This document shows positions 1 through 46,778 of a stretch of DNA of 46,778 nucleotides, piece by piece. Source of the DNA: a virus; the IMG/VR virus record IMGVR_UViG_3300045740_000150, positions 1-46,778 of that record. One strand, given 5' to 3'. The notes below the pieces were generated by a model that saw only the letters and a list, made by a program, of their open reading frames with translations, was not told where the DNA came from and did not search any database. The stretch's first letter is position 1. Each line of letters opens with the position of its first letter. Position numbers and translations under genes: made by a program.

Positions 1-636
1 TGCCTTGATTATCTGCCTCGCACAGATTATATCTTTCAAGGGGATTTTATTGGTTTTGGGGGTTCTGATACTTATCGTCCCAACACGATCACTTACCAGT
101 TCCCTGAGGTAGTCAATCAAGAGATCATTATTGCCCCGCATACGTTCTACGTTGCAGAGAATGATCTGAGGGATGCTGTTGCATATCCGATGAACTTTAT
201 CATCACTGATACTCCTTATGTGAAGTTTGTGTGCCCTAGAGCAGACATTTGCCCTCATCGTGAGGACATCGAAGACATCTGTAAGTTTGCCAAACAGATG
301 AGCACTTTGTGTGAGTTTGTGTCTGAACGCAAGGCAACAGAAATCAAAAAAGTCATCAATTCTTACATCCGTGAGGGTAAGGAGGTGGATGAGCATGAAA
401 TTGCAGAAAATTACGATGTTGACATCAACCTGCTGCGTTTGTGGAAGTTGGTGTACTCTATCAAGATGGATTTGTTCTTCTTCATTCGCACTGATAATAG
501 CATCCAGTGCTCCATCAACGGAGAGAAGTCTGACCATGAGGGTTATGTCATGACCAATAAGTTTGGCATGATGAAAGTTGTTGATCGTCATCAATTCTCT
601 CGTGCTAACTTCAACATGGTGCGGAATTGGGGGTAA
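1..636 (+). CDS. Ligase/nucleotidyltransferase-like phage protein, C-terminal part (5' end outside window)
   Basis: The reading frame is open from base 1 to a TAA at 634-636, so about 211 C-terminal residues are visible and the start lies upstream. The visible start has a segment QGDFIGFGG followed by TYRPNTITYQF and IIIAPHTFY. The end has HEGYVM about 10 residues before MKVVDRHQFS. From memory this spacing resembles phage proteins with an adenylation-type (DNA/RNA ligase-like) fold, where GE/GD, EG-V and K-V mark motifs III, IV and V. The lysine motif I would lie outside the window, so the assignment is tentative. The middle section is helical and charged. A promoter cassette begins 3 bases after the stop, so this gene probably ends its transcription unit. 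Confidence 0.6.
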   Translation, partial: CLDYLPRTDYIFQGDFIGFGGSDTYRPNTITYQFPEVVNQEIIIAPHTFYVAENDLRDAVAYPMNFIITDTPYVKFVCPRADICPHREDIEDICKFAKQMSTLCEFVSERKATEIKKVINSYIREGKEVDEHEIAENYDVDINLLRLWKLVYSIKMDLFFFIRTDNSIQCSINGEKSDHEGYVMTNKFGMMKVVDRHQFSRANFNMVRNWG

Positions 637-638
637 TT

Positions 639-673
639 AAAGTTACTCACCTCCAAAGTGTACCTATAGTATG
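639..673 (+). promoter_or_regulatory. Early-type promoter cassette, copy 1
   Basis: Starts with AAAGTTACTCACCTC and ends with GTGTACCTATAGTATG. The -35-like TTACTC is at 643-648 and the -10-like TATAGT at 665-670, with a 16-base spacer. The ATG of the next gene directly follows the -10. Near-identical copies lie at 2128, 3046, 3508, 4429 and 5696. Promoter function is inferred from hexamer similarity and position. Confidence 0.75.
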
Positions 674-910
674 AGCAACAACATCGTTTCCGAAGTCTAC
701 TCCTACCACACAAACTGGAAGGAAGGTAAAGTCAATCAAATGTGGATTGAGCAAATCACTGACAAAGAGTGCGATAATCTCTTTGTTGCTGTTGCACACA
801 ATCCTCGCAATGGTTCTACAATGGAGATGAGCAACCCTCGCACATCTTACTACGAAACTCTACAATGGGTTCGCAACTGGTGCGGCACTTTCTGTATTCT
901 TCCTGCCTGA
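671..910 (+). CDS. Small conserved-type phage protein, 79 aa, unknown function
   Basis: Not recognised. The ATG at 671 directly abuts the -10 element TATAGT of promoter copy 1, leaving no room for a ribosome binding site. If that promoter is used, the transcript would start at or after the ATG, so the true start could be Met24 (base 740). The protein is soluble and aromatic-rich, with a Trp-Cys pair near the end (WVRNWCGTF). It is followed after 10 bases by the next gene, suggesting co-transcription. No signal peptide or membrane segment is seen. Confidence 0.6.
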   Translation: MSNNIVSEVYSYHTNWKEGKVNQMWIEQITDKECDNLFVAVAHNPRNGSTMEMSNPRTSYYETLQWVRNWCGTFCILPA

Positions 911-920
911 TTGATTGAAA

Positions 921-1250
921 ATGATTACTACAACCGAACTTCTGGATTTTCTCTGTAAAGCACAGAAACTTTCTCCTTCTGGTGCAACCTTTCGTCAAAC
1001 TGATGAAGGTTATAAAATCACTCTGTATTGTGATTGGTGTGTTGATGGCGACTTCTACAATCAAACTGTGTTCATTGATAATGAAGGTGAATCCAGTTGG
1101 AATAATGGAGGAGACTATGATTTTTACACGATGGACAACATTCTAGATGAAATGCTTGTGAAACAACAAGAGAAAGAAATCAAGGCACAAAAGCGTAAAG
1201 AATTGATCGAAACTCTCACACCTGAACAACGAGAACTGCTAGGAGTTTGA
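921..1250 (+). CDS. Small phage protein, 109 aa, unknown function
   Basis: Not recognised. The ATG at 921 is preferred to the TTG at 915, which only adds two residues. The N-terminal two thirds are mixed alpha/beta, with an acidic aromatic stretch (DYDFYTMDN) around residues 64-72. The last 30 residues are a charged helix rich in Lys, Glu and Gln ending TPEQRELLGV, a typical coiled-coil-like tail. The spacing to the gene before is 10 bases and to the gene after 2 bases, so it belongs to the tightly packed run that starts at promoter copy 1. Confidence 0.65.
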   Translation: MITTTELLDFLCKAQKLSPSGATFRQTDEGYKITLYCDWCVDGDFYNQTVFIDNEGESSWNNGGDYDFYTMDNILDEMLVKQQEKEIKAQKRKELIETLTPEQRELLGV

Positions 1251-1252
1251 TT

Positions 1253-1414
1253 ATGAAAAACTATCGCATTCGAGTCGAAACTTATGATGGATGTGTTACC
1301 ATCTGGCATGAGAAATCAAAAGCAAAGACTGCTGATAAATTGATTCTCAACCGTGTCTACAACCAACTGTGTGGACTCAATGTAAAAGAAATCTCCGTCA
1401 CTCCTTCTGTTTGA
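1253..1414 (+). CDS. Micro-gene, 53 aa, unknown function
   Basis: ATG at 1253, two bases after the preceding stop, and TGA at 1412-1414. The product begins MKNYRIRVETYDG and ends KEISVTPSV. It looks like a compact beta-alpha-beta unit: an N-terminal strand pair, a lysine-rich helix, then a final strand. The preceding gene ends AGGAGTTTGA, so an AGGAG ribosome binding site sits about 7 bases before the ATG. Tight coupling on both sides and this site support a real gene despite its size. Confidence 0.65.
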   Translation: MKNYRIRVETYDGCVTIWHEKSKAKTADKLILNRVYNQLCGLNVKEISVTPSV

Positions 1415-1416
1415 TT

Positions 1417-1575
1417 ATGACTAACAAAACGCAACTTTTTGAGTTTCTGTATGAAACCTGCCAAAAGAATAATGGTGTCTTAGCAGATACTTTGCATAAC
1501 TACATTTCCTCCTTGGATGAGGTGGAACTTTGTGAACTTGAAGACTTCCTTGTAAACAATTTTGGAGACAACTGA
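1417..1575 (+). CDS. Micro-gene, 52 aa, unknown function
   Basis: ATG at 1417 is two bases after the TGA of the previous gene. An upstream in-frame start at 1369 would overlap that gene for 46 bases and is less likely. The product, from MTNKTQLFEFLYETC to EDFLVNNFGDN, is helical and acidic with no recognised motif. The next gene begins two bases after its stop. The recurring TGATTATG junctions at 1250, 1414 and 1575 suggest that translation of this run is coupled. Confidence 0.6.
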   Translation: MTNKTQLFEFLYETCQKNNGVLADTLHNYISSLDEVELCELEDFLVNNFGDN

Positions 1576-1577
1576 TT

Positions 1578-1985
1578 ATGGCAACTCGTTCCCGAATTGG
1601 TATTCAACTCTCTGATGATTCCATCCTCTCTGTGTATTGTCATTGGGATGGTTATCCTGAGTTTAATGGTGTGAAACTCATTGAACATTTCAACAGTTAT
1701 GATAAAGCATCAGAACTGATTGATGGTGGTGACATCTCTGCACTGTGGACAAATGTAGGATGGAACAATGAAACTCTAGAGAATCTTGGTCCTCTGTATT
1801 ATTCCTCTCGTGGTGAAGATCTTGCTCCTCGATTAGATTCTGATTTGTGTGAGTATCTGCTACCTGATGGTGCAGAAGAGTATCACTACCTCTTCACAAA
1901 TGGTGAATGGGTGTGCTACAATATGAATCAATTCGACAACAAACTCCCCCAAATCGTTCAAATCCCTGAAGGTGCAGTAGCATGA
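1578..1985 (+). CDS. MATRSRIGI-type phage protein, 135 aa
   Basis: Starts MATRSRIGIQ and continues with SVYCHWDGYPEFNGVKL, the hallmark of a small protein family that is widespread in tailed phages, including cyanophages, and has no established function. The family pattern is the N-terminal SRIGI, a YCHxDGYP segment (residues 20-27) and a GDIS segment (51-54), all present here. Length is in the usual range. The last four bases overlap the start of the next gene. The family identification is from memory of conserved motifs; the biochemical role is unknown. Confidence 0.75.
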   Translation: MATRSRIGIQLSDDSILSVYCHWDGYPEFNGVKLIEHFNSYDKASELIDGGDISALWTNVGWNNETLENLGPLYYSSRGEDLAPRLDSDLCEYLLPDGAEEYHYLFTNGEWVCYNMNQFDNKLPQIVQIPEGAVA

Positions 1986-2125
1986 AATGCGAAGTTAAAC
2001 TCTACATTGCGGGCAAAGTCTTTACGGAGACTGTAGAAGCACGAAACTATCAGGATGCTCGTGAGACTGCTCTCGCCCGCAATCCTACAGCAAAGGTGAT
2101 TGGAGTCAACGCAGTTTTCAAGTGA
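1982..2125 (+). CDS. Micro-gene, 47 aa, cyanophage-type small protein
   Basis: ATG at 1982 overlaps the upstream TGA (1983-1985), and the stop TGA is at 2123-2125. The product begins MKCEVKLYIAGKVF and contains NYQDARETALARNP, giving a strand-strand-helix-strand outline. Similar short peptides occur in marine T4-like phages as far as I recall, without known function. It closes the first gene run: promoter cassette copy 2 begins three bases after the stop. Confidence 0.65.
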   Translation: MKCEVKLYIAGKVFTETVEARNYQDARETALARNPTAKVIGVNAVFK

Positions 2126-2127
2126 TA

Positions 2128-2162
2128 AAAGTTACTCACCTCGAAAGTGTACCTATAGTATA
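2128..2162 (+). promoter_or_regulatory. Early-type promoter cassette, copy 2
   Basis: Same 35-base cassette: AAAGTTACTCACCTC, then GAAAGTG, then TACCTATAGTATA. TTACTC is at 2132-2137 and TATAGT at 2154-2159. Here the start codon of the next gene lies 17 bases after the -10, which would give a leader of only about 10 bases. Confidence 0.75.
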
Positions 2163-2176
2163 ACCACCTGATTCTG

Positions 2177-2404
2177 ATGACTGTCATCAACCAACCACGA
2201 ACAATTAACGGAACAGAGTATCAAACTCCAACCGTTGATGGTATGGATCGTGTTCAGATTAACAATCGTTTGCATTATATCAATGTGGAGATTGACAAAC
2301 TTCGTGCTACTCAAACTGCACTGATTGAGATGCGTAACCAACTCGATCGACATAATGAAATGTTAGAGATGGGTGATCTGTTTGACGAAATGTTCGGAGG
2401 TTGA
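2177..2404 (+). CDS. Small coiled-coil-like protein, 75 aa, unknown function
   Basis: Not recognised. ATG at 2177 is the first start after promoter copy 2; the 17 bases before it lack a purine-rich ribosome binding site. Residues 25-65 form a long amphipathic helix (heptad-like I/L spacing in INNRLHYINVEIDKLRATQ), suggesting an oligomeric coiled coil. The tail is acidic and Met-rich (MGDLFDEMFGG). It appears to be alone in its transcription unit, since a half copy of the promoter cassette follows at 2436. Confidence 0.6.
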   Translation: MTVINQPRTINGTEYQTPTVDGMDRVQINNRLHYINVEIDKLRATQTALIEMRNQLDRHNEMLEMGDLFDEMFGG

Positions 2405-2435
2405 TAGAATAGATCAATGGGAATGAGTTTGCCCC

Positions 2436-2467
2436 AAAGTTACTCACTATTCACTCGACACTAACGG
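2436..2467 (+). promoter_or_regulatory. Half copy of the promoter cassette
   Basis: AAAGTTACTCAC (2436-2447) matches the first 12 bases of the cassette exactly. The sequence then diverges: where TATAGT is expected there is TAACGG (2462-2467). The conserved left half alone suggests that it is a separately recognised box. An SD-like GGAG (2466-2469) precedes the ATG at 2481. Confidence 0.5.
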
Positions 2468-2480
2468 AGTTAGTTCAATT

Positions 2481-3038
2481 ATGACAATCGCAAATCTTAT
2501 CGATCACCTGGAAACTGGTGTAAATTGGAACAAAGTTTTCGGTGTAGTTTGTTCCACTTATGGTGACAAAGGTTTCACCTCTCGTGCAGACAACTTCACC
2601 AAGTCAACAACTATTGAAAAGGCACTTGCAAAGTTTTCTGATCTTAACCGCGTAGATCAGATTGGTTATGACTTCATGTATGGTGGTCTCAAAGTAGAAC
2701 TGAAGATGCGTCAGAATCTGTTCTACAAGAGAACACCACATCAGACGCAAGTGATCAAGATGAAGAACTTTCAAGGTAACAAAAAGACCCTGGAAGATTT
2801 CAAGAACGATCAAACATTTGATGTTGCAATCATTCTGTGTTTGACTACATTTCAGGTGATTGTTGTAGAAGATGATGTAGCACGAGATCGATACTTTGCA
2901 GATGGTGATGGAGTCTTTGCAAAGTTTGGTTTGGGAGACTACTACAAGTGTGACATTGGTGAAGTTAATCCCATAATTCCTCCGACTTCACTATCTGAAC
3001 AGATTCAGCAAGCAATCGACAATCACCTGAACTTTTGA
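2481..3038 (+). CDS. Possible PD-(D/E)XK-type nuclease, 185 aa
   Basis: No family is recognised with certainty. Residues 60-80 read QIGYDFMYGGLKVELKMRQN: an Asp (D64), nine residues, then E73-L-K75 on a strand. This is the D-Xn-(D/E)XK arrangement of restriction-endonuclease-like folds. A preceding helix carries E46, and residues 114-129 form two hydrophobic strands as expected for the fold's core sheet. K84, R85 and H88 could serve in binding. The gene has its own SD (GGAG, 11 bases before ATG) and sits behind the half promoter. A phage nuclease could act on host DNA or in phage DNA processing, but this is inference from one motif. Confidence 0.6.
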   Translation: MTIANLIDHLETGVNWNKVFGVVCSTYGDKGFTSRADNFTKSTTIEKALAKFSDLNRVDQIGYDFMYGGLKVELKMRQNLFYKRTPHQTQVIKMKNFQGNKKTLEDFKNDQTFDVAIILCLTTFQVIVVEDDVARDRYFADGDGVFAKFGLGDYYKCDIGEVNPIIPPTSLSEQIQQAIDNHLNF

Positions 3039-3045
3039 GTCCTTC

Positions 3046-3080
3046 AAAGTTACTCACCTCGAAAGTGTACCTATAGTATG
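3046..3080 (+). promoter_or_regulatory. Early-type promoter cassette, copy 3 (full)
   Basis: Full 35-base cassette, with TTACTC at 3050-3055 and TATAGT at 3072-3077. The ATG of the next gene is at 3078-3080, directly joined to the -10. It differs from copy 1 only by TCG versus TCC in the spacer. Confidence 0.75.
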
Positions 3081-3344
3081 ACCACTCCCGAAACCATGAT
3101 CGAGTTCCCCACACTGCAGTCTAAAGATGGTACAATGATCGTCGGTTTCTATCCTATCACTGATGCACCGAATCATGTTCTCAAGGTTCTATCTTGGAAA
3201 GGTGTTGATACCATCTCTCGCAAGTGCATCTGGAAAAGTGATGTAACTCGTGAAGTGAATGAGCGTCTGTCACTGGGATACTTTATCACTGGTGATAACA
3301 TCGGTTCTGAGCAAGATTGGAATCCTATGTGGGGTGCGTGCTGA
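3078..3344 (+). CDS. Small phage protein, 88 aa, unknown function
   Basis: Not recognised. The ATG at 3078 is fused to the -10 of the promoter cassette, so the start may instead be Met7 (3096) or Met20. The product looks globular and beta-rich, with central segment VLKVLSWKGVDTISRKCIW. It ends in NPMWGAC, and the last base of its stop codon is the first base of the next ATG, so the two genes are translationally coupled. Confidence 0.6.
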   Translation: MTTPETMIEFPTLQSKDGTMIVGFYPITDAPNHVLKVLSWKGVDTISRKCIWKSDVTREVNERLSLGYFITGDNIGSEQDWNPMWGAC

Positions 3345-3505
3345 TGAAACATTCTAACACTGTTCGCATTATTGACAAACTCGGATTGTTTCCTGAGACA
3401 AGAGGAAAAGCCCGTTATCTTACAGTCAAGACATACAATCATGCGATGGAAATTGTAGACGAACAAAACAAACTTGGTAACATAGCAACACTGATTAACT
3501 GGTAA
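3344..3505 (+). CDS. Micro-gene, 53 aa, unknown function
   Basis: ATG at 3344 forms a TGATG overlap with the previous stop. A longer in-frame start upstream would run 27 bases into that gene and is not favoured. The product MKHSNTVRIIDKLGLFP is basic and probably a helix-rich fold. It contains RYLTVKTYNHAMEIVDEQN. No family is recognised. Promoter cassette copy 4 follows after two bases. Confidence 0.55.
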   Translation: MKHSNTVRIIDKLGLFPETRGKARYLTVKTYNHAMEIVDEQNKLGNIATLINW

Positions 3506-3507
3506 TT

Positions 3508-3542
3508 AAAGTTACTCACCTCGAAAGTGTACCTATAGTATG
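3508..3542 (+). promoter_or_regulatory. Early-type promoter cassette, copy 4
   Basis: Full cassette, with TTACTC at 3512-3517 and TATAGT at 3534-3539. The next ATG is at 3540-3542, again directly abutting the -10. Confidence 0.75.
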
Positions 3543-3719
3543 ACACACACAAATCCTTATGTTCAGAACCTGATTGAGATGGGTTATGATCAACAAGATG
3601 TAAAAGTTGCTTCTACGATGTTTCAAAAGCACACATTCCCATGTAATATTCATGGTCGGTATTTTGAGACTGAAGAACAATACTTTTCAGAACTTCATGA
3701 TTACTTCAACGGATTGTAA
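3540..3719 (+). CDS. Micro-gene, 59 aa, unknown function
   Basis: ATG at 3540 abuts TATAGT of promoter copy 4, and TAA is at 3717-3719. The product begins MTHTNPYVQNLIEMGYDQQD and ends SELHDYFNGL. A single Cys lies in FPCNIHGRYFETEEQYF. The pattern (helix, then a short Cys/His-containing loop, then a helix) suggests a small compact domain, but there is no second Cys for a zinc site. Met14 (3579) is an alternative start if the transcript begins downstream of the ATG. The gene ends one base before the next. Confidence 0.6.
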   Translation: MTHTNPYVQNLIEMGYDQQDVKVASTMFQKHTFPCNIHGRYFETEEQYFSELHDYFNGL

Positions 3720-3720
3720 G

Positions 3721-3915
3721 ATGAATTACTACAAGATCACTGACATCGAGTTTGATTTTGACTATGAAGATCTGACAGATGATGAACAAAATGAAATCAT
3801 TCAAGAGACAGTCTCATGTCTGTGGACTTCACCAACTGAAGATGATCTAGCAGATACCATCACCAATAACACTGGATGGTGTATCAAATCCCTCTCTTAT
3901 GACATCGTACAATGA
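3721..3915 (+). CDS. Small acidic protein, 64 aa, unknown function
   Basis: ATG at 3721 lies one base after the preceding TAA. A longer in-frame start at 3607 would overlap the previous gene by over 100 bases. The product MNYYKITDIEFDFDYEDL is strongly acidic (FDFDYEDLTDDEQNE), a composition seen in DNA-mimic or inhibitor proteins, though no function can be claimed. Its stop overlaps the next start in an ATGA junction. Confidence 0.6.
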   Translation: MNYYKITDIEFDFDYEDLTDDEQNEIIQETVSCLWTSPTEDDLADTITNNTGWCIKSLSYDIVQ

Positions 3916-4061
3916 TTGAAATCCTGCTTGCATCTACCATCATCGGAGCAACTGAAATCGCCCCCAATGTTCTCCAAATTGACTACCTTACTCCGACGAA
4001 TCAGATTGTCACTATTCTCGAAAATGTTGAACTCACAGGAGGAGAAATTGACCGTGATTGA
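3912..4061 (+). CDS. Micro-gene, 49 aa, unknown function
   Basis: ATG 3912-3914 overlaps the upstream TGA, and the stop is TGA 4059-4061. The product starts MIEILLASTIIGATEIAP and continues NVLQIDYLTP. The hydrophobic start could be a short signal or simply a buried helix; no cleavage site is clear. The 3' end overlaps the next gene by eight bases and contains that gene's ribosome binding site. No family is recognised. Confidence 0.6.
   Translation: MIEILLASTIIGATEIAPNVLQIDYLTPTNQIVTILENVELTGGEIDRD
4037..4043 (+). promoter_or_regulatory. Strong Shine-Dalgarno site that decides a GTG start
   Basis: AGGAGGA is the best ribosome binding site in the left block. It ends 10 bases before the GTG at 4054 and selects that codon over an in-frame upstream start that has no such site. 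Confidence 0.7.
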
Positions 4062-4197
4062 AACTCAATTCTTTATACTGACTGCAGAACAATACCAAGA
4101 ACATCTACACGATGCAGAAAAACTGAATGTCACTCTAGACTATTATTTGTCTGAGTTCTGCGAAGTCCAAGGTCCTCTAATCACTCTCGAAAAATGA
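4054..4197 (+). CDS. Micro-gene with GTG start, 47 aa
   Basis: GTG at 4054 is chosen because of the AGGAGGA 10 bases upstream and because an earlier start would overlap the previous gene heavily. The product, (M)IETQFFILTAEQYQEHL to QGPLITLEK, is a small helical protein with an acidic face. The gene overlaps the previous one by eight bases and the next by four (ATGA). No family is recognised. It is one of two GTG starts inferred in the window. Confidence 0.6.
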   Translation: MIETQFFILTAEQYQEHLHDAEKLNVTLDYYLSEFCEVQGPLITLEK

Positions 4198-4430
4198 TTC
4201 TCTACACTCCCGAAGATCACGGTTGTGCCTATACTATTGACACTGAGGGCACATTATACTACATTCCCATTCACTCTAATGGTATTCTCAACTTCGGTGA
4301 ATTATGCGAGGTTGATTATGAAGAACTGCGAGATGGTGGTTATGAAGATGAAGTCCAAGAGGTTCATCAAAAGTTAATTCAAATGATGAAATCTGTGGGC
4401 GAATACTACATCCAAGCAGCAGTCAATTAA
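4194..4430 (+). CDS. Small acidic protein, 78 aa, unknown function
   Basis: ATG 4194 overlaps the TGA of the previous gene. The product begins MILYTPEDHGCAYTID and looks like a beta-rich N-terminal half (TLYYIPIHSNG) followed by an acidic helix (EVDYEELRDGGYEDEVQEV). No family is recognised. The TAA overlaps the first two bases of promoter cassette copy 5, ending the run that began at copy 4. Confidence 0.65.
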   Translation: MILYTPEDHGCAYTIDTEGTLYYIPIHSNGILNFGELCEVDYEELRDGGYEDEVQEVHQKLIQMMKSVGEYYIQAAVN

Positions 4431-4463
4431 AGTTACTCACCTCCAAAGTGTACCTATAGTATA
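4429..4463 (+). promoter_or_regulatory. Early-type promoter cassette, copy 5
   Basis: Full cassette, with TTACTC at 4433-4438 and TATAGT at 4455-4460. The next ATG is 19 bases beyond the -10. Its first bases overlap the stop codon of the gene before it. Confidence 0.75.
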
Positions 4464-4479
4464 GGACTCATTACCACTC

Positions 4480-4806
4480 ATGCGAAAGATCGAAAAGCAA
4501 ATGAACGATGCCATCTCCAACCTGAAAGATGGTGAACAGTGGAAAAATGCTAACACTGTTGTTCGCAATCTTGGTGATGTTACTGAGGTTCTGCTTCATG
4601 GTAACAAGATTGCTGAACTTGGTGACTTTCACATCACTTTGTTCGATGGTGGTTGGCAATCAAACACTACCAAAAGCAGATTAAACGCACTTCTCCGTGC
4701 TCATGGTATTGGTAACGAATGTGTATTCCAAAAGAACTATGTTTGGAACTTCCGTATGTCTGATGGAACTACAATTCCCTTCTTCTCAGGTATGCGTCTG
4801 AACTGA
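4480..4806 (+). CDS. Conserved small phage protein, 108 aa
   Basis: Begins MRKIEKQMNDAISNLKDG and contains WKNANTVV, EVLLHGNKIAEL and GGWQSNTTKSRLNALL. This combination is found in small proteins of many unrelated tailed phages, from memory, and is of unknown function. The mix of strands around HGNKIA and a TTKSRLNALL helix suggests a compact nucleic-acid or protein-binding fold. ATG is 19 bases past the -10 of promoter copy 5, with AGGA as a weak ribosome binding site. Its stop overlaps the next ATG. Confidence 0.7.
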   Translation: MRKIEKQMNDAISNLKDGEQWKNANTVVRNLGDVTEVLLHGNKIAELGDFHITLFDGGWQSNTTKSRLNALLRAHGIGNECVFQKNYVWNFRMSDGTTIPFFSGMRLN

Positions 4807-4970
4807 TGAAAGTTATCACTGTTGCCCTATTGTCTGTTATCTTCTTTGCTTCATGTGTTGTAGGTCTGAAAACAATTAACCCAAAGATCGAAGCACAGTG
4901 TATAGCAAAAGGAGGACAAGTCTTAGCAACTCCTGGTAAGTTTAGTTCCTGTCTTTACTCCGCAAAGTAA
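4806..4970 (+). CDS. Small secreted protein, probable lipoprotein, 54 aa
   Basis: ATG 4806 is in a TGATG overlap, and TAA is at 4968-4970. Residues 1-17 are MKVITVALLSVIFFASC: one Lys, a hydrophobic core, then FASC, which fits a lipobox ending in Cys17. The mature part would have only about 37 residues with two further Cys (33 and 50) that could form a disulfide. An envelope location is therefore likely. Small phage lipoproteins can act in lysis or superinfection exclusion; nothing here decides between these. The next gene, also membranous, follows with no gap. Confidence 0.65.
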   Translation: MKVITVALLSVIFFASCVVGLKTINPKIEAQCIAKGGQVLATPGKFSSCLYSAK

Positions 4971-5096
4971 ATGTCTAAGTTCCTGATTGGCGTCGTTGTT
5001 GGTATTGTACTCTCTACAGTAGGGTTCAACGGAATTGCATCTTTAGGCAATCGAGCTATCAACGGGATCGAAACATTCGCAACTCAGAATCAATGA
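4971..5096 (+). CDS. Single-span membrane micro-protein, 41 aa
   Basis: ATG follows directly after the previous TAA, and TGA is at 5094-5096. Residues 4-25 (FLIGVVVGIVLSTVGFNG) form one hydrophobic span with a GxxxG-like small-residue pattern, and the remainder is a short polar tail. The peptide resembles tiny membrane proteins of cyanomyoviruses from memory. It is paired with the lipoprotein gene just upstream and followed at once by a terminator, so the two probably form the end of one operon and may act together at the envelope. Confidence 0.65.
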   Translation: MSKFLIGVVVGIVLSTVGFNGIASLGNRAINGIETFATQNQ

Positions 5097-5124
5097 AGAG
5101 ACCCCATCTAAGGGGTCTTTTTTT
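5096..5124 (+). terminator. Rho-independent terminator
   Basis: Stem AGACCCC (5099-5105) pairs with GGGGTCT (5112-5118) around a six-base loop and is followed by a run of T through 5124. It sits directly after the stop of the 41-aa membrane gene and ends the longest gene run of the left block. Confidence 0.85.
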
Positions 5125-5208
5125 ATGTCTAAAAACACAATATAACGATAAAAGTATATTAAAATGTATTATAAATGTGTTTTTAAATATACTTTAGTTG
5201 TTTAAATC

Positions 5209-5238
5209 ATTCTCAATAAGTGATGTTTTATTGAGAAT
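5209..5238. repeat. Perfect 11-bp inverted repeat
   Basis: ATTCTCAATAA (5209-5219) and its exact complement TTATTGAGAAT (5228-5238) are separated by eight bases. A third partial arm, GTTGAGAA, lies at 5253-5260. There is no T-run, so it is not a standard terminator. Confidence 0.7.
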
Positions 5239-5242
5239 CAAT

Positions 5243-5269
5243 AGGGTCTATTGTTGAGAATAAGACCCT
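5243..5269. repeat. 7-bp inverted repeat
   Basis: AGGGTCT (5243-5249) pairs with AGACCCT (5263-5269) across a 13-base loop that contains the sequence TTGAGAAT of the preceding hairpin. The AGACCC core also occurs in the terminator at 5099. Confidence 0.5.
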
Positions 5270-5281
5270 TATATACCCATT

Positions 5282-5334
5282 TAAATGTGCTCAGGTCTTG
5301 CAACTTATGTCCTTATAAATGTGCTCAGGTCTTG
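5282..5334. repeat. 19-base direct repeat, two copies
   Basis: TAAATGTGCTCAGGTCTTG occurs at 5282-5300 and again exactly at 5316-5334, a period of 34 bases. It may be an iterated binding site. Confidence 0.8.
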
Positions 5335-5452
5335 TGATCTTTGCCTGCATTCTACCACAACCGCAGAGAAATGTCAAGACCCCCGAGTATCATAAAACCC
5401 CCACACATCTCCCCAAAACCATAAGGACTCCAAATAAATACCCACACCCCCA

Positions 5453-5481
5453 TTGACATTGACTCGGAGAAGTCTTATAGT
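5453..5481 (+). promoter_or_regulatory. Consensus sigma70-type promoter
   Basis: TTGACA (5453-5458), a 17-base spacer, then TATAGT (5476-5481). Transcription would begin near 5488, leaving about 20 bases of leader with a GGAG (5498-5501) before the ATG at 5509. The -10 context TATAGTAT is the same as in the 35-base cassettes, but here the -35 is perfect and the start codon is at a normal distance. Confidence 0.85.
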
Positions 5482-5508
5482 ATTCCCATACACATTCGGA
5501 GAACACTT

Positions 5509-5682
5509 ATGTCAGTTGCATACAGTCAGGCGCAAAAGGTCCGTTATCGTGTAACCCTGGATCTTGAGGTTTTCGCAGACTTCGACCCGCATCAAATGGA
5601 CTGGGACAAACTCTTTAAGTTAGAACCTGCTGAGAAGTGTTCTGCGTATGTTGAGGACCTGAGCACACCCGATTCCTGGTGA
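5509..5682 (+). CDS. Small cyanophage-type protein, 57 aa
   Basis: ATG 5509 follows GGAG with seven bases between, and TGA is at 5680-5682. The product is MSVAYSQAQKVRYRVTLDLE to AYVEDLSTPDSW. It has a strand-rich N-terminus (KVRYRVTLDLEVF) and an acidic end. I recall close relatives as hypothetical proteins in marine cyanophages; the function is unknown. It is the only gene behind the strong promoter at 5453 before another cassette promoter at 5696, so it is probably expressed early and strongly. Confidence 0.7.
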   Translation: MSVAYSQAQKVRYRVTLDLEVFADFDPHQMDWDKLFKLEPAEKCSAYVEDLSTPDSW

Positions 5683-5695
5683 TTCTCAGGGTCTC

Positions 5696-5730
5696 AAAGT
5701 TACTCACCTTGAAAGTGTACCTATAGTGTA
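5696..5730 (+). promoter_or_regulatory. Early-type promoter cassette, copy 6
   Basis: Full cassette with two changes (CTTG in the spacer and GTGTAAGG after the -10). TTACTC is at 5700-5705 and TATAGT at 5722-5727. The ATG lies 17 bases beyond the -10, with AAGGA between. Confidence 0.75.
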
Positions 5731-5744
5731 AGGACACACCACTG

Positions 5745-5975
5745 ATGACCACCACTCTCGAAACTACCTACAACGGTTATGCTAACTACGAGACCTGGAA
5801 CGTTGCTCTATGGATTCAGAATGATGAGGGTCTTTATAACCTTGCTCTGCAGTGTGATGATTACCAAGAGTTCGTAAAAGAGATCGGTGTTGGATACTCT
5901 ACTCCTGATGGTGTTAAGTATGCATCTCCGAAACTTGACATCGAAGAACTCAACGAAGTCATCGCAGATCTCTAA
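5745..5975 (+). CDS. NYETWNVALWI-type small protein, 76 aa
   Basis: Residues 10-29 read NGYANYETWNVALWIQNDEG, the signature of a small protein family found in many phages and cyanobacterial genomes, with no assigned function. Here the motif is complete and the length (76) is typical. The C-terminal half is acidic and helical (LDIEELNEVIADL). ATG 5745 follows promoter copy 6 with a weak AAGGA site about 10 bases before. Family membership is a recollection of the conserved motif. Confidence 0.75.
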   Translation: MTTTLETTYNGYANYETWNVALWIQNDEGLYNLALQCDDYQEFVKEIGVGYSTPDGVKYASPKLDIEELNEVIADL

Positions 5976-6029
5976 GGACCTTATACCTTAAGTCCTGGGC
6001 AAGACTATAAACTACCTACGTTCCAAGAA

Positions 6030-6045
6030 CTAGGACCGATCCTAG
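6030..6045. repeat. Small inverted repeat CTAGGA/TCCTAG
   Basis: CTAGGA (6030-6035), loop CCGA, TCCTAG (6040-6045). It lies in the 133-base gap between two small genes. There is no T-run. It could be an operator or an RNA hairpin in the leader of the next gene. Confidence 0.45.
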
Positions 6046-6108
6046 AATGAGAGGACTAGGGACACTCTCACCAAACACACACAGTTCACAACACTTTTCT
6101 TCGTTATT

Positions 6109-6249
6109 ATGTCTAAGTCCGTGATGCTTTCTCTGCTGGCTCAAGGTAACAACGGCAATGAGATTCTGCAGATCCTCGATACTCTTATCGAAGGCAATCA
6201 GAGTGACGTTGCTTATGCTCAACCGACCGCAGATGTGATCGAGTTCTGA
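6109..6249 (+). CDS. Small cyanophage-type protein, 46 aa
   Basis: ATG 6109 and TGA 6247-6249. The product MSKSVMLSLLAQGNNGNEIL, ending TADVIEF, contains a SLLAQGN-G-EIL-ILD pattern that I associate with short hypothetical proteins of marine cyanomyoviruses. It is helical and acidic with no membrane span. No good SD precedes the ATG (CTTCGTTATT), so translation initiation may rely on an A/U-rich leader. Confidence 0.65.
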   Translation: MSKSVMLSLLAQGNNGNEILQILDTLIEGNQSDVAYAQPTADVIEF

Positions 6250-6259
6250 TACTAACTGT

Positions 6260-6287
6260 GTGCCCCTTGGTTGACACTGGGGGGCAC
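6260..6287. repeat. 7-bp inverted repeat enclosing a promoter -35
   Basis: GTGCCCC (6260-6266) pairs with GGGGCAC (6281-6287). The loop contains TTGACA (6271-6276). No T-run follows, so it is a weak terminator candidate. Confidence 0.5.
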
Positions 6288-6299
6288 TTATGTTAGACT
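6271..6299 (+). promoter_or_regulatory. Possible sigma70-type promoter
   Basis: TTGACA (6271-6276), a 17-base spacer and TAGACT (6294-6299; four of six consensus bases). It points toward the micro-genes at 6459 and 6523 across a 160-base leader that includes a run of nine G (6363-6371) and two hairpins. Confidence 0.5.
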
Positions 6300-6401
6300 C
6301 TTATTCGTTATGCGTATTGGCAGTTCTTAGGGTGTTGCGGTTATGTGCCCTGCGGGCGTTACGGGGGGGGGTATATAAGAATCTGGGTCCTTGTAACCTA
6401 C

Positions 6402-6427
6402 AGAGGTGACAATTCGACCTCTAAATA
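6402..6427 (+). promoter_or_regulatory. Late promoter core TCTAAATA joined to a 6-bp hairpin
   Basis: AGAGGT (6402-6407) pairs with ACCTCT (6417-6422). The right arm runs into TCTAAATA (6420-6427), which fits the cyanophage late promoter core. It lies 32 bases before the ATG at 6459. Confidence 0.5.
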
Positions 6428-6458
6428 TCAATCTAATAAAAAATTCCCGGAGTAAAAA

Positions 6459-6539
6459 ATGGGTGTCAAATGGATTCATTCAAACGGATATTCGAGACCT
6501 GATAAGAGGACTTTAAAGAAAGGTGGCAAGAAGAAATAA
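6459..6539 (+). CDS. Basic micro-peptide, 26 aa
   Basis: ATG 6459, six bases after GGAG (6449-6452), and TAA 6537-6539. The product MGVKWIHSNGYSRPDKRTLK ends in GGKKK: strongly basic, compatible with RNA or DNA binding or a ribosome-associated role. The good SD and the promoter core 32 bases upstream support translation, but the length makes the call uncertain. Its last 17 bases overlap the next gene in another frame, so the two are probably coupled. It resembles the basic 46-aa product at 8183 in composition only. Confidence 0.5.
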   Translation: MGVKWIHSNGYSRPDKRTLKKGGKKK

Positions 6540-6669
6540 GAGACCCTATTGGAACTTCTGGAAGGTTGTCTTTGCGGGTTGGTTAATAAGGTATCCACGG
6601 CAGTGCTTTACGATCTTCGGAGGCACTGTCGGTTTTTTGTTTGTGTTGATATATAATGCTGTGAGATAA
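6523..6669 (+). CDS. Membrane micro-protein with GTG start, 48 aa
   Basis: GTG 6523 lies 12 bases after AGAGGA (6505-6510); the frame ends at TAA 6667-6669. The product reads (M)ARRNKRPYWNFWKVVFAG, then WLIRYPRQCFTIF, then GGTVGFLFVLIYNAVR. A basic aromatic head is followed by one hydrophobic span (about residues 28-45), a layout unlikely by chance. The positive-inside rule would place the N-terminus in the cytoplasm. It overlaps the previous micro-gene by 17 bases. A terminator-like hairpin lies inside the coding part for the membrane span. No family is assigned; the protein-like pattern is my main evidence. Confidence 0.6.
   Translation: MARRNKRPYWNFWKVVFAGWLIRYPRQCFTIFGGTVGFLFVLIYNAVR
6598..6638 (+). 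terminator. Terminator-like hairpin inside a coding frame
   Basis: CGGCAGTGC (6598-6606) pairs with GCACTGTCG (6623-6631) with one G-U, and six T follow at 6633-6638. It lies within the 48-aa membrane gene, so it may act as an attenuator or cut off read-through before the cupin gene. Confidence 0.6.
6652..6657 (+). promoter_or_regulatory. Possible -10 element TATAAT for the cupin gene
   Basis: A perfect TATAAT placed 33 bases before ATG 6691 and just after the hairpin/T-run. No convincing -35 is seen at 16-18 bases upstream (TCGGTT region), so an activator would be needed. Confidence 0.35.
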
Positions 6670-6690
6670 AAAAATCCCGGAAAAAATTTT

Positions 6691-7029
6691 ATGACCACAG
6701 AGTTGCGCCCATGGGGGTTATTTGAGAACTTATTAGAGGAGATTGATTATAAGGTAAAGAGAATTATTATTTCACCAAATCAATCAATATCTCTCCAATA
6801 TCATTTCCATAGGGAAGAGTATTGGATAGTTGTTGAGGGTGATGGAGAATTAACTCATGAGGATACTGTAAGGACCGTAGAGGTGGGTGATAGTGTTTTT
6901 ATTGGTAAGGAGGAGGTTCATCGTCTTAAAGCAGGTAAGAACGGCATTACAGTCATCGAGACACAGATAGGAATATGTGAGGAGGATGATATTATAAGGT
7001 TAGAGGATCATTATGGGAGAGTAGAGTAA
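6691..7029 (+). CDS. Cupin, mannose-6-phosphate isomerase type II-like, 112 aa
   Basis: Matches the C-terminal cupin of bifunctional mannose-phosphate isomerase/GDP-mannose pyrophosphorylase: RPWG (6-9), YKVKRIIISP (20-29), then SLQYHFHREEYWIVVEG (34-50), a GDSVFIG turn (66-72), H77 and the closing EDHYGR (105-110). Metal ligands would be Q36, H38, H40 or E43 and H77. The product is a single cupin without the transferase domain, as often seen in phages. It could isomerise a sugar phosphate or bind a sugar nucleotide. The next gene overlaps its stop, and a glycosyltransferase lies 240 bases downstream, which fits saccharide modification. Confidence 0.85.
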   Translation: MTTELRPWGLFENLLEEIDYKVKRIIISPNQSISLQYHFHREEYWIVVEGDGELTHEDTVRTVEVGDSVFIGKEEVHRLKAGKNGITVIETQIGICEEDDIIRLEDHYGRVE

Positions 7030-7220
7030 TGGAAAAGATTTATCACATTTATGCAAAGGACCGTTGTTTATTTCATTCAATTCGAGAGGATGAGTTTGAG
7101 GTAACTTGGAAGACCTTAAAGAATATGGTAGGTTTGATGCATACGGATTATGAAGTTTCTGATTTATCTTATGAGGAACTTATGGTGAACCGGAAAGTCT
7201 CGTTGGATAGTTCCTATTGA
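7029..7220 (+). CDS. Small cyanophage-type protein, 63 aa
   Basis: ATG 7029 shares its first base with the last base of the cupin stop (TAATG). The product begins MEKIYHIYAKDRCLFHSI, and has EVTWKTLKNMVGLM, DLSYEEL and a final DSSY. This pattern is familiar to me from hypothetical proteins of T4-like cyanophages; the function is unknown. It is acidic with a strand-strand-helix start. The TGA is embedded in the TTGACA of the next promoter, and the glycosyltransferase starts 50 bases downstream. Confidence 0.7.
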   Translation: MEKIYHIYAKDRCLFHSIREDEFEVTWKTLKNMVGLMHTDYEVSDLSYEELMVNRKVSLDSSY

Positions 7221-7246
7221 CAAGAGCATATATAGACTGTTAAAAT
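7217..7246 (+). promoter_or_regulatory. Sigma70-type promoter before the glycosyltransferase
   Basis: TTGACA (7217-7222), an 18-base spacer and TAAAAT (7241-7246). The -35 contains the stop codon of the preceding gene (7218-7220). The ATG at 7270 follows 23 bases after the -10, with GAAGG at 7253-7257. Confidence 0.6.
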
Positions 7247-7269
7247 TGATCTGAAGGTTATTTTTTCTT

Positions 7270-8037
7270 ATGGCAAAAGGATTTACTTTGAAGGCTAATG
7301 CACCGAAACCCAAGGAAGCAGAGTGGGATTACGATGCGATTAAGGAACGAATGAAGGGCAAATCGATTGTCTTTTGTCTTCCTGGTCGTGGGTGCTCATT
7401 TACATTTCTGAAGGCATTTGTACAACTTTGTTTTGATCTGGTGCAAAACAACATGAGTATTCAGATCTCTCAAGACTACTCATCGATGGTTAACTTTGCT
7501 CGTTGTAAAGTACTTGGAGCAAATGTTCTGCGTGGTCCCAAGCAGATTCCTTGGGATGGTAAACTGACTTACGATTATCAACTGTGGATTGATAGTGATA
7601 TTGTATTCAATACTGAAAAGTTCTGGCAACTGTGTGATCTTGCACTGTCTGAAGATGGTGAAGAGAAAGAGATTGTAGCAGGATGGTATGCAACTGAGGA
7701 TGGTCATACGACTTCTGTTGCTCACTGGTTGGAAGAAGATGACTTCCGTAAGAATGGTGGAGTCATGAATCATGAGAACGTAGAAGGTATTTCAAAGCGT
7801 CGTAAACCCTTTACTGTTGATTATACTGGTTTTGGTTGGGTTCTGATTAAGAAGGGTGTATTTGAGAATCTTGAGTATCCCTGGTTTGCTCCTAAGATGC
7901 AAGTCTTTGAATCTGGTGCAGTTCAAGATATGTGTGGTGAAGATGTTTCATTCTGTCTTGATGCGAAAGAAGCAGGATTTGATATCTGGTGTGATCCTCG
8001 TATTCGTGTAGGACATGAAAAAACTCGTGTAATCTAA
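7270..8037 (+). CDS. GT-A-fold glycosyltransferase, 255 aa
   Basis: Residues 30-60 (GKSIVFCLPGRGCSFTFLKA) form the sugar-nucleotide-binding start of a GT-A fold. LWIDSDIVF carries the D-x-D motif at 108-110 that binds the metal and nucleotide sugar. Later come DYTGFGWVLIKK (184-195), the catalytic-site-like GEDVSFC (223-229) and a terminal GH(249)E. This order is typical of small phage and cyanophage glycosyltransferases. The acceptor (phage DNA base, virion protein or host surface glycan) cannot be read from the sequence. It has its own promoter and is followed by two tightly overlapping small genes. Confidence 0.8.
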   Translation: MAKGFTLKANAPKPKEAEWDYDAIKERMKGKSIVFCLPGRGCSFTFLKAFVQLCFDLVQNNMSIQISQDYSSMVNFARCKVLGANVLRGPKQIPWDGKLTYDYQLWIDSDIVFNTEKFWQLCDLALSEDGEEKEIVAGWYATEDGHTTSVAHWLEEDDFRKNGGVMNHENVEGISKRRKPFTVDYTGFGWVLIKKGVFENLEYPWFAPKMQVFESGAVQDMCGEDVSFCLDAKEAGFDIWCDPRIRVGHEKTRVI

Positions 8038-8183
8038 TGGCATTTAATATCTTATACAAAGGACGTAAGATATATCAGGATCTCAGTTATGAAGAATGCA
8101 CTGAGATCCTTGACGAACTTTCCTCTAAGTATTATACTGAAGAGGACTTTGATATTGAACAACTCGAACTGGAGGAAATCTAA
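8037..8183 (+). CDS. Micro-gene, 48 aa, acidic
   Basis: ATG 8037 shares a base with the glycosyltransferase stop (TAATG), and its own TAA shares a base with the next ATG at 8183. The product MAFNILYKGRKIYQDLSYEE ends in EQLELEEI. A strand pair followed by an acidic helix (ILDELSSKYYTEEDF) can be seen. No family is recognised. The double one-base overlaps strongly suggest a translationally coupled trio with the glycosyltransferase. Confidence 0.65.
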   Translation: MAFNILYKGRKIYQDLSYEECTEILDELSSKYYTEEDFDIEQLELEEI

Positions 8184-8323
8184 TGGCTAAAGGTGGATCA
8201 AACAAAACTATTTTTGAACCAGGAGCACCAAAGAAGACACGTCAAGGACGTTCTGCCCGGACCCTGCTCTCACCAACGTCTCGTAACGGTAGAAAGAAAA
8301 GGTATCGGGGACAAGGAAAATAA
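8183..8323 (+). CDS. Basic small protein, 46 aa
   Basis: ATG 8183 and TAA 8321-8323. The product MAKGGSNKTIFEPGAPKKTR is followed by QGRSARTLLSPTSRNGRKKR and ends YRGQGK. It is highly basic, Gly/Ser/Arg-rich and probably disordered when free, resembling ribosomal-protein-like or nucleic-acid-binding tails. A GGAGGAA (8171-8177) lies just before the ATG as SD. I recall similar peptides in cyanomyoviruses. A terminator follows eight bases after the stop. Confidence 0.65.
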   Translation: MAKGGSNKTIFEPGAPKKTRQGRSARTLLSPTSRNGRKKRYRGQGK

Positions 8324-8330
8324 TTTATAG

Positions 8331-8364
8331 AGGGTGCTTAAATAGTAATAAGCACTCTTTTTTT
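8331..8364 (+). terminator. Rho-independent terminator with late-promoter-like loop
   Basis: AGGGTGCTTA (8331-8340) pairs with TAAGCACTCT (8349-8358) with one G-T wobble, and T residues follow to 8364. The loop side contains CTTAAATA (8337-8344), similar to a late promoter core. The next ATG is at 8365, immediately after the T-run. Confidence 0.8.
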
Positions 8365-8892
8365 ATGTTTACTGAAAAAGAACTTTATATCCTTAATTGG
8401 ATAAAAGAAGTATCAAAAGTGAGAGAAGAACTGAATGGATTTGCGATTTGTCCATTTGCATCTCATTCAAAATATAAGATTGTGGAGTGCCCTGCTGAGG
8501 AAATTGTACCAATTGAAGGTTATCAGGTTATAATATACATCGTAGAAGACTACTTTGACTTAGATGCTGTTCAATTTTGGGTTAATTTTCATAACTCAAA
8601 GCACCCTGGATGGAAATTTTTTGAAGACTGTGGTTCATATGACACCTATATTAAGGGTATAAAGACAAATAACGGCAAATATAACTTAATTTTAGTTCAA
8701 CCAACCGATAAGTTGCGAAAATTTAGAGAAAATCTTGCTAGAACCACATACTATGACATGTGGGACGATGATTATTTGCAAGAAATACTCGAAAATGACT
8801 ATGATATTCTTGAAAAACGGGATAGCAACCCCGTAAAAAGTTCTGATTTAACAGATCAGGAGAGCAAAAATGGGGAAACCAGCAGATCGTGA
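8365..8892 (+). CDS. Unrecognised phage protein, 175 aa
   Basis: ATG 8365 follows directly on the terminator T-run, with no SD and no other Met before residue 132, so initiation must be unusual (leaderless or U-rich leader) or the start is a non-ATG codon. The N-terminal 40 residues include LNGFAICPFASHSKY, a motif that recurs in cyanophage hypothetical proteins as far as I recall. The Cys and the aromatic residues suggest a compact alpha/beta domain to about residue 120. An acidic stretch (MWDDDYLQEILENDYD) and a polar, probably disordered tail follow. It overlaps the next gene by 23 bases. Confidence 0.65.
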   Translation: MFTEKELYILNWIKEVSKVREELNGFAICPFASHSKYKIVECPAEEIVPIEGYQVIIYIVEDYFDLDAVQFWVNFHNSKHPGWKFFEDCGSYDTYIKGIKTNNGKYNLILVQPTDKLRKFRENLARTTYYDMWDDDYLQEILENDYDILEKRDSNPVKSSDLTDQESKNGETSRS

Positions 8893-9127
8893 CAAAAATT
8901 ACATGTATGAACTGTGGGGAACCACGCATTTAACCTCAGATTATGGTGTTCTTGACAATATTCAAGAGAAAAAAATGCTGAGAGAGATCAGTAATGATGA
9001 TTTAACTCCAAAAAAACATGATTTTTTCCATCAAAATGAAATTCATCAAAAAATTCGTAATGATGAGGACTATGATGACTGGGAATATGGCACTGAACCT
9101 CTTTATGAATTCAAAAAACCCGAATAA
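8870..9127 (+). CDS. Small acidic protein, 85 aa, unknown function
   Basis: ATG 8870 has an SD (AGGAGAG at 8858-8864) inside the end of the previous gene. The product MGKPADRDKNYMYELWGTTH is charged and aromatic, with EDYDDWEYGTEPLYEF near the end, and is probably flexible. No family is recognised. Its TAA (9125-9127) lies within the late promoter AATAAATA that precedes gene 25, so it marks the border between the accessory block and the late module. Confidence 0.6.
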   Translation: MGKPADRDKNYMYELWGTTHLTSDYGVLDNIQEKKMLREISNDDLTPKKHDFFHQNEIHQKIRNDEDYDDWEYGTEPLYEFKKPE

Positions 9128-9130
9128 ATA
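9123..9130 (+). promoter_or_regulatory. T4-type late promoter (gene 25 operon)
   Basis: AATAAATA, the NATAAATA core used by T4-like cyanophages in place of T4's TATAAATA. It overlaps the stop codon of the preceding gene and lies 21 bases before ATG 9152. It would serve genes 25, 6 and 7. Confidence 0.7.
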
Positions 9131-9151
9131 AGATAGATTTATAATATTTTC

Positions 9152-9553
9152 ATGCCTGTAGAACGGCTAAGTAGAGGTTTCAAAGATATTAGTATGTCAT
9201 TTCAGGTCAATCCCCTGAATAATGACTTGATTTCTATTAAGAATGAAACTGCTATTGCTCGTTCAGTCAGAAATCTCATCTTTACACTTCCAGGAGAAAG
9301 ATTTTTTAACGAAAATCTTGGTTCTAGAGTGTCTCAAACACTTTTTGAGAATATGGATGAGATTTCTGCCTCTGTTATTAAGGATGAAATTACCAATACC
9401 ATCAATAACTACGAACCAAGAGTTGATTTGATCTCTGTTGATGTATCTCCAAATTATGATAATAATGAATTTAACGTAACTATTAATTATTACATTGTTG
9501 GAATTGATGTATTACCCCAACAATTATCATTTGCATTACAGCCAACACGATAA
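9152..9553 (+). CDS. gp25: Baseplate wedge protein gp25
   Basis: Matches the gp25 family (lysozyme-fold-like wedge subunit without lytic activity) that helps join the baseplate wedges and start sheath assembly. Visible family marks: LPGERFF (46-52) and the invariant E-P-R at 88-90 in NNYEPRVDLISV. The length of 133 is close to T4 gp25 (132). The TAA shares a base with the ATG of gene 6 (TAATG), which repeats the usual 25-6 order of cyanomyoviruses. A late promoter lies directly upstream. Confidence 0.95.
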   Translation: MPVERLSRGFKDISMSFQVNPLNNDLISIKNETAIARSVRNLIFTLPGERFFNENLGSRVSQTLFENMDEISASVIKDEITNTINNYEPRVDLISVDVSPNYDNNEFNVTINYYIVGIDVLPQQLSFALQPTR

Positions 9554-11463
9554 TGGCATTAGTAAACTTCACTAACCTAGACTTCGATCAGATAAAAACT
9601 TCGATTAAGGATTACCTTAGATCGAATTCAAATTTTACTGACTATGATTTCGAAGGATCAACTTTATCAACGTTGATAGATGTTTTAGCATATAATACCT
9701 ATATTACTTCATATAATGCTAATATGATTAGCAATGAGGTGTTCATTGACAGTGCAACTTTAAGAGAGAATGTTGTTTCTCTTGCAAGAAATATTGGATA
9801 TGTTCCAAGATCAAAAACATCAGCAAGAGCAAACATCTCTTTCTTTGTTGATACAACAGGATTTACGACAAGACCATTAACTCTTACCCTTAAAAAAGGA
9901 ACTGTTTGTACATCATCAAGTTCTTTTGGTAATCAAAGTTATACCTTTACTGTTCCCGAGGACGTTACTCGTCCAGTTATAAATGGAATAGCACTTTTTG
10001 AGAATATTTCTGTTTATGAGGGAACCTTCTTAGTAAAAACTTTTACAGTTGATTCAAATAACCCTAATCAAAAGTTTATTTTAGATAACTCCGACATTGA
10101 TACTCAATCAATCTCTGTTCTCGTTAGAAACACTCAATCAAGCACAGTAACTCGTAAGTTTACATTATCCTCTAGTTTACTTGATGTAGATTCTACTTCT
10201 AAAGTATTTTTTATTCAAGAGATCGAAGATCAAAGATACGAACTCATTTTTGGTGATGGTGTATTTGGAGTTAAACTTGATAATCAAAATTATATCGAAG
10301 TTTCTTATGTAACAACTACAGGTGAAGTCGCAAATGGTGTTTCATCCTTTACCTTTAATGGAAGAATTATTGATAATAATAACAGAGTAGTTACAACTGG
10401 AATTTCCTTATTAACTACTAACACACAGTCTAGAGGTGGACAAGATATAGAATCTGTAGATTCTATCAAGAAATATGCTCCGAGAATATACGCCTCTCAG
10501 AATAGAGCTGTAACGGCAACAGACTATGAAACTATAATCCCAACAATATATCCAGAGACAGAATCCGTTTCCGTTTTTGGTGGTGAAGATTTAAATCCTC
10601 CAAGATTTGGAAAGGTTTACATTTCCATTAAACCAATAAATGGAACATTTGTTTCTAGTCAAGTAAAAGAAAATATTCGTAACAGTTTAAGAAAATATAG
10701 TGTTGCTGGAATAGTTCCAGAAATTTTAGATCTTAAGTATCTTTATGTCGAATTCAATTCCGCAGTTTATTATAACTCAAACGAAGCTCCTAGTGCAGAC
10801 TATTTGCAGACTATAGTATCAAACAATATAAACCTTTATGCAAATTCTTCTGAACTGAATAAGTACGGGGCAAGGTTTAAGTATAGTAAGTTTCTGAAAT
10901 TGATTGACGATAGTAATAGTGCTATCACTTCAAACATAACAAAAATCATTATGAGAAGGGACATGAGACCCGCATTGAATCAATTTGCTGACTATGAGAT
11001 ATGTTATGGAAATGCGTTTCATGTCAGTAAAATGAGTGGATATAATATTAAGTCTTCTGGATTTACTATTAGTTCAGTGAATGGAACAGTTTATATGTCA
11101 GATATTCCAAATTCTGATGGAAAAACAGGATCTATATTTTTCTTCACTATAACTTCAACAAATACTCCCACAGTCGTGAGAAACAATGTTGGTAGAATTG
11201 ATTATGAAAGAGGTGAAATTATATTAAACCCAGTCAACATTACTTCAACTTCTAAAAATATTGGAGGAGAATCTATTATTCAAATTTCAGTGTCACCAAG
11301 ATCAAATGATGTCATTGGATTACAGGATTTATATTTACAATTAGACGCATCTTCTAGTGTGTTAAATATGGTATCAGATGAAATATCTTCAGGTTCTGAT
11401 ATCTCTGGATCAACATATACGGTAACTTCAAGTTATTCCAACGGAGACCTCGTAAGAATATAA
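9553..11463 (+). CDS. gp6: Baseplate wedge protein gp6
   Basis: gp6 forms the ring that links wedges in the contractile baseplate. The start (LVNFTNLDFDQIKTSIKDYL) and the segment YNTYITSYNANMISNEVFID (about residues 50-70) are the conserved N-terminal gp6/baseplate-J-like region. The middle part carries ATDYETIIPTIYPETESVSV (around 325-344), also typical. The length of 636 compares with 660 in T4. It starts on the last base of gene 25's stop and ends five bases before the gp7-like gene, so the three are one operon. Confidence 0.93.
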   Translation: MALVNFTNLDFDQIKTSIKDYLRSNSNFTDYDFEGSTLSTLIDVLAYNTYITSYNANMISNEVFIDSATLRENVVSLARNIGYVPRSKTSARANISFFVDTTGFTTRPLTLTLKKGTVCTSSSSFGNQSYTFTVPEDVTRPVINGIALFENISVYEGTFLVKTFTVDSNNPNQKFILDNSDIDTQSISVLVRNTQSSTVTRKFTLSSSLLDVDSTSKVFFIQEIEDQRYELIFGDGVFGVKLDNQNYIEVSYVTTTGEVANGVSSFTFNGRIIDNNNRVVTTGISLLTTNTQSRGGQDIESVDSIKKYAPRIYASQNRAVTATDYETIIPTIYPETESVSVFGGEDLNPPRFGKVYISIKPINGTFVSSQVKENIRNSLRKYSVAGIVPEILDLKYLYVEFNSAVYYNSNEAPSADYLQTIVSNNINLYANSSELNKYGARFKYSKFLKLIDDSNSAITSNITKIIMRRDMRPALNQFADYEICYGNAFHVSKMSGYNIKSSGFTISSVNGTVYMSDIPNSDGKTGSIFFFTITSTNTPTVVRNNVGRIDYERGEIILNPVNITSTSKNIGGESIIQISVSPRSNDVIGLQDLYLQLDASSSVLNMVSDEISSGSDISGSTYTVTSSYSNGDLVRI

Positions 11464-11467
11464 CAAA

Positions 11468-14400
11468 ATGGCAGAAACAAGAATCAAAATTAGTTCAGTT
11501 GTTGAAAATCAACTTCCAGAGTTCGTAAAGGATGAATTTCCTTTAGTTTCAGAATTCTTAAAACAATATTACTTGTCTCTGGAAAGTCAAGGATCTACAT
11601 ATGATTTAATTTCCAATTTAGATCAATATGTAAAAGTAGATAACTTATCTAATTTAATTGATTCTACTACTCTTACATCCAAAGTATCTTTTTTCGATAC
11701 GACTATCAATGTAAGTTCTACTGCTGGATTTCCTAATTCTTACGGTCTTCTTTTAATTGATTCTGAAGTAATAACATATACCAGAAAAACTGCAACCTCT
11801 TTTATTGGATGTATTAGGGGTTTTAGTGGGACAACATCTTTAGATAATTCATCAAATCCGGACGAACTCGTTTTTACTGATTCTGCCGTACAGGAACATA
11901 GTTCGTCGGCGACTGTAAAAAACCTCAGTATTCTTTTCCTTCAAAAATTCTTTACAAAATTAAAAACTCAAGTAACTCCTGGATTTGAGGATAGAACACT
12001 TTTTAGTGGATTGAATGATGGTCTCTTTATCAAGCAAGCAGCAGACTTTTATTCATCTAAAGGAACTGAAGGTTCTTTTGAAATTTTATTCAGGGCTTTA
12101 TATGGAAAAGACGTTACAGTTATAAGACCACAAGACTATCTAATTCAACCATCTGATGCTCACTATAGAGTAACTAGAGATTTGGTTGTTGAAAATATTA
12201 ATGGAAATATAAATCAACTTGTAAACAGGACTGTTTATCAGGACGAGAGTTCATTCTTAGCAAAAGCAAGAGGAACTGTAACTCAGGTAGAAAGAATTCA
12301 AAGGGCAAATAAAGATTATTATGTTCTTAGTTTAGACATTGGATATCAAAGAGATATTGATGTTGATGGTACTATTTTTGGAGAATTCTCTATTCATCCA
12401 AAAACTTTGTGTATTACATCTATCAAAGATGTAGATTCTAGTGTTGGTGGTTTTACACCAAGCTCAACTTCACTTGATGTTGACTCTACCGTAGGTTTTC
12501 CTCAGTCAGGAAAACTAATTGTAGATTTGGAAAATGGATCTCAGATTACAATAACATATACAGATAAAACTCTTACTCAGTTTTTGAATTGCTCAGGAAT
12601 TACTCAAGAAATTCCAAGTGGAACTGAAATAAAATCAAATTTTTATGCTTATGGATATGATGATTCTCAACAAATTGTAAAGTTTAGAGTAACGGGAGTA
12701 TTATCAGACATTGAATTACAGAATCAGAACAGTTCGTTTTCTGCTGGTGATCCAATTAAAATAAAAACTCTTGGTGATGAGATAGAAGAATATAAGTTCA
12801 ATAATTGGTTCTTTAATGTATCAACTTCATACACAACCAAATCTGTTGAATTACTTGATTCTTCAAATAATTCTTACGCTTTAAATTTTTATGATGAGCA
12901 TTCTTTTGTTATTGGTGATAGAGTCTCGATACTTCCATCTTTTGGTAGACCCGGTACTGAAGTTTTTGGAACTGTAATTTCCTATAGGAATAAGAGATCA
13001 ATTACTGTTTCTGGTCAAGGATCTTTAAATTCTAATCAAGTTTATGATGTAACGAAGATTTTGTCTAGATTTGACTCTAGTAACTATCCTACTCTGAGTA
13101 AGTATACAACGAATGTACAAAATGTTTATGCTGATGATGAAAAATCTCTATATGTGGCATCTCCATCTTTACCCACCTATTTGAACCAAAAGGTAACAGT
13201 AAATGATAGGTCAGTAACATTTTCAGGAACCTTTAGTGGAAATAATTTAACCATTCAAAATCATCCGTTTTACACTGGTGATGCTGTTTATTATAGATCT
13301 AATGGTACAGGAAATAATCTTGGAATACCTGATGGATTTTATTTTGTAAAAAAGATTAATAGTTCTACAATTCAATTATCCAAAAGTAGAGCAAATCTTT
13401 ATGCAAATAAAATTGTTTCTGTATCAGGAACCGTATCTAACAATAAATTAGAATTTTCATCTTTTGTATCTGATAGCACTCTAAAAACAAAACAATTAGA
13501 ACCTCAAAAACTGATTAGAAAGGTATCTACTCCAGTTGATGATGAAAATCAGTTTCAGACTTTGCCTGGTTCTACCGGTATTTTAGTAAATGGTGTAGAG
13601 TTACTCAATTATAAGTCAAGCAGTAACATTTTTTATGGACCAATTGAAGAAATTACCGTAACTTCACCAGGATCTGGTTATGATATAATCAATCCACCTG
13701 TTTTACAAATTTCAGATGCTGTAGGATCTGGTGCAACTGCTTATTGTAATGTAAAAGGTAATTTAGATAGAATTGATGTTGTAGATGGTGGATTTGATTA
13801 TCTGGAAGAACCAAAGATTACAATTTCTGGAGGTAATGGATCTTTAGCAGAGGCAAAAGCTAATTTAATATCTTTTGATCATTATGTAACATTTAATGCA
13901 AGTCCAACTTCAGGTGCTATCAATGCGACCACCGGACAAATTTCATTCATCAGTGATCATAAATTTAGAGATTATGAGCAAGTTGTATATGATCCTCAAG
14001 GACAAAAAGTAGTTGGAGGATTGTCTACAAATTCGTCATATTTCGTGTCTGTAATCGACTCCACGAGCATTAAACTCCACTCTACGTATTCGGATAGCAT
14101 TCTTGGAGTAAACACGGTTTCAGTAGCAAATAATGGGATTGGAATTCAAAGATTTAAATCCTCGAATAAAAAAAGAAAAATAGGATCAATTACAGTAACC
14201 AACCCCGGATCTGGTTATGAAAATAAGAAAAGAACCTCTACAGTATCTGGAATTAATACAGCATCAAATATTATCAATATCCAAAATCATGGATATCAAA
14301 ATGCAGAAGTATTAACATATAATTTCACCGAGAGTTCCGTAGTAGGTTTATCATCGACTTCAACATATTATGTGACTAAAGTTGATGATGATAATTTTAA

Positions 14401-17400
14401 ATTATCTTTAGTGGGAACTTCCACAACTCAACCAATCAACATAAATTATGTAACTAAAAATTATGTCGATCTTATTGGTGCTGGTGGTGGTATTCATATT
14501 TTTAACTATGAACCAATAACAGTAACTGCATCTGGTTCCATTGGAGTTTCCACATTAACCGGACAGAATTTTAATGCAGTGCTTCAACCAGTGTTTCGGG
14601 GAAGTATTGAATCTGTTCATGTTCAGAATGGAGGAAATAATTTTGGATCTGATGATATATTGAATTATAACAGACAACCAGAATTTTTGCTCTTAAATGG
14701 AAGTGGGTCTCAATTAACACCCGTAATTAACAACGGATCAATTGTTGACGTGATCATTAATGATCCCGGCATTAACTATAATTCGGCACCAAATATAATA
14801 GTTCATGGAAGTGGATCTGGTGCATTATTAACTCCGATAGTTTCTAATGGAACCATCACTTCAGTAAATGTTGTGTTTGGTGGAATCGGATATTTAGATT
14901 CCGATACTAGTCTTGAAGTAATACCAGCAGGACAATCTGCAAAATTTGAATGTTCTATTAAATCTTGGAATATTAATTTATTTGAAAGATTTTTACAAAC
15001 AAATCAAATTACGAATGATGATGGTATTCTTGAGGATAGTTTTTCTGGTTTTGGAATTCAGTACTTCCATCTTTATTCTCCAAGAAAATTAAGGTCTTCT
15101 GTTCTTGCAACAAGATATAAAGATGGTCAAATTTTTTATCAACCAGATTTACAGATTGTTAATGGAAGAGAAGTAGTATCAAATGCACACTCTCCGATTA
15201 TTGGATGGGCTTATGATGGAAATCCAATCTATGGTCCGTATGGATATTCATCAATTACTGGTGGATCTGTTAGATCAATGGTTTCTGGTTATCAGTTAAA
15301 ACTTAAACCAAATAGACCAAGTACGACTTTATATCCTGCTGGATTCTTTGTTGATGATTATGAGTTTATTGGTAATGGTGATCTTGATGAAAATAATGGA
15401 AGATTTTGTGTAACACCAGAATATCCTAATGGTGTTTACGCATACTTTACCACTATCAATTCTGGTGATGTAGAATCAGTTGGAGTTTTTAGAAATTATA
15501 AGTTACCAGTATTTCCATATTTTATAGGAAATACTTATAAATCAAAACCAGAAGGGTTTAATTTCTTAAAATCATCTAATCAGTCGGATATTGATATTAA
15601 CCAAACTAATTGGTTACGCAATACCACACCATATAATATTACAAAATCTAATAGTGGTTATCAGTTCTTATACAATCCAAACAAAATTAGAGAACAAATT
15701 TCTCATGTAAAATCAGTATCAAGTGGAACAATAAGTTCTGTTGGTATTTTGACAGGAGGAAGAGGGTATCAAGTAAATGACAAGGTTATTTTTAAAGATA
15801 CAGATCTTTCTTCCAAAAAACCAGTAGCTAGTGTTTCTTTTGTTAAGGGGAAAACTGTAAGTTCTGTTAGTGTAGCAACTTCAGAGTTATCTAATTTGGA
15901 ATTTTATCCATCAGGAAATGGATATGTTGCGTTTTCAACTACACCACATTACTTTAATAACAGAGATATTGTAACCTTTACTTCAGATTTTGAAAATTCT
16001 CAGACAGAAACTATTTCAAATTCAATAAACAGTTTAGTAGTATCTACTGGAATTGGATCAACCGTATATACCGGTTTAGTCACTTATTTCAATGTAATTG
16101 GAAATCTGTCTGAAACATTCATAAAAGAAAATGACATTTATCAGATTCTTAATGAAAGAGTAAAAATATTAAACATTGATGCACCATCTTCTAGAGTAAG
16201 AGTTCTTAGGAACATTGGAGAAACAACAGGAATTAGTACATATTCTGTTGGTGTTGCGATAACTGAAGTTACTAGAAAGTTGTATATTGACTTAAACATT
16301 CAAAATGATTACGATTACAAATTAAATAAGGAACTTTATTTTAATCCATCAGAATCTTTAGGTATAGGAACTACTTCTGGACCTGGAGTTGCAACTACAT
16401 TAACTTTTTCAAATCCAGGGGTTGGTGCTACTCAAATCTCGATCCCTACAAGATCAATCTATATTCCAAATCATCAATTAACATCTGGAGATGAGTTGAT
16501 TTATTCATCAAATGGTGGAAATCAGATATCAATTTCTACAGATGGTATATCTTCATATCAACTGTCAGAAAACTCCGTTGTTTATGCAACAAGACTGACA
16601 TCTGATCTAATTGGTATTAGTTCTTATAGAGTTGGTTTAGGAACTACTGGTTATTATGCTGGTATATCTACTTCAGCAAATCTCCTATATTTCACCAATC
16701 TTGGTTCTGGAGAAATTCACAGTTTTACCACCAATTATCAAAGTATATTAATTGGTAATATTTCTAAAAATGAGGCGACTGTTTCTACTGCTTCAACACA
16801 TGGACTTAAATTGGGCGATTCTGTTATTGTAAATGTTATTTCTGGAATTTCTACTCAAATTTCAGTTTCTTATGATGATTACAATAGAAGAGCAGTTATC
16901 AATAAATTAAATTTCTTGGCTTCTGCAGTTGATATTGCTAGAAATACAATAACTATACCAAATCATGGTTTATATACAAGCCAAAAGGTAATTTATACAT
17001 CAACAGCACCTTCTGGAGGTCTTTCCAATGAAGGAATTTATTATGTTATCGTTGTTGACAAAAATACCATTAAACTTTCTAACAATTATTATTACTCATC
17101 TAGAGTAGAGAGAAATGAAGTAAACATAACATCATCATCCGATGGATCAATTTCCTCAATAAATCCATCTATTAATCTGACAAATAAAAATACTCTGATA
17201 TTTGATGTATCAAGTCCAACCCTTTCTTTCCTAAACAGTGGAATTTTGTATTCTGCTTTTGATCTTGATTTTTATACAGATTCTAACTTTAAGTTTCCAT
17301 TTGAATTTACAAATTCTAGTAACGTCGAAATTATAAAAACAGGAAGAGTTGGTATTGATACTAACGCAACAGTAACTTTAAAGGTAAATGATTCTACACC

Positions 17401-20400
17401 TAGAAAGTTATACTATAAACTTACTCCAACAAACCTTGAAATTATTCCAACGGTAAAGGAGGAAATTATAGTAGATGATGAAATAATTGATAATAGTTCA
17501 ATAAACATTAAAGAAAGCATCTATAGTGGAAATCAAGTAATATCTGGAATTGCATCAACTGCTTTTACTTATCTACTATCAAGTACTCCAGAAAGATCTT
17601 CATACAATCAGGAAAATTCTTCAATATCATACATAACAAATTCAACTAGTGCTTATGGTGAAATTGAATCAATATCCACAAACTATGGTGGACTCAATTT
17701 AAAATCTATTCCCGAAATTATAGATGTATCTTCGAAGTTTGGATCTGGTGAAGTTTTAGAGTTATCTACCGATAGCATTGGAAAAGTTATTAAAACTACC
17801 ATTGATGACATTGGATTTGGTTATTCAAATGATTATTCGGTAAGACCAACGGCAAAACTTCCTGATGTTATAAAAGTAACACCACAAGCATCGTTTAAAT
17901 CTATTGGAATAGCATCCGTAGGAAAAGGTTATTCTATTGCACCTGATCTTGTTGTTTTGGATGGACTTGCAAATAAAGTTGTATCTGATGTAGATCTTAG
18001 ATACAATTTAGACTCTAAAACAGTAACTATCTTAAAAAATACTAAGTCAATTAATAATGTAACCCCGATTATTATTCCAGTTAACAATAATAATGGAGTT
18101 GGAATTAGTTCTATTAGATTTATCCCATCTTCAAAAGATGTTGTTGTTACTTTAGGTTCTAGTTTTAGTAATGTTTCTGATTTTCCATTTAATGTAGGAG
18201 ATAAAGTTCTTATTGAAAATACTAGTGTTGGTGTTGGATCTACCGGAAAAGGATATAATTCATCAAACTACAATTACACACTGTTTACCGTAGTAAATAC
18301 TGATCCAAACATTGGAGGTGTTGGAGCTACTGTCTCTTATAACATTTCAAATTATCTTTCTGACGGAGAAGTACCCGGCACATTTAATGTTGCAAATTCT
18401 TCAGGAAGAATTATTCCACAAAAGCATTTTCCAATATTTAATGTTGTTCTTGAGAAAAATACTTTTAATAAGGGAGAAACTGTATTTTCTAATGAATCAT
18501 CTGGAACTGTAGTCGATTGGAACGAAATAACTGAAACATTAAAAGTTTCTACTAACAACACGTTTAGTGTTGGCGAACTCATAACGGGTAGAACTTCAAC
18601 TTCTAGTGGTTTAATCGGTAATATAACCATATCCAGATCAAACTATGTAGTTGGATCTGCTTCAACCGTTGTAAAAGGATGGCAAACGGAAACTGGATTC
18701 TTAGATAATCAATTCCAAAGAGTTCACGATAATGATTACTATCAGTATTTCTCATACTCCTTAAAATCTCAAATTTCTGTCGATACTTGGAATGATGCTG
18801 TAAGTAATTTAAATCACACTGCAGGATTTAAGAGATTCAGTGACTTGGTAGTTGAATCATCTCCAGTTATCTCAGGAATTAATACTGAACAAAACTTAGG
18901 AGATGTATCTGGAATTGCAGACCTTTCTCGTTCTATTGACCTCAATTGTGTTTATGATTTTGATTTAGTTACCGAAAATAACTTTATTGTTGATGGAAGT
19001 TCCAGATCTGATGAAATATTATTTGGTTCTCGTGTTCTTCAAGACTATATTGAGTCTGTTGGAAATAGAGTTCTTTTAATTGATGATATTAGTGATGAAT
19101 TTAATAGCAACCCAAGATCAACACAATTTAGTATTGTTGATACATTTAGATTAGATTCTAGATCTGTCAAATACTTAACTTTTGTCAAAGACAGAAGATT
19201 CACTTCTCAGAAACAGGTATCTATAGTTTCTCTTGTTCATGATGGATCGACAGCATATATTAATCAATATGGCGGAGTTGATACCTACTATGACATGGGA
19301 TCCTTTGATTTTAGTATTACTGGACTTGATGGACATCTTCTCTTCTATCCAACAAAATCGACAATTAATGATTATGATGTAAGTACAATTTCTTTCGACA
19401 TTAGAGACTCTATTACTTCTATTGGATCTACAAATCTTGGAGATACTGTCTTTGTTGGTTCTGCCACTACTAATATTCCTTCTGGTACTTCATCCGCAAT
19501 AACAATTGTTGGTATTGCTTCTACTTATAGATCATCTAAAGTTCTGGTTCAAATCGGAGCCACAAATTCCTCTTATCATCAATTTGAGGAATTTACAGTT
19601 CTGCATGACGGAACTAATATCATATTGCAAGAATATGGTCAATTGAATACAGTTCATTTAGAATCTGATTCAACTTTGGGATTAGGAACTTATCACGCAT
19701 ATTATTCAGGGTCAAATATCAATATTGATCTTATTCCATATACCACAACATCTATTCAATATAACGTCAACTCTGCAAGAGTGTCAATATCAAGCACTCT
19801 TTCTGTTGGAGTTGGAACTGAAGTATTCAACGATGCTAGAATTCAATCTAGTTATATTGCTATTTCATCTACTCCTACTCCAGGAATTACAACTGTAGCA
19901 AGTTATAGTTCAACTTACGAAGGTTGTTATTATATTGTTAGTGCAGAAGACTTGACAAATAATCAATACCAAGTTTCTGAGGTTATCGTAGTTGATGCTG
20001 ATAATGAGGCTTACATAACAGAGTTTGGTATCATACAAACTGGTTCATCTATTGGATTAATTGGAGCAACTGTAAATTCATCAGGTAATGTTGATCTTAC
20101 ATTTACTGCAAATGCAAATACTGATGTCCAAGTTAGGGTATACCAAAATCCAATAGGATTAGTTAATTCATCTATTGCAAATAGAACCATAGATTTTACT
20201 AATGCGTTTATAAGAACTGGATATGGATTCTATACTGGATCAGAAACTGATGTCAAGAGAGCATTTGGACTGACTCACAAACAAAAACCAATCTTTGAAA
20301 GATATTTTGACGGAAGTAATTCTGATATAGTAAGTGTAACTAATAATACAATTACAATACCAGAACATTTCTTTATAACTGGTGAAAAAGTTATATACTC

Positions 20401-23400
20401 CTTTGCGGGAGCAGGAACTACACAAGCAATTGGTATTGCAACAACCACAATCAGTGGAGTTGGATCAACTGATAAGTTACCATCGTCTCTTTATATTGTA
20501 AAAGAAAGTGATCTTAAAGTTAGAGTGGCTGCATCTGCATCAGATGCTCTTCGCAATCCACCAAATGTTTTAGATATAACGACAGTTGGAATTGGAACTT
20601 CTCATAGGTTTGTTTCTACAAATCAAAATGCAAGAGTTTTGATTGGAATTGATAATCTTATTCAATCTCCAATCGTTGCAACTTCAGTAACCACAACAGC
20701 ATCAAAGGAAGTTTCTATTGTAGATGATAGATTGACTTTCTCGGGAATTACATCCTTCTTTGGTGGAGATTTGGTTAAAGTTGATGATGAAATTATGAGA
20801 GTTGATTCAGTTGGTTTTGGATCAACTAACGTTGTCCTCATTCAAAGAGCATGGATGGGAACTGGTATTGCAACTCATGCTGTCAATTCTACAATTACAA
20901 AAGTTAATGGTGATTTTAATATTGTAGGAAATACAATTAATTTTGTAACTGCTCCATATGGACCAACTCCTATTGGATCAACTACAAATCCACCAGATAG
21001 TAGAGATTTTGTTGGCGTAGAAACTCATTCTACATTTAGTGGAAGATCGTTTATTAGATCTGGAATCCTAAATGGAGATTCTGAACCATATTCTCATAAT
21101 TATATCTTCGATGATATATCTTCAGGATTTAATGGAACCAATAACACATTTACATTGAAATCGAACAGATCCAATATTTCTGGATTCTCTACAAGTAATG
21201 CAATTATTCTTATTAATGATATTTTCCAAGGTCCAGCAAGAGTTGGTGCTATTCAAATTGTTGGTGATTATGATCTCTCGGAAAACACCGGCATTACTTC
21301 TATAACGTTTACTGGATCAATATCTTCTACTTCTTACGATATTAATACAAGTAACCTCCCTCTTGGTGGAGTAATTGTTTCTGTAGGATCTACTTCTGGA
21401 CTTGGATATCAACCTTTAGTTTCAGCAGGAGGAACAGCAACAGTTTCTATCGCAGGAACAATTTCTCTGATTAGTATTGGAAATAGTGGATCTGGATATA
21501 GATCGGGAATACAAACCGTTAATGTTGGAGTGGCAACTTCCAGCACTGGAATTCCAAATATTACCTACATTGGCATTGCAACAGTTGTAAATGGTCATGT
21601 CACTGGAGTTGCTATCACAAATCCAGGAACCGGATATACAACAACAAATCCACCTATTGTTATTTTCGATGATCCTCTCTCATATTCAAATATTCCTCTT
21701 GTTTATAGTTCTTCTTCGAGTGGACTTGGAACTGCCGCCACTGCAGATATAGTAGTTGGTCAAGGTTCGAGTGTAATTTCATTTGAAATTAGAAATACTG
21801 GATATGGTTATGGTCAAGGTCAAGTTCTTACTGTTGCTATTGGGGGAACTACAGGAATCCCAACAGATACCTCAGTTTCATTCCGAGAGTTTCAAATTAT
21901 AGTTGAAGAAACTTTCACTGATGAATTTACTGGATGGACAATTGGAGACCTTCAAGTTATTGATCCGATAGATTCTTTATTTGATGGCGAAAAAACTACT
22001 TTCCCAATTAAAATTAATGGAGAACAAACCACCATTAGATCTAGAAGAGGATCTAATATTGAAGTAAAGGCAAATCTGTTGATTTTCATCAATGATATTT
22101 TACAAGTCCCTGATGTTTCATACATCTTTAATGGTGGAAGTATCATTACATTTAAAGAAGCACCAAAAGTAGGAGACACTTCCAAAATTCTCTTCTACAG
22201 AGGAACAGGTGATGTTGATACTATTAATGTCGATCTTTTAGAAACTGTTAAGGAAGGTGATACTCTAAGAATCGATAGTGATATTGCAAGGTTTAAAGAA
22301 GATACTAGATTAGTCACTGATGTTGTATCAACTGACGTTGTTGAAACTAACGTATATCCAGGTCCTGGATTAACTCAAGATGAGACCTTTGCAAGACCTG
22401 TTGTATGGTGTAGACAAACTGAAGATAAAATTATTAATGGTCAGGAAGTTGGTAAAGATAGAATTCTTTATGAACCACTGATTACTCCTACATCAAATAT
22501 TATTCAGAATATTTCAGTTGCATCGACTCAAATTTTTGTTGAAAGTGTCAAAACATTTTTCGATAGTGCAGATGAGTACCTACAGAACGGAACTAGTGAA
22601 GCACCTCAAAAGAAAGTTATTATTATCTCGCAAGATCAATTAGTAGCAGCTGCTGCTACTGCTATTGTTTCTGTTGGTGGAACTATATCCTCAATAGTCA
22701 TTTCCGATGGTGGTGTTGGATACTCTACCAATCCTGTTGTGATTATTGAAAACCCAGTTGGACTTGGAACAACACAGAGAGCAACAGCAACCTCAACAAT
22801 ATCTGTTGGAGGAACAGTTTCTTCGATTGCGGTTTCGAATCCAGGTGCGGGATATACAACATCAAATTCACCAGTTGTTCTCATAGCACCACCAGATATT
22901 TCTAGAGAGGTTATTGATGTAGTTTCTTATGATGGAGATTTTGGTATTATTAGTGGAATAAAAACCACATCCGTTGGAGTTGCTTCTACGGGAATAGTGT
23001 TTGATCTATTCATTCCAAAAAATTCTTTCCTCAGAGATACAACTATCAATAGTGTTGGAATCGCTACAACAGGTGTAAGTGGCATACAAACTGGTTATTA
23101 TTTTATGATCTTTAATTCAAATATTGGTTTTGGATTGACATCTTTAACTCAAAGTGGATCTGTTGTTGGAGTTGGAACTTCATTTATTGATAATGTTTAC
23201 GAAGTTGCTTCGGTCTCAATTGGACAAACTGATGTTGTTGGAGTTGGACTAACATACGTTGCAAAAGTAACTGTAAGTGTATCGAATTATAATGGACTTT
23301 CTGGACTCGGATACAGCAACTTCTATGGAGAATATAGTTGGGGAAGACTTCACAATCTAACAAGAAATGATGCCAAGGCATTTACTTATTACAATAATGG

Positions 23401-23473
23401 ACTTGTTGGTATATCAACCTCTGCTAAAGTTCAAAGATATAATCCTCTCAAATACCGTAACTACGTTTCATAA
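11468..23473 (+). CDS. gp7: Giant gp7-like baseplate wedge protein, 4001 aa
   Basis: Position between 6 and 8, and the start ETRIKISSVVENQLPEFVKD followed by FPLVSEFLKQYY, identify the cyanophage counterpart of gp7, which initiates wedge assembly. T4 gp7 is 1032 residues; this one is nearly four times longer. The extra length is made of repeated beta modules: six N-H-x-F/L-x-T/S-G-x-x-V-x-Y units (near 593, 823, 933, 1663, 1827, 2960), many GSGY-x-P units (from 737 and again from about 3330), and three IDSE/RG-type units (80, 331, 3087). There are also several LHDG units (about 2570-2850) and a YHYH-like segment near 1199-1260 with GWAYDGNPIYGPYGY. No frameshift was seen. Most of the protein probably projects from the baseplate as a decoration. 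Confidence 0.88.
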   Translation: MAETRIKISSVVENQLPEFVKDEFPLVSEFLKQYYLSLESQGSTYDLISNLDQYVKVDNLSNLIDSTTLTSKVSFFDTTINVSSTAGFPNSYGLLLIDSEVITYTRKTATSFIGCIRGFSGTTSLDNSSNPDELVFTDSAVQEHSSSATVKNLSILFLQKFFTKLKTQVTPGFEDRTLFSGLNDGLFIKQAADFYSSKGTEGSFEILFRALYGKDVTVIRPQDYLIQPSDAHYRVTRDLVVENINGNINQLVNRTVYQDESSFLAKARGTVTQVERIQRANKDYYVLSLDIGYQRDIDVDGTIFGEFSIHPKTLCITSIKDVDSSVGGFTPSSTSLDVDSTVGFPQSGKLIVDLENGSQITITYTDKTLTQFLNCSGITQEIPSGTEIKSNFYAYGYDDSQQIVKFRVTGVLSDIELQNQNSSFSAGDPIKIKTLGDEIEEYKFNNWFFNVSTSYTTKSVELLDSSNNSYALNFYDEHSFVIGDRVSILPSFGRPGTEVFGTVISYRNKRSITVSGQGSLNSNQVYDVTKILSRFDSSNYPTLSKYTTNVQNVYADDEKSLYVASPSLPTYLNQKVTVNDRSVTFSGTFSGNNLTIQNHPFYTGDAVYYRSNGTGNNLGIPDGFYFVKKINSSTIQLSKSRANLYANKIVSVSGTVSNNKLEFSSFVSDSTLKTKQLEPQKLIRKVSTPVDDENQFQTLPGSTGILVNGVELLNYKSSSNIFYGPIEEITVTSPGSGYDIINPPVLQISDAVGSGATAYCNVKGNLDRIDVVDGGFDYLEEPKITISGGNGSLAEAKANLISFDHYVTFNASPTSGAINATTGQISFISDHKFRDYEQVVYDPQGQKVVGGLSTNSSYFVSVIDSTSIKLHSTYSDSILGVNTVSVANNGIGIQRFKSSNKKRKIGSITVTNPGSGYENKKRTSTVSGINTASNIINIQNHGYQNAEVLTYNFTESSVVGLSSTSTYYVTKVDDDNFKLSLVGTSTTQPININYVTKNYVDLIGAGGGIHIFNYEPITVTASGSIGVSTLTGQNFNAVLQPVFRGSIESVHVQNGGNNFGSDDILNYNRQPEFLLLNGSGSQLTPVINNGSIVDVIINDPGINYNSAPNIIVHGSGSGALLTPIVSNGTITSVNVVFGGIGYLDSDTSLEVIPAGQSAKFECSIKSWNINLFERFLQTNQITNDDGILEDSFSGFGIQYFHLYSPRKLRSSVLATRYKDGQIFYQPDLQIVNGREVVSNAHSPIIGWAYDGNPIYGPYGYSSITGGSVRSMVSGYQLKLKPNRPSTTLYPAGFFVDDYEFIGNGDLDENNGRFCVTPEYPNGVYAYFTTINSGDVESVGVFRNYKLPVFPYFIGNTYKSKPEGFNFLKSSNQSDIDINQTNWLRNTTPYNITKSNSGYQFLYNPNKIREQISHVKSVSSGTISSVGILTGGRGYQVNDKVIFKDTDLSSKKPVASVSFVKGKTVSSVSVATSELSNLEFYPSGNGYVAFSTTPHYFNNRDIVTFTSDFENSQTETISNSINSLVVSTGIGSTVYTGLVTYFNVIGNLSETFIKENDIYQILNERVKILNIDAPSSRVRVLRNIGETTGISTYSVGVAITEVTRKLYIDLNIQNDYDYKLNKELYFNPSESLGIGTTSGPGVATTLTFSNPGVGATQISIPTRSIYIPNHQLTSGDELIYSSNGGNQISISTDGISSYQLSENSVVYATRLTSDLIGISSYRVGLGTTGYYAGISTSANLLYFTNLGSGEIHSFTTNYQSILIGNISKNEATVSTASTHGLKLGDSVIVNVISGISTQISVSYDDYNRRAVINKLNFLASAVDIARNTITIPNHGLYTSQKVIYTSTAPSGGLSNEGIYYVIVVDKNTIKLSNNYYYSSRVERNEVNITSSSDGSISSINPSINLTNKNTLIFDVSSPTLSFLNSGILYSAFDLDFYTDSNFKFPFEFTNSSNVEIIKTGRVGIDTNATVTLKVNDSTPRKLYYKLTPTNLEIIPTVKEEIIVDDEIIDNSSINIKESIYSGNQVISGIASTAFTYLLSSTPERSSYNQENSSISYITNSTSAYGEIESISTNYGGLNLKSIPEIIDVSSKFGSGEVLELSTDSIGKVIKTTIDDIGFGYSNDYSVRPTAKLPDVIKVTPQASFKSIGIASVGKGYSIAPDLVVLDGLANKVVSDVDLRYNLDSKTVTILKNTKSINNVTPIIIPVNNNNGVGISSIRFIPSSKDVVVTLGSSFSNVSDFPFNVGDKVLIENTSVGVGSTGKGYNSSNYNYTLFTVVNTDPNIGGVGATVSYNISNYLSDGEVPGTFNVANSSGRIIPQKHFPIFNVVLEKNTFNKGETVFSNESSGTVVDWNEITETLKVSTNNTFSVGELITGRTSTSSGLIGNITISRSNYVVGSASTVVKGWQTETGFLDNQFQRVHDNDYYQYFSYSLKSQISVDTWNDAVSNLNHTAGFKRFSDLVVESSPVISGINTEQNLGDVSGIADLSRSIDLNCVYDFDLVTENNFIVDGSSRSDEILFGSRVLQDYIESVGNRVLLIDDISDEFNSNPRSTQFSIVDTFRLDSRSVKYLTFVKDRRFTSQKQVSIVSLVHDGSTAYINQYGGVDTYYDMGSFDFSITGLDGHLLFYPTKSTINDYDVSTISFDIRDSITSIGSTNLGDTVFVGSATTNIPSGTSSAITIVGIASTYRSSKVLVQIGATNSSYHQFEEFTVLHDGTNIILQEYGQLNTVHLESDSTLGLGTYHAYYSGSNINIDLIPYTTTSIQYNVNSARVSISSTLSVGVGTEVFNDARIQSSYIAISSTPTPGITTVASYSSTYEGCYYIVSAEDLTNNQYQVSEVIVVDADNEAYITEFGIIQTGSSIGLIGATVNSSGNVDLTFTANANTDVQVRVYQNPIGLVNSSIANRTIDFTNAFIRTGYGFYTGSETDVKRAFGLTHKQKPIFERYFDGSNSDIVSVTNNTITIPEHFFITGEKVIYSFAGAGTTQAIGIATTTISGVGSTDKLPSSLYIVKESDLKVRVAASASDALRNPPNVLDITTVGIGTSHRFVSTNQNARVLIGIDNLIQSPIVATSVTTTASKEVSIVDDRLTFSGITSFFGGDLVKVDDEIMRVDSVGFGSTNVVLIQRAWMGTGIATHAVNSTITKVNGDFNIVGNTINFVTAPYGPTPIGSTTNPPDSRDFVGVETHSTFSGRSFIRSGILNGDSEPYSHNYIFDDISSGFNGTNNTFTLKSNRSNISGFSTSNAIILINDIFQGPARVGAIQIVGDYDLSENTGITSITFTGSISSTSYDINTSNLPLGGVIVSVGSTSGLGYQPLVSAGGTATVSIAGTISLISIGNSGSGYRSGIQTVNVGVATSSTGIPNITYIGIATVVNGHVTGVAITNPGTGYTTTNPPIVIFDDPLSYSNIPLVYSSSSSGLGTAATADIVVGQGSSVISFEIRNTGYGYGQGQVLTVAIGGTTGIPTDTSVSFREFQIIVEETFTDEFTGWTIGDLQVIDPIDSLFDGEKTTFPIKINGEQTTIRSRRGSNIEVKANLLIFINDILQVPDVSYIFNGGSIITFKEAPKVGDTSKILFYRGTGDVDTINVDLLETVKEGDTLRIDSDIARFKEDTRLVTDVVSTDVVETNVYPGPGLTQDETFARPVVWCRQTEDKIINGQEVGKDRILYEPLITPTSNIIQNISVASTQIFVESVKTFFDSADEYLQNGTSEAPQKKVIIISQDQLVAAAATAIVSVGGTISSIVISDGGVGYSTNPVVIIENPVGLGTTQRATATSTISVGGTVSSIAVSNPGAGYTTSNSPVVLIAPPDISREVIDVVSYDGDFGIISGIKTTSVGVASTGIVFDLFIPKNSFLRDTTINSVGIATTGVSGIQTGYYFMIFNSNIGFGLTSLTQSGSVVGVGTSFIDNVYEVASVSIGQTDVVGVGLTYVAKVTVSVSNYNGLSGLGYSNFYGEYSWGRLHNLTRNDAKAFTYYNNGLVGISTSAKVQRYNPLKYRNYVS

Positions 23474-23476
23474 ATA
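23469..23476 (+). promoter_or_regulatory. Late promoter before gene 8
   Basis: CATAAATA contains the TAA stop (23471-23473) of the gp7-like gene and lies 17 bases before ATG 23494. Confidence 0.7.
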
Positions 23477-23493
23477 GATAAAAAACTCATAAA

Positions 23494-25047
23494 ATGTCTG
23501 CAATTATAACTGATCAATTAAGAATACTGAATGCCAAGAGTTTTGTTTCTGTAGCAACCTCTTCTTCAAATTCTTATTATGCTTTTGTAGGTCTTCCCAA
23601 TGCAAATGATTATTCATCTACTTGGGACGTAACTCCTCCAGCACCAAAGGATAACTTTGATCAGGAGAATGATTATTGGGATACAATGATTGCTCTTAAA
23701 AAAATTGGAGAAGATGATGTAAAGCAAGTTGTTCGCAAAGTCACTTGGCAGTCAGGAACAACTTATGACATGTATCGTCATGACATTAGTAGAACTAATA
23801 CTTCCAAACCTTCTGGGGCAACTAGTTTATATTCTGCAAATTATTATGTCGTAAACAGTGATTATAAGGTTTATATTTGTTTGCAGAATGGCACTTCTCC
23901 AGAAAATCCAGAAGGAAGACCCTCACTTGATGAACCAACTTTTGTTGATTTAGAACCAAGATCTGCTGGAACAAGTGGTGATGGGTATCTTTGGAAGTAT
24001 CTCTACACCATCAAACCAAGTGATATTATCAAATTTGATTCTATTAACTTCATTCCTGTTCCTAAGAATTGGGAAACTAGCACTGAGAATGCTTCAGTTA
24101 GAAATAATGCAGCAACTAGTGGTCAGTTAAAGATTGTCACTATTACTAATCGTGGCGTTGGTCTTGGAACTGCTAATAGAACTTACACTAGAGTGCCTAT
24201 TAAAGGTGATGGTAGTGGAGCCGAGTGCACTATTACTGTTAACAATGATTCAAAGGTAGAGTCGGTTGTAATTTCTAAAGGTGGATCTGGATATACTTAT
24301 GGTACTGTTGATATTGCTGCAGGTAATGTCCCCTCTGGTACAACAGCACCTGTTTTTAACGTCATTATTCCACCTCAAGGAGGTCATGGAGCAGACATTT
24401 ATAGAGAATTAGGTGCTTATAATGTAATTGTTTATTCTAGAATTGAAAATGATTTAGAAAATCCAGATTTTATTACCGGTAATCAGATTGCCAGAGTTGG
24501 TCTTGTAGAAAATCCAGAGGCATATAATTCTTCTTCTGTTTTAACCTTAAGTAAAGCAAGTGCAGTTGGAGCAATAAAGTTATCTGGAATTGGATACAGT
24601 AGTGCTTCATTCCCAGCAGATAGCAGAATTACACAAACTATTGGAGTTGGATCTACTGCTGTTGGTAGAGTTATTTCATATGATCAAAATACAGGAGTCT
24701 TAAAATACTGGCAAGATAGATCTCTTGCGGGTTTTAATACAAATGGAACTGCAAATATAAATCCAACTTATGGATTTAATCTGAACAGATTTACATCTAC
24801 AGTAGGAACTGGTGGAACAACTACTATTGTTGGAACAGTCAATTCTCTCACTATTGATACAAACTTCACAGGTATATCTACCGTAATAAATAATAGAACA
24901 TACTATTTGGGTCAATCATTCTCGTCGGGTGTATCAAATCCAGAAGTCAAGAAATACTCTGGAAATATCATTTATGTTGATAATAGACCTTCGATAACTA
25001 GATCATCAAATCAAAAAGAAGATATCAAAGTCATTTTGCAATTCTAA
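23494..25047 (+). CDS. gp8: Baseplate wedge protein gp8, enlarged
   Basis: The N-terminal 200 residues match gp8 of T4-like cyanophages: ITDQLRILNAKSFV, YYAFVGLPNAND, ENDYWDTMIALKKI, then VVRKVTWQSGTTYDMYRHD and GDGYLWKYLYTIKPSD. T4 gp8 has 334 residues; this has 517. The additional part includes a GSGY-type unit (VVISKGGSGYTYG, about 258-270) and other strands like those in the gp7-like protein. gp8 dimers bind gp7 and gp10 in the wedge. The gene has its own late promoter and ends six bases before the next gene. Confidence 0.92.
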   Translation: MSAIITDQLRILNAKSFVSVATSSSNSYYAFVGLPNANDYSSTWDVTPPAPKDNFDQENDYWDTMIALKKIGEDDVKQVVRKVTWQSGTTYDMYRHDISRTNTSKPSGATSLYSANYYVVNSDYKVYICLQNGTSPENPEGRPSLDEPTFVDLEPRSAGTSGDGYLWKYLYTIKPSDIIKFDSINFIPVPKNWETSTENASVRNNAATSGQLKIVTITNRGVGLGTANRTYTRVPIKGDGSGAECTITVNNDSKVESVVISKGGSGYTYGTVDIAAGNVPSGTTAPVFNVIIPPQGGHGADIYRELGAYNVIVYSRIENDLENPDFITGNQIARVGLVENPEAYNSSSVLTLSKASAVGAIKLSGIGYSSASFPADSRITQTIGVGSTAVGRVISYDQNTGVLKYWQDRSLAGFNTNGTANINPTYGFNLNRFTSTVGTGGTTTIVGTVNSLTIDTNFTGISTVINNRTYYLGQSFSSGVSNPEVKKYSGNIIYVDNRPSITRSSNQKEDIKVILQF

Positions 25048-25053
25048 AGAATT

Positions 25054-28000
25054 ATGCCACAGGAAACTAACCTCAACGTCTCTCCATACTTTGACGATTT
25101 TGATCCGGCAAAAAATTATTACAAGGTTTTATTTAAACCTGGATATCCTGTTCAGGCTCGTGAATTAACGGGATTACAATCAACCCTTCAAAATCAAATT
25201 GAACAGTTTGGTAATCATATTTTCCGAGAAGGGTCAGTTGTGATTCCTGGTGGAATTAATTATCTAAGGCAAGTCCCTGCAGTCATTCTTGAAAATACTT
25301 TTAATAATGTAGATGTAGATGGATATATCGATAATCTTCTCAACAAGGTTATAGTAGGTCAAGATTCTGGGGTTAAGGCAAAAGTAATTTACATTTTAAA
25401 GAAAAATAGTGCAGATAACAATAATACAAATACAGTACTTTATTTAAATTATTTAAATACCAGCACAAATGGCAATAGTTCATTTAGTGATGCTGAGAAT
25501 TTATTAACTGAGGAAACTGTATCTCCAGGATTTACTGAAATAACTCCGATACAAGCAAATCAAGCATTTGCAACTACAATAAACACTCAAGCATCTATTT
25601 CAGGATCCATGGTGATCTTGTCTGAAGGTGTTTATTTCTTAAGAGGCACGTTTGTCAATGTAAATTCTCAAACATTAATACTTGATTATAATTATAATTT
25701 TTCCAATTACAAAGTTGGACTTAGAATATTTGAAGAGGTTGTAAATTCTGATATTGACGAATCTTTAGTTGATAACGCTAAAGGATTTTCAAATTATGCT
25801 GCGCCTGGTGCGGATAGATTAAAAATTACAGCAAATTTAGAAAAATTAGAGATTAATGATACTAGTGCTGATAATTTTGTAGAACTTTTAAGAGTTGAAT
25901 CTGGACAAATATCTAGAAAAAACACAAATACTCAATATAACGAATTATCTGACGAATTTGCAAGAAGAACATATGATGAGTCTGGAGACTATTACATAAA
26001 ACCATTGAAAGTTGAAATTAAAAATTCACTAAATGATGGAAAAGGTAATGATGGAATTTTTAATGAAGGTCAATTAACATATCAAAATAGTGTCCCTTCA
26101 GATGATCTTGGTTGCTATAAAATATCTCCAGGAAAGGCATATGTTAAGGGTTATGAAGTAGAATTATTGTCTTCTACTATAGCAGACTTTGAAAAACCAA
26201 GAACTACAAAAACTCTCAATAATCAAAGCATCATATATTCCACTGGTGCAACATATTCTCTCAATAGAGTATATGGATCACCATCCGTTGGAATTTCTAC
26301 TTATGTGGTTAGTCTGAGAGATTCTAGAGTTGGTTCTAGTCAGTTTTCGGCATCAGGGAAAGAAATTGGAGTTGCTAGGGCATATGACTTTGCTTTAGAG
26401 TCTGGTTCTTACGATTCTATTCTTCCAAACACTAATCAGTGGGAAATTTCTCTTTATGATATTCAAACTTACACAGAAATTTCTTTAAATGAACCAATCA
26501 CATTAACCACTCCAACTTTTATTAAAGGAAAAGCAACTGGAGCTACCGGATTCCTAAGATATGATGTAAATAATTCTGGAATTCTTACCGCATATAACAC
26601 AAAAGGAACTTTTGCGAAAGGTGAGAAATTCATATTTGATGGAATAGAGAATAATAGAGTTGCAACCGCAATTACATCTTATGGAACTGGAGATGTAAAA
26701 TCTTTGTATGGAATTGTCGGATCTGCATCAACATTTACCGCAGATACAAGACAGTATTCATCGGTAAATGTTGGTCTTGTTAATATTACACCCGTTTCAT
26801 CTGGAATTTCTACAGTAACTTCTTCAGATTTTACTTTTGTTGGAGTCGCAACTGCTGGAAATTTGGTTTCCTTCTCTAATGTTGGATTAACAACATCTGT
26901 TTTTGCTAGGGTTGTTTCAGTATCAGAGAAAAGCATTACTATTTCCGGAGTTACAACAGTAACAGGAATTTGTGAAGGTGCATTGCCAACCACAAGTATT
27001 AATCCATCTGATTTTACTATCCTCAAATCAAGATTCTTAAACTCATCCGATAACACCTTATATACACCACTTGGCAAAAAATATATTTCTTCAGTAGATC
27101 TTTCAGATTCTCAACTTGTTATTAGAAAGCAGTTTAATGTTACAATTTCATCAAACTCTTTAACGGTATCTCCAACAGAAATTTTATCGAATGAGGTATT
27201 TTTACCTTTTGATGAAGAGAGATATGTTTTAATTAGAAATGATGGCAGTACAGAACCACTAAGTTCTGATCAATTTGTATTTACTTCTGGTGGTAGAGAA
27301 CTCACCATTAATGGTCTCCAATCAAATGGTACAGCAAGATTAATTGCAACTTTACAGAAAACAAATGTCAAGGCAAGAGTAAAAAATAAAAATAGAGTTA
27401 ACTCCACAATTATCAATAAATCAATCTATAACTACTCTGGGACAAATAGTGGCATTGGTAATACTACTAATAATGATGGTTTGACTTTTGGCAATTATCC
27501 ATATGGAACTAGAGTTCAAGATGATGAATTGTGTTTAAATATGCCAGAAGTAACTAAAGTATATGCTGTTTTTGAATCTTCAGGAATACAAAATCCAACG
27601 GCCCCAACAATTCTTTTACAGAATATTTCTTCCACTTCAGCAACAACTTCCGAAATAATTATTGGTGAAGAAATAATAGGATCGGAAAGTGGTAATGTTG
27701 CAATTTGTTTGGAAAAACCAACATCACTTTCTATTAATTATGTTAGTTTGAATGATCTGGGATTCAATGAGGGTGAAAGTGTAACGTTTAAAGAATCAGG
27801 AATTACTGCTGTAATTAATACTATTACTTCAGGATCTAATGATATCAAAAATAATTACACTGTAGATAATGGACAAAGAAGTACTATTTTAGATTACTCC
27901 AGGTTAATCAAAAAACCAAATGTAGCTGCTCCAAGTAAAAAATTAAAAATATATTTTGAATCAGCTTACATTCCAACATCAGATTCTGGGGATATTACTG

Positions 28001-31000
28001 TCGTAGATTCTTATAATCAATTTGATTATTGTGATTTGCAATCGGTAGATTTGAATAGAACATCAGACATAATCGACACTAGACCAATAGTTGATCAATT
28101 TGATCCTAATTCTACCACTAGATCTCCCTTTGAATTTTATGGCAGATCTTTTGATGGATCACAAAACTCATCTTTAAATGTTTTAGCATCAGATGAGGCT
28201 GTAATTTGCAATTATTCATTCTATCTGGGAAGAATTGATAGAATATATTTAAGTTCTCAAACTAGTAATTCAAGGTTATCTGATAGTAATTTTAGATTGC
28301 CTGTAATTTTAGTAAAACAAGGATCCCCATCAGAAAATCCACAACTCCCTGATGAAATTTCAGATGGAATTGAGATTGCAAGAGTTACATTACCACCATA
28401 TCTTTGCAATCTAGAAAATGCATCAATCTCGTTAATTGATCACAAGAGATATAGAATGCAAGATATCTCTGGTCTTGAAACTAGAATTAAAAACTTAGAA
28501 TTTTATACTTCTCTTTCACTATTAGAAAATAATGCGAAAAATCTCCAAATAAAAGATTCTTCGGGATTGGATAGATTTAAGTCTGGAATTTTTGTAGATA
28601 ACTTTACAACAACATCTTTCCAGAATAAAACTGGTTCAGTAAAAAATAGTATTGATGCAAATAACTCAGAACTAAGACCATCTCCATATACAACTGAAAT
28701 AGATTTACTTCTTGGAAGTAAAGTGTCTACCCTTGGATTTGTTGGTGAAGAAACTCCGAATAGCAATATTATCGGAAATAATATTAGACGTAGTGGTGTT
28801 GGAAGAGGAAGTGTTGGTAAAGGTGTAATAACATTAGATTATACAGAAGTTTCCGAAATATTTCAACCTTTTGCTACAAGAATTGAAAATGTTACTCCAT
28901 ATCTAGTAACTTCATATAATGGGTCTATAGAATTAAATCCATCTTCTGATATTTGGGTCGATCCAGTAAAAATAAAACCATTAACTGTAGAAGGAATTGA
29001 AGGAAGAACTACAACGGTTAATGTTCAGTTAAATGAATCCAACTTTGATCCACAAGCAGGATGGAATCCAGTTTCTTGGGGAGCATGGCAGAATAATTGG
29101 ACCGGTTCTACAACTAATAGTTCAACTAGAGGTTTTGTAGAAACTATCACAAGAACTCAAACTGGAACCGCTACTAGAAGCGGAACTACATCAAGAACAC
29201 TCAACTCAAACAATAATATTTCTCTTGGCAATAGAGTTGTAAGTGTTGATGTTGCTCCTTTCATGAGATCTAGAAATATTGAATTCAATGCAAAGAGATT
29301 AAGACCATTTTCCAGAGTTTATGCATTTTTTGATGGAGAAGATGTTAACCGTTACATTATCCCCAAACTTATCGAAATTGAAATGCTGGAGGGGACGTTT
29401 AGTGCTGGTGAAGAAATAACGGGGTTATTGGGTCCTGGAGATATTTCAAAACCAATAAATTTATTCAGAGCAAGATCTGCTTCCCCTAATCACAGATATG
29501 GGCCCATTGCAAATCCAAGTGACATATTTGAGTATAATCCATACAACCAAACTCAAAGAATTCCATCAACATATTCCGCATCATCGACAATCTTAAATAT
29601 AGATACTGGTTCTTTATCCGATCTATCTGAAGGAAATTATGGTGGAAATATTTCTGTAGGAATGATTTTAAATGGTAAATCTAGTGCGGCACGAGCAGTA
29701 GTCAAAAATATAAGATTGATTACTGATATTACTGGTGTTATTATTGGATCATTCTTTGTTCCAAATCCAAATATTGCTACAAATATAAGTTTCACAACAG
29801 GAACAAAAACATTAAAATTAACGAGTGATAGTTCAAACTCTCCAATACCCGGTCAGTTAGTCTCTTTAGCAGAAACCAATTTCTTCTCTGATGGATTAAT
29901 CGCACAAAATCAAGAAACTATTCTTAGTGTAAGAAATACTTTAATTGAAAATGCTACTGTTTCTTCAGTAAGACCTATTACTCAAACAAATACTCAAATT
30001 ATTGATAGGACACCACCACCTCCTCCATCACCACCTCCTTTTGTTTTTCCGTTCCAAGGAGGTAGATTGGATAGAGATATATTTGGAAACATGATTATTG
30101 TGCCCGACCCATTAGCACAAACTTTTACCATAGGAAATGATTCTGATAATGTCGGAAGGTACGTTACGAGTATTGATCTGTATTTCCAATCCAAAGATAA
30201 TGTACTGCCAGTAGAAATTCAACTCAGATCTGTTTCTTTAGGAACTCCAACATCAGAAATTTATCCTTTCAGTAAAGTTGTAGTTTATCCTAGAGATATT
30301 AATATCTCCGATGATGCTTCCATAGCAACTAAGATCAATTTCCAAGCACCTGTTTATCTGCCAGGAAATAAAGAACATGCGGTTGTTATAATTTCCAGTT
30401 CAAATGAATACAATGTTTGGATTTCTCGATTAGGTGAAGTTGATATAACAACAGCAAGTGGTCCAGAATCTGCTCAGAGATTTGTTTCATCACAAACTTT
30501 ATTAGGATCTTTATTTAAGTCTCAAAATGCTTCAACATGGACTCCTAGCCAATATGAAGATCTGAAGTTTAATCTTTATTCTGCAGTATTCTCAGATCAG
30601 GGATCAGTAACTTTCTTCAACCCAGAATTGAATCAAAATAATAAACAGATTGCTGTTTTACCAAAAGATTCTATTCAAATCAATTCTAGAAGAATTAGAG
30701 TTGGACTTGGAACTACTGTAACTGATTCCAATTTAACTATTGGAAATCAAATATCACAATTTGGTTCTAATGCGACAGGAACTTACGTTGGAGCAGCTGG
30801 ATCTGCTACAGGAACTCTTCAAATTATCAATGCTGGTATTGGATATACTCCTTCCAGTGGTTCATTAACATATAATAATGTTTCTTTGACATCAGTAACA
30901 GGTAACGGTATAAATGCTAAAGCAAATATCACTATTCAAAATGGTGTTGCTGTGGCAGCAACAGTTTCTGTCGGAGGTACTGGTTATTCTATTGGAGATG

Positions 31001-32574
31001 TTCTCACTGTTTCCTCTATTGGTATTAACTCTCTCGGAAGGAATTTAAGACTCTCTCTTGCTGGTATAGCAGGAACAAATCAATTAATATTAGATAACGT
31101 ACAAGGTGACTTTGTTGTTGGTCTTGGTAATACTTTAAACTACTCTAGTTTTACTGGAGCAGGAATAACTGCAATTAATAATGGTGGAGTATTTGTTTCG
31201 TCTACACCAGTGGTAGAATCTGATGGTCTGCATATTAAAGTGAATCATCGTAATCATGGTATGCATTCTCCAACAAATACCGTAATTATTTCCAATGCAG
31301 CATCTGATATTGAACCAGCAAAACTTGCACTCGAATATCGTTCAAATTCTACAGAATCAATAACAATCTCTTCTGGTTTTAGTACAACTTTCTCAACTTT
31401 TGAAAGTGTTGGTGTTGGTACAACTAATCCCGGTTATGTTTTAATTGATAGAGAAATAATCTCGTATACTGGAGTTGTTGGAAACACTTTAACTGGCATC
31501 ACAAGAGGAGTAGATTCTACTTCCGTAAGCACACATTCTATTAATTCATTTGTTTATAAGTATGAACTTGGAGGAGTTTCTCTAAGAAGAATTAATACAA
31601 CTCATCAACTTCAAGATGCTACAGTAAGTAATCCTATAGGATTAGACTACTATCATGTAAGAGTTGGTATGAGTACAAATGGTATTGATAGAACAGTTGG
31701 AACTAGTATTCCAAAACTATATTTAAATTCAACAAAATCAACTGGTGGATCAAACATTAATGCAACTCAAAATATTGCTTTTGAAGTTGCAAGACCAATT
31801 GTCCAAACTGTTGTTCATCCAGAAACACAGTTAAATGCCGAAATTAAAACTACAAGTGGAACTAGTATTTCTGGATCTGAAATTTCTTTTGAAAATGAGG
31901 AATTCGTTCCACTATCTTTAGATGAAGATAATTATTTCTCTACACCAAGAATAGTTGCATCTCGGGTAAATGAAACCACCAAATTAACAAATAACCTCCA
32001 GAATAAGTCTATGGAGGTTAGATTTAATTTAGCAACTGCAGATAACAGATTGTCTCCAGTTATTGATCTTGATCGTGTAGGAATGATTTTAGTTTCCAAT
32101 AGAGTTAATAACGTAATTACTGATTATGCTACGGATTCTAGAGTTTCCACTATAAAAGATGATCCATCTGCCTTCATTTATGCCACAAACAATATTCAAT
32201 TAGAAATTCCAGCAACTTCTATAAGAGTGATTGTATCTGCTTATATTAACCCATATGCAGATCTTAGAGCATTGTACTCTATTACAACCAACCCAAGTGA
32301 AGATCCTATTTACTATCCATTCCCTGGATATTCTAATAGAATAGAGTCTGGTCAAGTAATTGATCCTGCAAATAATGATGGAACATCGGATACTTTTGTT
32401 CCAAAAAATGACACTCTAGGATTTGATAGTAATGAAATTGCATTTAAAGATTATGAATTTACTGTTGATAATCTAGAGTCATTTAGATATTTTAGTATTA
32501 AACTTGTAGGAACTTCTACAAATCAATCATATCCACCTAGACTGAGAGATTTAAGAGTTATTGCTGTTGCTTGA
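25054..32574 (+). CDS. Giant DUF4815-like virion structural protein, 2506 aa
   Basis: The first 100 residues (NLNVSPYFDDFDPAKNYYKV, then PGYPVQARELTGLQSTLQNQ and IEQFGNHIFREGSVVIPGG) fit the DUF4815 type of cyanophage structural proteins. It occupies the gp9/gp10 position after gp8, so a role as baseplate-to-fibre connector or peripheral tail fibre is likely, but identity with gp10 cannot be shown. A Pro-rich hinge (PPPPPSPPPFVFPF, near 1652) precedes DPLAQTFTI (about 1685), then two GSGY-like units (about 1928, 1970), an IDRE/TRGVDST unit (about 2125-2160) and a conserved-looking C-terminus (FRYFSIKLVGTSTNQSYPPR). It is T4-late in context and has no own promoter. Confidence 0.85.
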   Translation: MPQETNLNVSPYFDDFDPAKNYYKVLFKPGYPVQARELTGLQSTLQNQIEQFGNHIFREGSVVIPGGINYLRQVPAVILENTFNNVDVDGYIDNLLNKVIVGQDSGVKAKVIYILKKNSADNNNTNTVLYLNYLNTSTNGNSSFSDAENLLTEETVSPGFTEITPIQANQAFATTINTQASISGSMVILSEGVYFLRGTFVNVNSQTLILDYNYNFSNYKVGLRIFEEVVNSDIDESLVDNAKGFSNYAAPGADRLKITANLEKLEINDTSADNFVELLRVESGQISRKNTNTQYNELSDEFARRTYDESGDYYIKPLKVEIKNSLNDGKGNDGIFNEGQLTYQNSVPSDDLGCYKISPGKAYVKGYEVELLSSTIADFEKPRTTKTLNNQSIIYSTGATYSLNRVYGSPSVGISTYVVSLRDSRVGSSQFSASGKEIGVARAYDFALESGSYDSILPNTNQWEISLYDIQTYTEISLNEPITLTTPTFIKGKATGATGFLRYDVNNSGILTAYNTKGTFAKGEKFIFDGIENNRVATAITSYGTGDVKSLYGIVGSASTFTADTRQYSSVNVGLVNITPVSSGISTVTSSDFTFVGVATAGNLVSFSNVGLTTSVFARVVSVSEKSITISGVTTVTGICEGALPTTSINPSDFTILKSRFLNSSDNTLYTPLGKKYISSVDLSDSQLVIRKQFNVTISSNSLTVSPTEILSNEVFLPFDEERYVLIRNDGSTEPLSSDQFVFTSGGRELTINGLQSNGTARLIATLQKTNVKARVKNKNRVNSTIINKSIYNYSGTNSGIGNTTNNDGLTFGNYPYGTRVQDDELCLNMPEVTKVYAVFESSGIQNPTAPTILLQNISSTSATTSEIIIGEEIIGSESGNVAICLEKPTSLSINYVSLNDLGFNEGESVTFKESGITAVINTITSGSNDIKNNYTVDNGQRSTILDYSRLIKKPNVAAPSKKLKIYFESAYIPTSDSGDITVVDSYNQFDYCDLQSVDLNRTSDIIDTRPIVDQFDPNSTTRSPFEFYGRSFDGSQNSSLNVLASDEAVICNYSFYLGRIDRIYLSSQTSNSRLSDSNFRLPVILVKQGSPSENPQLPDEISDGIEIARVTLPPYLCNLENASISLIDHKRYRMQDISGLETRIKNLEFYTSLSLLENNAKNLQIKDSSGLDRFKSGIFVDNFTTTSFQNKTGSVKNSIDANNSELRPSPYTTEIDLLLGSKVSTLGFVGEETPNSNIIGNNIRRSGVGRGSVGKGVITLDYTEVSEIFQPFATRIENVTPYLVTSYNGSIELNPSSDIWVDPVKIKPLTVEGIEGRTTTVNVQLNESNFDPQAGWNPVSWGAWQNNWTGSTTNSSTRGFVETITRTQTGTATRSGTTSRTLNSNNNISLGNRVVSVDVAPFMRSRNIEFNAKRLRPFSRVYAFFDGEDVNRYIIPKLIEIEMLEGTFSAGEEITGLLGPGDISKPINLFRARSASPNHRYGPIANPSDIFEYNPYNQTQRIPSTYSASSTILNIDTGSLSDLSEGNYGGNISVGMILNGKSSAARAVVKNIRLITDITGVIIGSFFVPNPNIATNISFTTGTKTLKLTSDSSNSPIPGQLVSLAETNFFSDGLIAQNQETILSVRNTLIENATVSSVRPITQTNTQIIDRTPPPPPSPPPFVFPFQGGRLDRDIFGNMIIVPDPLAQTFTIGNDSDNVGRYVTSIDLYFQSKDNVLPVEIQLRSVSLGTPTSEIYPFSKVVVYPRDINISDDASIATKINFQAPVYLPGNKEHAVVIISSSNEYNVWISRLGEVDITTASGPESAQRFVSSQTLLGSLFKSQNASTWTPSQYEDLKFNLYSAVFSDQGSVTFFNPELNQNNKQIAVLPKDSIQINSRRIRVGLGTTVTDSNLTIGNQISQFGSNATGTYVGAAGSATGTLQIINAGIGYTPSSGSLTYNNVSLTSVTGNGINAKANITIQNGVAVAATVSVGGTGYSIGDVLTVSSIGINSLGRNLRLSLAGIAGTNQLILDNVQGDFVVGLGNTLNYSSFTGAGITAINNGGVFVSSTPVVESDGLHIKVNHRNHGMHSPTNTVIISNAASDIEPAKLALEYRSNSTESITISSGFSTTFSTFESVGVGTTNPGYVLIDREIISYTGVVGNTLTGITRGVDSTSVSTHSINSFVYKYELGGVSLRRINTTHQLQDATVSNPIGLDYYHVRVGMSTNGIDRTVGTSIPKLYLNSTKSTGGSNINATQNIAFEVARPIVQTVVHPETQLNAEIKTTSGTSISGSEISFENEEFVPLSLDEDNYFSTPRIVASRVNETTKLTNNLQNKSMEVRFNLATADNRLSPVIDLDRVGMILVSNRVNNVITDYATDSRVSTIKDDPSAFIYATNNIQLEIPATSIRVIVSAYINPYADLRALYSITTNPSEDPIYYPFPGYSNRIESGQVIDPANNDGTSDTFVPKNDTLGFDSNEIAFKDYEFTVDNLESFRYFSIKLVGTSTNQSYPPRLRDLRVIAVA

Positions 32575-32575
32575 T

Positions 32576-32800
32576 ATGAAAAGAGTGAAAGTAAAAGATG
32601 AAATTAATTTATTTCGTGATGTATCCACAAATGCAATAATTAATACTGACATGCAAGCATATAATAACTATATAAATTCTAGAAAACTTAAAGAACAGGA
32701 ATCTAAGAAAATAGAAAATATAGAAAATGAACTTATTAATGTAAAAGATGATTTGAATGAAATTAAAAATTTATTGAGGAAATTGGCAAATGAATCCTGA
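32576..32800 (+). CDS. Small coiled-coil protein, 74 aa
   Basis: ATG 32576 is two bases after the stop of the giant gene; a TTG 15 bases earlier would lie inside that gene. The product is MKRVKVKDEINLFRDVSTNA, then IINTDMQAYNNYINSRK, then a charged heptad helix (about 36-72) with leucine/isoleucine spacing. The N-terminal NLFRD-(x)n-I-N-x-D pattern is a recurrent small protein in T4-like marine phages, from memory, of unknown role. A chaperone or trimerisation factor for the adjacent long fibres is a guess. It overlaps the next gene by 11 bases. Confidence 0.7.
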   Translation: MKRVKVKDEINLFRDVSTNAIINTDMQAYNNYINSRKLKEQESKKIENIENELINVKDDLNEIKNLLRKLANES

Positions 32801-32954
32801 TCAAATAAAACTAGAAGATGTTAATAAGATGTTTGAATATGAGAAACTTTCTAGAGATATAGATAGTGTAGATGATATTGAAGTGATTAAAAATTATGCA
32901 AAATCTTATATTAAATTATATTTAAGACAGCAAGAAGTTGTATCTAAATTCTAA
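32790..32954 (+). CDS. Micro-gene, 54 aa
   Basis: ATG 32790 lies inside the previous gene, in another frame, with GAGGAAAT (32776-32783) as SD; TAA 32952-32954 shares a base with the next ATG. The product MNPDQIKLEDVNKMFEYEKL and DSVDDIEVIKNYAKSYIKLY ends RQQEVVSKF. It is an all-helical peptide. The same-position peptide occurs in related cyanomyoviruses from memory; the function is unknown. The overlaps on both sides show translational coupling within the tail gene cluster. Confidence 0.7.
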   Translation: MNPDQIKLEDVNKMFEYEKLSRDIDSVDDIEVIKNYAKSYIKLYLRQQEVVSKF

Positions 32955-33340
32955 TGGCTTCTCACACAATCACATTCGATCCAACCTCCGGAGTTCCATA
33001 CGGTGCTAATCTGACGATTAACACAGGAGCTACCTTTAAAGATAGTTTTATAGTAAAAGATACTGCTAGTAATCCATTCAATTTTATTGGATGGACGGGT
33101 TCTTCTCAGATGGCAAAAAGTGTCTCCATTGGATCAACTTCTTATGCAGCAGCAACTTTTAATGTAGGATTTACAAGTGCTGCTGGTGGAAAATTTGATA
33201 TATCTTTGGGATCCACCCAAACAAGATCATTAACTGGGGGAAGATATGTTTATGATATTCTTGTAAGTTCGGGCACAACTGTTTATAGACTAGCATCTGG
33301 CAATATTTTAGTTATTCCAGGAATATCATCAGCACCATAA
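32954..33340 (+). CDS. Beta-sandwich virion protein, 128 aa
   Basis: The layout (NTGATFKDSFIVKDTASNPF, FNFIGWTGSSQMAKS, GGKFDISLGSTQTRSL and RYVYDILVSSGTTVYRLASG) matches a common phage structural family. In that family an N-terminal 'gatf...dltGwta..qir' half is followed by 'GrYvYDl...sgtv.rll.G.v.v.p'. Such proteins sit at the tail tip or fibres of many phages; which part here is unknown. The length of 128 is typical. Its stop codon (33338-33340) is inside the late promoter for gene 13. Confidence 0.7.
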   Translation: MASHTITFDPTSGVPYGANLTINTGATFKDSFIVKDTASNPFNFIGWTGSSQMAKSVSIGSTSYAAATFNVGFTSAAGGKFDISLGSTQTRSLTGGRYVYDILVSSGTTVYRLASGNILVIPGISSAP

Positions 33341-33343
33341 ATA
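33336..33343 (+). promoter_or_regulatory. Late promoter before gene 13
   Basis: CATAAATA includes the preceding TAA stop and lies 20 bases before ATG 33364. Confidence 0.7.
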
Positions 33344-33363
33344 TCTTAAGGGTAATAAGATAA

Positions 33364-34203
33364 ATGGCACAACCATCTAGTAGACAAGAATTAATTGATT
33401 ATTGTAAGAGAAAACTGGGTGCCCCAGTTTTGGAAATTAATGTTGCCGACGAGCAGATTGAAGATTTGGTTGATGATGCCATTCAATTTTTTCAAGAAAG
33501 ACACTTTGATGGTGTGTATCAAACTTTCTTGAAATATAAAATCACAGATGATGATATTAATAGAGGAAAAGCATCTGGTGCTAATGGTGTAGGAGTTTCA
33601 ACAATCACTGTCAATCAAAATGTTGGACTCACCACTCAATTTAATTTTTATGAAACTAGCAATTACTTGCAAATTCCACCATCAGTGATTGGTGTTAACA
33701 AGATATTTCACTTTGACGGAACTAATACTATCACTAACAACATGTTTAGTGTTAAGTATCAGTTGTTTTTGAATGATGTTTATTATTGGGGATCTACCGA
33801 AATTCTTACTTATGCAATGGTGAAGACTTATCTTGAGGATATTGAATTTTTACTTACTACGCAGAAACAGATTAGATTTAATAAAAGACAAGATCGATTA
33901 TATCTAGATATTGATTGGGGTGCGATGAGTTCTGATACTTATCTTGTTATTGATTGTTTCAGAACTATGGATCCTAATGATTATTCTAAAGTTTGGAACG
34001 ATTCTTTCCTAAAACCATATCTAACTGCTTTGATTAAACGTCAGTGGGGTCAAAATTTGATTAAATTCCAGGGAGTAAAACTTCCGGGTGGTATTGAACT
34101 TAATGGCAGACAAATCTATGATGATGCCCAAAGAGAAATTGACTTGATTATGGAAAGAATGTCAAATACTTACGAACTTCCTCCATTAGATATGATCGGA
34201 TAA
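33364..34203 (+). CDS. gp13: Neck protein gp13 (head completion)
   Basis: Starts AQPSSRQELIDYCKRKLGAP, then VLEINVADEQIEDLVDDAIQ and FFQERHFDGV, the typical gp13 beginning in T4-like phages. Later come LRLYLDIDWG-like (LYLDIDWGAMSSDTYLVI) and FLKPYLTALIKRQWGQNLIK near the C-terminal third, also typical. gp13 with gp14 seals the portal after packaging and provides the tail docking site. The length of 279 compares with 309 in T4. It is followed after one base by gene 14, and gene 15 continues the set. Confidence 0.93.
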   Translation: MAQPSSRQELIDYCKRKLGAPVLEINVADEQIEDLVDDAIQFFQERHFDGVYQTFLKYKITDDDINRGKASGANGVGVSTITVNQNVGLTTQFNFYETSNYLQIPPSVIGVNKIFHFDGTNTITNNMFSVKYQLFLNDVYYWGSTEILTYAMVKTYLEDIEFLLTTQKQIRFNKRQDRLYLDIDWGAMSSDTYLVIDCFRTMDPNDYSKVWNDSFLKPYLTALIKRQWGQNLIKFQGVKLPGGIELNGRQIYDDAQREIDLIMERMSNTYELPPLDMIG

Positions 34204-34204
34204 C

Positions 34205-35587
34205 ATGCTCAATCCATTTTTTCTTCAAGGATCAAAATCAGAGCAATCCTTAGTACAGGATTTAATTAATGAGCAACTCCGAATGTACGGGGTTGAAATT
34301 TATTATATTCCGAGAAGATATATTACGGAAAAAACTGTAATAAAAGAAGTCATTGAGTCCAAATTTGATAATGCTTATCCAATCGAGGCTTATGTTGATA
34401 CATATGATGGTTATGAGGGACAGGGAACAATTCTTTCAAAATTTGGTGTTCAACCTCTAAATGATTTAAATCTGATAATTTCGAGAGAAAGATTTGAGAC
34501 TTATATAACACCATTAATAAAAAATATTCCAAATATTGAATTATCAACAAGACCTAAAGAGGGTGATTTAATTTATTTTCCTTTGGGGGATAGATTATTT
34601 GAAATTAAGTTTGTTGAGCACGAAAAACCTTTTTATCAACTCCAAAAAACATATGTTTATGAATTGAGATGTGAACTCTTTAGATATGAAGATGAGATTA
34701 TCGATACTGGAACTGAATTTATTGATGATAATGTAAAAGAAGAGGGATATATTCAGTCTCTCACTATGGTAGGTTCTGGAGTAACTGCCACTGCTATTAC
34801 AGGAATTGTAAATGGTGGAGTTAGATTCATAACCATTAAGAATAGAGGTAACGGATACACATCTGCACCAAGAGTTGCTATTTCCTCTGCTCCAACTGGA
34901 GGACTAACTGCTGTTGGTATAGCAACAATGATTGGAGGATTGGTGGATTGTAATGGAAATACGGAAAATTACAAAGTTCAAGGCGTTGAAATAGTTAATC
35001 CTGGATATGGTTATACAACTCCACCAGCAGTTGCTTTTGTTGGTGGAGGTGGTGCAGGTGCTGCTGCTACTGCAACAATTGGTGATGGTATTGTAGGAGT
35101 TGTTACTATAACTTCTGGTGGTTCTGGATATGAAACATCACCAACAGTTTCTTTCACTCCAGCACCAGGGGCAGGAGTTACTGCTATTGCAGCAGCATAC
35201 ATCAATAATGCTGGTGTTGTAACATCCATTTATATTAGAAATGCTGGACTTGGATATACAATAGCACCAACAATAACAATATCTTCACCATATTCTTCAG
35301 GAACAGGATCATATCAGTTTGGAGAAATAGTGACTGGAAGTGTTAGTGGAACAACAGCTATGGTTAAAAATTGGAACGCTACTACTAACATTCTGCAAGT
35401 ATCAAATATTAAAGGGTCTTTTGTAAAGGGTGATGTAATTACCGGATCAAAATCCGGTGCTTCTTATAAACTAAGAGTCATCGATACATATAATCTACAA
35501 GATAGATTTGCAGAAAATGAGGTAATAGAAGAAGAAGCAGATTCTATCATAGAGTTTGACGAATCAAATCCATTTGGAAACCCATAA
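34205..35587 (+). CDS. gp14: Neck protein gp14 with repeat extension, 460 aa
   Basis: The first 190 residues match gp14: MLNPFFLQGSKSEQSLVQDL, MYGVEIYYIPRRYI, and FYQLQKTYVYELRCELFRYEDE. T4 gp14 has 256 residues; here a stretch at about 193-395 is added, with four GxGY-x-x-P units (near 205, 260, 298, 339). An ITGS/VTGS-type module follows (375-430), then an end (DRFAENEVIEEEADSIIEFD) that again looks like gp14. The insertion thus lies inside gp14 rather than after it. The extra domains would project from the neck. It follows gp13 with a one-base gap. Confidence 0.92.
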   Translation: MLNPFFLQGSKSEQSLVQDLINEQLRMYGVEIYYIPRRYITEKTVIKEVIESKFDNAYPIEAYVDTYDGYEGQGTILSKFGVQPLNDLNLIISRERFETYITPLIKNIPNIELSTRPKEGDLIYFPLGDRLFEIKFVEHEKPFYQLQKTYVYELRCELFRYEDEIIDTGTEFIDDNVKEEGYIQSLTMVGSGVTATAITGIVNGGVRFITIKNRGNGYTSAPRVAISSAPTGGLTAVGIATMIGGLVDCNGNTENYKVQGVEIVNPGYGYTTPPAVAFVGGGGAGAAATATIGDGIVGVVTITSGGSGYETSPTVSFTPAPGAGVTAIAAAYINNAGVVTSIYIRNAGLGYTIAPTITISSPYSSGTGSYQFGEIVTGSVSGTTAMVKNWNATTNILQVSNIKGSFVKGDVITGSKSGASYKLRVIDTYNLQDRFAENEVIEEEADSIIEFDESNPFGNP

Positions 35588-35590
35588 ATA
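35583..35590 (+). promoter_or_regulatory. Late promoter before gene 15
   Basis: CATAAATA overlaps the gp14 stop codon (35585-35587) and lies 22 bases before ATG 35613. Confidence 0.7.
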
Positions 35591-35612
35591 ATATATCTAA
35601 CTTTCCTGACAA

Positions 35613-36611
35613 ATGTTTGAATATTTTTACCACGAAATATTAAGAAGAACTATTATTTCGTTTGGTTCTTTGTTCAATAATATTACAATCAAGCATACAA
35701 ACAACTCTAATCAAGTTGTGAGTACAATGAAAGTTCCTCTTGCTTATGGTCCGACTCAAAAATTCTTGGCAAGATTAGAACAGGTTCCCGATTTAAATAA
35801 ACCAGTTCAAATGAGTCTTCCAAGGATGTCATTTGAATTTACTGGACTAACTTACGATACCTCTAGGAAAGTAACAACAACTCAAACATTCTTATCTGCA
35901 GTAAGCACAGATAAAACCAAACCCAGGAAAGCATTTATGCCGGTGCCATATAATATGGCATTTGAACTTAGTATTATGACAAAATTAAATGATGATATGC
36001 TTCAGATAATTGAACAAATTATTCCATACTTCCAACCAGCATATACCGTTAGTGTTGATTTAGTTGAAACAATTGGAGAAAAAAGAGATGTTCCAGTTGT
36101 TTTAGAAGGAATTACAATGCAGGATGATTATGAGGGTGATTATTCTACCAGAAGAGCATTAATTTATACTCTAAGATTTACAGCAAAAACATATCTCTTT
36201 GGTCCTGTTGCGGATGTTTCCAAGGATATTATCGAAAAAGTTTCTATTGGTTATATTGCAGGAGATCGCACAAATACTCCATCAAGAGAGGTTACATACT
36301 CGGTAGATCCAAGAGCAATTCAAAGTTATACCAATAATGTTGTAACAAATCTGAGTAAGGATATAACAAATATCCAAACAATTATTGAAGTTAATGATGC
36401 TTCTTCTATTGCAACTGGATCTTACATCACAATTGACAGTGAGGAACTAAGAATAGCATCTAAGAGTGGAAATAAATTAACAGTAGAAAGAGGTGCTGAT
36501 AGCACTTCTGCAGTATCTCATGTTGCAGGAACTGCAATTAAACTTATAACAGCAGCAGATAATGCTCTTATTCAAATTGGCGACGACTTTGGTTTTGATG
36601 GAACCTTATGA
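35613..36611 (+). CDS. gp15: Tail sheath stabiliser/completion protein gp15
   Basis: Compares directly with T4 gp15: MFEYFYHEILRRTIISFGSLF at the start, PLAYGPTQKFLARL, LPRMSFEFTGLTYD, MAFELSIMTKLNDDMLQIIE followed by QIIPYFQPAYTV, and RRALIYTLRFTAKTYLFGPV. gp15 caps the tail tube and sheath and joins them to the neck. Residues after about 250 (of 332; T4 has 272) are an added module: YITIDSEELRIASKSG, LTVERGADST and H-x-x-GTAIK. Related units occur in the gp7-like and DUF4815-like proteins. The last four bases overlap gene 16. Confidence 0.92.
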   Translation: MFEYFYHEILRRTIISFGSLFNNITIKHTNNSNQVVSTMKVPLAYGPTQKFLARLEQVPDLNKPVQMSLPRMSFEFTGLTYDTSRKVTTTQTFLSAVSTDKTKPRKAFMPVPYNMAFELSIMTKLNDDMLQIIEQIIPYFQPAYTVSVDLVETIGEKRDVPVVLEGITMQDDYEGDYSTRRALIYTLRFTAKTYLFGPVADVSKDIIEKVSIGYIAGDRTNTPSREVTYSVDPRAIQSYTNNVVTNLSKDITNIQTIIEVNDASSIATGSYITIDSEELRIASKSGNKLTVERGADSTSAVSHVAGTAIKLITAADNALIQIGDDFGFDGTL

Positions 36612-37042
36612 AAATGACTAAAAAATTTGACAACTTAAATGATGCATTTAATGTTACTGGAGATTTAGTTTCTGCAGAAGTTGAGTCTGTAGAGAAAAAG
36701 GTAGAATCTATTGCATCATCTGTTTCTGATGATTTGAAAAAAGATTATGAATATACAAGAGGAAATTTATATTCAATTATTGAGAAGGGTCAAGAAGCAC
36801 TAAATGGCATCTTAGAGCTTGCTCAAGAAAGTGAAATGCCTCGTGCTTATGAAGTTGCCGGGCAACTTATTAAAAATGTTGCAGATGCTACAGATAAACT
36901 AATAGATCTTCAGAAAAAACTCAAAGATATTGATGAACAAAAAGTCAAGGGACCAACAAATGTTACCAATGCACTTTTTGTTGGATCAACAGCAGAGTTA
37001 TCTAAATTACTGAAAAACGGACTTACTGAAGATAATAAATAG
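36608..37042 (+). CDS. gp16: Terminase small subunit gp16
   Basis: Carries the cyanophage gp16 core KKDYEYTRGNLYSIIEKGQE and ALNGILELAQES (about 43-75), followed by the long helix AYEVAGQLIKNVADATDKLI. These match the central oligomerisation helices of T4 gp16, which recognises DNA and stimulates the gp17 packaging ATPase. The length of 144 compares with 164 in T4. The first ATG (36608) overlaps the gp15 stop; an ATG two codons later is equally possible and gives MTKKFDNLNDAF. Unlike in T4, gene 17 is not next but 5.6 kb away. Confidence 0.9.
   Translation: MKMTKKFDNLNDAFNVTGDLVSAEVESVEKKVESIASSVSDDLKKDYEYTRGNLYSIIEKGQEALNGILELAQESEMPRAYEVAGQLIKNVADATDKLIDLQKKLKDIDEQKVKGPTNVTNALFVGSTAELSKLLKNGLTEDNK
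37034..37041 (+). promoter_or_regulatory. Late promoter before the fibre-like gene
   Basis: AATAAATA lies across the final codons and stop (TAG, 37040-37042) of gene 16, 45 bases before ATG 37087. Confidence 0.6.
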
Positions 37043-37086
37043 TACAAAGGGGAGAGAAATCCCAAAGTACTATTGTTACTAATAAA

Positions 37087-40000
37087 ATGCCAAAGGATGA
37101 GTTACCTTCGATTGAGCAATTTGTCAATAATGACAATTTGCCCTCCGTAGAAGATTTTTTAACAGAAGAGGTAGAGCAGCAATTACCATCTGTTGAAACT
37201 TTTATTGAAAAAGAAGAGGAAGAAATACAAGAAATAATTGAAGAATTTGTACCAGAAGAAAAGAGTTTTGAACTCAATGAAGTTCTTCGATTAATTAATG
37301 ATGTTAGAGAAAGCATTCCTGATATTCCAGAAATAAAATATTACGACAAGGAACTTGAGGATATTTGTGAGTCTATTCAGTTACTCGCATCTTCTATTCC
37401 TGAAGTAAAATACTATGATTCTGATATTGAAAAATTACAGAAAGATATTCAAGAAGTAAAATCTGAGATTCCAGTTTTCCCTAAATGGGTAAATGAAGTA
37501 AACGAGGTTCCAGATTTTTCTTGGATTGGAAAGACATTTAGTGTTATTGATGATGATTTTATTAAGGTCAATGACACTATTGAAACTCTTAGAGAAAGAG
37601 TAGAAATTAATTTAAGAGAAGTTGTAGAAGAAAACGAAACAAAACATTTTGAAACTAAAGTTCAACTTGAAACTGAAATCAAGGAACTGGATGAAAAATA
37701 TCAAGAAGTAAAAGATAGAATTTGGAAACAACTTAGAGAATCATCTCTTAAAATTTGGGAATATCATAAAGAGTTTAAAGATGATGATCGTAAGTTAAAA
37801 AAACAAATTACAAATGAGTATAATTCACTCAAAAATAATTTAGAAGAAAAACTTAAAGAATTTAACGAGAACAGTATAAAGACAGATAAGGTTCTCTTAG
37901 ATTATTTTGAAAATTTAAAGAAGGAAATTTCAAGTCTTCCTGAGGTTAAGTATTATGATGAAGATATTAAGCATGTAAGAAAAGACATTAAAGATCTTTA
38001 TGATCTTGTAAGAACGATTAAATCTGAACAAAAAGATTTACAAGAAAGTATATTAAGAGAACCACCCGAAGAAAAAGAATCAATTGGAGCAGCTCCAGAT
38101 CCATTAACTCCACTTGATCAAAAATTTGCCACATTAGATGATCTTGCAAACCATTATAGAATTTTCATTAATAGAATCCAAACACAACTCTCGTCAATGG
38201 GAGGTGGTGGTGCTGGATTCATTAAGGATCTCGATGATGTTTCTTTCGATCAGACTACTGGGAATGGAAAACTTTTAATTTACGATCAATCAAACTCAAG
38301 ATGGGTTGGAATTGCTAGCACTGCGTTATCTTCTGGAGGAGATTTAAATACAACTCTTGGATTAGGAAATACATCTTCTCTGGGAATGAGTGTAGGAGTT
38401 GTTACTGCAACTTCTTTTGTTGGAAATTTAACAGGAAATGCAACAGGACTTAGTGGAACTCCAGATCTTACAGTAAGAAATATTATTGGTGTTGCAGCTA
38501 CATTTACAGGAAATGTCTCAATTGCAGGTACTTTAACTTATGAAGATGTAACTAATGTCGATTCTGTTGGTATTATTACTGCAAGAAGTGATGTAATTGT
38601 TCAACAAAATCTTTCAGTTGCGGGGGTTGCAACATTTAATACCTTAAGTGGTGTTGGAACAGTCTATGTTGGACTCGGTAGTACTGCACTTTATGTTGAT
38701 GGCAATGCTCGTGTTACTGGTATTCTTACGGTAGGTAAGGCATCAGTAACAATTGATGGTAATAATAATACGATTCGTGCCGGTGATGTTTTCATTACAG
38801 GATCTTCAGTTACTATAGGTGATAATGTAACAATTAATACTGGTGCTACTGGTATTAACTCAGCACCAAATGTCATTTATGTTGCTAAAGACGGTGATGA
38901 TAGTAAAAATGGAACATCAATAGATAATGCAAAACTAACAATTGCTGGGGCAGTAGCAATTGCTCAGACAGGAACTACAATTAAAGTTCTTTCTGGAACT
39001 TATAATGAAAATAATCCAATAACTGTCCCTGCTTTTGTATCAATCATTGGTGATAATTTAAAAACAGTAACTGTTATTCCAAATAATTCAACACAAGATA
39101 TTTTCTATGTTAATAAAGGAACTTATCTTGCAAATATGACTTTTGTTGGGCACGTTGCACCGAGTGCTGCGGTTGCCTTCCCACCTGCAGGAGCTAGTAA
39201 TGTTAGTGGTGGTAGTTGGGAAAGTCCTTACGTTCAAAACTGCACCAGCAACACAACAACTGGAACAGGAATGAGAATTGACGGAAATCTTGCTGAAGGA
39301 TTGAAGTCAATGGTTGTTGATAGTTATACTCAATACAATCAAGGTGGAGTTGGTATTGCGGTAACTAATAATGGTTATGCCCAATTAGTCAGTGTTTTTA
39401 CCATTTGCTGCAACGAAGGAATCACTGCTTACAAAGGAGGACAATGTTCTCTAACCAATAGTAATACCGATTTTGGAACCTATGGATTAGTTGCTGATGG
39501 AGTGAGTGATCTTCAGTTTACGGGAATAGTAACAACCAGTGCATCTGCAGGAACAGATAGAATTGCAGTTGCAATCAATACAACTACGAGACCATATGAG
39601 GGTCAAGTTCTTTACTTCGATACTTTATATTATACAGTAGAAAGTATCACAGTAACTAATGGTGGTAGTGGATATACTTCAACTCCATCTGTGACATTAG
39701 GAACTCCATCAGGTCCTAATGGATCTACAGCAACTGCCTTTGCTACTTTAGAGGGTGACCGTGTTTCTACTATCACCATTATCTCTAGTGGATCCCAATA
39801 CACATCAGCACCTTCAGTCACTATTTCAGCACCAGATGCTGGAGTAACTGCAACGGCTACAGCAAATATTTCTCCTGTTTACTACACAATAAATAGTTCA
39901 ACTCCAGTAGTATCTGGAATAACTACCATCACAATAGATGAAAACTTGAACAACACTGTTGGTGTTGGAACCACTGCTTATTTCTATCAAGTAAGCACAA

Positions 40001-40269
40001 TTACAGCAAGTTCTCATACATTTGAATATGTTGGATCTGGTAATGATATTGCTACTGCTGTTCCTCAAAGAGGTGGTGTAGCAGTTCAAGAAAATGAAGT
40101 TGTATCCAGAAATGGTGGAAGAGTAGTTTTTACAAGCACAGATCAAGCAGGTAATTTTAGAATTGGTGATGGTATTATCATTAACCAAAATAATGGAACA
40201 ATTAGTGGTAGAGCATTTACAAGAAGTTTATTTAATCAAATGACACCGTTCATCTTAGCATTAAGTTAG
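37087..40269 (+). CDS. Fibre-like virion protein with coiled coil, beta shaft and beta-helix, 1060 aa
   Basis: Residues 1-45 carry three short repeats (LPSIEQFV, LPSVEDFL, LPSVETFI). Residues 60-345 are a long charged coiled coil holding three copies of PE-I/V-KYYD. A glycine hinge (GGGGAGF, near 371) leads to a strand-rich shaft (400-590) with the cyanophage phrase VTNVDSVGIITARSD. Residues 595-720 (VIYVAKDGDDSKNGTS, then TIKVLSGTYNENNPI) start a pectate-lyase-like right-handed beta-helix. Two GSGY units lie at about 855-925. The C-terminus (GGRVVFTSTDQAGNFRIGDG, ...FNQMTPFILALS) resembles ends of other cyanophage structural proteins. It is probably a trimeric tail or neck fibre; the attachment site is not known. 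Confidence 0.8.
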   Translation: MPKDELPSIEQFVNNDNLPSVEDFLTEEVEQQLPSVETFIEKEEEEIQEIIEEFVPEEKSFELNEVLRLINDVRESIPDIPEIKYYDKELEDICESIQLLASSIPEVKYYDSDIEKLQKDIQEVKSEIPVFPKWVNEVNEVPDFSWIGKTFSVIDDDFIKVNDTIETLRERVEINLREVVEENETKHFETKVQLETEIKELDEKYQEVKDRIWKQLRESSLKIWEYHKEFKDDDRKLKKQITNEYNSLKNNLEEKLKEFNENSIKTDKVLLDYFENLKKEISSLPEVKYYDEDIKHVRKDIKDLYDLVRTIKSEQKDLQESILREPPEEKESIGAAPDPLTPLDQKFATLDDLANHYRIFINRIQTQLSSMGGGGAGFIKDLDDVSFDQTTGNGKLLIYDQSNSRWVGIASTALSSGGDLNTTLGLGNTSSLGMSVGVVTATSFVGNLTGNATGLSGTPDLTVRNIIGVAATFTGNVSIAGTLTYEDVTNVDSVGIITARSDVIVQQNLSVAGVATFNTLSGVGTVYVGLGSTALYVDGNARVTGILTVGKASVTIDGNNNTIRAGDVFITGSSVTIGDNVTINTGATGINSAPNVIYVAKDGDDSKNGTSIDNAKLTIAGAVAIAQTGTTIKVLSGTYNENNPITVPAFVSIIGDNLKTVTVIPNNSTQDIFYVNKGTYLANMTFVGHVAPSAAVAFPPAGASNVSGGSWESPYVQNCTSNTTTGTGMRIDGNLAEGLKSMVVDSYTQYNQGGVGIAVTNNGYAQLVSVFTICCNEGITAYKGGQCSLTNSNTDFGTYGLVADGVSDLQFTGIVTTSASAGTDRIAVAINTTTRPYEGQVLYFDTLYYTVESITVTNGGSGYTSTPSVTLGTPSGPNGSTATAFATLEGDRVSTITIISSGSQYTSAPSVTISAPDAGVTATATANISPVYYTINSSTPVVSGITTITIDENLNNTVGVGTTAYFYQVSTITASSHTFEYVGSGNDIATAVPQRGGVAVQENEVVSRNGGRVVFTSTDQAGNFRIGDGIIINQNNGTISGRAFTRSLFNQMTPFILALS

Positions 40270-40270
40270 T

Positions 40271-40606
40271 ATGGCACAATTAGCACTCAATAATTTCAAA
40301 ACAGTAACATTAGAAGTAACCACAGGTATTCAGACTGCATATACTGCACCCACTGGATATACTTCTATTGTGTTATATGCTCATATCACAAATATTGGAT
40401 CAACCACAGAAACAGTTACTGTTTCTCATAAAAGAAGTACAACATCTACAGAAATTGCAAAAGCAGTAGCAGTTCCTCCAAATGATGCATTTGTGCCGAT
40501 GGATGGTAAGTTAGTTTTAGAAACCAGTGATTCTGTGGTTATTTCCGCAAGTGCAAACTCTACATTTAAATTGATCTTAAGTATTCTGGAAACTGCAAAT
40601 GCCTAA
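40271..40606 (+). CDS. Small beta-rich virion-type protein, 111 aa
   Basis: ATG lies one base after the fibre-gene stop. The product AQLALNNFKTVTLEVTTGIQ and TSIVLYAHITNIGSTTETVT, ending SANSTFKLILSILETANA, is almost entirely strands with Thr/Ser-rich turns, like an immunoglobulin or head-fibre decoration domain. Similar small proteins follow fibre genes in marine T4-like phages, from memory; the function is unproven. It overlaps the next gene by eight bases. Confidence 0.7.
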   Translation: MAQLALNNFKTVTLEVTTGIQTAYTAPTGYTSIVLYAHITNIGSTTETVTVSHKRSTTSTEIAKAVAVPPNDAFVPMDGKLVLETSDSVVISASANSTFKLILSILETANA

Positions 40607-40946
40607 ACTCATTAGTCAAAAAAACTTTTCCAATATCAATGTATCTGGAGTTACAACAACAACTTCAAGTCAATTTGCTTTGGATAGTTTTCTGAAGAGT
40701 TCTTTCAGATCAGCAAAATATCAGATTCAAATAGACCAAGGATCTTCTTATCAAACAACAGAGTTTTTAGTTGTTCATGATGGTAGCACTACTTATAATA
40801 CAGAATTTGGAACGGTGAAGACTTCTGGAATTTTATCATTATTTGATAGTGATGTTTCTGGTAATTATGTAAGACTTTTAGCAACTCCAACATCAGGAGC
40901 AACTCCAGTAAACTTTAAAATTATCCGAACAACTATTGATTCATAA
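40599..40946 (+). CDS. Small beta-rich virion-type protein, 115 aa (VHDGS module)
   Basis: The core is AKYQIQIDQGSSYQTTEFLV, VHDGSTTYNTEFG, then FDSDVSGNYVRLLATPTSG and FKIIRTTI. Matching units (V/L-HDG, E-x-G, then D-S-x and a closing strand pair) are embedded in the gp7-like protein around residues 2570-2850, so this gene is a free-standing copy of a module used elsewhere in the virion. A late promoter overlaps its stop codon. It is probably a fibre or baseplate decoration; the role is not established. Confidence 0.7.
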   Translation: MPKLISQKNFSNINVSGVTTTTSSQFALDSFLKSSFRSAKYQIQIDQGSSYQTTEFLVVHDGSTTYNTEFGTVKTSGILSLFDSDVSGNYVRLLATPTSGATPVNFKIIRTTIDS

Positions 40947-40949
40947 ATA
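40942..40949 (+). promoter_or_regulatory. Late promoter before the mosaic gene
   Basis: CATAAATA contains the preceding TAA (40944-40946) and lies 22 bases before ATG 40972. Confidence 0.65.
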
Positions 40950-40971
40950 TAAAAAGGATTCTTATTTTTGA

Positions 40972-42606
40972 ATGAAAGAGCAATTAAAACCATACAAAAC
41001 AGTTGAACAGATTGCTAAGAAGCATAGACTTGATGTTTCTTTTATTCAGAAACAACTTGATATGGGAGAACCCATTGAGCATGAACATACTAAAAATCAT
41101 GATCTTGCTCGAGAAATTGCCCTTCAACATTTAGATGAAATTCCTGATTATTATACTCGTTTAAAGAAAATGGAATCGGATGCTAAGAAACATCATAAGC
41201 AATTCAAAGATGTAAAAGTGTCTGAAGATCTCCGTGATTGGTTTGGTAAAGGTGGAGAAGGTGGTGTTGGTGGTGGAGGATGGGATAGATATAATACTAA
41301 GGGTGAAAGAATTGGTAAATGTGCTCGTGAACCTGGAGAACCAAAACCAAAATGCCTTTCAAAAGAAAAAGCAGCAAAAATGTCAAGAGATCAAATTGCT
41401 GCTGCCGTAAGAAGAAAGAGAGCAAAAGATCCTGTTGCTGATAGATCTGGTAAAGGAGGAAAACCCGTCATGGTATCTAATAAGATTAAGGAAGAAATGG
41501 AAGAGCAAAGATATTGCCCTCTTTGTGACAAGAGAGAAACTAAATCAGAGTGTTCTTATGGTAAGAAAGCATGGGAGGATTTTTCAGTGAAAGATCACGA
41601 ATATTCTATGGCAAGATCTGAATTATCGACTGTAGCAGCTGCAGTTAAAAGACTTCAGAAGAAAATGGGTAAAGGTGAAGGTAATATTGAAGCATGGGTA
41701 CAATCCAAGATTACAAAGGCAGCAGATTACTTGGATAGTGCTGCAGACTATGTGGATAGTGGAGAAATGGAAGAAGCATGTTGGTCTGGATATAAGCAGG
41801 TTGGCATGAAAAAGAAGGGAAAGAAAATTGTTCCAAATTGTGTTCCAACTAGTGAGAGTAAATTAGTTAATGAGATTCTGGAGCAAATTGAAGGTGAAAA
41901 AGAACTGAAGAAGTTGGAAGAGGAGAATAAACCAACCAATCCAAAACTTTGGTCTAGAGCAAAGGCACTTGCTAGACAAAAGTTTGATGTTTATCCAAGT
42001 GCATATGCTAATGGTTGGGCATCAAAATGGTATAAATCAAAAGGTGGTGGTTGGAAATCTGTAAGTGAAGAGGTTGAGTTGGAAGAAGCAACTCGTCTTC
42101 AAGGAGAAAATGGTAACATTATTGCTGTCATTCTTTCTTGGAGAGGAAAGACTTATTCGGCAAGAATGTTCTTCCCACAACCAAACATGCCATCTAGAAA
42201 AGATGTGACTGATGAGATTCAAAAGGTTTATCCAGGATCTCAAGTTCTTCAGTATAATGTATCTGGACTTCAACCAGGAATGCCTTTGATTCAAGTTATT
42301 GATCAAAGATCTAAAAATTATCTATTAACAAATAAGACTATTGGTGAGGACTGGCAAAAAGTTAATCGTCAAGATAAGACTGATGGTTTGAGTCAGAAGG
42401 CGGTTAATGCTTATCGCAAAGAGAATCCAGGTTCTAAGTTACAAACAGCAGTAACTGAAAAAAATCCAGAAGGTAAAAGAGCAAAACGTCGTGCTTCTTT
42501 CTGTCGTCGTATGAAGGGTATGAAGTCAAAACTCACCTCAGCAGAAACTGCAAGAGATCCAGATTCAAGAATCAATAAAGCACTCCGTCGTTGGAATTGT
42601 AATTAA
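40972..42606 (+). CDS. Mosaic of recurrent phage mini-domains, 544 aa
   Basis: Several units that I recall as separate or variably combined domains in marine phages and algal viruses are joined here. Residues 1-70: KPYKTVEQIAKKHRLDVSFI, then EHEHTKNHDLAREIALQHLD (DUF5661-like). Residues 86-170: LRDWF, GERIGKCAREPGEPKPKCLS, AAAVRRKRAKDP (DUF6321-like). Residues 182-195: a Cys cluster, CPLC...C. Residues 213-262: MARSELSTV, then EAWVQSKITKAADYLDSAAD. Residues 270-291: CWSGYKQVGMKKKG...NCVP. Residues 323-361: NPKLW, YPSAYANGWASKWYKSKGG (DUF5872-like). Residues 470-544: GLSQKAVNAYRKENPGSKL and RASFCRRMKGMKSKLTSAET. It is highly basic. The function is unknown; being expressed late and sitting beside terminase suggests a virion or packaging role. 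Confidence 0.8.
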   Translation: MKEQLKPYKTVEQIAKKHRLDVSFIQKQLDMGEPIEHEHTKNHDLAREIALQHLDEIPDYYTRLKKMESDAKKHHKQFKDVKVSEDLRDWFGKGGEGGVGGGGWDRYNTKGERIGKCAREPGEPKPKCLSKEKAAKMSRDQIAAAVRRKRAKDPVADRSGKGGKPVMVSNKIKEEMEEQRYCPLCDKRETKSECSYGKKAWEDFSVKDHEYSMARSELSTVAAAVKRLQKKMGKGEGNIEAWVQSKITKAADYLDSAADYVDSGEMEEACWSGYKQVGMKKKGKKIVPNCVPTSESKLVNEILEQIEGEKELKKLEEENKPTNPKLWSRAKALARQKFDVYPSAYANGWASKWYKSKGGGWKSVSEEVELEEATRLQGENGNIIAVILSWRGKTYSARMFFPQPNMPSRKDVTDEIQKVYPGSQVLQYNVSGLQPGMPLIQVIDQRSKNYLLTNKTIGEDWQKVNRQDKTDGLSQKAVNAYRKENPGSKLQTAVTEKNPEGKRAKRRASFCRRMKGMKSKLTSAETARDPDSRINKALRRWNCN

Positions 42607-42622
42607 GTAGCAGGTTTTCGTT

Positions 42623-44272
42623 ATGTCAAATGATGTTTATCTTGGTAATCCATTACTAAAAAAAGCAAACACTCCTATTGAGTTCACTCAGGATCAGATT
42701 CTTGAGTTTGTCAAGTGTAAGGAGGATCCGGTTTACTTTGCAAAAAACTATGTAAAGATTGTGACTCTGGATAAGGGATTGCAACCTTTCCAGATGTATC
42801 CTTTTCAGGAAAAGTTAGTTAATAACTTCCACAATCATAGATTTAATATCTGTAAGATGCCACGACAGACTGGTAAATCAACCACTGTAGTGTCCTTCCT
42901 GCTGCACTATGCCGTCTTTAACGACAATGTTAACATAGGTATCCTCGCAAACAAAGCAGCAACCGCAAGAGAGCTTCTGGATAGGTTACAGACTGCATAC
43001 GAGAACCTTCCCAAATGGATGCAGCAGGGTATTATATCTTGGAATAAAGGTTCTTTGGAATTAGAGAATGGATCAAAGATTCTGGCTGCTTCTACGTCTG
43101 CAAGTGCTGTCCGAGGCATGTCGTTCAATATCCTCTTCTTGGACGAATTTGCGTTCGTTCCAAACCATATTGCAGATTCCTTCTTTGCATCTGTTTATCC
43201 TACTATTACTTCTGGTAAGAGTACGAAAGTAATCATCGTTTCTACACCACACGGTATGAATCACTTCTACCGCATGTGGCACGATGCGGAAAAGAAGAAG
43301 AACGAATATATTCCAACCGATGTTCATTGGAGTGAAGTTCCAGGAAGAGATGAAGTTTGGAAAGCTCAAACTATTGCTAATACATCAGACCAGCAGTTTA
43401 AGGTTGAGTTTGAGTGCGAATTCTTAGGATCTGTTGATACTCTGATTGCTCCCAGCAAACTCAAAAGTTTAGTTTATGATCATCCTCTTAAAAGAAGTGC
43501 TGGTTTAGATGTTTACGAAGATGTCAAAGAAGAACATGATTATGTAATTACTGTTGACGTTGCTCGTGGTGTTGGGAATGATTACTCTGCTTTTACAGTT
43601 ATAGACATCACAACATTCCCACACAAAGTAGTTGCAAAGTACCGAAATAATGAAATCAAACCGATGCTATTTCCTAGCATTATTGTGGATGTTGCAAAAA
43701 ACTATAACGATTCTTATATCTTATGCGAAGTAAATGATGTCGGAGATCAGGTAGCAAGCATTGTTCATTATGACTTGGAATATAATAACCTTCTTATGTG
43801 CTCTATGCGTGGTAGAGCAGGGCAAATTGTTGGACAGGGGTTTTCAGGAAAGAAAACCCAACTTGGAGTAAAAATGTCCAAGACAGTTAAGAAGGTTGGA
43901 TGTTTAAACCTCAAGACAATGATTGAGGAAAATAAACTTCTCATTAATGACTATGAGATCATAGCAGAACTCACAACTTTTATTCAGAAGCACAACTCAT
44001 TCGAAGCAGAAGAAGGTTGTAATGATGACTTGGCTATGTGTTTGGTGATCTATGCATGGTTAGTTGCCCAGGATTACTTTAAAGAACTTACCGATCAGGA
44101 TGTTCGTAAGAGAATCTATGAAGAACAGAAAAATCAAATCGAACAAGACATGGCACCATTTGGTTTCATTGTCGATGGTATGGACGGTGATAGTTTTGTA
44201 GATTCTGATGGAGATCGTTGGTATGCTGATGAGTATGGTGACAGATCGTATATGTGGGAGTATCTATCTTGA
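42623..44272 (+). CDS. gp17: Terminase large subunit gp17
   Basis: The packaging motor ATPase and nuclease. Walker A is MPRQTGKST (79-87), Walker B LFLDEF (171-176) with catalytic E175, and the coupling motif is STPHGMNHFYRMW (207-219), closely matching T4's STPNGLNHFYDIW. The RNase-H-like nuclease has D312 (VDVARG), E369 (CEV) and D468/D469 (CNDDLAM), corresponding to the three acidic residues of T4 gp17. The length of 549 compares with 610 in T4; the difference is mostly at the N-terminus. The TGA overlaps the next ATG. Arg codons here are more often CGT than in the neighbouring giant genes. Confidence 0.97.
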   Translation: MSNDVYLGNPLLKKANTPIEFTQDQILEFVKCKEDPVYFAKNYVKIVTLDKGLQPFQMYPFQEKLVNNFHNHRFNICKMPRQTGKSTTVVSFLLHYAVFNDNVNIGILANKAATARELLDRLQTAYENLPKWMQQGIISWNKGSLELENGSKILAASTSASAVRGMSFNILFLDEFAFVPNHIADSFFASVYPTITSGKSTKVIIVSTPHGMNHFYRMWHDAEKKKNEYIPTDVHWSEVPGRDEVWKAQTIANTSDQQFKVEFECEFLGSVDTLIAPSKLKSLVYDHPLKRSAGLDVYEDVKEEHDYVITVDVARGVGNDYSAFTVIDITTFPHKVVAKYRNNEIKPMLFPSIIVDVAKNYNDSYILCEVNDVGDQVASIVHYDLEYNNLLMCSMRGRAGQIVGQGFSGKKTQLGVKMSKTVKKVGCLNLKTMIEENKLLINDYEIIAELTTFIQKHNSFEAEEGCNDDLAMCLVIYAWLVAQDYFKELTDQDVRKRIYEEQKNQIEQDMAPFGFIVDGMDGDSFVDSDGDRWYADEYGDRSYMWEYLS

Positions 44273-44502
44273 TGGACTTAGATGGACAAATTAGACTAGG
44301 ACATTTGCTTTTAAATGATAGAAAGTGTAGGACTTGTGGTGAATTAAAAAATTTGATCGAAGGATTTTATAGAACTAGAAAAAACAGAGGACCTGTACCT
44401 TCTTCATATTCTTACGAATGTAAAGAGTGTACGATTAAACGAATTGTCAGTGAAAGGAAAAAGAAAGATCCTTTTTCGGACTGGTCGTACCCTGATTGGT
44501 AG
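44272..44502 (+). CDS. Small zinc-finger protein, 76 aa
   Basis: ATG 44272 is in a TGATG overlap with gene 17 and has GGAG at 44257-44260; an upstream in-frame start would lie inside gene 17. Cys19-x2-Cys22 (KCRTCGE) and Cys50-x2-Cys53 (ECKEC), with FYR between, form a treble-clef-like zinc site of the type seen in small phage proteins and at the front of HNH or endonuclease VII-type nucleases. No His-Asn-His core follows, so this is a zinc finger alone. Being coupled to the terminase suggests DNA binding in packaging, which is inference. Confidence 0.75.
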   Translation: MDLDGQIRLGHLLLNDRKCRTCGELKNLIEGFYRTRKNRGPVPSSYSYECKECTIKRIVSERKKKDPFSDWSYPDW

Positions 44503-44541
44503 GTGTTCATGCACCATTTCCCCACCTAAAAAGTCAATTTT

Positions 44542-44549
44542 AATAAATA
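44542..44549 (+). promoter_or_regulatory. Late promoter before gene 18
   Basis: AATAAATA in an A/T-rich gap, 33 bases before ATG 44583. This is one of the few late promoters here that does not overlap a stop codon. Confidence 0.75.
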
Positions 44550-44582
44550 TTTTCAGACAAACTGAAGTATCAGGAGAAAAAC

Positions 44583-46778
44583 ATGGCGACTCCTCAATTA
44601 TCTCCAGGCGTGCTCGTCAGAGAGGTTGATTTAACTGTAGGGAGAGCTGATAATGTTTTAGATAATATTGGAGCAATTGCGGGTCCTTTCTCAATTGGTC
44701 CAGTTGACGACGCAATTGACATTACCACAGAACAAGAACTCATTAATGTATTCGGAAAACCACTCTCTACGGATGGCCAGTACGAGTATTGGATGAGTGC
44801 ATCATCATTCCTTTCATATGGTGGTGTTCTTAAGGTTGTAAGAACTGATGGCACAACTTTAAGAAATGCAAACGCAGGTGTAGGTTTTGCTTATACAACT
44901 TCATTAAAGATTAAGAACTTTGATGATTATCAAGCAAACTATGCTGACGATATTGCGGATTATGTATTTGCCTCAAAGAATCCAGGTTCTTGGGCAAATA
45001 ACCTCAAGGTCTGCATGATTGATGACAAGGCAGATCAAACACTTGGAATCACTACTACTAATCCAAGTGCTGCTGGTGCAATTATTGGATATGGTGTTAC
45101 AACTCCTCTTGTAAATGCCGTCATTCCTGGTGTTGGTTCAACCACAGGATTCAACGGATATATCAAGGGTATTATTACTGGTGTTTCTACTGCTTCAACA
45201 ACTGGAACCAGTTCAATTGATATTAAAGTTCTGTCCAGAGTTTCTACGGCGACAACAGACAACGGGACCGAATATCCAATTTCTTATGCTCAAGGAAATG
45301 CAAACGCATCATTCCAAGCATCAGATTCAATCACTTTCTACAATAACTCTGGTATTGCAACAGGAAACGGAACAGTTTCTGCTGTTACAACCGTGGCAGA
45401 CTGGTATGATTCACAAACTTTGAATCTTACTAATACTACAATTTTCTGGAGTTCGATTGCACCTAAACCAATCAGCAACGGATATGTTCTTGATAGACAG
45501 GGTAAAAATGATGCTCTGCACGTAGTTATCGTTGATGATACTGGTTCAGTAACTGGTATCCAGGGCAATCTCTTAGAAAAGCATCTTAATCTTTCTAAGG
45601 CAACTGATACTGTTTCTGCAGTTAATGCACCTCAGAAGATTTTCTGGAAGGATTATCTTGCACTCTTCTCATCTTATGTTTATGTTGGTGACAATCCTTC
45701 AACAGGTGATGACACATATCACGGAACAACTCCAATTGCAGAAGGTTTCTCTTCAGGATTTACTAAAATCACAGAAGGTGCTGGTCAGTGGAACCAACTT
45801 GCTCAAGGCATAACATTTAGTTCACTGGGCAATGTAACTTATGCTTTAGGTGGTGGTGTTGATTATTCCTCAACAAATGGAATGACTGCATCTCTCGGAA
45901 ATCTCTTTACATCATACAATCTCTTCTCAAATAAGGATGAAATTGCTGTCGATTACCTGATCATGGGTCCTGGAATGGGCAATAAGTTTGAGTCACAGGC
46001 AAAGGCAAATCAACTGATTTCTATTGCAAATAATAGAAAAGATTGTATTGCTGTTATTTCACCACACAAAGCAGATCTTCTTCAAGGTGATGGTGGTCCT
46101 ATCACAAACACAGATACACAAACCAATAACGTAATTCAGTTCTTCAGTTCACTTTCTTCATCATCTTATGCAATCTTTGATAGTGGATATAAGTACACTT
46201 ATGACAGATTCAATAACAAATTCCGTTACATTCCATGTAACGCAGATGTTGCTGGTCTGTGTGTAAGAACTTCCATCTTTGCCTTCCCATGGTTCTCCCC
46301 TGCAGGACAACAAAGAGGAATTCTGAATAACGCAATCAAACTTGCATATAATCCTAACAAGGCTCAAAGAGATCAACTGTATCCTCAAAGAGTTAATGCG
46401 ATTGTAAATCAACCAGGAATTGGTATTCTTCTCTTTGGAGATAAGACTGCTCTTGGTTATGCTTCTGCTTTCGATAGAATTAACGTTCGCAGACTGTTCC
46501 TTACAGTTGAGCAAGCACTTCAGAAGTCGGCAGAAGCACAACTCTTTGAACTGAATGATCAGATCACAAGAGCAAACTTCGTCAACATTGTTGAACCATA
46601 TCTCCGTGACATTCAGGCAAAGAGAGGACTCTATGGATTCCTTGTTATCTGTGATGAAACGAATAACACTCCTGATGTAATTGATAATAATGAGTTTAGA
46701 GCTGATATCTTCCTGAAACCAGCTAAGTCTATCAACTACGTCACACTTACCTTCGTTGCCACCAGAACTGGTGTAAGT
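44583..46778 (+). CDS. gp18: Tail sheath protein gp18 (3' end outside window)
   Basis: ATG 44583 follows AGGAGA (44571-44576), and the frame is open to the last base (732 residues). The start ATPQLSPGVLVREVDLTVGR and the segment AIAGPFSIGPVDDAI are the sheath N-terminus. The C-terminal third (CVRTSIFAFPWFSPAGQQRG, RVNAIVNQPGIGILLFGDKT, INVRRLFLTVEQAL, TRANFVNIVEPYLRDIQAKR) is the conserved sheath core that makes the intersubunit mesh. The last visible residues, VTLTFVATRTGVS, are close to the usual end, so only a few codons should be missing. The middle (about 170-350) is variable, forming the protruding domain. Confidence 0.96.
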   Translation, partial: MATPQLSPGVLVREVDLTVGRADNVLDNIGAIAGPFSIGPVDDAIDITTEQELINVFGKPLSTDGQYEYWMSASSFLSYGGVLKVVRTDGTTLRNANAGVGFAYTTSLKIKNFDDYQANYADDIADYVFASKNPGSWANNLKVCMIDDKADQTLGITTTNPSAAGAIIGYGVTTPLVNAVIPGVGSTTGFNGYIKGIITGVSTASTTGTSSIDIKVLSRVSTATTDNGTEYPISYAQGNANASFQASDSITFYNNSGIATGNGTVSAVTTVADWYDSQTLNLTNTTIFWSSIAPKPISNGYVLDRQGKNDALHVVIVDDTGSVTGIQGNLLEKHLNLSKATDTVSAVNAPQKIFWKDYLALFSSYVYVGDNPSTGDDTYHGTTPIAEGFSSGFTKITEGAGQWNQLAQGITFSSLGNVTYALGGGVDYSSTNGMTASLGNLFTSYNLFSNKDEIAVDYLIMGPGMGNKFESQAKANQLISIANNRKDCIAVISPHKADLLQGDGGPITNTDTQTNNVIQFFSSLSSSSYAIFDSGYKYTYDRFNNKFRYIPCNADVAGLCVRTSIFAFPWFSPAGQQRGILNNAIKLAYNPNKAQRDQLYPQRVNAIVNQPGIGILLFGDKTALGYASAFDRINVRRLFLTVEQALQKSAEAQLFELNDQITRANFVNIVEPYLRDIQAKRGLYGFLVICDETNNTPDVIDNNEFRADIFLKPAKSINYVTLTFVATRTGVS

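Follow-up and report, generated by a model that had tools for sequence, protein, structure and literature searches.

The six near-identical elements described here are read as early promoters of a T4-like cyanophage, to which a factor packaged in the phage head and injected into the cell would direct the host RNA polymerase; we put the probability of this reading at roughly two in three. Each promoter would consist of two modules. One is a core of the form AAAGTGTNCC-TATAGT-RTRAG, which the transcription machinery would recognise; the other is a 12-nt box in the place of the -35, which would be the target of a phage protein produced late in infection.

Repeated elements in the window

In the window, as we call the whole stretch of 46,778 nt that was analysed (IMG/VR record IMGVR_UViG_3300045740_000150), all six elements occupy junctions between genes in what is the early region of a fragment of a T4-like cyanophage. 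The earlier note had reported near-identical copies at the positions given in Table 1, and all of them were found there, on the + strand. The invariant unit is 32 nt long, AAAGTTACTCACCT[C/T]NAAAGTGTACCTATAGT, and the 35 bases of the earlier note correspond to this unit plus the next three bases. As had been observed before, these three bases are an ATG fused to TATAGT (hereafter ATG1) in the copies at 639, 3046, and 3508; the other copies have ATA or GTA. A search for the 15-mer arm with up to three mismatches gave 9 matches as compared to 2.2 expected per shuffle, with none of 100 shuffles reaching 9, and the reversed 32-mer used as a control gave 0 matches. The decayed seventh copy has an intact counterpart in L009 near 6057. 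No RNA families were found in positions 1-9000 of the window.

Table 1. Features of the early region of the window and element types of other cyanophages.
Feature	Position	Strand	Description
T4-GC71 gene, 3' part	1-636	+	KxDG nucleotidyltransferase-like; 5' end upstream, outside the window
Element 1	639-670	+	AAA 639-641; box GTTACTCACCTC 642-653; core AAAGTGTACC 655-664; TATAGT 665-670
Element 1, ATG1	671-673	+	Fused to TATAGT; gene 671-910, MSNNIVSEVYSYHTNW; no second ATG close by
Element 2	2128-2159	+	Box 2131-2142; core 2144-2153; TATAGT 2154-2159; then ATA at 2160; gene ATG 2177
Decayed seventh copy	2436-2450	+	AAAGTTACTCAC kept; core and TATAGT gone
Element 3	3046-3077	+	Box 3049-3060; core 3062-3071; TATAGT 3072-3077
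Element 3, ATG1	3078-3080	+	Fused; in-frame ATG2 at 3096; gene 3078-3344
Element 4	3508-3539	+	Box 3511-3522; core 3524-3533; TATAGT 3534-3539
Element 4, ATG1	3540-3542	+	Fused; gene 3540-3719, MTHTNPYVQNLIEMGYD
Element 5	4429-4460	+	Box 4432-4443; core 4445-4454; TATAGT 4455-4460; then ATA at 4461; gene ATG 4480
Intrinsic-terminator-like hairpin and T run	5096-5125	+	GACCCCATCTAAGGGGTCTTTTTTT; between elements 5 and 6; sequence reading
Element 6	5696-5727	+	Box GTTACTCACCTT 5699-5710; core 5712-5721; TATAGT 5722-5727; then GTA at 5728; gene ATG 5745
Element types of S-SM2, SynMITS9220M01, P-TIM68			AAAGGGGGGTCGCC, TGTTACTCACC, GTTAGTTACC

A constant core and a genome-specific box

Related cyanophage genomes, to which the earlier note had pointed, were scanned for the motif and its distance to ATG, and 549 further de-duplicated copies of the unit were obtained. 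The right half, AAAGTGTNCC-TATAGT-RTRAGCAC, is constant between phages, with TATAGT at the -10 (TANNNT) in almost all copies, although TANNNT was demanded by the search itself. The left half is the 12-nt box, which exists in one version per genome, common to all copies of that genome including those 10-15 kb away, and differs in other genomes. The conservation over all 35 bases that had been claimed thus holds within one genome but not across phages, where the left 12-14 nt vary. The elements are carried by one strand of the early region, and the box is found almost nowhere outside them (10/10, 11/12, 14/14, and 6/6 occurrences inside elements). No sigma70 -35 (TTGACA, 16-18 bp spacing) was detected, a match at four or more of the six positions being present in 1% of the copies as compared to 13% of the shuffles. 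Since the -35 is missing, the box is genome-specific, and the C-terminus of a phage protein covaries with it (see below), an extra protein contact, suggested earlier to explain conservation beyond the hexamers, is strongly supported. Palindromes in the box were weak (p 0.0125), and an RNA hairpin between box and core was seen by eye in the GGGGGGACG type only and is not general; both were rejected.

The core might instead be read by a single-subunit RNA polymerase of the T7/SP6 type starting at the G of TATAG. AGTGTCCCTATAG resembles SP6 GGTGACACTATAG at 10 of 13 positions by eye, and such a start would account for a 2-nt leader before ATG1 and for the near-invariant G. However, a T7 and SP6 HMM search found no such polymerase gene in SynMITS9220M01 or S-SM2 while detecting the control (Syn5 RNA polymerase, 2e-86), a PF00940 search, run with no positive control, was also negative, and the giant virion ORFs of the window, considered as candidates, were ruled out because they are baseplate and fibre proteins. 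Besides, the box is too distant upstream, and the core of P-TIM68 differs from that of the other elements. We regard this explanation as extremely improbable.

A candidate protein that reads the box

The factor escaped both a protein subtraction (positives minus Syn9 and Bellamy) and Pfam and PHROGs searches on 110 proteins; it was found only through correlating protein distances with box distances, and the signal was sharpened by splitting the protein. Since fetching genomes by the element first biases the sample, a protein-first fetch was used. The candidate reader, of which >490 relatives were found, is a basic protein of ~200 aa whose gene stands beside uvsW; for the window, this gene would lie upstream of the T4-GC71 part, beyond the point at which the record is cut, and its product is predicted to have a C-terminal TRxERD(K/R)xR helix. 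In other phages the candidate is represented by SSM2_065 (S-SM2), SynMITS9220M01_053, and AVU42_gp045 (P-TIM68). The N-terminus of the candidate reader carries a leader, MKTFxxFxxEA, similar to the capsid-targeting leader of T4 internal proteins: MKTFSQFMAEA and variants were present in 25 of 25 aligned candidate readers, as compared to MKTYQEFIAEA in T4 IPII and IPIII. A Peptidase_S77 member (prohead protease family) is encoded by SynMITS9220M01. The gene has a late-type promoter, as the relaxed motif NHTAAATA was found in the 90 nt preceding 48/50 factor genes, as compared to 4/548 for element genes; the strict motif HATAAATA was found for 12/50 factor genes. The C-terminal domain had no match in Pfam, PHROG, or PDB, and its AF2 models (pTM 0.43-0.52) contain one or two confident helices only.

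The C-terminal ~60 residues correlated with the box (r = 0.62; N-terminal part, r = 0.19), and the partial correlation was 0.60 for the C-terminus given the N-terminus and 0.05 for the reverse. Examples of residue-base pairs are Arg and a C at box -3, and also Asp-C, Lys-G, and Asn-GAT. The residues in columns 34 and 39 of the alignment are predicted to face box bases -3 and -7/-6. When 41 new proteins were predicted out of sample, the nearest C-terminus gave the box at 1.7 mismatches in 12, as compared to 5.8 for the nearest N-terminus and 6.2 for random choice; P-TIM68, S-B05, and AG-345-O18 were also consistent with this relation. This covariation might reflect shared ancestry of a neighbouring box and protein inherited together, since 45 of 57 factor genes are followed by an element within 120 nt downstream. 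When the C-terminus is taken into account, however, the N-terminal half no longer follows the box, and the mixed proteins L354, L397, and L398, which have the N-terminus of one class and the C-terminus of another, are accompanied by the box of the C-terminus class. Shared ancestry would also leave the identical boxes of distant copies unaccounted for, and it is very unlikely to be the explanation.

The covariation is, on this sequence evidence, a sign of specificity and not of activation, and the pattern would equally be expected from a protein that represses early genes late in infection. The same protein could thus bind the box late in infection and shut the early promoters, packaging being incidental or directed against superinfecting relatives. 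The late-type promoter of the factor gene agrees with this, the location of the box over the -35 and spacer is one that an operator might have, and genome-specific boxes are reminiscent of phage immunity systems. In contrast, a capsid-targeting leader would be counter-productive if the phage's own first genes were repressed, and promoters without a -35 look short of help rather than in need of repression. A repressor seems improbable to us.

The fused ATG as a start codon

ATG1 was in frame with the gene in 240 of 253 copies, the corresponding figure for ATA/GTA copies being 96 of 215, and no in-frame ATG followed within 30 nt in 94 of these 240. ATG1 was not depleted behind terminators, being present in 22 of the 27 copies with a terminator within 250 nt, and ATG1-only T4-GC71 copies directly follow terminator U-runs (L038 and L186). 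Because ATG1 is in frame so regularly, lacks a nearby alternative in the 94 copies, and has terminators directly upstream in some ATG1-only copies, the fused ATG must, as judged from the sequences, serve as the start in at least some genes; transcripts beginning at ATG1 or immediately before it are therefore favoured, and near-leaderless mRNAs are likely. Out-of-frame ATG1 mini-ORFs closing at the gene's ATGA (5/13; control, 27/122) were not counted. Of the options offered earlier, leaderless mRNAs are thus strengthened for some genes, while internal Met starts may apply to the ~60% of ATG1 copies that have an in-frame ATG2, since ATG2 (offset 15) falls where the genes of ATG-less copies start.

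The position of ATG2 would also fit plain sigma70-type promoters of the host in which transcription begins 7 nt past TATAGT, ATG1 then serving read-through mRNAs and ATG2 the promoter's own mRNA. TATAGT is acceptable as a -10, 77% of the copies have an A at offset +7, mostly preceded by a pyrimidine, and the genes stand in co-directional arrays. That AGCAC is moderately conserved in copies without ATG is also compatible with such an ordinary start, downstream of ATG1. However, the missing -35, the copies without ATG2, and the persistence of ATG1 behind terminators, including those U-runs, argue against this explanation, which also leaves the box and its covariation unexplained. It is possible but unlikely.

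Discussion

In the reading that we prefer, the leader would bring the protein into the head and, by analogy with T4, the protein would be injected along with the DNA. Through its helical C-terminal domain, it would bind the box of its own phage, and the bound protein would recruit or stabilise the host RNA polymerase at promoters without a -35, many transcripts beginning at or a few bases from the fused ATG as near-leaderless mRNAs. We lean slightly towards regarding the whole as a phage counterpart of a virion transactivator, in which an injected factor with a two-part C-terminal domain would use a simple, fast-evolving residue-to-base code on lineage-private early promoters, with ATG fused to the -10 and (near-)leaderless mRNAs.

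T4 IPI, IPII, and IPIII possess a short N-terminal capsid-targeting leader, MKTYQEFIAEA, and are packaged and injected with the DNA (PMC3012670, PMC9026906), and T4 Alt, likewise a component of the head, modifies the host RNA polymerase so that early promoters are favoured (PMC5780444). The likeness to the internal proteins lies in the N-terminal leader, from which packaging is predicted here. Internal proteins are described as anti-restriction proteins and Alt as an ADP-ribosyltransferase, whereas the protein considered here has a C-terminus that covaries with a promoter box; we know of none of them that reads a promoter sequence. T4 middle promoters likewise have no -35 and a short box near -30, which is read by the phage activator MotA, together with a -10 (PMC5780444). 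In cyanomyoviruses, motA and asiA are reported to be absent (PMC2984593), and no MotA or AsiA match was among the families listed (25 of 50) for the 110 SynMITS9220M01 proteins. Unlike the MotA system, the box here varies among phage lineages, and the gene of its candidate reader has a late-type promoter and encodes a capsid leader.

Herpes simplex VP16 is a virion-borne factor that turns on immediate-early genes through a cis motif. It is unrelated and offers an analogy of function only, as it depends largely on host DNA-binding partners, and we know of no genome-by-genome box code for it. The virion RNA polymerases of N4 and jumbo phages are likewise injected early-transcription machinery but are polymerases. 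Mycobacteriophage stoperators are present as multiple identical sites per genome that differ among immunity groups; in those temperate phages they are bound by a repressor and scattered, whereas the elements here occur at the early promoters of T4-like phages only.

T4-like cyanophages rank among the most abundant marine viruses, and how they start transcription without Alt, ModA, and MotA has been described as unclear (PMC2984593). If true, a factor that is packaged and specific for certain promoters would answer this question for one large group. As far as we know, it would be the first case of a phage injecting a transcription factor with sequence specificity. The relatives of the candidate reader offer ready-made material for the study of a protein-DNA recognition code, and the box would allow early genes to be assigned to their factor from a short contig. 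The system is also a candidate basis of private gene expression in co-infected cells, in which each phage may bring its own key to turn on its first genes.

Two-part architecture of the element

The six copies of the 32-nt early-promoter-like element placed by the earlier note were recovered at exactly those positions, all on one strand and at gene junctions (Table). The scan of other phages that the note had proposed yielded 549 de-duplicated copies in IMG/VR, which are phylogenetically non-independent, with the within-protein split and out-of-sample test below as guards. The evidence throughout comes from sequence. The claimed conservation of the whole element held within a genome; between phages it held for the right half, AAAGTGTNCC-TATAGT-RTRAGCAC, which is common to many of them, and not for the left 12-nt box, which is the same in all copies of one contig but differs among contigs. 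Box information was about 1.6–1.97 bits per base within genomes and 0.1–1.0 across genomes, one position excepted; there were 21 box classes (>2 mismatches apart), and one gene family was found behind up to 30 different boxes. In complete or long genomes, nearly all elements lay on one strand of the early region. Box occurrences fell inside elements in 10/10, 11/12 and 14/14 cases (window, 6/6) and were scarcely seen elsewhere. When a -35 was sought, TTGACA matches were rarer than in shuffled sequence, and the elements are without one.

The element region is the hypervariable small-gene stretch of a T4-like cyanophage, running from uvsW/T4-GC71 (the latter a KxDG nucleotidyltransferase-like gene) to the gp25 baseplate gene. 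The window, a 46.8-kb virus fragment closest among annotated phages to SynMITS9220M01, S-SM2 and Bellamy, begins inside T4-GC71. Its core-deleted copy shows that an element which is not maintained degenerates. Syn9 (L231), Bellamy (L024), DSL-LC02 (L029) and S-SKS1 (L027) have another long, repeated element that resembles a promoter; it reads roughly TCGTGTATTNTATAAGAGTCAAAGG, ends in a Shine-Dalgarno-like sequence and is preceded by CAGTTGxxxGGTGGCACA or CAGTT..AACTGTCCACTAAA, and its left part also looks lineage-specific.

Features, coordinates and box pairings
Feature	Record	Position	Protein or motif	Box or remark
Six elements	window	639, 2128, 3046, 3508, 4429, 5696		+ strand
Decayed seventh element	window	2436-2450		between intact copies; core deleted
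AT-rich gap, about 350 nt	window	5096-5460	aaatgtgctcaggtcttg, repeated	between elements 5 and 6; terminator
Repeat similar to aaatgtgctcaggtcttg	S-CAM9 (L026)	5994-6082	aaagtgctcagggtcttg	
Baseplate/virion protein, 4001 aa	window	11468-23473	YHYH domain	
Same-box contig	L009	483-1136		GTTACTCACCTC (window box)
Same box class, different core	Prochlorococcus phage P-TIM68 (L399)	11070-18124		core ending TATTAATG
Further MKTF-leader proteins	L123; L030; L135	2450-2960; 5737-6094; 1217-1406	e.g. MKTFSQLTEDIAKRRLELRQRQL...	same regions
Isolate	SynMITS9220M01		SynMITS9220M01_053	TGTTACTCACC
Isolate	S-SM2		SSM2_065	GGGGGGTCG
Extra record	S-B05		ERDAAR	ATTACTCACCTC
Extra record	AG-345-O18		ERKALTKK	GGGGGGTCG
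Pair			RDKIR/RDRAR	TCACCT
Pair			RMxQQR	TAACCT
Pair			RNKQTR	GATCGT
Pair			RKALYK	GGACGT

Fused ATG and transcript start

The triplet 3' of TATAGT was ATG (ATG1) in 257 of the 549 copies, GTA in 166 and ATA in 72. Of the ATG copies, 240/253 shared the reading frame of the gene, compared with 96/215 for GTA or ATA (Fisher 6e-36, kinship ignored), and this switch is also visible inside single gene families. Ribosomes must therefore see ATG1. A second in-frame ATG at offset 12-30 (mode 15), coinciding with the gene starts of ATG-less copies, was present in about 60% of ATG1 copies; 94/240 had none inside 30 nt. The T4-GC71 family carried ATG1 in 47/47, several copies joining the native start (MKNTHLEHPED, the N-terminus also in Bellamy, a phage without the element) directly to TATAGT. 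Some such elements (L038, L186) come right after a terminator U-run with no space for another promoter. Where a terminator lay no more than 250 nt away, ATG1 was found in 22/27 elements, compared with 42% of the rest. These fused starts and terminators favour transcripts that begin at ATG1 or immediately upstream of it. The moderate conservation of offsets 3-7 (AGCAC), non-ATG copies included, counts against this and would be expected if transcription began conventionally, 7 nt downstream of TATAGT. We lean towards near-leaderless mRNAs, judging from these sequence patterns.

GTG followed TATAGT in just 7 of 549 copies, despite the frequency of G at each of the two positions, a pattern that looks like avoidance of a start codon in the wrong frame. 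Several P-TIM68 copies read ATGTAA (start-stop), and some leaders there carry an AAGGA Shine-Dalgarno.

A candidate reader of the box

Protein families near elements were ranked by divergence in step with the box. The top large family was a basic protein starting MKTFxxF (r 0.42, n 49), encoded in the early region a short distance upstream of uvsW. Among 57 distinct proteins, the box correlated with the C-terminal 62 residues (r=0.62, p 0.0005) rather than the N-terminal part (r=0.19); partial correlations were 0.60 for C given N and 0.05 for N given C. In the first set, Arg two residues ahead of a conserved Glu accompanied C at box -3 in 28 cases and G in 0; Lys went with GG, Asp with C and Asn with GAT. 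These putative residue-base pairs are chemically sensible. Tail residues follow chiefly the left half-box, and several helix residues the right.

A second fetch, keyed on protein instead of DNA, gave 491 relatives among 600 candidates, of which the best 80 were used. For 41 proteins outside the first set, the nearest C-terminus predicted the adjoining box with 1.7/12 mismatches, compared with 5.8/12 for the nearest N-terminus and 6.2/12 at random; where a protein mixed termini of two classes, the box went with the C-terminus. Three extra records located by tblastn (P-TIM68, S-B05, AG-345-O18) all fit. The P-TIM68 protein has ERMSVVR and a QETDKY tail, and its box, GTTAGTTACCTC or close variants (11 copies), precedes a different core, AAATTGAnnTATTAATG. 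The box can therefore be uncoupled from the core and goes along with the protein. The factor gene lies outside the window, and L009 served as proxy.

The candidate had no match in Pfam, PHROG or PDB. AF2 models had pTM 0.43-0.52, with one long helix predicted confidently for L196 and two helices for L204, and Foldseek with these models returned no significant hit.

Proposed delivery and function

T4 internal proteins carry the leader MKTYQEFIAEA, and that of the factor, MKTFSQFMAEA/MKSFQQFIAEA, matches it. The first 10 residues of the T4 leader are enough for packaging (PMC9026906), and T4 injects its internal protein IPI (PMC3012670). Late-type NHTAAATA lay <=90 nt upstream of the factor gene in 48/50 (strict HATAAATA, 12/50), whereas the figures were 4/548 for genes driven by an element and 182/2279 for ORFs overall; an early element preceded it in 1/50 only. 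The further MKTF-leader proteins are possibly other packaged proteins. We infer packaging and activation; the main mechanistic rival holds that the candidate reader is a late repressor.

Early transcription in cyanomyoviruses has been described as host sigma70-like, its mechanism called unclear, and these phages as being without motA, asiA, alt and mod genes (PMC2984593, PMC5780444). The box and its candidate reader would resemble MotA promoters in working, and the delivery route would be Alt-like; this likeness does not by itself make the system a member of either. An injected early activator would be expected to have just these features: late expression from a gene surrounded by early ones, a leader that targets the head and a domain giving early-promoter specificity.
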